This document shows positions 1 to 36,689 of a stretch of 36,689 nt of DNA, one piece after another. Source of the stretch: Neobacillus sp. (GTDB lineage: Bacteria > Bacillota > Bacilli > Bacillales > Cytobacillaceae). Position numbers and translations under genes: made by a program. The stretch lies in NCBI GenBank assembly GCA_029256785.1, contig JAQSXG010000004.1, positions 1 to 36,689 on the forward strand, in the 5' to 3' direction. How positions within the stretch are numbered: position 1 is the first letter of the stretch; each line of letters begins with the position of its first letter. The notes under the pieces are model-generated. The model saw only the letters and a program-made list of their open reading frames with translations. It did not search any database and was not told the DNA's origin.

Positions 1-25
1 CTGCTACTACGTGTGACAGTGCTGC

Positions 26-607
26 TTATGGTGCTGTGACGAGTGAATAGGTTAATGTCGTTGTGTAGGTTCCTGCATAAGTGTTTGCCGGTACACTTAG
101 AGTCAGATTGCTCTGATCAGCGATATAAGAACCCATTCCGTTTCCAGCCGCAGCACTTAGTAAGGTAACAGCCCCACTATCCACGAGTTTATCCGCTGTC
201 GTGGAAACAGTAGGAACTGATGATGATGTCGGATCATCTTTAGTTACGCTGGCTACTGGGCTGATTTTCAATAAGCCAGTGCTTAATGTCTTAGTTCCGG
301 CAGTAACCGCAGGCGAAGATACGGTTACGTGCCATCCAGCACCCGTTCCTGTGGCATCTGTCAGATTGATGTTCGGCAGAGATACCGTGGTGGATTGTTG
401 GTCCCCATTAAGAGGAACAGCCGGTAATGTGACTGCCCCATTCGTGGAAATAGTCTGAGGGCCACCGTTTATTGCTACCGTTGCTGTGGTTGTTGCTGAG
501 AGATCAGCTGCATGGGTAATCCCATGAGTGCCAAGAAATAATAGAACGGCTGCCAAAAAGGCAACCGTAACTTTCAAAACGATATTCTTTTTTACGACAT
601 ATTGCAT
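26..607 (-). CDS. Secreted WxL-domain-like surface protein
   Basis: Signal peptide (VTVAFLAAVLLFLGTHGITHAA), Thr/Ser/Val-rich body, GWHVTVSS and C-terminal YTTTLTYSL resembling the WxL domain. Start MQYVVKKN at 607 is preferred over the longer ORF because GAGGTG lies upstream. Confidence 0.7.
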   Translation of the reverse strand: MQYVVKKNIVLKVTVAFLAAVLLFLGTHGITHAADLSATTTATVAINGGPQTISTNGAVTLPAVPLNGDQQSTTVSLPNINLTDATGTGAGWHVTVSSPAVTAGTKTLSTGLLKISPVASVTKDDPTSSSVPTVSTTADKLVDSGAVTLLSAAAGNGMGSYIADQSNLTLSVPANTYAGTYTTTLTYSLVTAP

Positions 608-697
608 TTTTATACACCTCTTCAAAATTTTTTCACCGATAAAGTAGTAACTTCCATCGTCATCATGACTCCTTTGACGACCACCTCCTTAAAGAAA

Positions 698-726
698 GGG
701 CCTTACCTGGAGAAATAAGGTAAGGC
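698..726 (-). terminator. Intrinsic terminator after the relaxase gene
   Basis: Minus strand GCCTTACC-N11-GGTAAGGC followed by CCTTTCTTT. Confidence 0.75.
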
Positions 727-2343
727 TTATTGTTCGTATTTGATTTTATAGTCTATTTCCTGTTGCATTCTTTCATATTCAAGCTCATTCTTCCACTTTT
801 TGAAATCATTCATCATGGCACGATCAATTTTACGTATTAGCCGATTTGTTTCATACTTTTTTCTGTAGAGATCCGGATTAAAAGTAGAACTACGTATAAA
901 CCTTGCCTTCTCTTCATTACCATTACTGATACTGTCAAATTGTTGCCGATAAGAAGATTCCTTTTGCTTCTCAGATCCAGTATTATGATTTTGCTTACCT
1001 TTTTCTTTTTCGGATCCGGAACTATTAGGATTCTTATCTTTTCTGGAAGTATCTCCATTTTGCTCATGCCTTGTTTCATCGTTTTGATTACCTTGAGTAG
1101 TGTTCTTTTTTTCTTCAGGATTAGGATCCTCTTGGAATACATGATCGTGCTGTTCGTCTTTTTCTGCCCTACTCATACTTTGATTATCACTGTTTCTCAC
1201 TTTGAGTAATTCCTTGGGATCCTTAATACCTTTTTTTCTCATCTCTCGATCAAAATCACGCAACTCAGTTAATAGAGCATTGCCCAATCTTCTAAATAGG
1301 TCATCAATTTTATTTTCTTTATAAGACTCTGGAGGCTTCGTGTAGGCTTTGTTTTTGTCCGCATTGGTAAAGACGATTCCGTTTTTTTCTTCCGTCTCAG
1401 GGCGCCCTGGGGCTTTACGGTAGGTATTCTTATATTCCTTGTCAAGCCATGTCAAAAGTTCATTTAATCTTTTGCAATCGTCCATATGATTTGTGGACAA
1501 ATAGAGCCTAATTAGCCGATCTAATGGTTGTTTGAATTTCTGGTTCTTTGCATACCCATAGAGCCACATTCTTCTCTGATTAGGCAGACAACGGTACAAA
1601 TCAAGCACTGCCTGTTCATATTTTGGGTTGAATACCACTCCTTTTTCTTTGGTACTAGCAACAATAGACTGTCGAATAATATCAGTAATCTCTTTTAATG
1701 GTTTCTGAAATTGTAAAAGCTGACTTGCAAAGTGACTTTCTGCTCGACTTACCGTACTAGGCTTTCGAAAACCTGATGGCTCTTTTACCCAATAGTCTCG
1801 CATTGTTGTCTCGTCAACATAGCGAACGTCTATTATGGGTCTTGAAGGATTCTCTTCGACCATCGAAACATGGCAATGCAAGTGTTGTGTATTCCTATGG
1901 AAAGCCATGGCAAATAGAGGTTGCTGCAGCTTTTCACGTTGGATCACCAGTTCCATTGTTGATTTAATTGCCTCAACTAACCGTCGTTCATCATATTTTT
2001 TCGTATCCGGATTATACAAACCGTGATGCTCAAGCCAATCATTATCAAAAGAAAACAAATCCTGCCAAAGCACTGTTCCATTCTTTTCAGCTATATCATA
2101 TCGTGCTGTGTATTCACTCCGTTCATTATCAGAAAGGTAATGTCCATCCATCCCCATCAGCCCCTTTGATTTTAAGGGATTGTCCTGATAATCTATAAAC
2201 ATGGATATCTGACGATTTTGATCTTTAATGGCTTCCTCTCGATCTTGGTAGCCAAGAAATTTCGAGAAAGGGTTCCCACTTTTTTTAGCCTGATATGGCG
2301 TAACAAACTGCGTGTTGTAAAATATGCCTGGAGAATTACTCAT
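727..2343 (-). CDS. mobL: MobL/MobP-family relaxase
   Basis: N-terminal relaxase features with an HLHCHVSMVEENPSRP histidine-rich motif; long charged C-terminal tail; position at the end of the T4SS operon. Confidence 0.75.
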   Translation of the reverse strand: MSNSPGIFYNTQFVTPYQAKKSGNPFSKFLGYQDREEAIKDQNRQISMFIDYQDNPLKSKGLMGMDGHYLSDNERSEYTARYDIAEKNGTVLWQDLFSFDNDWLEHHGLYNPDTKKYDERRLVEAIKSTMELVIQREKLQQPLFAMAFHRNTQHLHCHVSMVEENPSRPIIDVRYVDETTMRDYWVKEPSGFRKPSTVSRAESHFASQLLQFQKPLKEITDIIRQSIVASTKEKGVVFNPKYEQAVLDLYRCLPNQRRMWLYGYAKNQKFKQPLDRLIRLYLSTNHMDDCKRLNELLTWLDKEYKNTYRKAPGRPETEEKNGIVFTNADKNKAYTKPPESYKENKIDDLFRRLGNALLTELRDFDREMRKKGIKDPKELLKVRNSDNQSMSRAEKDEQHDHVFQEDPNPEEKKNTTQGNQNDETRHEQNGDTSRKDKNPNSSGSEKEKGKQNHNTGSEKQKESSYRQQFDSISNGNEEKARFIRSSTFNPDLYRKKYETNRLIRKIDRAMMNDFKKWKNELEYERMQQEIDYKIKYEQ

Positions 2344-2762
2344 TCAGAAAAACCAGGGGCGTGCAACTGATTGTGCGTTTTCACCCAGCTTTTCTTATTT
2401 CTTCTTTTCTCTTCCTCAATAGCCTGAAGAATAATATCTTCCGGATTTTCTTCAACCGAAAAGAGCGTGGCGTAATCATCATCATGTATAGTCGTATTTA
2501 GCACGTCCAGAAAAATCCGATGTTGACTAAGCAATTCGTTCAGCATCTTCCTCATGGTTCGTAGTTCATAGTTCAGCTCGTCGTTGGCTTTTGCTTTTTT
2601 TAACAAAGTCGGATATTCAAGACATACTCTGTTAAAGACTTTTCCCATTGACTCCCCCTCATAGGCATAGCTTTCCATGAATGATTCAATATTTTTTGTG
2701 ACATAAATTGTTTTCTTAGGAGATTTTCTTTTTTCGTCCAATCTAACCCTCTCCTTAACCAT
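2340..2762 (-). CDS. Probable relaxosome accessory protein
   Basis: 140 aa, overlaps the relaxase start by 4 nt, charged, N-terminal KKTIYVTKNIESFMESYAYEGESMGKVFNRV resembling an RHH-type segment. Confidence 0.45.
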   Translation of the reverse strand: MVKERVRLDEKRKSPKKTIYVTKNIESFMESYAYEGESMGKVFNRVCLEYPTLLKKAKANDELNYELRTMRKMLNELLSQHRIFLDVLNTTIHDDDYATLFSVEENPEDIILQAIEEEKRRNKKSWVKTHNQLHAPGFSE

Positions 2763-3411
2763 CTAGTTCAACAAGAGACAGCTTATTTATTTTATTTTGT
2801 TGGGTATCAATTGAAATGTTATACCATGATGTTGATTCGCCACTCAACTCGTTATTGATCCAAAGATCGTATACCACCTTTACTAACCCGGTGGTTATAT
2901 TGAGGTTGCTTGTATTAATATAAAGGTCAGCATGTTCGACCTTCATCACAACTTGTTCTTTACTTTTACTCGAATTTTTAACAAGTGAAGGTGGCTGCCC
3001 TCCACCCTTCACGTCACCATCATTTCCTGAGCCGGTACCAATAAGATTCATTAGAACACTGTTCGTACAATAACGACTCGCTTTCTTATAGCGCTGAGGA
3101 AACGTTTTATTTGTGTAAGTATATAAGCTATTAAAAAAATTGTTGGTTAACACACGATCTTTTTCAATTTGTTTTTCTAAACGGTCTTCAACTTTTACAT
3201 GTGATGGTTCATAAGGTTGCGTCTTTGTTTCTCCCTGAATCGGTACTGCTGTTAATCGCGACTTCTTTACCTTATTCAAATGTTGAATAGTACGATTCTG
3301 CTTTTCTACTTTTTTTTGAGTATCAGATAGTTCGAAACTAGAATAAACCGACCACAAGAAAAGACCAAAACAGATAACAATCAATAGAGGAATCGTCAAC
3401 TTATTTTTCAC
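2755..3411 (-). CDS. VirB8-like T4SS membrane protein
   Basis: Single N-terminal TM helix, then a soluble domain of VirB8/NTF2-like size and position between the relaxase and hydrolase genes. Confidence 0.5.
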   Translation of the reverse strand: MKNKLTIPLLIVICFGLFLWSVYSSFELSDTQKKVEKQNRTIQHLNKVKKSRLTAVPIQGETKTQPYEPSHVKVEDRLEKQIEKDRVLTNNFFNSLYTYTNKTFPQRYKKASRYCTNSVLMNLIGTGSGNDGDVKGGGQPPSLVKNSSKSKEQVVMKVEHADLYINTSNLNITTGLVKVVYDLWINNELSGESTSWYNISIDTQQNKINKLSLVELDG

Positions 3412-3424
3412 TTAATCACCTTCT

Positions 3425-4528
3425 TTAATTATTTACCCTTGAGTAACCAACTAAGTGCTTAGCCCAATAGCTGCCCGGACCAATATTGGCGATTTCAATT
3501 TGTTTATCTAATGGATTTTCATCAGTTTCAGCATTGATCATCTGATTATTACCCATATAGATTCCTACATGATCCACGGATCCGTGAAGATTAAACAATA
3601 CTAAATCTCCAGCTTTTATCTGTGATTTTTTGATGCGTGCGAAATTACTATTGCCGGCATACATTGTTTTTGTTGTGGGCCTTCCTGCGATAACAAATCC
3701 TGCTTTTCTAAAGGCATAAATAACCAATCCTGAACAATCAAAGGCGTTTGGACCAGTTTGTCCCCATAGGTAGGGCTTTCCTCGTTGCTCCAATGCGATG
3801 CTAATGGCTTTTTTGGCAGCAGCGCTCACACTCTCTACAACGCCTCCCAATGTACCTGTTTCCGGATCGTAGTATTTAAGAATCTTTTTATAATAGTTAA
3901 AGTCACCACTCCCGGATCCTAAAGACGCAGCCCAATGATAGAAATCCGTATGGTTCTGCAGCGTCCACTTCTTTACACCATTGCGCTTCATCCACACTGC
4001 CAGTGAAGAAAAATTGTAGTAATCGGATGTGAGATTAACGTCTCCTACATCTCTTGCGGACAATTTATGTCCAGCGACTTTTGATAATGCATTTGCCGCG
4101 CTTTTCATACATGCAACGCCGTAATGAATACTCTCAGAGGTGGTTAACTCGTTCCTGTGATTTGAACCACGCGCATACTCTGAAGCTTGAAAGATGTCTG
4201 GAGTATGTTCAGCATCTCCCCCACTTTCCACCTGAACATGAGCAAGCAAAACCGGCAACCAGGATTGATCAAAATTTTGCTTTTTCATTTCTTTCGCTAT
4301 TGCATCTTTAAATCTCATAACCTTTGCTGATACATTGCCTTGGTCAATTTCTTCACCCGTATCTTGTTGCTGTGCTTGATAACCTGTAACTGCGATGATA
4401 ATCGTATTCACAAAAGCAACAGCAGAAAAAAGGAGAAGTGCCACTGAAAAACTCAATAGAGCAATTCGAATCTTCCATACAAAAGGGATGCGCACATCAC
4501 GCACCCCCATCAAATATTGCTTTCTCAC
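3425..4528 (-). CDS. Bifunctional lysozyme-like / NlpC-P60 peptidoglycan hydrolase (VirB1-like)
   Basis: TM helix; lysozyme-like domain (LAHVQVESGGD); NlpC/P60 with Cys (NAFDCSGLVIYAF) and His (SVDHVGIYMG). Confidence 0.9.
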   Translation of the reverse strand: MRKQYLMGVRDVRIPFVWKIRIALLSFSVALLLFSAVAFVNTIIIAVTGYQAQQQDTGEEIDQGNVSAKVMRFKDAIAKEMKKQNFDQSWLPVLLAHVQVESGGDAEHTPDIFQASEYARGSNHRNELTTSESIHYGVACMKSAANALSKVAGHKLSARDVGDVNLTSDYYNFSSLAVWMKRNGVKKWTLQNHTDFYHWAASLGSGSGDFNYYKKILKYYDPETGTLGGVVESVSAAAKKAISIALEQRGKPYLWGQTGPNAFDCSGLVIYAFRKAGFVIAGRPTTKTMYAGNSNFARIKKSQIKAGDLVLFNLHGSVDHVGIYMGNNQMINAETDENPLDKQIEIANIGPGSYWAKHLVGYSRVNN

Positions 4529-7055
4529 TATTAGTTAATTCAACCCAAAAATGAATATTGCCATAACCAGCGATATTCAGAATGGTTTTACCCACTGGCA
4601 AGCGAGGAATCAAATCAAGCTCCGCATTGCTCAATTGCGATTTAAAAGCTCGAGCAATACGATCTGTAGCTTCTGGAGTCTGTTTCATAATAAACTTATA
4701 GGTGGTATTACCAAAAATAGCTGTTAAGATCTTTTCGATTTCTCCCGTCACATTTTGAGGCAATACATCGTCAAAATTCTGACTTGCAAGCCCAACTTGG
4801 CAGAAATATTTACGACCTTCACGTTCCAATCGATCAAGTGCTTCTAGAACAATCAAATTCCCGGATTTAACAGTGTTGTGGAATTCGTCCCATATGATGT
4901 TGGTATAAACGACATCCGAAAGATCGATCTCACCAAGATCGTAGGCCTTTTTCTGCAAGTGTCCGACCTTAATAGCATGATCCCAAACCATATTAAAGAC
5001 TGAAAACAACTGAGCGTTGAACACATTTTTCCTTTGCTTTAATAAACTCTCTAGGTTAAAGACGCCAAACTTTATCGTATCGAGATTCGGCAAAGATGTT
5101 TTTTGATCAAAGAGCCGTGAATAGGTCGAAACAATGTTCTCTACGGCAAGCCGAATTCGATCAATACGCTTTGCCTGAAAACTGTTAACCTCTTCTTTAA
5201 ATTCACCTTCTGGTGTATAAAAATTTTCAACTAACCAATGTAAGAAATCTGAGTAAGTCGGATAAGCGTCATTCGGATATTGCGTAATTTGGGACATATC
5301 GAATCCCAAACTGTCATAAAATTTACCAGCTAAAGAAATGAATTCTATATCCTCTTTGGTTTCTCCGACCTCGCCGGCAAGAAACAGATAATTCGTCTTT
5401 AATGCATCTTTCCACGCCATGAAACTCCCATATTCGTCAATTTCATTCGTATCATCATCAACAACCGTTGCAAAGGGCTGCCAGGGATTAACTGTTCCAT
5501 CGGATCCACTCATATTCATAGTGGTTCCACCACGTTGGCGACAAAACCGATTAAATTCAGCGCTGACCGCGAAGATAAAACAGTTATTTCCCATACTGTT
5601 AGTAAAATCAGCGATTTTTTTAAGCGTTGATGATTTACCAGAACCCATTGTTCCAAAAAGCGAGTAATTATAGCTGAGGCGCTGTGCATCTTTATGTGTC
5701 ATATCAAGCACAACGACACCTTTTGAGTCGGTGTACCCCATATAAAGACCTCGTGGATCAATCAGCTGTGAAAAATCGAATGGATACCCACCAGCAAGTG
5801 ACAGGGCCTTAATTTCCTGTCCTGTTCTCCTCATTAACATTTTCTGCTCAGAATAGGACGTGAATAGAGCTAGCCACTCATACTTTGCTTCTGATAGAAA
5901 TATTCGAGAATTAAAAGTAAGTGGCGTAAGCTCCTTTTGTAGGCTAATAACCTTCTTCTCTAAATCGTCAAGGGCAGGCGCGTAGAGATACATACGTGTG
6001 TGGAACTCTTTACCACACTCATCATCTCTAATCACATCGCGAATCAGATCGAGTAACGATTGAAGCTCAGATCTTGCTTTTTCTCTTTGACTTGACTTCG
6101 TCGCTTCATCAAAACGCGCTTCTTGCTCTTCCACACTTTTGTCTAGATCAGGTAGCAGACTCTCTTTGCTAATGTTATGAACGTCAACGATTGTAACCAA
6201 GTCATTTCGATTGAAAATACCGTTGGCCCAAAAAGGCAAAGGCTTTCTAGGATAACCGATCATGTGAAGGCAAGCCTCAAAGCCATCTCCTTTACGCATG
6301 CAGCGCTCACTAAAACCAAACCCACCTTGAGGTTGAATATAACCCAATACTTCCTCATCATAGCCATCCTTATTGAATCCCGATTGCCAGTCACGATTTT
6401 CATCGTCAAACTCCATATAATCAGAGTTTAAATTCCCTAATTTGTACAGGATCTGTAATTTCTTGACGGCTGGTAGTTCAATGATGTCAAACTCTTTTCG
6501 CGAGCAGCTCAGTAATAAACGGCGATTTTCATCAAGTTTCTTTTCTGTTTTTCCGAAGATCTGAACGTAAAACTCTTGATGTAATAAAGATTTTTGAATC
6601 GTCGTTAATTCATTACGCCGTTCAACTTGGGCGTCATAGAGCAAAGGATCATTAGTGGTCTTTATTTTTTTGGTAACCAATTCAATTTGTTTTCTTGTAT
6701 TGGCCGGGAAACTCATAAAAATGAGTTTGAAATCCTCATGATACTTCCTTAAAAAAAAGGAGTAAGCGAGAATTGCACTCACTTTCTCCGTATCTTGCAA
6801 GCTTTCAAGATTTAATCCTTTTATCTCGAAATAATCCGTAAATCCATTTTTTAACTGAATACAATGTTCATTTTTAAATCCTCTTACTGGATGAACTTTA
6901 ACCACTTTCGAAAATTTAACTTTCTTTTGCTTATAACGCAGTTTTAATTTCTTTTGGCTGCCGAGCTCAGTTTCATTGGTATCATCAACGTCTTTACGTT
7001 GTTTGGCTTGTTTTTCTTCCTCTTTCTTCCGTTCAGCTATGTCATCAATAAACAA
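4497..7055 (-). CDS. virB4: VirB4-like conjugation ATPase
   Basis: 852 aa, Walker A GTMGSGKSS, Walker B-like VVYTNIIWDEFHN, C-terminal VirB4 features. Confidence 0.9.
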   Translation of the reverse strand: MFIDDIAERKKEEEKQAKQRKDVDDTNETELGSQKKLKLRYKQKKVKFSKVVKVHPVRGFKNEHCIQLKNGFTDYFEIKGLNLESLQDTEKVSAILAYSFFLRKYHEDFKLIFMSFPANTRKQIELVTKKIKTTNDPLLYDAQVERRNELTTIQKSLLHQEFYVQIFGKTEKKLDENRRLLLSCSRKEFDIIELPAVKKLQILYKLGNLNSDYMEFDDENRDWQSGFNKDGYDEEVLGYIQPQGGFGFSERCMRKGDGFEACLHMIGYPRKPLPFWANGIFNRNDLVTIVDVHNISKESLLPDLDKSVEEQEARFDEATKSSQREKARSELQSLLDLIRDVIRDDECGKEFHTRMYLYAPALDDLEKKVISLQKELTPLTFNSRIFLSEAKYEWLALFTSYSEQKMLMRRTGQEIKALSLAGGYPFDFSQLIDPRGLYMGYTDSKGVVVLDMTHKDAQRLSYNYSLFGTMGSGKSSTLKKIADFTNSMGNNCFIFAVSAEFNRFCRQRGGTTMNMSGSDGTVNPWQPFATVVDDDTNEIDEYGSFMAWKDALKTNYLFLAGEVGETKEDIEFISLAGKFYDSLGFDMSQITQYPNDAYPTYSDFLHWLVENFYTPEGEFKEEVNSFQAKRIDRIRLAVENIVSTYSRLFDQKTSLPNLDTIKFGVFNLESLLKQRKNVFNAQLFSVFNMVWDHAIKVGHLQKKAYDLGEIDLSDVVYTNIIWDEFHNTVKSGNLIVLEALDRLEREGRKYFCQVGLASQNFDDVLPQNVTGEIEKILTAIFGNTTYKFIMKQTPEATDRIARAFKSQLSNAELDLIPRLPVGKTILNIAGYGNIHFWVELTNSEKAIFDGGA

Positions 7056-7061
7056 TCGTTA

Positions 7062-7403
7062 TTACCTCCTTCCTTGCTTAAACTGATCAAGAGAAAGATC
7101 ATCTATCTTCCTTTTCAGTGAAATTGGATGATACACTGTGCGATCACGAATGAGTAGAAAATATAAGGTTTGTATTTTCAACTTTCCAGGATTTTGTCCG
7201 GAAGGTAAGATCCAAAAGAAAATAAATATTGCCCCACTAACGTAGGTCGGTACTCGCCAAACTAAAGGTATATAATCTTGTGTGTACATGATTAAGGTGG
7301 CATAGCCAATCAACAATCCAAAATGCCAAAAAGCAAATATACCTTTGTATAGAATCTTTACACGCAATTGTTTAGGAATGTCGAAAATTTGATCATTCAT
7401 CAT
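7062..7403 (-). CDS. Small two-TM T4SS protein (DUF5592/TcpD-PrgI-like)
   Basis: 113 aa, two TM segments, immediately upstream of virB4 and overlapping the VirB6-like gene. Confidence 0.6.
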   Translation of the reverse strand: MMNDQIFDIPKQLRVKILYKGIFAFWHFGLLIGYATLIMYTQDYIPLVWRVPTYVSGAIFIFFWILPSGQNPGKLKIQTLYFLLIRDRTVYHPISLKRKIDDLSLDQFKQGRR

Positions 7404-9967
7404 TTTTTCTCTCCTTTCCTAACTGCATCATTAAAATCTCTTGCTTCTTTTACCTTCTTGCCAAATTCAGATCCTTTATTGAAGTTCTTTGAAACGCTAC
7501 TGTTTTGGACTTTATTTTTGACATACTTTTTCATCACATCGCGAACAGGGTGCTTGAACGCTGAGCGAGCTTGTCCTGGCTCAAATTCCATCGGATTAAT
7601 ATTAAGTCGATTATCCGAAGTGTTCTCTTTCCCTCCAGCACCGTGTGTATGGTTTGGGTCTTGGTGTGTTGAAGGTAAATCAAACGCTGATCCTTGTTTC
7701 GCTGAAGAATCGTTTCCAGTGCTCGCACCTTCAATGACTCCCGATCCACTTGTATCAGGTTCGCCTATAGGCGACGCAGTGGTAGTATGAATCATTCCTT
7801 CCGGTGAACTAGATCCTGTATCTGACATAGAAGCAGCAACTTCATTACCAAATGACTCTGCACCACCATCACTTAAAGAGGGCTCACCACTAGAGATTGG
7901 TGACGATACAGATTCTCCAGTATTTGCTGAAGAAGGTTTAGTGCTTCCAGTACTCTCTCCTTGGTTATTCTCGCTCTTTGCCGTTCCGGATACAGGACTT
8001 TGAACTTTTTGGTCAGTTGGCTGTTTCGGTTGTGTAGAATCATTACCATTCTTCTGACTTCCATTAATAGGAGATTCATTAGTCTTTCCTGCGCCATTTG
8101 GAGAGACCTTTTTATTTGCAGAAGTATTCCCTTTCTTTTGATCAGCGTAGACAGGGGATCCCTCTTTCTTCTCAGAACTGTTTAAAGGAGTACTTTGGCC
8201 CGAGTTTGGCTTCTTACCATTGCTTTGATCAGTCGTGTTTCCGGAAATTGGACTATTTGGTTTCCCATCATGATTTTTATTGTCATCAAACGGCTTTTTC
8301 TCTGATGTCGCTCCACTTTGGCCAAGATCCCCTTTTCCCATGTCTGCATCATTTACTGATTTCCCTTGCTCTTGGTTAGCAGTATCTGTTTTTTCGTTTT
8401 TAGAGCTTTCATTATTATTGAGTGGGGATTCTGGCCTTTCATTTGTGTTATTACCCTTCTCAGGTTGATTTGCATTGCGTCCCCTTTGATCTCCTCCAGA
8501 AGTATCACCATAAACCGGTGATGCAGTATCACCTTCAATTGATGCACTTGGGTCAACTGACGAATTAGATGTATCATTCATCAATCCATTTTTTCCATGA
8601 AGTAAGCCATCTCCACTCGTCTGGGACTTCTTTTGCCCAAAACCGGAAGCACCGGCTACAGCCCCAGCAACAGCAGATAGCATGTTACCTCCTTTCTTTA
8701 GAAATTTACCTCCCATTTCTGCGGCTTTCTTAACGCCAAGCGCTCCACCAATAAGCTGCCATCCGGATTTTACACCGGCATCGACACCTAGAACGCGAAC
8801 GACAGAATCAGGGCCGTTAATTGCTGCATAAGCGCCAGCCAAAAGAGCTATTGTACGTGGAATAGCTCCAATGTGGGCACTATTTAAAAATGCAGAATAA
8901 AGCGTGAAGAGCGTCATAATACAAGAGATCGCCATGACTGCCCCTATTGATGCAAATATATTCTCCATCAACCTACGAAACTTACTCATGCTAAAGTCAA
9001 AAAACGAGACAACTAAGAGAAAGATCTTATTAAACATAAGATCAAAACCTAAGCCTCCAAGCTTAAACATAGCTAAAAATAACACAAGACCATTCGCACC
9101 AAGAGTAAAAAGCATGATCCAAGGATGCCAAGTATAACGATAGTAATAGTCTCCAGTAATCGAGGCAAACATTTTAAAGAAACTTTGTATGCCCCCCTTC
9201 TGGACGGCAACCTGTTTTATACTCCCGTTGGAGTTGACTACCGATTCAATTTTGTAATCAATGTACTTGCCTTTTTTGTTAGCCAGATCTTTTACAGTAT
9301 CAGGATCAGCAATCTCAGTAATATCAATTTGACTAACATCGGTTGCGCCTAAAGTCTTAGAAGGTTTAGTCGTCTTAAAATCATCCTTCGCATAGTAATA
9401 AAGGTCAGATACATTACTTAGGATGACTTGAGAGCCAACCTGATCCATATGTGCTCCATCTTTCAGATAGGCAGAAGCCATGATCCACATCTTATCCATA
9501 AGAAAAGGAAGCGCCAAAACAATTAGGATCATCACGGTGAAGTTTCTCAGGATTTCTCCACCTTTAAGCCGAAAGCCCATGATCATGAATAGACCAATCC
9601 CCACCAGTACAGAACCCATTATCGGACCTCTAAAAGGTTTCATGCTATTAAATACTGCAATAGCTGCAGGAGAGTTAAAGAATGGGTCCATGGTGGCCAG
9701 TTGCGTAAATCCCTTACTTAATTGATCAATAAAAAAGCCAAGCGTTGTAATGAGCGCCCAGCCAAATTGTCGAAGTGAATAATACATATAATTCACTGGA
9801 TGTAGGATAGAAGAAAATTTGTTCAAGAAAGAGATAATCTGTGAGTTGTTACTTGGAACATCAAAAGCATAAGCAGCTCCGGCAACAGACAGACTCAAAA
9901 TCAAAACAATGAATCCACCCATAAAAAAATGTGGCCATCTTTTCTTACGTTGCACTTTTCTCCACAA
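7400..9967 (-). CDS. VirB6/TrbL-like polytopic membrane protein with long repetitive C-terminal tail
   Basis: 855 aa; N-terminal signal and multiple TM helices; disordered Ser/Gly/Asn/Lys-rich tail with recurring SP(I/V) motifs. Confidence 0.8.
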   Translation of the reverse strand: MWRKVQRKKRWPHFFMGGFIVLILSLSVAGAAYAFDVPSNNSQIISFLNKFSSILHPVNYMYYSLRQFGWALITTLGFFIDQLSKGFTQLATMDPFFNSPAAIAVFNSMKPFRGPIMGSVLVGIGLFMIMGFRLKGGEILRNFTVMILIVLALPFLMDKMWIMASAYLKDGAHMDQVGSQVILSNVSDLYYYAKDDFKTTKPSKTLGATDVSQIDITEIADPDTVKDLANKKGKYIDYKIESVVNSNGSIKQVAVQKGGIQSFFKMFASITGDYYYRYTWHPWIMLFTLGANGLVLFLAMFKLGGLGFDLMFNKIFLLVVSFFDFSMSKFRRLMENIFASIGAVMAISCIMTLFTLYSAFLNSAHIGAIPRTIALLAGAYAAINGPDSVVRVLGVDAGVKSGWQLIGGALGVKKAAEMGGKFLKKGGNMLSAVAGAVAGASGFGQKKSQTSGDGLLHGKNGLMNDTSNSSVDPSASIEGDTASPVYGDTSGGDQRGRNANQPEKGNNTNERPESPLNNNESSKNEKTDTANQEQGKSVNDADMGKGDLGQSGATSEKKPFDDNKNHDGKPNSPISGNTTDQSNGKKPNSGQSTPLNSSEKKEGSPVYADQKKGNTSANKKVSPNGAGKTNESPINGSQKNGNDSTQPKQPTDQKVQSPVSGTAKSENNQGESTGSTKPSSANTGESVSSPISSGEPSLSDGGAESFGNEVAASMSDTGSSSPEGMIHTTTASPIGEPDTSGSGVIEGASTGNDSSAKQGSAFDLPSTHQDPNHTHGAGGKENTSDNRLNINPMEFEPGQARSAFKHPVRDVMKKYVKNKVQNSSVSKNFNKGSEFGKKVKEARDFNDAVRKGEKK

Positions 9968-12539
9968 CCTCCTTTCTTGACGCTTGAAGAATATCAGCTA
10001 TTTTCTTAAATCCCTTGGGTTCTTCAATTGCCACGATGAGAGAGAAGAAGTCTTCAATACTGGTCTCTCCCGAGAGCAAGGAAACGGCTTGCTCGGCAAA
10101 TCCTCGTTCTGCGCAATTTTTCCTTATGGCCATTGCCAGTCGTTCAATCGCTTCTGTAGTGTAAAAAAAGGAACCTGGATTTTGCTTGGCCAGTTTTTCA
10201 GGTACAATGTCATGGAGTATTCGAAGCCGGATACGTTCTTGGCGTGTCCTCTGTTTGTGAACGACGGGAGAAGAAACATTTTCTTTATCCGGCTCATCAG
10301 CAGCTTGGGATTCTTCCTCCTTTTTTAACCCCTGTTCCTTGTACTCAGGTGGCTCTAAATCAACTAGTAGACTACCTAATTCGAGTTCTCGATGAGCACC
10401 ACTGTGAGCTTCAGGAATGTCTTTCCACTCTGTGAAGTCTTGAGGAATGTAATGGTAATAAGGATGAAAACGTGCTGACCCTTGATTTAATATGGGATAC
10501 GCAGTAATCAAATTCTTTTTCAAATCTTCATTTTTCATGATTCGCAATATAACGTTTTCGCTAAATTGCATCTGTTCCAATTCGGTGACTGTCATTAATT
10601 CAACAGTTTTTACCATTTCTGTTTCATCCTTGTTAATCGAAAACCATTTTCCCGATCGATTGATGTCCAGAACAGCCCTCTTTCCTAATCGCTCACTAAT
10701 TAATTCGGTTGTTGATTTTGATGGAGTCTTGATTAGAAAGGTGTAGCCACAGTTCGATAAAATCGTATCGTCAGTTCCTTCTGGATATATTCTCAGTTGT
10801 GAAAAACTCTGTAGAATAAGAAAGAAGCGTATGTTTCGTCCAAGACCAGCCGTCAACTTACTCTGAATATCATTTAGTGGTGGCAAATTACCAAATTCAT
10901 CTAAAAGATAAATAACTGGCCGTTTGCACTTTTGACCTGGTGCATCAAAAGCTAAATCAACCAGTCTCTTATAACTTTGTTCAATAAAAAATGTGGCCAG
11001 CTTATGATTGCTTTTATCTTGATCTGGAATAATCATAAACGTTGCAACCGGCTGATCCCCATAACCCATTTCATCAAAATCAAAGTCATTACGGGCCATT
11101 AACGTGGCAATTCCTGGTTGAATATACGTTTTTAGCCCAGAGAAAACATGGGTACCAATTCCTCCAATGGTCTCCTTTGCAGCACCAACCAACTTGATCC
11201 CACCATAAAGTGCCCGTGCTGGATGACTTAAAGGCAGCATGTCAAAGAGAACATCTAGTGTACTCAATCCTTTGTACTTAACATACATGTCCTTTAGTTC
11301 ATCTTCATTTGTGGTGTACTTCTTTAAAAATGGGTGATCCCAGCGATAGATACGCTCACCACTCATGTTTTCTAGCGTCATGGCCATAGAATAAAGGGCA
11401 ACCCGTTCCGTCTGTTTTCTGCTAATACAATGCTCGATCAATATCATTGCAATGGCTGTAAAAAGCAGCTGAGCATTGTCTCCCCACATTGGATTTTTGG
11501 CTTCTGGATTTTCGTAAAAAGTAAAAGCGATATTCATAATCGCTTTTTCAGCACTATCCAGCGCCTCATTTCGCTCGATTAAACTTAACTCTTTATTCAT
11601 CCAGCGCGCATAGTCCTTGATGGGTCCAGCAAAGGGATTATACGGCGTGGATTGATAGGTGTGCATCAAATTTAAGACCTTAATTTTATATCCACGTTTC
11701 TTCAATAGCTGATAATTTTCTTGGATTAGCTCTCCTTTAGGATCACTAATGATAAAACTCGCCCGTTTTTCAATGCTTCTAGGTCTAGAAAAAGAATCAA
11801 GAATCGGCCCAACGGAAAATACCTTTTTCCCTGATCTCGTAATTCCGATGATGCAGACATTCGTCACTTCCTGTGCAATCGAAATTAAAAAATCATTCTT
11901 CTTCTGAATTGCATTATTTGCTTCTGTTTTTTCTTCCTGGCTATCATCCAGAAATCGTACATGGCCTTTTGCCCCTGGAATCAGATCTTCTTTTCTTTCG
12001 CTATCAGTCAAACGCTCAACCTCTTCATATGAAAAATGAGCGATTGGAAGACCTGGCGTATCATCAAAGGGGATGGACATATCCGCTGGCATTAAGGGAT
12101 ACTGCTCAAGTAGTTCGTCCCGATCAGCAAAACGGCTTGTCCCAGCCGTAAAGCGATCTTCAAGAGCATAATAGGAACGATGAAGAAGAAATGCAAAGCG
12201 CCCAATATACAGTAGTGAAACCAGAATAAGCACAAGACTTATTTTCGGATGGTTAAAATAAAGCGAAAATGTCCAGAAGTTATGAGAAAACAAACTTTCA
12301 TAACTTTCGTTGATTCCGTGTATCGATGTTCTCAAGATATCCAACGTCGCCATGACAAAACTGTAAACCATCTGCAAGACAACCAAAACAATCAGTTCCA
12401 CTGCTATCGCAGCTGGAACAATCAGCTTGTTACGCGCGAGTAAGTCGGGTAAATTACGATACGACGAATAACGGTTATCCCTCCATTGTCCGGACTTATT
12501 GAGTTTCCATCGCCGTTTGATTCGTCGCTTCAAGAGCAT
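9945..12539 (-). CDS. virD4: VirD4/TraG-like type IV coupling protein
   Basis: Two N-terminal TM helices, Walker A-like GITRSGKKVF, Walker B VIYLLDEFGNLPPLNDIQ, RFFLILQSFSQL. Start MLLKRR at 12539 has upstream GGAGGTGG. Confidence 0.9.
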   Translation of the reverse strand: MLLKRRIKRRWKLNKSGQWRDNRYSSYRNLPDLLARNKLIVPAAIAVELIVLVVLQMVYSFVMATLDILRTSIHGINESYESLFSHNFWTFSLYFNHPKISLVLILVSLLYIGRFAFLLHRSYYALEDRFTAGTSRFADRDELLEQYPLMPADMSIPFDDTPGLPIAHFSYEEVERLTDSERKEDLIPGAKGHVRFLDDSQEEKTEANNAIQKKNDFLISIAQEVTNVCIIGITRSGKKVFSVGPILDSFSRPRSIEKRASFIISDPKGELIQENYQLLKKRGYKIKVLNLMHTYQSTPYNPFAGPIKDYARWMNKELSLIERNEALDSAEKAIMNIAFTFYENPEAKNPMWGDNAQLLFTAIAMILIEHCISRKQTERVALYSMAMTLENMSGERIYRWDHPFLKKYTTNEDELKDMYVKYKGLSTLDVLFDMLPLSHPARALYGGIKLVGAAKETIGGIGTHVFSGLKTYIQPGIATLMARNDFDFDEMGYGDQPVATFMIIPDQDKSNHKLATFFIEQSYKRLVDLAFDAPGQKCKRPVIYLLDEFGNLPPLNDIQSKLTAGLGRNIRFFLILQSFSQLRIYPEGTDDTILSNCGYTFLIKTPSKSTTELISERLGKRAVLDINRSGKWFSINKDETEMVKTVELMTVTELEQMQFSENVILRIMKNEDLKKNLITAYPILNQGSARFHPYYHYIPQDFTEWKDIPEAHSGAHRELELGSLLVDLEPPEYKEQGLKKEEESQAADEPDKENVSSPVVHKQRTRQERIRLRILHDIVPEKLAKQNPGSFFYTTEAIERLAMAIRKNCAERGFAEQAVSLLSGETSIEDFFSLIVAIEEPKGFKKIADILQASRKEVVEKSAT

Positions 12540-12780
12540 GTGAAGAACCACCTCCGTCAAGCGTTGACTTTGGTTTTTCAAGTTCAGCGATTTTCTTATT
12601 CGCTAGACTTAACTTCTTTAAAACCGGAAGCTGTTCCATGTAGATGCATTCTTTTTTACAATATTCCAGCAGAATTTCATGCAAACGGTCATCCGGGTTT
12701 TCCAGGTTGGCTTCGAAATAGGTCCTAAGCAAGCTTTCAGTTGCCTTAATTTCTTTCTTGCTATATTTGCTTTTTCCCAA
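12496..12780 (-). CDS. Small hypothetical protein
   Basis: 94-aa ORF in operon context, overlapping virD4. Confidence 0.6.
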   Translation of the reverse strand: MGKSKYSKKEIKATESLLRTYFEANLENPDDRLHEILLEYCKKECIYMEQLPVLKKLSLANKKIAELEKPKSTLDGGGSSHALEATNQTAMETQ

Positions 12781-12794
12781 GATTCCTTCCTCCT

Positions 12795-13847
12795 TTAGAA
12801 ATGTTTATGGAGAGCAACTTTGACCAACGAACTCAATAAGTGCGATGGAACATAAAACCAGGTCGGAACTTTGAATTTAAAGGTTGCCACAAGAAAAAAA
12901 GCAATGGCATATAGGGAAACTAAAGTAAATATCCCTCGAAATAAGCCAATGGAAGGCCTGAAACGATCCGACGATTTATGACGACCTTGCAGCTGTTTAA
13001 GCAAGATAGCCTGCTTTTTCCTTTCCTTTTTCTTAAAATCCTCGTGTTCCTTGTTATTACGTTTTATCTCAAGGTTTTTTAACTCCAATTGTGTTTCATA
13101 GAAACTAAGTCGTTGATCAATGCGTTCACCAACAAGCCCCATCGTTTTTGATACAATTTCATTGATGGAGTCATTAGGTAGAGCCGTTCCCTCAGCTGAT
13201 GAATCCGACGACAACTGATCACCAATACTCTCCGTTGATAGAGAACTATTTTCATAAGGCACTTGACTATCGCTTATTTCCTGTTCATCCTGATTGGATT
13301 GTGTATCCCCGAGCCGTTCATGTTTCGTTTGTTTTAGAGCTGCATGTTTTTTGAATTTCTCTCTTATAAACTGATATAGTTTCTTCAGTGAAGTCCCAAT
13401 ATAAATCAAGAAGATCCATGCATAGTGCACTATTCCCTTCACAATTTTTAGGAGATAATTACTTATTACCTCCACATGTAAATAAATAGGTGGGCCCTTT
13501 TCATGTCTCTTCTTTGTTTTTTTCCTAATAAAAGAAGAAGGCCCAGAGGGCATTACCTCTGAGTCTTCAAACCATTGCATAACTGTTTCATATTCTTGTT
13601 TTGATATTCTTTTCTGCTTGTTGTAATGGTTGAATAATCGTACAAGCAGATCCACTACTGTTTCACTTTGACCGGTAACAAACGTAGTATGGAAAAAAGG
13701 GTCTTTTGTAGAAGGATCAAGTAAATTGAACTCGACAGTATGAACAACCTTAATTCCATTGCAATGTTCACTAAATTCCTTTAAGGATAATTCTGTCTTT
13801 GGCCGGATTGTCTCAATATCTGATTTATCAATACTGACGGTAATCAT
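12795..13847 (-). CDS. Hypothetical membrane protein with charged coiled-coil region
   Basis: 350 aa, two TM regions, Lys/Glu-rich segment (KNLEIKRNNKEHEDFKKKERKKQ). Confidence 0.65.
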   Translation of the reverse strand: MITVSIDKSDIETIRPKTELSLKEFSEHCNGIKVVHTVEFNLLDPSTKDPFFHTTFVTGQSETVVDLLVRLFNHYNKQKRISKQEYETVMQWFEDSEVMPSGPSSFIRKKTKKRHEKGPPIYLHVEVISNYLLKIVKGIVHYAWIFLIYIGTSLKKLYQFIREKFKKHAALKQTKHERLGDTQSNQDEQEISDSQVPYENSSLSTESIGDQLSSDSSAEGTALPNDSINEIVSKTMGLVGERIDQRLSFYETQLELKNLEIKRNNKEHEDFKKKERKKQAILLKQLQGRHKSSDRFRPSIGLFRGIFTLVSLYAIAFFLVATFKFKVPTWFYVPSHLLSSLVKVALHKHF

Positions 13848-13849
13848 TA

Positions 13850-14212
13850 TTAGCCACCAAATATATTAGTTGCATATAGAGCTACACTGACACCACATGC
13901 AACGAAGAAAATACCTGTGATTGTCGCAAAAATATGACCTTTGGCCCACTCTCTCATAAAGCGCGGTCCAATCCATCCGAATCCAATGCAGATAAATGAT
14001 GTCCCAGCAAAACCTGCAAAAATTGATTTTCCAAAACTTTGGAAATCTGTGTTAGCTTTATTAACGCTGATTTTTAAATCATCTTTTGCAAAAGTCGCAT
14101 GTGGAAATGCAATTATAACTAAGACATACGCTAGAACAGCCAATCCTGTTAGGAAAAAGATCTTCTTCTTTGAAAGTTTGTGATGCTGCAATGCAATAAT
14201 TCCTTTTTTCAT
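13850..14212 (-). CDS. VirB2/pilin-like small membrane protein
   Basis: Start MKKGIIALQ with AGGAGGG upstream; signal peptide ending HATFA, then two hydrophobic helices. Confidence 0.6.
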   Translation of the reverse strand: MKKGIIALQHHKLSKKKIFFLTGLAVLAYVLVIIAFPHATFAKDDLKISVNKANTDFQSFGKSIFAGFAGTSFICIGFGWIGPRFMREWAKGHIFATITGIFFVACGVSVALYATNIFGG

Positions 14213-14310
14213 AATTCCAAACCCTCCTAAATTTTTGTTGGATCCACAAGTAAAACTAACCAGCGACCCACCAAAGAATCGCCAATAGATCACCCCCTAA
14301 TAAACAATAT

Positions 14311-14562
14311 TTAGATCAGATAAAGTAATGTATCTGTAACACCCGGAATGTAGCTTGTAACTTTATAACAACGCATTGCTTGTATAGAAGGACAATAAAA
14401 AACGACCGGCATATGGTTTTTAACCACTCGTCCGGCCCGTCCTACATTCTTACCTAGATGCTCATTTCTCGAATCACGCCATCGAAAAGATTTTTTCCTT
14501 TCGATATCGTGTAATTGCTCTGCCGTAACTTCGAAAGTCAATTCCTGCCTCCTTGCTGCCAT
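14311..14562 (-). CDS. Small hypothetical protein
   Basis: 83-aa ORF collinear with the operon. Confidence 0.45.
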   Translation of the reverse strand: MAARRQELTFEVTAEQLHDIERKKSFRWRDSRNEHLGKNVGRAGRVVKNHMPVVFYCPSIQAMRCYKVTSYIPGVTDTLLYLI

Positions 14563-14590
14563 TGTTGCGCCCCCAAACGACCGACAAAAA

Positions 14591-14615
14591 ATAAAATTCG
14601 CAGACGTCTGCGAAA
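14591..14615 (-). terminator. Intra-operon intrinsic terminator
   Basis: Perfect palindrome TTCGCAGAC/GTCTGCGAA followed on the minus strand by TTTTATTTTTTG, right after the stop of the 56-aa ORF. Confidence 0.85.
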
Positions 14616-14786
14616 TTAATGGATAAAATAGCCAATAAATCCACTTACACTAGGAATTACTGAAGTCCACCAGTTATGAAGATTAGTCAAATCCTGCGGA
14701 AACCAAACTCTTAACACTTCGTATGCCGCAGCAGCAAGGCCTACAATAATTGCAGCCCAAACATAGCGATCAATATTTTGTGGCAT
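14616..14786 (-). CDS. 56-aa hydrophobic pilin-like protein (absent from the ORF track)
   Basis: MPQNIDRYVWAAIIVGLAAAAYEVLRVWFPQDLTNLHNWWTSVIPSVSGFIGYFIH with RBS AAAGGAGGTGAGACAAT-ATG; flanked by TadE-like/TadC-like genes. Confidence 0.75.
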   Translation of the reverse strand: MPQNIDRYVWAAIIVGLAAAAYEVLRVWFPQDLTNLHNWWTSVIPSVSGFIGYFIH

Positions 14787-14822
14787 ATTGTCTCACCTCC
14801 TTTCAAAGATTTTTGTATATTT

Positions 14823-15188
14823 TCAACTGCCCCGAACAAACGAAACAGATGATCCCGGAAAAGTATTAGCGTGAAATGGCAAATTAAAAAATGGAAACTC
14901 AATAGTATTGGTTAATTCATAGTTAACAGGTGTTCCATATGGTTTAACATCATTGCCTGATAGACTTTTTACAGAAAATCTACCATGATATTTTTCTTTG
15001 CTTAATGTTTCTAACTTGTTCATAACGTCGGGTGTTAATCCTCCATTTTCTTCAATAGAGGTATCAACAGCCATTTGAAAGCCATTGGTCTGATCATTAC
15101 CAATGGAGTAGTAACTCCATCCAGCTAAAACCAGAATCACAACAACACTAAGACCTAAAAGCAAATAAAAACTAATACCGTGTTCCAA
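14823..15188 (-). CDS. Pseudopilin/TadE- or DUF4320-like protein
   Basis: 121 aa, short N-terminus, single hydrophobic helix, soluble C-terminal domain; adjacent to TadB/C-like genes. Confidence 0.5.
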   Translation of the reverse strand: MEHGISFYLLLGLSVVVILVLAGWSYYSIGNDQTNGFQMAVDTSIEENGGLTPDVMNKLETLSKEKYHGRFSVKSLSGNDVKPYGTPVNYELTNTIEFPFFNLPFHANTFPGSSVSFVRGS

Positions 15189-15203
15189 GCTTCTCCCCCC
15201 AAA

Positions 15204-15917
15204 TCAAAAATGCAAACCCTTCCACATATCAAGCATCATTAAAACCAAGTAAGTCATTAAAGGAATCATAACCAATGCCCCACTTGAAGTGATGATCCCA
15301 ATGAATTTATCCAGTTTCAACTGAATCACATCATCAATGACATTAAAAACCGTTACACGGTTTTCATGCCCAAGTTCATAGATTACATCAGTATCATTTG
15401 CATTTTGCTGAAAATCGTATAATGTGTGTAATAAGTTGCTAGCAGAATCAGTACCACTAGCCCTTTCTGCAAATTCTTCAAATGGTTTAATTGAAAATGG
15501 TCGTTTTATTAATCCAATCAAAAAAAGACTTAAAGAATCTTTAAGGGGACCACTAGGCAAGTTGTCATATATCCTCTGAAATACAATGCTCATTGTCGTC
15601 TCTTTTTGGAGTAATTCTGATATTGCCAATGTCATCATGCGGTCAAACTCTACCTGACGTTTAACTTTTAAATATTTGTGCTTTAATAACACCTGATGTC
15701 GATTTAAAAACCAAACAGCTAATGCAATCAGTGGCGCGAACATAAGCAGACTAAAAGACTTGTAAAGTAAACCCAGTAAAACGCCAACGAAAAAAGCAAG
15801 AAATGTAAGTAATATTCTCTTCCGAGTAAATTGCTTTACTTGTTTCTGGGTATATTCCATGTCTTTCATGGCTGCTTTGAGAGTGTCGTCAACTAAAGAT
15901 AATCGAATTTTTCTCAA
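15204..15917 (-). CDS. TadC/T2SS-F-like membrane protein
   Basis: 237 aa, TM helices at both ends of a helical segment (FDRMMTLAISELLQKETTMSIVFQRI), downstream of a CpaF-like ATPase. Confidence 0.55.
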   Translation of the reverse strand: MRKIRLSLVDDTLKAAMKDMEYTQKQVKQFTRKRILLTFLAFFVGVLLGLLYKSFSLLMFAPLIALAVWFLNRHQVLLKHKYLKVKRQVEFDRMMTLAISELLQKETTMSIVFQRIYDNLPSGPLKDSLSLFLIGLIKRPFSIKPFEEFAERASGTDSASNLLHTLYDFQQNANDTDVIYELGHENRVTVFNVIDDVIQLKLDKFIGIITSSGALVMIPLMTYLVLMMLDMWKGLHF

Positions 15918-16732
15918 CCTAACTCCACCTCTGTTACACTGTTATCCGTGGCGCGTTTCATATAAACACGGTCATGTAAATACCCTTGAGCCAGAAGGAA
16001 TATACCATTTAGAATCCAGCCCACAGGATGATGTCCATCGATCCTTAAGTAATTACCCCAACCAAAAAGAGTGAACGTCCACCAAAGCAAAAGATAAGCA
16101 CCAATTGTGATAACCGTATAGGCCCACATTTGGTACTTTTTCCGTTGAATGTATTGATTACGTTTCGTAATCATCATGTTGTGAAAATAAGTCAGATCTT
16201 TTATTGACTTTTCATCGGCTCTTCCATAAATCATTGCGTAGAAGAGTTGTTTACAATAATGAACAAACCAAACATCCTTGGTATATTTCGATTCAAAACT
16301 GTTAAATGCCCTAAGTTTTCGGTTATTACTTGCTCCATATGTTTGAACAATAAGTTTACTTACATCATCTCGAAATTCGCCCTGCATTCGATCACGGACC
16401 AATTCTAGTGCTCCCAATACTGTTTGCTTTTTGTTTAATAATATTTGGGTAACATTATTAACAAAGTTGTTTCGTTCCTGTAATGCTTTGGATTCATAAT
16501 ATTGTTTTGCTGAATTTGGCATTAACTTTCGATACCCATAAAAGACACCAACTAGACCAAAAACAATACTTACTGGCACATAAAAATAAATTAGATAGGA
16601 GATAAGGAATAAAACAATGAAGGGCTTAAATAAAGCCCAAGCTACTTCTTTTCCAGCAATTTTATCTCCGTATGCAGACCGCCAGGCAACGATCTCATCA
16701 ATTTTCCAGGTTCTTTTCTTATTCCGGCTCAT
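15914..16732 (-). CDS. TadB/T2SS-F-like membrane protein
   Basis: 272 aa, paired TM helices at N- and C-halves, translationally coupled to the CpaF-like ATPase. Confidence 0.5.
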   Translation of the reverse strand: MSRNKKRTWKIDEIVAWRSAYGDKIAGKEVAWALFKPFIVLFLISYLIYFYVPVSIVFGLVGVFYGYRKLMPNSAKQYYESKALQERNNFVNNVTQILLNKKQTVLGALELVRDRMQGEFRDDVSKLIVQTYGASNNRKLRAFNSFESKYTKDVWFVHYCKQLFYAMIYGRADEKSIKDLTYFHNMMITKRNQYIQRKKYQMWAYTVITIGAYLLLWWTFTLFGWGNYLRIDGHHPVGWILNGIFLLAQGYLHDRVYMKRATDNSVTEVELG

Positions 16733-17952
16733 AATATAGCCTCATTTTGGAAAAACTCATATGGAACATGGAATTTTTTAACTCTCTTTTGAAAGTCCTC
16801 GCTAGGCTCACCTAAGAACCCGTAAAATTTACCATCTTCCTCTTTTCGTTCATATAGAGTTGTGGTTGTCTCATCCGAGTGAAATTCTATGATCTTTCCA
16901 ATAAAGCGTACAGTTTTTCCATTAATTTCGGTTTTCTCAAGGTGAATCCCAAAGTGAAAATAGGCATAGATATCTTGTCGAAGTGACGCTTCTTCCAAGT
17001 TATAGCCCATCTTCGCCATATGAATGAAACGAGAGGGAATTGCTTCAGGATTAAATGCGTGAAGAGTGCCAATAATACTGTGCCCAGATAGTACCCCCTG
17101 AAGCATTTCATATGCCTCTGATCCACGAACTTCAGAAACTATGATCCATCGAGGATTATTTCTGAGCGAGGCCTTCACTAAGTCTGTAATTGATGTGTTT
17201 TCGGATGTCAACCAGCTATAAATATCTTTATTTTTCGGATATAGCTGCTTAACGTGACCTTCTGGAACATCTTCGATATAAATGATTTTCTGTTTAAAAG
17301 GAATCATTCCAAGTAATAGTTTCTGTAATTCTGTTTTTCCAACTCCGGTTTCACCGTCAATTAAAATATTGGACCGTGTCAAAACAGCTGCCTGAAGAAG
17401 TGGAAAAACATAAGGATCGGCCAATTCAGAGAAATTTTCATTTGTTAATACTAATTTTGGTCGAGAAACACGAATAGAAAAAGTACACGTATCATTTGGC
17501 GACAAGCTTTTGTGTACTGCATTTAGTCGAAAATAACCAATCTGTGCATCGAGAATTGGCTCTTTTTCCGTAAACTCTTTTTTAGCGGCATCCGCAAAAC
17601 GTTGGATGACTTCGTCAACCTGGCTACTATTAATGTGTTCATCATAAATTTCTTTAAGTTGGTTAGTTTCGACAATTATGTCGTCTCCATTACCGGAAAT
17701 ATCAGTTACATCTGGATAGCGTTTCATGATCCGTTCAAGAAACTTCAATCCAACCATTTCCTGCATTGCGTATTCCAGCTGTTCCTGTGACAGCTCAAAT
17801 TTCTTAATCTGTTCATCCTCTTGGATAAGTTGTTTTAAGACCTCACGTGCTTCAGGACTTTTAAACGCCTTATAGACAACCTCCGCATACTTCTTTTGTT
17901 CAGTTAGATAATCAAATAATTCGGTAACAACAGCACTGTCTAAGACTCCCAT
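16729..17952 (-). CDS. CpaF/TadA/VirB11-family secretion ATPase
   Basis: Walker A GETGVGKTELQK, Asp box IIYIEDVPE, Walker B-like RWIIVSEVRGSEAYEMLQ, His box GHSIIGTLHA. Confidence 0.9.
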   Translation of the reverse strand: MGVLDSAVVTELFDYLTEQKKYAEVVYKAFKSPEAREVLKQLIQEDEQIKKFELSQEQLEYAMQEMVGLKFLERIMKRYPDVTDISGNGDDIIVETNQLKEIYDEHINSSQVDEVIQRFADAAKKEFTEKEPILDAQIGYFRLNAVHKSLSPNDTCTFSIRVSRPKLVLTNENFSELADPYVFPLLQAAVLTRSNILIDGETGVGKTELQKLLLGMIPFKQKIIYIEDVPEGHVKQLYPKNKDIYSWLTSENTSITDLVKASLRNNPRWIIVSEVRGSEAYEMLQGVLSGHSIIGTLHAFNPEAIPSRFIHMAKMGYNLEEASLRQDIYAYFHFGIHLEKTEINGKTVRFIGKIIEFHSDETTTTLYERKEEDGKFYGFLGEPSEDFQKRVKKFHVPYEFFQNEAIL

Positions 17953-17965
17953 AGAATCAATCCTT

Positions 17966-18340
17966 TCAATATGCTAAATTATCAAGACGGATAGTTTTTG
18001 AATACTTATTACCCTGATCGTCTCCAACTTGAATCCTTACGGCTAGTACAACATCACCATGTTTTAAATAGCTGAAATTATAGTTAATATTTTTAAGAAC
18101 TACATTGCTATCCTTTGGAAACATTTCTTCAAAATCTTTTTCAAACCCACTTTGATTTAGTTCAGTTTTTGTCATATCTGTCCGTGATCTTAGGTTTATA
18201 TTCTGTGAGATAGCCTTTTTTCCCGTTGTATTAATTGTTTTCGTTATTCCTAAATGGTGATAACTTGTTGTAGAAAATGTTCCTCCCATCACAATAAAGA
18301 AAACTGCTATACCGATGACCACGAAACACAAGTACATCAC
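17966..18340 (-). CDS. Pseudopilin-like / DUF4320-like membrane protein
   Basis: 124 aa, one N-terminal TM helix, soluble domain; organised like the 14823-15188 product. Confidence 0.45.
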   Translation of the reverse strand: MMYLCFVVIGIAVFFIVMGGTFSTTSYHHLGITKTINTTGKKAISQNINLRSRTDMTKTELNQSGFEKDFEEMFPKDSNVVLKNINYNFSYLKHGDVVLAVRIQVGDDQGNKYSKTIRLDNLAY

Positions 18341-18389
18341 TTTGATAGTTATCCATCCCTTCTCATGGATTTTCGGCCTTACAGATCAA

Positions 18390-18420
18390 ATAAAAAGGAA
18401 CAGCTTATTGGCTGTTCCCT
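18390..18420 (-). terminator. Intra-operon intrinsic terminator
   Basis: Minus strand GGAACAGC-CAATAA-GCTGTTCC followed by TTTTTATTTG. Confidence 0.85.
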
Positions 18421-18451
18421 TAATATATTTTTGTCATTCTATTTTTTATTG

Positions 18452-19003
18452 CTAGATCAAATGTATCTCTCGTCTCTCCTCACCGTATTCAACAATTTTT
18501 TCAATATAGAATTGCTCATTCCTTTTTTTTAAGTGAATAACAATAGGACGAGCTACTTTAAATATCTCATACAAGTTGCTTAGATTCATTACCGGGTTGG
18601 CATATTTCATAGTCATAAGCAAGTGTTGAACAGCATGATCTACATCATATCCAATAATTGTTGTTAAAACTGGATATTTAGCAGTTAATATCTTCACAAG
18701 CGTGCCGGCATTCTCTCCATTACACTCATCGATGTACCAAATGTCCGCATTACAGCTCATAAAGCTAGGATTGTTAACATCGTAGTTCTGTGCATTCATC
18801 GGCTTCTTTGTAGTGAAAATCTCACCATATGGATCAGCTGCAGCTACTCTTTTCTCTGAAAAGTAACGAATTAGAAGGTTTATACAGAATGAAGTTTTTC
18901 CAACGCCAGTTAACCCACTAACAAACACTGGTCTATGACCCAAAACTTTTTTTACATATAAGTTTGCAGAAGAATCAATCAAACTTCCTTCAACCAAGCT
19001 CAT
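18452..19003 (-). CDS. Small P-loop ATPase
   Basis: Walker A GLTGVGKTSF, Walker B-like ADIWYIDECNGE; truncated relative to CpaF/VirB11 proteins. Confidence 0.65.
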   Translation of the reverse strand: MSLVEGSLIDSSANLYVKKVLGHRPVFVSGLTGVGKTSFCINLLIRYFSEKRVAAADPYGEIFTTKKPMNAQNYDVNNPSFMSCNADIWYIDECNGENAGTLVKILTAKYPVLTTIIGYDVDHAVQHLLMTMKYANPVMNLSNLYEIFKVARPIVIHLKKRNEQFYIEKIVEYGEERREIHLI

Positions 19004-19022
19004 ATTCACCACTCTCACTTTC

Positions 19023-21842
19023 TTATTTACTTTTTAACCAATCCAAATCTTTTTGAGTCCAACCAGAAGGTAGACCTTGTGTAAATCCTATTTGTGTATC
19101 CACTCCACTAACAACAATATTGTCATCTTTTATAGTGGGGGATCCCATCCAACCAATCATATACGCATATATTCTAATTTGATCATCAATCCTAAATTTA
19201 ACTTTGTTAACTCCTATGTCATTTGACAAATAATCAACAGAATAATTTTTAGGAATGTCCTCTCCTTTAGCTGGCCAAATAGGCGTATAAAATTCATTAT
19301 GCCCATCATAAATGGTGTTTTTTATTCGAGAATCATGATCAGCAACCTGTTTATCAGTAAATAGTTTTCCAGTTACATCTTCCACGTTCACATGAGGAAA
19401 TATAAAACCGTACAATCGATAATAACTTCCATCAGATAAAAAAGAATTATCGTCCGAATTTTTCATTGACACATTTACTTTTCCATCCTTTACAGGATAG
19501 TCAAGGTAAGAATCCTGCAACGATTCAGGAGCTTGAAAGGTTAATGAATTATCATTTACAGATGTTGCATAGTTATACTCGCTGCCTAAATCTGACCAAT
19601 AGGTAAGAAATGCTTTTGTTTCAACGCCATAGCCTGTTTTCTTTGCTGGCAACGGTTGTGCGCCGTAATCAATATGTTCAAACTTCTGATCGGGCGTCTG
19701 GCGCGCCTCCACCTCAGTCATTGCCACGCGTTGCTGCACGTCTTCGTGATCCGGATCAGTCTGCACATATAAATCAACAGTATCCTCAGAACTTGTGTAG
19801 CCGTCTGTTGTCAGCTCTCGCTCGCTGCTGATTATGTCAAAGTCGTTTGTATCGTAATTTTCCAGTCTTACGGTGTACGGCTTGTGCTCATTAACCGACA
19901 ATTTATCTTTTGGAATCTTAAAGGTTAGATACGTTGGCAAATCCTTGGCTGAATAACGTTTTTCTTCATATCTTGTATCTCCCTGATAGAGAGAAACGCT
20001 AATCTGCTTACTGCCCATGTCGCCAATCCCGTAATCATAATTGTTGGCTTTGTCGAGATAGACCTTAACCGGCAGCCCTTCGTCGGCTGGCGCTGTGTAA
20101 ATTTGCAGCTTCTTAACTCCGGCCTGGATCAATGGAATGTCATAATAATAGTTAATGACAACATTGTCGGTACCTATTGTCCCATGCTCTGCAGAACCAC
20201 TTTCACGCACATAACGATATGTGTAGTCTCTGCCGTCTTTGCTTGTCGTAATGTTCGGATGATCCTCGTCCCAATGATCACCTTGGTGTAAATCATATTC
20301 CTTTGATTCTTTAATCTTCTGGCCGGTCCGATTGTCATAGTAGTTAACTTCAACATGACGTCTTAAGCGATATAGGAATGTGTGATCCTGGTCCCAATTG
20401 GGCTGATTGCCATCAAAGACACTGCCATCATTTCGATCAAAGATTGCTCCATTCCAAATTGTAAAGGTGGCCGGTTGATCATAGAAATAATGATCTCCAA
20501 CTTTTATCAAATCATCCTTGTATTGGAAAACATCATTGTTTGGGTATTGGTTCTTCCATGTTACACGCGTGTGATTGTATTCATCATAGTAATACTGAAT
20601 CCACAGATCACCCCGCGGCATATTGCCCGTGTAATGGTTGTTGCCTGTTTCCTTGTAATGATGACCATCACGATCGAACTCCCCTGTCGATGGCCATTCA
20701 TCATACCACTGGCCGGCCCACACATTCGGGACGTCCTCTGTCCACATCACGTGACCATCATGCGTATCGACATACTGCTTATGGATCGTCCATTTGGTGT
20801 GATACCAAAAAGTCACATCAAAATTATTGCTAGGAACCGTACCATTGGCCGTCTGATCGCCGTCCTCAAATTCATCAATTCCGTTATGCCAAAAATCATC
20901 ACGACTGTGTTCTTCATAATATGTGCCGATCGTTACAGTCTTTGTTTCGGTATCCAGTTCTTCATTCGTCTGACGGTCCTTGTGATGAATCGTCATTTGT
21001 ACAGTTCGAGGATAAAAGTTTGCACTAATTCCGTCTGGTAAAGGGGGATCGGCGTCCCATGTTCCTCCTCGCATTAAATTTTGTAAACTATTGTTACTAA
21101 CATCAGTCAATATTGCTTGAAATGGTTTCATCGATCCATATACATCACCACTAGACCAATTATTGTTGTAATTGAGCTCTGCCCATAGAAAAAATGTTTG
21201 TCCACCTTTCACTGTTTCCTTCCCGACTCCACTAGTTCCTTTTGTCTGGTTATACAAATGAATCCCGTCAGGAAGATTGAAAGTTACACTATTATCCGGA
21301 TCTGCATTTAATGTTGTGCTTTGTGATACCTGTTTATTCCCGGTGTGATCTGGTACGGTACCAATTTTAGTTGTCAAATTATGATCAGAAAAACTCACAT
21401 TTGCATTTGGAATTGAACCAGATTGAGCCTTATTCCACAGATCACTATATCCGTCAATTGAGTGACCACCTGCATCCTCACCCGTATATAGTCGAGATAA
21501 AACTAGTGAAGTTACAACATATCCTCTTGCCTTATCATTGCCAAATATATTTTCCGGGCCATCCCATCCATAATATAAAGCACGCCGAATTTTTGCATTA
21601 CTATATACACTTTCACCTTTATTTGCTGATCCAGTAGGTGTTGTACTTTTATCATGTTGAACACAGAAAGCAGTATATCCATTGACTTTAAACTCTCCAA
21701 CCATGCTCCCTCCATAAGATATTGGATCTTTCGCTCTCCAAATATCGGCCGAAGCTGCGGAACTAACATTGGCTTCAAAAAAATATTGGACGATTAAGAT
21801 TGCAATGATTAAGTAAATACCAACATTTTTTATAAATTTCAT
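19023..21842 (-). CDS. Large secreted adhesin: degenerate thioester-like domain plus MucBP-like repeats
   Basis: Signal peptide; FCVQHDKSTTPTG Cys motif; repeated YY(D)/HxG MucBP-like modules ending in YYYDxx; no LPXTG (ends DWLKSK). Confidence 0.75.
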   Translation of the reverse strand: MKFIKNVGIYLIIAILIVQYFFEANVSSAASADIWRAKDPISYGGSMVGEFKVNGYTAFCVQHDKSTTPTGSANKGESVYSNAKIRRALYYGWDGPENIFGNDKARGYVVTSLVLSRLYTGEDAGGHSIDGYSDLWNKAQSGSIPNANVSFSDHNLTTKIGTVPDHTGNKQVSQSTTLNADPDNSVTFNLPDGIHLYNQTKGTSGVGKETVKGGQTFFLWAELNYNNNWSSGDVYGSMKPFQAILTDVSNNSLQNLMRGGTWDADPPLPDGISANFYPRTVQMTIHHKDRQTNEELDTETKTVTIGTYYEEHSRDDFWHNGIDEFEDGDQTANGTVPSNNFDVTFWYHTKWTIHKQYVDTHDGHVMWTEDVPNVWAGQWYDEWPSTGEFDRDGHHYKETGNNHYTGNMPRGDLWIQYYYDEYNHTRVTWKNQYPNNDVFQYKDDLIKVGDHYFYDQPATFTIWNGAIFDRNDGSVFDGNQPNWDQDHTFLYRLRRHVEVNYYDNRTGQKIKESKEYDLHQGDHWDEDHPNITTSKDGRDYTYRYVRESGSAEHGTIGTDNVVINYYYDIPLIQAGVKKLQIYTAPADEGLPVKVYLDKANNYDYGIGDMGSKQISVSLYQGDTRYEEKRYSAKDLPTYLTFKIPKDKLSVNEHKPYTVRLENYDTNDFDIISSERELTTDGYTSSEDTVDLYVQTDPDHEDVQQRVAMTEVEARQTPDQKFEHIDYGAQPLPAKKTGYGVETKAFLTYWSDLGSEYNYATSVNDNSLTFQAPESLQDSYLDYPVKDGKVNVSMKNSDDNSFLSDGSYYRLYGFIFPHVNVEDVTGKLFTDKQVADHDSRIKNTIYDGHNEFYTPIWPAKGEDIPKNYSVDYLSNDIGVNKVKFRIDDQIRIYAYMIGWMGSPTIKDDNIVVSGVDTQIGFTQGLPSGWTQKDLDWLKSK

Positions 21843-21873
21843 TACTCCATTGCCCTTTCTTTATTGGGTTTTT

Positions 21874-21910
21874 TAATAAAAAAAACATCCAACATTAATT
21901 AGTTGAATGC
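21874..21910 (-). terminator. Intra-operon intrinsic terminator
   Basis: Minus strand CATTCAAC-N8-GTTGGATG (one G-U pair) followed by TTTTTTTTATT. Confidence 0.85.
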
Positions 21911-21941
21911 TTTGGCTATTATCTCAATGAAACGAACGCTG

Positions 21942-22544
21942 TTACCAGTTCCCAGATACCCAGTTTAGGCCATCTTCGGTTGATCCACTTTCCGTTATTG
22001 TTGCTTTATAATGAGTGCCCCCATCGCCTGTACTTGAAGAAGCAGCAGAGGAATCTGGATTGCTTGGACTTGTAGTAGCCGGAGCCGACGATGTTCCCGT
22101 AGATGGTTTTGCTGGCGCAGCAGGTTTAGAGACAGGTGCTGGTTTTGGTTTAGCGGGCTGCGATGCCGTTTTAACCGGTGCAGATTTTGTCTGAACTGGT
22201 GGTTTTGAAACCTTTGGTTTAGCAACAACTGTTTTCTTCGGTGTCAGAGCTGATTTTTTTACTGGTGCATTTTTGACTACTTTTTTTGGGATTACCTTTT
22301 TAGCTGTTTTCTTCACAGTTTTTTTAACAGGCTTCTTCGATCTACTATTTTTGGCCCTTTTTGCACTTTTTTTTGTTGATTTAACAGTAACTTTCTTTTT
22401 GGGTGCAGCTTTCTTCACTGTATTCTTATGGGTCACCTTAACCGTTTTAGTCTTAGGTGCCGCGTCTGCTTTTGTTGCCGTGCAACCGGTTAGCGCAGAA
22501 AAAACAAGTATTACAACAATAACAACTCCTATTACTTTATTCAT
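21942..22544 (-). CDS. Lys/Ala/Pro-rich lipoprotein
   Basis: Lipobox LTGC after a hydrophobic signal; histone-H1-like KK/KP/AK repeats; Ser/Thr linker. Confidence 0.75.
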   Translation of the reverse strand: MNKVIGVVIVVILVFSALTGCTATKADAAPKTKTVKVTHKNTVKKAAPKKKVTVKSTKKSAKRAKNSRSKKPVKKTVKKTAKKVIPKKVVKNAPVKKSALTPKKTVVAKPKVSKPPVQTKSAPVKTASQPAKPKPAPVSKPAAPAKPSTGTSSAPATTSPSNPDSSAASSSTGDGGTHYKATITESGSTEDGLNWVSGNW

Positions 22545-22599
22545 ATTTAACCCCTCTTCTCATTTTCTAGCATAAGGTAATGAACTAACTCCACTTAAA

Positions 22600-23010
22600 T
22601 CAGGAGTCATCTCATAATTTAGCGTTAAGATTCACAGGTTTATCAATGAACATTCAAAGAATACATCAACAACAAACATCTGAATCCTAATTACTATATT
22701 ATCGGTTTTAAAGCCCATCTGTTCAACCGTAACTCTACCTTGGCAAGAAGCTCAACACGCGCCGTTACACGGCAAACTCATAAATGCACGTTAAGCCCAA
22801 GGACGCTGACCGAACCTGCCGACTACCCGGAATTATCGTTCATAAGTTGCAACGACTCACTCCTTCTCACGCCAGGATGGAACTGTAACTCCCTAGTGCA
22901 TTGCCCGGTCTAAATATACACTAGGAGGGACTTACTCCCTAACTATTCAATTGCTGACGGGAAAGGTTCGCCAGCTGGTTACCACCCTCTTTCAAGTTAA
23001 AATATTATTT
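22600..23010 (-). ncRNA. Candidate structured RNA (minus strand)
   Basis: 470-nt gap without a credible ORF. Nested helix 22738-22743:22797-22802, 22750-22760:22786-22796 (11 bp including 3 G-U) and 22761-22765:22769-22773; helix 22892-22898:22919-22925; GCTGGC/GTCAGC stem with possible pseudoknot at 22953-22990. G-U pairs point to the minus strand. Confidence 0.7.
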
Positions 23011-23015
23011 CGTAT

Positions 23016-23312
23016 TCAAGCTTCTTCGCTGTTTCGGTAATGAGATTCCCTTATCGAAACAAATGCCTTGATTGAAAAATATAACTTTCCTTCCGGATTC
23101 AAGCGCTTGGCAATAATAATCCCATGCTCATTCTTAACGTTTCTAATTTTTCTGTAGAGATCCCCTGTTTTCACACGAGTTTTTAATACGGTGTTAACAA
23201 GATAAGATCCACGGACTACATGCTCAGCTGCTCCAAAAATCTGTACACGAGCACCCATTTTTTCGATATCTTTAACTGTCATTTCGTGCTTAACAAGAAT
23301 TGAATTTTTCAT
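23016..23312 (-). CDS. 98-aa basic protein, first gene of the conjugation operon
   Basis: RBS TTAGGAGGTTTGAT-ATG; flanked on both sides by structured RNA; candidate antitermination/RNA-binding factor by position only. Confidence 0.7.
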   Translation of the reverse strand: MKNSILVKHEMTVKDIEKMGARVQIFGAAEHVVRGSYLVNTVLKTRVKTGDLYRKIRNVKNEHGIIIAKRLNPEGKLYFSIKAFVSIRESHYRNSEEA

Positions 23313-23324
23313 ATCAAACCTCCT

Positions 23325-23371
23325 AATTAAAAATTAAAGAGCTGTTAAGACTATTAGTCCTAACAGCTCCA
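23325..23371 (-). terminator. Leader terminator/attenuator upstream of the first operon gene
   Basis: Minus strand GAGCTGTTAGGACT-AAT-AGTCTTAACAGCTC followed by TTTAATTTTTAATT. Confidence 0.75.
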
Positions 23372-23703
23372 ACAGCGGGCAATGAGCCAACAACAATTAT
23401 GTATTTCTCCAAATTAAACCATTGACAATATTCAATGGATAAATTAACGAAGAACCGTTATAATTATATGTTGTTGTATAGTTACATTGCTATACGGCTG
23501 AGGGGCAAGTTCGACTAACAGGTGCTACTGTTATTCGAGCCATATCCATGATCGGTTACCAGCCGACTTTTGGATCGCCCTTTCAATATTTATTAAGAAT
23601 AGAACAGGTACAAAGTACCTTTATCGACATTATAAATCATTTTATGACCAAAAAAGTCCCAAAAAAGTCCCAACTTTTCATTTAGTAACGAATTACTATT
23701 TCG
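23372..23703 (-). ncRNA. Structured 5' leader of the conjugation operon
   Basis: Hairpins TAACAG/CTGTTA (23516-23533), GTATAG/CTATAC, CCATTGA/TCAATGG; pseudoknot-type pairing GGGC/GCCC (23577-80:23503-06) with CGGCTG/CAGCCG (23560-65:23495-500). Confidence 0.6.
23683..23698. promoter_or_regulatory. Candidate operator next to the operon start
   Basis: Inverted repeat TAGTAA-CGAA-TTACTA just downstream of the minus-strand -10; tandem GGGACTTTTTT repeats at ~23650-23672. Confidence 0.35.
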
Positions 23704-23709
23704 AGTTAG

Positions 23710-23738
23710 AGTATAATTGGTAAAAATTACTTTGTCAA
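23710..23738 (-). promoter_or_regulatory. Promoter of the conjugation operon
   Basis: Minus strand TTGACA - 17 nt - TATACT. Confidence 0.8.
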
Positions 23739-23805
23739 TACATTGATCAAATTTTTAAAAATATCATTTTCTTTTTCTGACTTTTCTGATTGCGGAGATA
23801 TAACA

Positions 23806-23976
23806 ATGCGTGAGCATCCAAATAAAAAGATAAAGAGAAAAAATAAGACACTTACATTGGACATTGACCTATACAAAAAGATTCAGCAGCTCGCTGCTGA
23901 CATGGGTTATCCTACTAACAGACTAATTGAGATGGGTATGCGGTATATCCTAGAGAAATACAAGAACAAAGAGTAG
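23806..23976 (+). CDS. Ribbon-helix-helix (Arc/CopG-like) regulator
   Basis: MREHPNKKIKRKNKTLTLDIDLYKKIQQLAADMGYPTNRLIEMGMRYILEKYKNKE; start with GGAG upstream; divergent from the conjugation promoter. Confidence 0.65.
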   Translation: MREHPNKKIKRKNKTLTLDIDLYKKIQQLAADMGYPTNRLIEMGMRYILEKYKNKE

Positions 23977-23993
23977 CTATAGCCACTATAGCC

Positions 23994-24329
23994 CTAATCC
24001 GCTTTACTATCAATCTCACCCTCATACTTATTATCGATAGCACCTTGTACTTCTTTTATTAATTTATCAGCACTTATCTTTCCTTCAGCAAATTTATAAA
24101 ACGGGTCTTCAAACGAGTTGCTAAGAAAATGCCAAGTGCTATTTGTTCCTCCAAGAGATAAAACAAGAGCATGTTCTATACATGCCTCTAGTTTATCATT
24201 AAACCTACAATCATTTTGACCACTAAGCAATTCCACAGACCGTTCTACATTTTTTGTTGTCTTATGTACCTCTTGTAGTGCAATGATCAATAAATCAGTG
24301 ATCTCATTGCTCATGCTCTTCATCTCCAA
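23994..24329 (-). CDS. ~111-aa rep-associated protein, paralogue of 25616-25951
   Basis: Shared LALGG/LSLGGT...W.(F/Y)L...FEDPFY(K/Q)F(A/S)EGK(I/L)SA(D/E)(K/N)LIKE(V/I)Q pattern. Confidence 0.7.
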   Translation of the reverse strand: MEMKSMSNEITDLLIIALQEVHKTTKNVERSVELLSGQNDCRFNDKLEACIEHALVLSLGGTNSTWHFLSNSFEDPFYKFAEGKISADKLIKEVQGAIDNKYEGEIDSKAD

Positions 24330-25253
24330 CTATCTTTTATTTAGCCAATCGTATGAAGGCATTGGTGTGTACTCATTGGCCGCAGCTTGCTCACGTCTAG
24401 TTCTTTCTATTTCCCTTAGATGATGATTATAAAGTATCGTTCGACTATCTTCATGCATCAAAATTCCATCAACAAAAAACTGCCCAATCGCTCTAATTTC
24501 TTTATTGGAGTCTTCTACATATTTTATCATTCTATGATGTTCACTTAGCATTTGAGCATCCGTAAAATTTTCGATTTGTTTTTCCTTCATGTTTTTAAGA
24601 ATATCAAGAATTGTAAAATGTGAGTATTCAAGTTTATTTTCTAAATATGCGTAAGCATATTGATATTTTTTAATTAATTCTTCTTCTTCTAAATCAATAT
24701 TATTTAAATCAATATTACTAGACTCATTATTACTATAAGCGTGATTATTCAGATCTTGCTTATCTAGATCAAGTTTATCCAGAACTGGATAATCACGTTC
24801 TGGTGAATTTTCTTGATTCTTATCCAGAGCGTGATTATCACGTTCTGGATACTTCTCGTTTTTCTGATTCTTATTGTTGCGGACTTTGGTCTTTTTCTTT
24901 TTCTCGCTTATCTTTTCTCTCGCACTAGCCTGGGCTTCTTCTTGATGTGGGTTAAGTTCAGGAGATTCGTAGATTTCATAGATCCACTCCTTAACTGTTC
25001 CGTTAGCATTCCGTTCAGCATAATAATAGACATAACCATAAAGCATCAGATCCCACAATGCTGATCGAACCGTGGTTTCCCCATCATTTGCTCTTTTCAC
25101 AAGATCAGCTTGATTAACTTTCCACCCATCTGGTCGTGATAAGAGGTACATCATTAATCCCTTCGAAGCCCACTTTAATTTTGGATTTTCTACAAAGGTC
25201 TTATCAATTTGAACGAATGGGTTCTCTCTCTTGTTTACACGTATTGCTGTCAT
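24330..25253 (-). CDS. Plasmid replication initiator-like protein (winged-helix/DnaD-like N-terminus), replicon 2
   Basis: ENPFVQIDKTFVENPKLKWASKGLMMYLLSRPDGWKVNQADLVKRANDGETTVRSALWDLMLYGYV; internal dyad repeats; ctRNA-type leader. Confidence 0.75.
   Translation of the reverse strand: MTAIRVNKRENPFVQIDKTFVENPKLKWASKGLMMYLLSRPDGWKVNQADLVKRANDGETTVRSALWDLMLYGYVYYYAERNANGTVKEWIYEIYESPELNPHQEEAQASAREKISEKKKKTKVRNNKNQKNEKYPERDNHALDKNQENSPERDYPVLDKLDLDKQDLNNHAYSNNESSNIDLNNIDLEEEELIKKYQYAYAYLENKLEYSHFTILDILKNMKEKQIENFTDAQMLSEHHRMIKYVEDSNKEIRAIGQFFVDGILMHEDSRTILYNHHLREIERTRREQAAANEYTPMPSYDWLNKR
24779..24848. repeat. Dyad iterons inside rep gene of replicon 2 (candidate origin)
   Basis: CCAGAACTGGATAATCACGTTCTGG (24779-24803) and CCAGAGCGTGATTATCACGTTCTGG (24824-24848); partial copy at ~24738. 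Confidence 0.6.
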
Positions 25254-25261
25254 AATAAAAT

Positions 25262-25303
25262 AAGCCTCCTAAATTCCTGACACGGCAGGGATCTAGGAGG
25301 CTT
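25262..25303 (-). promoter_or_regulatory. RBS-sequestering leader hairpin, replicon 2
   Basis: AAGCCTCCTA/TAGGAGGCTT (minus strand) with AGGAGG in the 3' arm, upstream of the rep ATG. Confidence 0.8.
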
Positions 25304-25389
25304 AAAAGCTAGCATTTTTACTAGATTTTAACACAGTTTTTTAACCGTTTTTTGTTTACTTTTAAGCCAAAAATGGCTATAATAGTAAC

Positions 25390-25492
25390 TAAAGAACGAA
25401 TATAATTCCTCTTAAGATCCCTGAGTTTTGTTAACGTTCAAGACGCCAATCTGAACACGTTAACAACGATCAGGGGTTTTTATTTTGTTTTG
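25390..25492 (+). ncRNA. Antisense ctRNA of replicon 2
   Basis: Promoter TTTACT-17-TATAAT (25355-25383); terminator hairpin TTGTTAACGTTCA/TGAACaCGTTAACAA with CAGGGGTTTTTATTTTG; antisense to the rep leader. Confidence 0.75.
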
Positions 25493-25525
25493 ATTATTTC
25501 GATGTTGATCTATCTTCTGCTTTGG

Positions 25526-25531
25526 ATTATA
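25526..25531 (-). promoter_or_regulatory. rep mRNA promoter (extended -10), replicon 2
   Basis: Minus strand TGTGGTATAAT within a block shared with replicon 1. Confidence 0.6.
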
Positions 25532-25615
25532 CCACAACTTGCCAGAAGAATAATAGAGTTTAACAGTCAAATACAGTTTTCATAACATGCGCCATCCTGG
25601 AGAAATTTATATGGA

Positions 25616-25951
25616 CTAACACAAATCGGCTTTGTGAAAGTTGATTTCAATTTCTCCTTCAAGCTTATTAAGTATGGCCTCTTGAATTTCTTTTATCAAA
25701 TTCTCAGCACTTAACTTCCCTTCGGAGAATTGATAAAATGGATCCTCAAACAATGATCCAAGATAATTCCAATTGCCAATTGTTCCTCCAAGTGCAAGTA
25801 CAAGGGATTGTTCCAAACTGGTCCTAATTTCTCTAAATTGATATTTTTTTTCTTCTCCACCGAGTAATTCTAATATTTGTGTTTCTCTTTTTTCAATTTT
25901 GTCGATTTCTTTTAACGCAACTAATAACAGTTGGACTTTTACATCTGTCAT
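25616..25951 (-). CDS. ~111-aa rep-associated protein, paralogue of 23994-24329
   Basis: LALGGTIGNWNYLGSLFEDPFYQFSEGKLSAENLIKEIQ. Confidence 0.7.
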   Translation of the reverse strand: MTDVKVQLLLVALKEIDKIEKRETQILELLGGEEKKYQFREIRTSLEQSLVLALGGTIGNWNYLGSLFEDPFYQFSEGKLSAENLIKEIQEAILNKLEGEIEINFHKADLC

Positions 25952-25969
25952 TTTTACTGCCCCTCTTTC

Positions 25970-27034
25970 TTAATCAAATAAATTTGGTCTTTCTGTAGTT
26001 GCTGCAGCCTCATTACTACCAACCTCTAAATTATAAGCCAATTTAGATAGCTCATAGTACATTGTCTTATACAAATAATTATCAGGACTATCAATCTTTT
26101 TGGTTTTTCTTTTGATTACTCGTATACAAGACATCAAGATATCATTTAGTTCAAAGTCAATATCATCAAGAAGAAGTAAGAATCCTCGTTCCTTTTCAAC
26201 CTTGCTCTTTGCCCTAAGAATAATTCCAAACCAGCGATGCATTTCATCAAAGTTCTCCGTGAAAATACAAAGAGTATGGTGTGTTTTTTCAGGAATAGAA
26301 TCTTTGAGACTTTCTTTTAGCAATTTATCTTGCTCAAATTTTTGAGAATCAGGTCTAGGCTCCGTTTCTTTATATGTATCTGTATTTACTGTTTCTTTAC
26401 TTAAAGAAGAATAACTAGAATTAGTATTACTAGACTCCATTTTTTGGAGTTCAAGAACTTCATTATTTGGAGTTCCATTCACGATTTTTGGAACTTCATT
26501 ATTTGGAGTTCCTATATTTGGTGCGTTCTGGGATGGAACTTCATTATTTGGAGTTCCATTATTTGCACTTTCCTGTTTTTTCGCTTTAGGTGGTTTAGGA
26601 TTTGCATAGTCTTTTTTGTCAGGAACTTCTTCGAGCTTGTCAATTTTATAAATATCAGCATCAGTTACAGTTGGTTTAAGTAAATAGAGCCTATTTGGAG
26701 TGTTTAATCCCATTCTCTTTTGTTCCAGCAAATTGGCTTGTTCTAGATGTTTTTTAATTCTTGTGAGTGTCGTTTCGCTCTTTATACCTAATACTTTCAT
26801 CAGTTCAGAGTTTTTATAAATAAAAAATACACGCTGCTTTCCATTTCCATATTTTTCGTACCAACCATTTTTCTTTGAAATTGAAAAGCGATCACGCAAA
26901 ATAGCCCAAGCAACCATATCATCTAGTTTGAGATGATGATAAAGTTCGCTTGTGAAAAATACCTTTGGTAATTGGTAATGCTTGAGTCCGTATTCTTCAT
27001 TTAGGTCAAAGTAACGATCTTCGTTAGTACTCAA
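25970..27034 (-). CDS. repA: RepA_N-like replication initiator, replicon 1
   Basis: N-terminal YFDLNEEYGLKHYQLPKVFFTSELYHHLKLDDMVAWAILRDRFSISKKNGW typical of RepA_N; TTG start with GGGAGG upstream. Confidence 0.85.
   Translation of the reverse strand: MSTNEDRYFDLNEEYGLKHYQLPKVFFTSELYHHLKLDDMVAWAILRDRFSISKKNGWYEKYGNGKQRVFFIYKNSELMKVLGIKSETTLTRIKKHLEQANLLEQKRMGLNTPNRLYLLKPTVTDADIYKIDKLEEVPDKKDYANPKPPKAKKQESANNGTPNNEVPSQNAPNIGTPNNEVPKIVNGTPNNEVLELQKMESSNTNSSYSSLSKETVNTDTYKETEPRPDSQKFEQDKLLKESLKDSIPEKTHHTLCIFTENFDEMHRWFGIILRAKSKVEKERGFLLLLDDIDFELNDILMSCIRVIKRKTKKIDSPDNYLYKTMYYELSKLAYNLEVGSNEAAATTERPNLFD
26455..26557. repeat. Iterons inside repA (candidate origin)
   Basis: GAACTTCATTATTTGGAGTTCC at 26455-26476, 26491-26512 and 26536-26557, encoding repeated GTPNNEV. 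Confidence 0.85.
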
Positions 27035-27041
27035 ATCAAAA

Positions 27042-27082
27042 ACCTCCCAAATACCCTAACAGAACGGGAATCTTTGGGAGGT
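27042..27082 (-). promoter_or_regulatory. RBS-sequestering/attenuator hairpin, replicon 1
   Basis: Minus strand ACCTCCCAAA/TTTGGGAGGT followed by TTTTTGATTTG (TTG = start codon). Confidence 0.8.
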
Positions 27083-27168
27083 AATTTATGTATAAGTTTC
27101 CTTATTTTAAGCCACTATTTTTGCCTTAATCCGTTTACTTTTATACCCATTTTGGGTATAATGAACTT

Positions 27169-27277
27169 AACGAAAAAAGCTAAATAGATTCTTTTCCCAA
27201 AGATCCCTGTAAATTGTTATCGTCCTAGTTTGGCGACTTATACGATAACAAATGGTCAGGGGTTTTATTTTTTTATA
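27169..27277 (+). ncRNA. Antisense ctRNA of replicon 1
   Basis: Promoter TTTACT-17-TATAAT (27134-27162); hairpin CCCTG..TTGTTATCG/CGATAACAA..CAGGGG followed by TTTTATTTTTTT. Confidence 0.8.
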
Positions 27278-27318
27278 TCCAAATTTTTAAAGTCAAATAT
27301 GCTTGTTCCTTGCTTTGG

Positions 27319-27324
27319 ATTATA
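27319..27324 (-). promoter_or_regulatory. repA mRNA promoter (extended -10)
   Basis: Minus strand TGTGGTATAAT. Confidence 0.6.
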
Positions 27325-27439
27325 CCACAAGTTGCCAAAAGATTAATAGATTTATTTGTAGTGCTTTTAACGAAGTACGTGTAAAAATAATACTATATCG
27401 GCCCTCCCAATAAACGATTTATAGTTTTCCAGATGATTA

Positions 27440-27700
27440 TCTACCGTATATCCAATATATAATCTCTAGCATTATCTTATATATATCAACTATAATCTTG
27501 TATTTCTCTCCTTATATACACTGGATTAACTATATGATTATTATATGTATATTCCAAACGATGATGATAATCTTAATGATGCTTGTTAGCGTTATTATAT
27601 TGGATATCATTTATATTATCAACAATTCATGATTATCCTCTTGATAATCGTTTGGATATGTATTATTATATCATTAAAGTAATACAAAATATATCGTGTT
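27440..27700. repeat. Candidate parC centromere
   Basis: AT-rich block upstream of parM with inverted repeats CCAAACGAT/ATCGTTTGG and ATATCCAATATA/TATTGGATAT and repeated GATTATC/GATAATC. Confidence 0.6.
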
Positions 27701-27714
27701 TGGGAGTGGAATAG

Positions 27715-28884
27715 ATGGCCGCAACCGTAATTAAATTGTTAGTAGCAGGAGATATTGGGAATAATGGATCAAAAGTAATCATCAATGATGAATTAAGAAA
27801 ACAGCCAAGCGTTATTAAAAGACTTTATACAGTGCCAAATGAAGATGAAACCTCATTGAATAAGCTTGTTGCGACACTTGATAATGATATGCTTCTAAAC
27901 ATTACTTCTGAAGCTCTTGAACGAGGGGGCTTGTTTGTTACAGGTAATCGTGCTCAGCGAATTGGGCTTGGGTCCGAAAATATGAATATTACATTAGGTG
28001 GAAAATATAAGAGTGATATTCCCGTTATTATGACTTTAGCTGAAATTGCAGCTCATGTGATTGAAAAATATTTCTCAGAATACAAGACATTGCCAGAAGG
28101 TGCGATTGTCGTAAATGCAAAACATTCAGGAGCGATCCCGGCGAGTGAATATACACGTGAACGTGCAGATATTTTAGAAAAGCGTTTTAAAGAGAAACCG
28201 CACAATTTAAGCGTTTATGTGGGTAACAATCAAGTTTCAATTCAAGTAAACATTGAAGAGTCTCACGTAACTCAAGAAGGTATACCGCTTCTTTATGCGC
28301 TCCTAGAAGCTGATCCAAGTATGTTTAATCAATTCAATAGCGACTACAAATTGAAAATAACACCGAAGAAATATTTTCTTGATAAGCGAATTTTTCACCT
28401 AGACATAGGGGATGGCACCACAGAAGAAATTGTTACGCAGGGCTTAAATCCCGTTGCTGGATCCGGCGTTAGACTAGGTGGTGGACATGCAATACAAGCA
28501 GCTGCTGCTATGCTTGAAAAGAATACGGATGGATTTGTACGTTATAATCGCCAGCAGTTTCAAGATGCAGTAAAGGATAAAACGAATGTACACCATGAAA
28601 AGTGTGTGAATTATTTAGCAGAAACCCGTTATGAACAAGCACATCAGATTTTTGAAGATGTGCAAGAAAAGTTTATGTCCATAGCTCAAGGAAATGTTGA
28701 TCTGTTTACGGTCTATGGTGGAGGCAGCATTGAATTTGAAGGTGAATTAAGAAATAAGTTAAAAGCATTTGCTGAACAGGTAGGCGCAAAATTGTTATGG
28801 ATTCCTGCAGAGGATGCGATTGACCTACAAGCTAAAGGACTTAATATCCTTAATAAAAATGTATTTTATAAAGGGGATAAGTGA
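27715..28884 (+). CDS. parM: ParM/Alp-type actin-like partition ATPase
   Basis: Actin-fold motifs: LVAGDIGNNGSK, FHLDIGDGTTEEIV, VYGGGSIEFEG. Confidence 0.85.
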   Translation: MAATVIKLLVAGDIGNNGSKVIINDELRKQPSVIKRLYTVPNEDETSLNKLVATLDNDMLLNITSEALERGGLFVTGNRAQRIGLGSENMNITLGGKYKSDIPVIMTLAEIAAHVIEKYFSEYKTLPEGAIVVNAKHSGAIPASEYTRERADILEKRFKEKPHNLSVYVGNNQVSIQVNIEESHVTQEGIPLLYALLEADPSMFNQFNSDYKLKITPKKYFLDKRIFHLDIGDGTTEEIVTQGLNPVAGSGVRLGGGHAIQAAAAMLEKNTDGFVRYNRQQFQDAVKDKTNVHHEKCVNYLAETRYEQAHQIFEDVQEKFMSIAQGNVDLFTVYGGGSIEFEGELRNKLKAFAEQVGAKLLWIPAEDAIDLQAKGLNILNKNVFYKGDK

Positions 28885-29318
28885 TGGCACTGACGCGAAA
28901 ATCTTGGTTATGGAGAATTGGACGCGACGACGAGAATGAAAAAATTAATGCATTCTTGGATGCTCAGCCGAACATAGCAGAGAGCATGAAAACATTGGTG
29001 CTTTATGCACAGTCCCGATTTGGTAATCGAAATATTACTTTATCAAATATAAGGGAAATTCTGAGCAAAGACGTACTACTAAGCAAAGATGGGAACTCTG
29101 TGGCTAATACACTAGATCATACATTGAATAACGATAAAGATAAGCATATTGATAATCGTGACTTTATTCATAAGAAGGATAATGAGACGAGTAATACACT
29201 GATTAATGATTCGGATAATACGAGTGTTAAAGAAAAACAAAACAGTCACACACGAAACTTGTCCAGCCAGGGAAATGATACAGTTGACTATTCTAAGGTT
29301 GACATAACAAAATTCTGA
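28881..29318 (+). CDS. parR: ParR-like partition adaptor
   Basis: Overlaps the parM stop; basic N-terminal domain and disordered Asn/Asp-rich C-terminal part; position. Confidence 0.65.
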   Translation: MMALTRKSWLWRIGRDDENEKINAFLDAQPNIAESMKTLVLYAQSRFGNRNITLSNIREILSKDVLLSKDGNSVANTLDHTLNNDKDKHIDNRDFIHKKDNETSNTLINDSDNTSVKEKQNSHTRNLSSQGNDTVDYSKVDITKF

Positions 29319-29429
29319 AAGAAGGATAAGGGTAACATATTTAATTGAACATTAGACTTTAAGAAGCAACGAAGGCAAACATCTTTACCTACCATGGTCA
29401 AGGTCATTCAAGAGGTCTTTGACGCACAT

Positions 29430-29471
29430 AAATAGGAGAGAGTAGGGCAAATTACCTTACTCTCTCTTTTT
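29430..29471. terminator. Bidirectional terminator between parMR and the XRE genes
   Basis: GAGAGAGTAgGG-N8-CCTTACTCTCTC followed by TTTTTTC. Confidence 0.7.
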
Positions 29472-29768
29472 TCTATTTAAACGGTGAAACTTTTCATCCA
29501 TGAATTCCACATCAACTTTTGGTAAGCCTTCTACGTCAACTTCTTTATATGGATGATCAACATAACCGGCAGCATAATAAAGTTGCTGTTCAGGAATGTT
29601 AAGACCGATTGATAATTTTTTTAACATTGTCATACTAGGTTGAAATATTCCGTTTTCCAGGCGTGAAATACTTGACGCCGCAACTTTACTGCGTAAAGCC
29701 AATCTACGGATCGAATAGTTTTTGGCTTCGCGTAACTCTCTTAAATAATCAGGAAAAGGCTGCAACAT
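29457..29768 (-). CDS. XRE-family HTH regulator
   Basis: YLRELREAKNYSIRRLALRSKVAASSISRLENGIFQPSMTMLKKLSIGL. Confidence 0.9.
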   Translation of the reverse strand: MLQPFPDYLRELREAKNYSIRRLALRSKVAASSISRLENGIFQPSMTMLKKLSIGLNIPEQQLYYAAGYVDHPYKEVDVEGLPKVDVEFMDEKFHRLNRKKRE

Positions 29769-29771
29769 AGA

Positions 29772-30335
29772 TTAATTATTCCTTTTGGCTCTTTTTTTTA
29801 GATAATTCAACTGGTCCATCAAGAAATCAATATCTTCTTTTTCTAATCCAGTTACGTCAACTAACAGTACCTCTTTCTTTGCAATATCTTTATCAGCATA
29901 CATGAGTAGTTCTTTATCGGATATATCTAATGCCGTAGCTAACTTCTTTAATGTTCGCATTCGAGGCGTTTTTATATTGTTTTCAATCTGTGAGATATAT
30001 CCGCTTGTAAGTCCTGATCGTTTTGCTAAATCAACTTGTTGGAAACCCTTACGCTTTCTCCGGTAGGAAATAAAATCACCAACAGTATTAAAACGTCCAT
30101 TTTTTATTTCTTCATTTGAATCCAATAGTAAAAATAATTGTTCTTCGTTTATGCTTAATGCCTGTGCTAGATTTTTGAGAACGCTAGGGGAAGGATTATG
30201 TACTTTATTATTTTCAATCGATGATAAATAGGACTTTGAAATATGTGCATGTTTAGCAGTTTCTTTTTGTGTTAGCTTTAATGACCTTCGACATGACTTA
30301 ATAAAGTCACCAAAAGAAAAGTCCGAATTTGACAA
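29772..30335 (-). CDS. Tandem double XRE HTH regulator
   Basis: Two HTH_3 copies: LTQKETAKHAHISKSYLSSIENNKVHNPSPSVLKNLAQAL and FQQVDLAKRSGLTSGYISQIENNIKTPRMRTLKKLATAL. Confidence 0.9.
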   Translation of the reverse strand: MSNSDFSFGDFIKSCRRSLKLTQKETAKHAHISKSYLSSIENNKVHNPSPSVLKNLAQALSINEEQLFLLLDSNEEIKNGRFNTVGDFISYRRKRKGFQQVDLAKRSGLTSGYISQIENNIKTPRMRTLKKLATALDISDKELLMYADKDIAKKEVLLVDVTGLEKEDIDFLMDQLNYLKKRAKRNN

Positions 30336-30586
30336 AAAACCACGCCCGTCTAATTCATAAATATTGTGACAAATCCTCTAATATTTTCTTTTTTAGAGTT
30401 AAAAATAGTGTATTTTATGGTATTATTGAATTAGGCAATAAGTAGCTGTGACACCTTTGGGGCTATAACCAAAAACCATAATATTAGTTGCTTTTTAATA
30501 ATTATAGCGACATAAAGATAGGTAAATTCGGTTATTGTTTATTTTTAAAAGAAAGTGTTGCGCAAAGTAATAGGAGGTGTACTTTT

Positions 30587-30811
30587 TTGAGAGTTCAAGC
30601 AGTTTTCAAAGATGATATGAGGGAGCAAATAGAAATAAAAATTGCTGAGAATGAAACAAAAGAGGAATTTGCAGACCGCAATGATATCTCTTTGAGTTAC
30701 TTTTACAGGGCACTTAATCAATACCCCATAAGTCCTGCTATGGCTAGAAAAATATCAGATGGATTAAATATGAAGATGACTGATCTATTTGATATTCAAG
30801 TAAAAAAATAA
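30587..30811 (+). CDS. Small HTH protein
   Basis: TTG start with TAGGAGGTG; TKEEFADRNDISLSYFYRALNQYPISPAMARKISDGLNM. Confidence 0.6.
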   Translation: MRVQAVFKDDMREQIEIKIAENETKEEFADRNDISLSYFYRALNQYPISPAMARKISDGLNMKMTDLFDIQVKK

Positions 30812-30840
30812 GCACGAGTTGTTACAAGGGGGACAAAGGA

Positions 30841-31272
30841 ATGATGTCCGATGACGCCTGGAATGATATTGACTTTATTACAACACAGAAGAACGTTGAC
30901 TCAGCTTTTAGAAAATACCATCAATGCAGGTTGAAAATTAGACATTATGAACAGTTAGTTAAACACTGGAAAATGGATTCATTCGCACTACAAGAGATAC
31001 AGATTCACCTAGCAAGTGCCAAAAAGTACGTAGAATTCATGGACGACGAAATACGGTCAATGAATGATATTCAACGTAGATTGATTGATATATGGTACTT
31101 TAGTACAACAAAAAAGCCTCGGGTAAGCTACATCTTAGAAAATCTCCACATCAGCAGGTCTAACTACTTCAGAATTAAAAGAGACACAATACTACAGCTC
31201 GCGTCAATTATTGATCCTATTTTTTATCTATCAGAACACCAGCATTTGATTATCTACAAGAAAGAGGGTTGA
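30841..31272 (+). CDS. ArpU-like phage/plasmid transcriptional regulator
   Basis: Helical ~143-aa protein with C-terminal ISRSNYFRIKRDTILQLA. Confidence 0.5.
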   Translation: MMSDDAWNDIDFITTQKNVDSAFRKYHQCRLKIRHYEQLVKHWKMDSFALQEIQIHLASAKKYVEFMDDEIRSMNDIQRRLIDIWYFSTTKKPRVSYILENLHISRSNYFRIKRDTILQLASIIDPIFYLSEHQHLIIYKKEG

Positions 31273-31433
31273 TGAAAATAAAAAGATCAGCCATAAGAAA
31301 AACAACAACTTTGGTACCAAAACTCGGATCTTTTCAATGGCAACGCCAAGTGATTAAAGAAGAGTACGTTCTAGTAGATCGTTCCGTGAAGTCAGAAATT
31401 CAAAGGCCGCGGCGATCAAAGAGGTACTTGTGA
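31272..31433 (+). CDS. 53-aa basic hypothetical protein (absent from the ORF track)
   Basis: ATG overlaps the upstream stop; MKIKRSAIRKTTTLVPKLGSFQWQRQVIKEEYVLVDRSVKSEIQRPRRSKRYL. Confidence 0.45.
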   Translation: MKIKRSAIRKTTTLVPKLGSFQWQRQVIKEEYVLVDRSVKSEIQRPRRSKRYL

Positions 31434-31888
31434 TGTCGAACAAACGCAAATTCTTATTATTACAGGTCTTTATTATTTATTCGTTGTCGACTGCGATGGC
31501 CGTGCTATCATACATTTTTTGTTTATCAGCGCTTATTTTTTGGGATTTCCGTTGGCTGCTTGCAGCTTTTACAGCATTGATTGGTTGGAGTTGGAAAGAG
31601 GGCATGTTAGAAGAAATAAGGAATGAGTTACTACAGGTCATGGTTTTGGAAATATCAATGTACTTGCAAAATAACTTGCACGCTCCAACTCGATTTGAAA
31701 TCATGACTTGGGATAAAATCCTTGTTTTTTCTTCAGGCCGACAAAATGTTTACTTTGCATTTCAGCTGGATCGTTACAACGAAATGAAGCTACTGTTTAA
31801 AAGACTTAAATCAGATATGTTCAAAAGACTTACTGCAGAGGAATATTGCATGCTTTACAACAAAGAAAAAGGCATTCTAAACAGATAG
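31433..31888 (+). CDS. Hypothetical membrane-anchored protein
   Basis: Two N-terminal TM segments, soluble C-terminal domain. Confidence 0.55.
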
Positions 31889-31898
31889 GGATGAGAAA

Positions 31899-32402
31899 AT
31901 GATCAATCGTGTTGTATTAGTGGGACGTCTTACCAAAAATCCGGAACTCCGGTATACGCCGAATGGTGTGGCTGTAACGAGTTTTACAATCGCAGTAAAC
32001 CGACCGTTCTCGAACCAGCAAGGTGAGCGAGACGCTGATTTCATACCGGTAGTCGTTTGGAGACGCCAGGCTGAAAATGCAGCCAACTTCCTGCAGAAAG
32101 GAAGTCTGGCCGGTGTTGAAGGGCGTATTCAGACAAGAAGCTATGAAAACAATGAGGGCCGGCGCGTGTACATTACTGAAGTGGTTGCCGATAGTGTTCA
32201 GTTTCTTGAACCAAAGGGATCACGACAGGCAAACAACGGTTACCCTGCATCGACCACGCCTTCACCATCCGGACAGCGTAGTTATCCACCGTCTAATCAG
32301 AATAATCGCAGTGGTCAACATCAGAGCGCTCCTTCTTTTGAAGATCCATTCGCAAATGACAGCAAACCAATCGACATCAATGATGATGATTTACCATTCT
32401 GA
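31899..32402 (+). CDS. ssb: Single-stranded DNA-binding protein
   Basis: [37 protein letters not shown]...; acidic tail DDDLPF. Confidence 0.98.
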
Positions 32403-32415
32403 AAGGAGAATTAGC

Positions 32416-32640
32416 ATGAATCGAAACAAGTTGCTAAATGATAATAAATTTGTCGTCGGGAAGCTGGGAAAGGGCACGGTCTTCCATTTCAGGCAAGTGG
32501 ATCCTAAAAATAGCGAGTCGTTTGAAGATATTGCAAAATCATGTGGAATAGATGTCCGCATACTTGATCTAAGCAAGTCAAAACATTCCAGTACGTTAAA
32601 TCCATTCGCTATTCCGGATGAAAAGAAGCGTGATGAATGA
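32416..32640 (+). CDS. Hypothetical protein
   Basis: RBS AAAGGAG; MNRNKLLNDNKFVVGKLGKGTVFHFRQVDPKN. Confidence 0.6.
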   Translation: MNRNKLLNDNKFVVGKLGKGTVFHFRQVDPKNSESFEDIAKSCGIDVRILDLSKSKHSSTLNPFAIPDEKKRDE

Positions 32641-32819
32641 TGGCTTATGGCATTTGTAAGATTTGTGGTTGCACAGATGATCATGCGTGTATCAAGGAGC
32701 ACGGACCTTGTTGGTGGGTCGATGAAGATCACACACTTTGCAGTGGTTGCGTTGCAGCTCTAGAAGAAAAAGAATCTCTAGGTTTAAGCGAAAGGGACTG
32801 CGAAACCTATGAATATTGA
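32637..32819 (+). CDS. Cys-rich, probable zinc-binding small protein
   Basis: CKICGCTDDHAC..HGPCWWVDEDHTLCSGC. Confidence 0.7.
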   Translation: MMAYGICKICGCTDDHACIKEHGPCWWVDEDHTLCSGCVAALEEKESLGLSERDCETYEY

Positions 32820-33072
32820 AGTCGGAAAGTTCTACGCAAACGATTCTAAGCGGATAGACAAAGCACTCATAACAAATGTTTTTCTTGTTCATCCCAATAA
32901 TACAGACACGCCCAATTTCCAAGTCAGGGTTTCTGTAGTAACCCTAATCAATAAAGTCCCGAAGAATAATTTTTATTGCCACATGAATCCAGACCATCTT
33001 AAGAGGATGGCGACCGAAGAAGTAATAAAGCTTTTTGAGGAACAGTGGAACGTTTACTTTACCCATCAATGA
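32809..33072 (+). CDS. Hypothetical protein
   Basis: 87-aa ORF overlapping the upstream gene. Confidence 0.6.
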   Translation: MNIEVGKFYANDSKRIDKALITNVFLVHPNNTDTPNFQVRVSVVTLINKVPKNNFYCHMNPDHLKRMATEEVIKLFEEQWNVYFTHQ

Positions 33073-33140
33073 ATTAGCATACGTCTGCTAAATTGCACGT
33101 TTTGTTTTAAATGGAAAAATAAAATGAGGGAGTGGTTGTA

Positions 33141-33607
33141 GTGGATAATCGAGATAGACAGGCCGTATTAGATGTAATGAATAGCTTACCCGTCATTGAA
33201 ACTAATGGGGGTGAAGATGCTTATTATATCCTTGTGGCCAACAATGAAGAAAATCGGGAAAAGTTAAATGCTGTGGGCGTAGCAAAAAGGAAATTGACAA
33301 TGCCGGTGATGATGAAACGTTCTGCATCTTGGCCCTGGCTTTTAACGGTGATTATGCTGATGATTATGATTTGCGAAAAGGACTCATTTTCTGGGATCCC
33401 AGAGTAGATAGAACTGTTCGTAAAAGAATCATTAAGGGAGAGGGCACGGCTGCTGACGCAAAGAATCTGTTGGACGTCTTGGATAAACGAGAAGATGAGA
33501 TAACTCAGCTGAAAAAAGAAATCTATGAACTCAAAAACAACAAGATGAACACGGCAGAACAAAGGTTTCGACAGGCCCATCACCCAAATAAGAAGGTAAG
33601 TAAATGA
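33141..33607 (+). pseudogene. Hypothetical protein split by a -1 shift at AAAAAGG
   Basis: ORFs 33132-33407 and 33329-33607 join into one sensible protein (...NAVGVAKKEIDNAGDDETFCILALAFNGDYADDYDLRKG...) if the frame changes at ~33283-33289. Confidence 0.65.
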
Positions 33608-33879
33608 CAAATACTGTGGAACGGAAGTTACGCCGACTGCCAGAGATCCTCTTTGCTGCAGAGGCAAAAGGCTGGCGCGTGAGTCTGACAGAGTACCGTA
33701 ACGGTAAGAACAGCGTACAGCTCTATATGAATGATTCATCCGATACACGAATTACCTTCAATACCTTAACGGATGCGTTTTACGTATTTCGTCAGGGTAA
33801 TCTGATCGCCGATTATCATTTCCAAAATCAATTGCATGAGGAAACATACAGAAGAATTTGTGACGTGCTGTATAAATGA
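33604..33879 (+). CDS. Hypothetical protein
   Basis: 91-aa ORF overlapping the upstream stop. Confidence 0.6.
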   Translation: MTNTVERKLRRLPEILFAAEAKGWRVSLTEYRNGKNSVQLYMNDSSDTRITFNTLTDAFYVFRQGNLIADYHFQNQLHEETYRRICDVLYK

Positions 33880-33905
33880 AAACGGGTTAATGGAGGAGAG
33901 AAAAC

Positions 33906-34208
33906 GTGATTTATAAAAAAATCGGCTTTTATGAACCAGAACAATCACCATACGGAATTACCTATCTTGACAAGTATAAAGAAGAACTGAATGTGGCGAA
34001 CTATACAGAAACAATTGCTGCAATCCTTGAAGAACATGAATCTATGAGAAAAGCAATTAAGTTATATGATGAGCTGTTTAATAAGTATGAGGATCAAAAC
34101 AAACGTCTTGAAAAATTGCATAAGGCTGATTTAGAAGAATGGGAAAGGCTTAAACATGTCATTGAATCGAGGGACCTTCATGAAAGAAATGATCGAAATA
34201 AATCTTGA
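33906..34208 (+). CDS. Hypothetical protein
   Basis: GTG start after GGAGGAGAG. Confidence 0.6.
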   Translation: MIYKKIGFYEPEQSPYGITYLDKYKEELNVANYTETIAAILEEHESMRKAIKLYDELFNKYEDQNKRLEKLHKADLEEWERLKHVIESRDLHERNDRNKS

Positions 34209-34620
34209 TTATTGGGAAAAGCAATTGGTGCTCTACACGAAGCTGCATTACCCACGGCGTAATTATAAAGCTGATCTCAAGTTCTTTCCATCAAAATGTT
34301 ATGGACTTACCTTAGAACAGGTAGATATGTCCTCCATGATTCATATGGTTTCTAACCTTTTTGATAAGTTAGTTGAATCCGAGCTAATTCGATTTGAAAT
34401 GGGCGATTTTTTGGAAGAAACATTAAAATTTGCTTTATGGGATAACCGTAAGGACATAACGATTTGGGACATTCTTTCAGGCATGTTAGACGATGTCAGT
34501 GGCATAGGTGTTTTCAATGATAAAAAAGAAAAGATTATTGATTTAGGGTTTCCGGATGCCGAACTGTTTACGGAAATAAAGATCCTAACAAACAGGGATA
34601 TTACATTAAAGGAGCATTGA
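34180..34620 (+). CDS. Hypothetical protein
   Basis: ATG after GAGGGA; MKEMIEINLDYWEKQL. Confidence 0.6.
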   Translation: MKEMIEINLDYWEKQLVLYTKLHYPRRNYKADLKFFPSKCYGLTLEQVDMSSMIHMVSNLFDKLVESELIRFEMGDFLEETLKFALWDNRKDITIWDILSGMLDDVSGIGVFNDKKEKIIDLGFPDAELFTEIKILTNRDITLKEH

Positions 34621-34639
34621 TACGAAGTAGACAGCTTAT

Positions 34640-35110
34640 GTGAAGGAGAGACAACTTATGAACAGTTTAAACATTACAGATTGGGCGTCCCACAGTGATA
34701 TTGAAAAGAAATTAGGCATTCTTACAAATGAAGGATTTTCAGCGTTCATGGACAAGTTGAGCTACATTGCGACGTACTGGCAGGAATCCGGATTAGTATG
34801 TTTTGATGGGTTAGTTAATATCGTTAAATTTTTCAAGACCGTCAATATTGAGAGAGACACGCGTTGGGGAAACACATTGATTATCGATGACTATCGAGAA
34901 ATAAACGAAACAAATTTTGACAACAAATCAGATGAACTGTCCATTAAACGCTGGGTCTTAAGAGAAATGATGACGGATGTAGCTGATATGATTGACGAAG
35001 GTTTTAGATACGGGATGGAGAATTTTCAAGAAACAGAAGTACTGAAAGATTTTCTTTTCTACCTTGCACTTATGACAATATTTTTTCAACGACCAGCTTA
35101 TATGAAGTAA
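34640..35110 (+). CDS. Hypothetical protein
   Basis: 156-aa ORF; shares helical, acidic character with the upstream gene product. Confidence 0.6.
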   Translation: MKERQLMNSLNITDWASHSDIEKKLGILTNEGFSAFMDKLSYIATYWQESGLVCFDGLVNIVKFFKTVNIERDTRWGNTLIIDDYREINETNFDNKSDELSIKRWVLREMMTDVADMIDEGFRYGMENFQETEVLKDFLFYLALMTIFFQRPAYMK

Positions 35111-35266
35111 TGTCACAAAAGGAAGCAAAGCCCTTACGCTATTACTTTCCGTCAGCTAAAAGCAGACAAGGAATTTATTGATTCTTTAAACGTCTTTAGA
35201 AGCAAAGAACCAGTCCATTCAATTACAGTGACTCAGCGCCTTGATGATGTAATCAAACACTATTGA
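35110..35266 (+). pseudogene. Frameshifted small ORF
   Basis: Starts MSQKE.. and continues in another frame as QSPYAITFRQLKADKEFIDSLNVFRSKEPVHSITVTQRLDDVIKHY; length 157 nt (3n+1). Confidence 0.5.
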
Positions 35267-35312
35267 TAAGTAAATTATCACGTTGTTGACATTTAAGTAA
35301 AAAGGTGAGGAT

Positions 35313-35454
35313 ATGAACAAGAAACGTCAGGAGATTTGGGAAATATTCGCTGTCAACTTTGCTTTTCGAACCAAAACATAACGTTCGCTTCTGGTGGCAC
35401 GAAATAACAGACACCATTAGATCAGCAATAAAACATTGGAATAATGCACAATAG
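35313..35454 (+). pseudogene. Frameshifted small ORF
   Basis: RBS AAGGTGAGG; MNKKRQEIWEIFAVNFA.. then FEPKHNVRFWWHEITDTIRSAIKHWNNAQ in another frame; length 142 nt (3n+1). Confidence 0.55.
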
Positions 35455-35499
35455 ACAGCAGATATGTTGCTATTAAAAAGGAGGTAGATTATTACGGAG

Positions 35500-36387
35500 T
35501 TGAGTCAATCGGTCAAAGCTATACTTCTAATGCAAAATTATTTACAGCATTCTAAATCATTCAAAGGCTTGACGCCTAAAAATTGGACGTTCGTTGCTTA
35601 TGATGACGCCGGTGAATCCTGGAGGAATACAAGCAGCTTAAGATGCCATTGTGGGAAATTATTACGCTACCGATACACATTTAAATACATAGGGGATCTA
35701 AGTGTAATAGACAACTTGCTGGATGCTGATAAAGAAGATGTTCGGAAACAAAATGGTATTGTCTATTTCGGAGAGACCTGTTTCAACCATAAGATTCTTG
35801 GTTTGTCCAATGAGCAGTCCAACAATCTTGTCACAGGGATAAAAACGATACGGCAGCAAGCCCTTCGCTATCTCCAGAACGATGAAACTCTAAAAAAAGC
35901 TCTTGAGGCCCAAAGACATTTGATTAAATTGTTAGGCTATAATAAGATTTCCTTTCCTGGCTATGTAAATGAACTCGACCAAATGGATCTACCTATAAAC
36001 AGGGAGCAGATGGGCGAATTACAAGATCTCTACGAGGCTCATGTGCAAACAATGCCAAGACCAAGGAGTTCGGTCCGTTATAGGAACTTAGAAGAGATCG
36101 AGATCACTCCACGTCCCAACAGCATCCTTCAGGATGATCCTCTTACAGCTGAGCTATTTCTTCAGCGTTATGGAGCCATAGAAGCCGGTAAAGAAGTCAG
36201 CGCATTGGAATTGGCTTATGAAATTGATGTTCAAAGTCCAAATCATTACGGCTATTATTCTTCAGGTAAGCCATATCTTTATTCAGAAATCGTCCTATAT
36301 CTTGACAACGAGCAAAGGCGTGGAAATGTCATAATCACCAATAAAGGTTGGGATGATATTCTTTTTAAAAAACGACGCGATGCTTAG
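35500..36387 (+). CDS. Hypothetical protein with CHCG N-terminal motif
   Basis: 295-aa ORF; TTG start after AAGGAGG; SLRCHCGKLLRYRYTF. Confidence 0.65.
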   Translation: MSQSVKAILLMQNYLQHSKSFKGLTPKNWTFVAYDDAGESWRNTSSLRCHCGKLLRYRYTFKYIGDLSVIDNLLDADKEDVRKQNGIVYFGETCFNHKILGLSNEQSNNLVTGIKTIRQQALRYLQNDETLKKALEAQRHLIKLLGYNKISFPGYVNELDQMDLPINREQMGELQDLYEAHVQTMPRPRSSVRYRNLEEIEITPRPNSILQDDPLTAELFLQRYGAIEAGKEVSALELAYEIDVQSPNHYGYYSSGKPYLYSEIVLYLDNEQRRGNVIITNKGWDDILFKKRRDA

Positions 36388-36689
36388 GGTTCGTCCAACC
36401 ATTGCGTAAGCTTTTCCTTCAGCTGATTGCCGGCAGATTTGCCGGCAATTTTTACGTTTTCTACGATCGCGCTAATTAGCGCAGTAAAACTAATTTTTTC
36501 CTCGCCGTGGTTAAGAACTCGATAAACTTCTTTAAGCTCTTTCAGACGCCCGTCATCTAACGCATGCCGGCAGTGGTTAGTTACATAGGCATTAACTATT
36601 CTGCCATGCTGTAAGCCTGTCTCAAGCAGCAGAGATGCCGTGGCATGTGGCGTTATTGAAAGGGCATATGCAAGTCGTTCAATTTGGTC
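36384..36689 (-). CDS. Partial hypothetical protein (truncated by window end; absent from the ORF track)
   Basis: Open minus frame from the window edge: DQIERLAYALSITPHATASLLLETGLQHGRIVNAYVTNHCRHALDDGRLKELKEVYRVLNHGEEKISFTALISAIVENVKIAGKSAGNQLKEKLTQWLDEP*. Confidence 0.55.
   Translation of the reverse strand, partial: DQIERLAYALSITPHATASLLLETGLQHGRIVNAYVTNHCRHALDDGRLKELKEVYRVLNHGEEKISFTALISAIVENVKIAGKSAGNQLKEKLTQWLDEP

What the first reader, a model, noticed from the sequence alone, without database searches (positions are those of the whole stretch)
14591..23738. Conjugation operon behind a long structured leader and broken up by intrinsic terminators: candidate processive antitermination system
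Seen: a near-consensus promoter at 23710-23738, a ~390-nt leader, a terminator at 23325-23371 before the first gene, and further strong hairpin+U-tract terminators at 21874-21910, 18390-18420 and 14591-14615, all on the strand of one unbroken gene block. Normal transcription could hardly reach virD4, virB4 or the relaxase. Known: conAn systems of Gram-positive conjugative elements (pLS20 type) combine a large RNA element with a small protein factor. Inference: the 98-aa first gene and the flanking structured RNA(s) at 22600-23010 and 23372-23703 are such a system or an unrelated analogue.
Basis: partly seen in the sequence, partly recalled or inferred. Interest (0 to 1): 0.8.

Follow-up and report, generated by a model that had tools for sequence, protein, structure and literature searches.

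The report
Conjugation operon with conAn-type antitermination
This plasmid's DNA-transfer operon is full of transcription stop signals and opens with a small protein gene and a structured RNA that belong to a recently described family (conAn) that lets RNA polymerase ignore such stops; the same RNA core also turns up in the classic sex-pheromone plasmids of Enterococcus.

Summary
A sigma-A-like promoter (23738-23710) precedes a minus-strand block of about 23 kb. That strand carries 11 terminator-like hairpins, against 1 on the other strand and about 1 expected. The 98-aa first gene is a homologue of ConAn1 of plasmid pLS20 (Bacillus subtilis). The RNA behind it (22545-23015) is conAn2. I defined a conserved conAn2 core (two covarying helices around UAG(A/G)GUU, loop GCYAnAA). 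It follows ConAn1-like genes in Bacillus, Sporolactobacillus and Listeria plasmids and in many Bacillales loci. It also follows traE, and lies downstream of prgR, in enterococcal pheromone plasmids. The window's version differs: ConAn1 is half-size, the helix that closes conAn2 in pLS20 has become a local 3' hairpin, and a second core is possible. The leader (23372-23703) is a separate element: a covarying three-way junction followed by a terminator, kept in all ten plasmid-type loci examined. That terminator lies before conAn2, so conAn2 cannot act on it in cis; the leader is best read as its own attenuator or antiterminator. Antitermination itself is inferred from homology, not shown. The founding conAn paper was not available, so what it already reported is unknown to me.

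The parts
23710..23738 (-). Probable main conjugation promoter (Pc-like), TTGACA-17-TATACT
   Evidence: 11 of 12 consensus; pLS20 Pc lies 462 bp upstream of its conAn1 (PMC8014075)
23503..23580 (-). Conserved leader RNA: three-way junction GGGC-[P2]-AUAUGGCUC-[P3]-AACUU-GCCC
   Evidence: 80% DNA match upstream of the B. pumilus ConAn1 gene; covariance model R1 and pair counts
23338..23370 (-). Leader terminator (15-bp stem, U-rich tail) between leader RNA and conAn1 RBS; a terminator at this place is conserved in the relatives
23016..23312 (-). conAn1: 98-aa ConAn1 homologue, N-terminal domain only (pLS20 ConAn1 is 172 aa)
   Evidence: model pLDDT 81.6 with no fold match
22545..23015 (-). conAn2-type structured RNA between conAn1 and the next gene
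22894..22923 (-). conAn2 hairpin CCUCC-[stem]-loop-[stem]-GGG; stem UAGUGUAU/AUGCACUA replaces pLS20 AAAGGUAU/AUACCUUU
   Evidence: sequence and (helix Chp)
22701..22805 (-). conAn2 core 1: helix A (CCUUGG/CCAAGG), UAGAGUU, helix B (CGGUU/AACCG)
   Evidence: R3 20.5 bits, E 7.6e-4 in 2.2 kb; R2 9.1 bits
22625..22690 (-). Local 3' hairpin: 3' strand of the pLS20 closing helix (CAUUGAUAAAC-UGUGAAUC) now pairs with an adjacent strand
   Evidence: local duplex -20.0, with the 5' end -10.4; in pLS20 -40.4 with the 5' end and -6.7 locally; pair probability >0.99
22557..22632 (-). Tentative second conAn2 core (GGAGUU, loop ACCUUAUGCUAGAA); Listeria plasmids also have two
   Evidence: R2 17.6 bits E 0.0014 in 1.4 kb; R3 15.8 bits; only E 0.64 in the larger search
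21942..22544 (-). Lipoprotein-like Lys/Pro-rich 200-aa protein; a secreted low-complexity protein sits at the same place in Sporolactobacillus
21886..21909 (-). Internal terminator-like hairpin
19023..21842 (-). Thioester-domain adhesin (TED_2), counterpart of pLS20 Tie
   Evidence: Pfam PF20610 6.5e-8
18395..18420 (-). Internal terminator-like hairpin
16729..17952 (-). VirB11/TadA-type ATPase
14595..14616 (-). Internal terminator-like hairpin
13538..13567 (-). Internal terminator-like hairpin inside the 12795-13847 gene
9945..12581 (-). VirD4-type coupling protein; terminator-like hairpin at 11525-11545 inside it
7400..9967 (-). pLS20_p028-family conjugation transmembrane protein; terminator-like hairpin at 9736-9763 inside it
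   Evidence: NF045890 9e-73
4497..7055 (-). VirB4-type ATPase; terminator-like hairpin at 6759-6789 inside it
4483..4509 (-). Terminator-like hairpin at the end of virB4
727..2343 (-). MobP2-family relaxase
   Evidence: NF041498 1.3e-77

Best explanation
The start of the operon is a conAn-type bipartite processive antitermination system on a conjugative plasmid of a Bacillales bacterium. RNA polymerase starts just downstream of 23710, passes the leader RNA and its terminator, and transcribes conAn1 and then the conAn2 RNA. The nascent conAn2 RNA loads onto the elongating polymerase, and ConAn1 keeps the complex terminator-resistant. Polymerases from the main promoter can then read through about nine internal hairpins to virB11, virD4, virB4 and the relaxase, while stray transcripts stop at the first one. 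Shown here: homology, anatomy, covariation, terminator enrichment. Inferred from pLS20: antitermination and the roles of the two parts. Inferred from position only: the leader terminator precedes conAn2 and cannot be overcome by it in cis, so the conserved leader three-way junction acts as its own attenuator or local antiterminator (about 50% for that step).
For: ConAn1 homology to pLS20 and to an annotated ConAn1. Same architecture (leader RNA, terminator, conAn1, conAn2, then surface proteins and a thioester adhesin) in pLS20-type plasmids and in two Sporolactobacillus genomes. A conAn2 core model trained only on pLS20-type plasmids and one Listeria copy finds Sporolactobacillus (1e-8), the second Listeria copy (4.5e-7) and an Enterococcaceae-like traE-family locus (2.7e-7). 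15 of 17 pairs change on both sides, covariation 0.662 against 0.221 +/- 0.028, lost when partners are slid. The retrained model finds the core downstream of about 15 further ConAn1-like genes fetched by protein alone. Leader: 96.6% paired, covariation 0.347 against 0.171 +/- 0.018. Terminators 11 to 1 by strand. Function in pLS20: PMC8955417.
Against: No expression data. The window's conAn2 is the most divergent member of its group: core 1 scores 20.5 bits and its loop reads GCUUUAA instead of GCYAnAA; the default-filter search reports only the tentative second core. Its closing helix has changed topology. ConAn1 lacks the C-terminal half. The visible operon is about 23 kb, while published conAn operons exceed 30 kb (PMC8955417); the contig may cut it.
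Confidence: 0.9

Rival explanations
1. The hairpins are weak or decorative and each gene group has its own promoter; the RNAs act in translation or mRNA stability.
For: Promoter-like sites occur throughout, at chance level; Inc18 plasmids have transfer operons without antitermination, and one predicted terminator there proved non-functional (PMC8955417).
Against: 11 to 1 strand bias and about tenfold excess over shuffles, some inside genes; a ConAn1 homologue and covarying conAn2 are present.
Confidence: 0.06
2. The leader RNA (23503-23580), not the downstream RNA, is the antiterminator (the true conAn2), and the downstream RNA does something else.
For: The leader is the first RNA made, is highly conserved in the plasmids, and precedes a terminator in the relatives compared.
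Against: Chromosomal ConAn1 loci have the downstream core but no leader. In pLS20 the ses gene is called the third gene of the operon although only conAn1 precedes it as a coding gene, which fits conAn2 lying between them (PMC8955417).
Confidence: 0.1
3. The leader is a ligand- or protein-sensing attenuator (for example feedback by ConAn1), with no part in antitermination of distal hairpins. (This concerns only the leader and is compatible with the best explanation.)
For: Compact three-way junction with invariant junction letters before a terminator; the GCUC of the junction is complementary to the GAGC that starts the terminator stem in nine of ten loci, and both are lost together in the tenth (sequences).
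Against: Only 4-5 bp of complementarity; no ligand known; no Rfam match.
Confidence: 0.4

Closest known systems
conAn system of pLS20 (Bacillus subtilis natto) and its plasmid family
   Same: ConAn1-family protein first in the operon, conAn2 RNA after it, many terminators, a promoter with a long structured 5' UTR, thioester adhesin downstream
   Different: ConAn1 98 aa against 172 aa; conAn2 closing helix replaced by a local hairpin; possible second core; no Rco-type repressor gene next to the promoter but a small divergent ORF (23806-23976, +)
Sporolactobacillus shoreae and S. shoreicorticis loci (L048, L050)
   Same: Closest architecture: leader, terminator, 97-aa ConAn1, conAn2 with a similar 5' hairpin, low-complexity secreted protein, and (seen in L048) a thioester-type adhesin
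   Different: ConAn1 only about 27-30% identical; one conAn2 core found
Positive-control region of enterococcal pheromone plasmids (TraE of pAD1-type, prgR-prgS of pCF10)
   Same: conAn2-like core downstream of traE-family genes (L057, L059, L061) and of prgR (L056 9435-9506); TraE is distantly related to ConAn1
   Different: PrgR not detectably related to ConAn1; no leader of this type in pCF10; antitermination by this core not shown there
canT of Tn916
   Same: cis-acting RNA antiterminator at the start of a conjugation operon with internal terminators (PMC11658703)
   Different: No protein partner; no match to the conAn2 core, and the inactivating S3 mutation site lies in other sequence

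Membership tests
conAn | ConAn1-family protein encoded first in the conjugation operon | tested here: met
[quoted passage not shown]
   Core and hairpin homologous and covarying across the family, weak by score in the window itself
conAn | Many intrinsic terminators inside the operon | tested here: met
   (predicted, not assayed)
conAn | Conjugation operon longer than 30 kb | tested here: inconclusive
   23.3 kb visible, contig ends at base 1
conAn | Antitermination dependent on conAn2, processivity on ConAn1 | not testable with these tools
   Needs reporter assays
conAn (pLS20 branch) | conAn2 closed by a long helix between the conAn1 stop and its own 3' end | tested here: not met
   3' strand conserved but pairs locally; not a stated defining feature of conAn, only a feature of the plasmids compared
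Rfam RNA families (EAR and others) | Match to any covariance model | tested here: not met
   No hit at gathering score; only chance-level hits at E up to 10
[quoted passage not shown]
   First gene has no NusG-type hit
canT (Tn916) | Sequence or structural match to canT | tested here: inconclusive
   Core model finds nothing in the canT region and the S3 site differs; full canT was not aligned

The most novel reading that the evidence does not exclude
One RNA antiterminator fold, the conAn2 core, runs through Gram-positive conjugation from pLS20-type plasmids and Bacillales integrative elements to the enterococcal pheromone plasmids. [quoted passage not shown] In the plasmid branch it is fronted by a second, apparently undescribed RNA switch (three-way junction plus terminator) that decides whether polymerase reaches conAn1 and conAn2 at all.
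Probability: 0.5. Interest if true: 0.8.

Novelty: new variant of a known kind. Interest (0 to 1): 0.58.

Why it matters
It extends conAn to a divergent plasmid with a half-size ConAn1 and a rearranged conAn2, and the comparison defines a conAn2 core motif that Rfam lacks. That core sits at the position in pCF10-like and traE plasmids where long-known positive regulation maps, so an old puzzle in the transfer of resistance plasmids becomes directly testable. The conserved leader in front of conAn1 must solve a termination problem that conAn2 cannot solve in cis, which points to a second control layer.

Tried and rejected
Rfam searches of window and relatives: nothing. DNA search for close relatives of the region in 194 family genomes: only the window itself plus a 40-bp match. 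The search for related loci with the protein or alignment found nothing in genome or viral contigs. The idea that the inactivating canT(S3) mutation of Tn916 hits the UAGAGUU motif was rejected: the site reads TTATCGTG[ATA]ATGATAC. PrgR as a ConAn1 homologue is not supported (hhalign probability 1%). ConAn1 structure: fairly confident model, but no match in PDB or viral libraries. Small divergent ORF as ribbon-helix-helix regulator: looks so by eye, no Pfam hit. My hand-chosen helices were picked to pair, so their shuffle values are optimistic; the model-based counts are the better test, though those alignments are fitted to their structure. A first leader alignment was misplaced and discarded.

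Full report
Observation. The window is contig C89 of a draft genome (G000, 721 contigs, 7.1% contamination). All main genes from 23312 down to 26 are on the minus strand and include a thioester adhesin, a VirB11-type ATPase, a VirD4-type protein, a pLS20_p028-family protein, a VirB4-type ATPase and a MobP2 relaxase. A stricter scan of 1-23703 found 11 terminator-like hairpins on the operon strand, one on the other strand, and a mean of 1.2 in shuffles. Three of the extra ones lie inside virD4, the p028-like gene and virB4, where a terminator makes little sense unless it is normally bypassed.

The protein. The 98-aa product hits 33 plasmids by tblastn, 32 of them Bacillus; among them are pLS20 (NC_015148, 6e-10) and OK210094, where the gene is annotated ConAn1. 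It lines up with the N-terminal half of the 172-aa pLS20 protein and keeps the RNVKN..G.I..KR signature. Profile searches find similar proteins, many of 80-100 aa, in 5 of 194 family and 25 of 399 order genomes, the window's own included. Sporolactobacillus also has a 97-aa version. AlphaFold2 gives a mean pLDDT of 81.6 but no relative in PDB or viral models.

The downstream RNA. In most loci inspected the ConAn1-like gene is followed by a noncoding gap of a few hundred bases. In pLS20-type plasmids it aligns well and is closed by a long helix. The part shared most widely is a core: helix A, then UAG(A/G)GUU, then helix B with a loop ending GCYAnAA. A model trained on six pLS20-type plasmids and one Listeria copy finds Sporolactobacillus, the second Listeria copy and an Enterococcaceae-like traE-family locus at 4.5e-7 or better, and pCF10 at 0.034. 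In the resulting alignment 15 of 17 pairs show changes on both sides, and the score collapses when partners are slid. The retrained model then finds the core behind many ConAn1-like genes that were fetched by protein only, on the gene's strand and downstream of it wherever the gene is known. In 399 order genomes, with strict filters, it rings in four, three of them beside ConAn1.

The window's own conAn2. Core 1 (22805-22701) scores 20.5 bits and a tentative core 2 (22632-22557) 15.8 bits; Listeria plasmids also carry two cores. The hairpin 22923-22894 has the same place as in pLS20 with a wholly changed stem. The 3' strand of the pLS20 closing helix is conserved in sequence, but in the window it pairs with a neighbouring strand (-20.0 kcal/mol) rather than the 5' end (-10.4); in pLS20 the preference is the reverse (-6.7 local, -40.4 with the 5' end). 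Because any partner must look complementary, I claim a change of topology, not a move of the old strand.

The leader. A stretch of about 80 nt (23583-23502) matches the B. pumilus plasmid upstream of its ConAn1 gene at 80%. It is a three-way junction present in all ten loci compared (window, seven pLS20-type plasmids, two Sporolactobacillus loci); the Sporolactobacillus copies were detected by a model they did not train. By eye, and weakly by score, it is also in the Listeria plasmids. Pair counts support the structure. It is followed by a terminator starting 142-214 nt after the leader start and by conAn1 at 205-279 nt (for the window the terminator is). None of the chromosomal ConAn1 loci searched carries it, and among 399 genomes it is found only in two conAn1-bearing ones (strict filters, which missed the Sporolactobacillus copy). 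For pLS20 a 2014 paper noted the long structured 5' UTR with role unknown (PMC4207663).

Which RNA is conAn2. The accessible papers say conAn2 is the RNA responsible for antitermination and ConAn1 the processivity factor (PMC8955417). They call the ses gene the third gene of the operon; since only conAn1 precedes it as a coding gene, conAn2 should lie between the two (my reading). The comparative evidence agrees. The leader terminator is therefore transcribed before conAn2 exists, so the leader needs its own solution. I favour a cis attenuator or local antiterminator; ConAn1 feedback is possible. This step is inference.

Wider link. The same core lies in E. faecalis pCF10 between prgR/prgS and prgA, and about 470-490 nt downstream of traE in a plasmid where that gene is annotated. 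A relaxed core pattern matches 49 times in all loci and once in reversed sequence (many loci are close copies, so 49 is not 49 independent cases). TraE is distantly similar to ConAn1; PrgR is not detectably so. Chung and Dunny reported in 1992 a cis-acting, orientation-dependent control acting over 10 kb in pCF10 (title in the reference list of PMC6540685), which is what an RNA antiterminator would do. The held literature does not make this link, but the founding conAn paper was not available to me.

Verdict. A real conAn-type system and a divergent member of a known kind, with an under-explained leader element and a conAn2 core that reaches classic enterococcal plasmids.

Noticed in passing
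L056 9435-9506 (pCF10); L057 1328-1261 (-); L059 3105-3156; L061 3152-3203: conAn2-like RNA core in enterococcal pheromone-type plasmids and an Enterococcaceae-like genome, downstream of prgR or traE.
   Followed up: partly
L051 3496-3570 and 3709-3824; L053 2980-3054 and 3193-3308: Listeria plasmids carry two conAn2 cores in tandem, apparently inside one closing helix, after a ConAn1 homologue of about 190-220 aa.
   Followed up: partly
window 23806-23976 (+): A 56-aa ORF divergent from the promoter looks by eye like a ribbon-helix-helix regulator and may take the place of pLS20 Rco; no Pfam hit.
   Followed up: partly
L022, L023, L033, L035, L038, L045 and similar: 80-100 aa ConAn1-like genes at chromosomal or element-borne Bacillales loci, followed by a long structured gap, mostly with the core but without the leader; an element family that may all use conAn.
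   Followed up: partly
window 31899-32402 (+): Single-strand binding protein gene in the plus-strand region of small ORFs, typical of a plasmid leading region.
   Followed up: no
window 25970-27034 (-): RepA_N replication initiator, which points to a plasmid contig.
   Followed up: no
window 26-625 (-): WxL-domain surface protein at the contig edge; the end of the operon and any antitermination-resistant terminator may be cut off.
   Followed up: no
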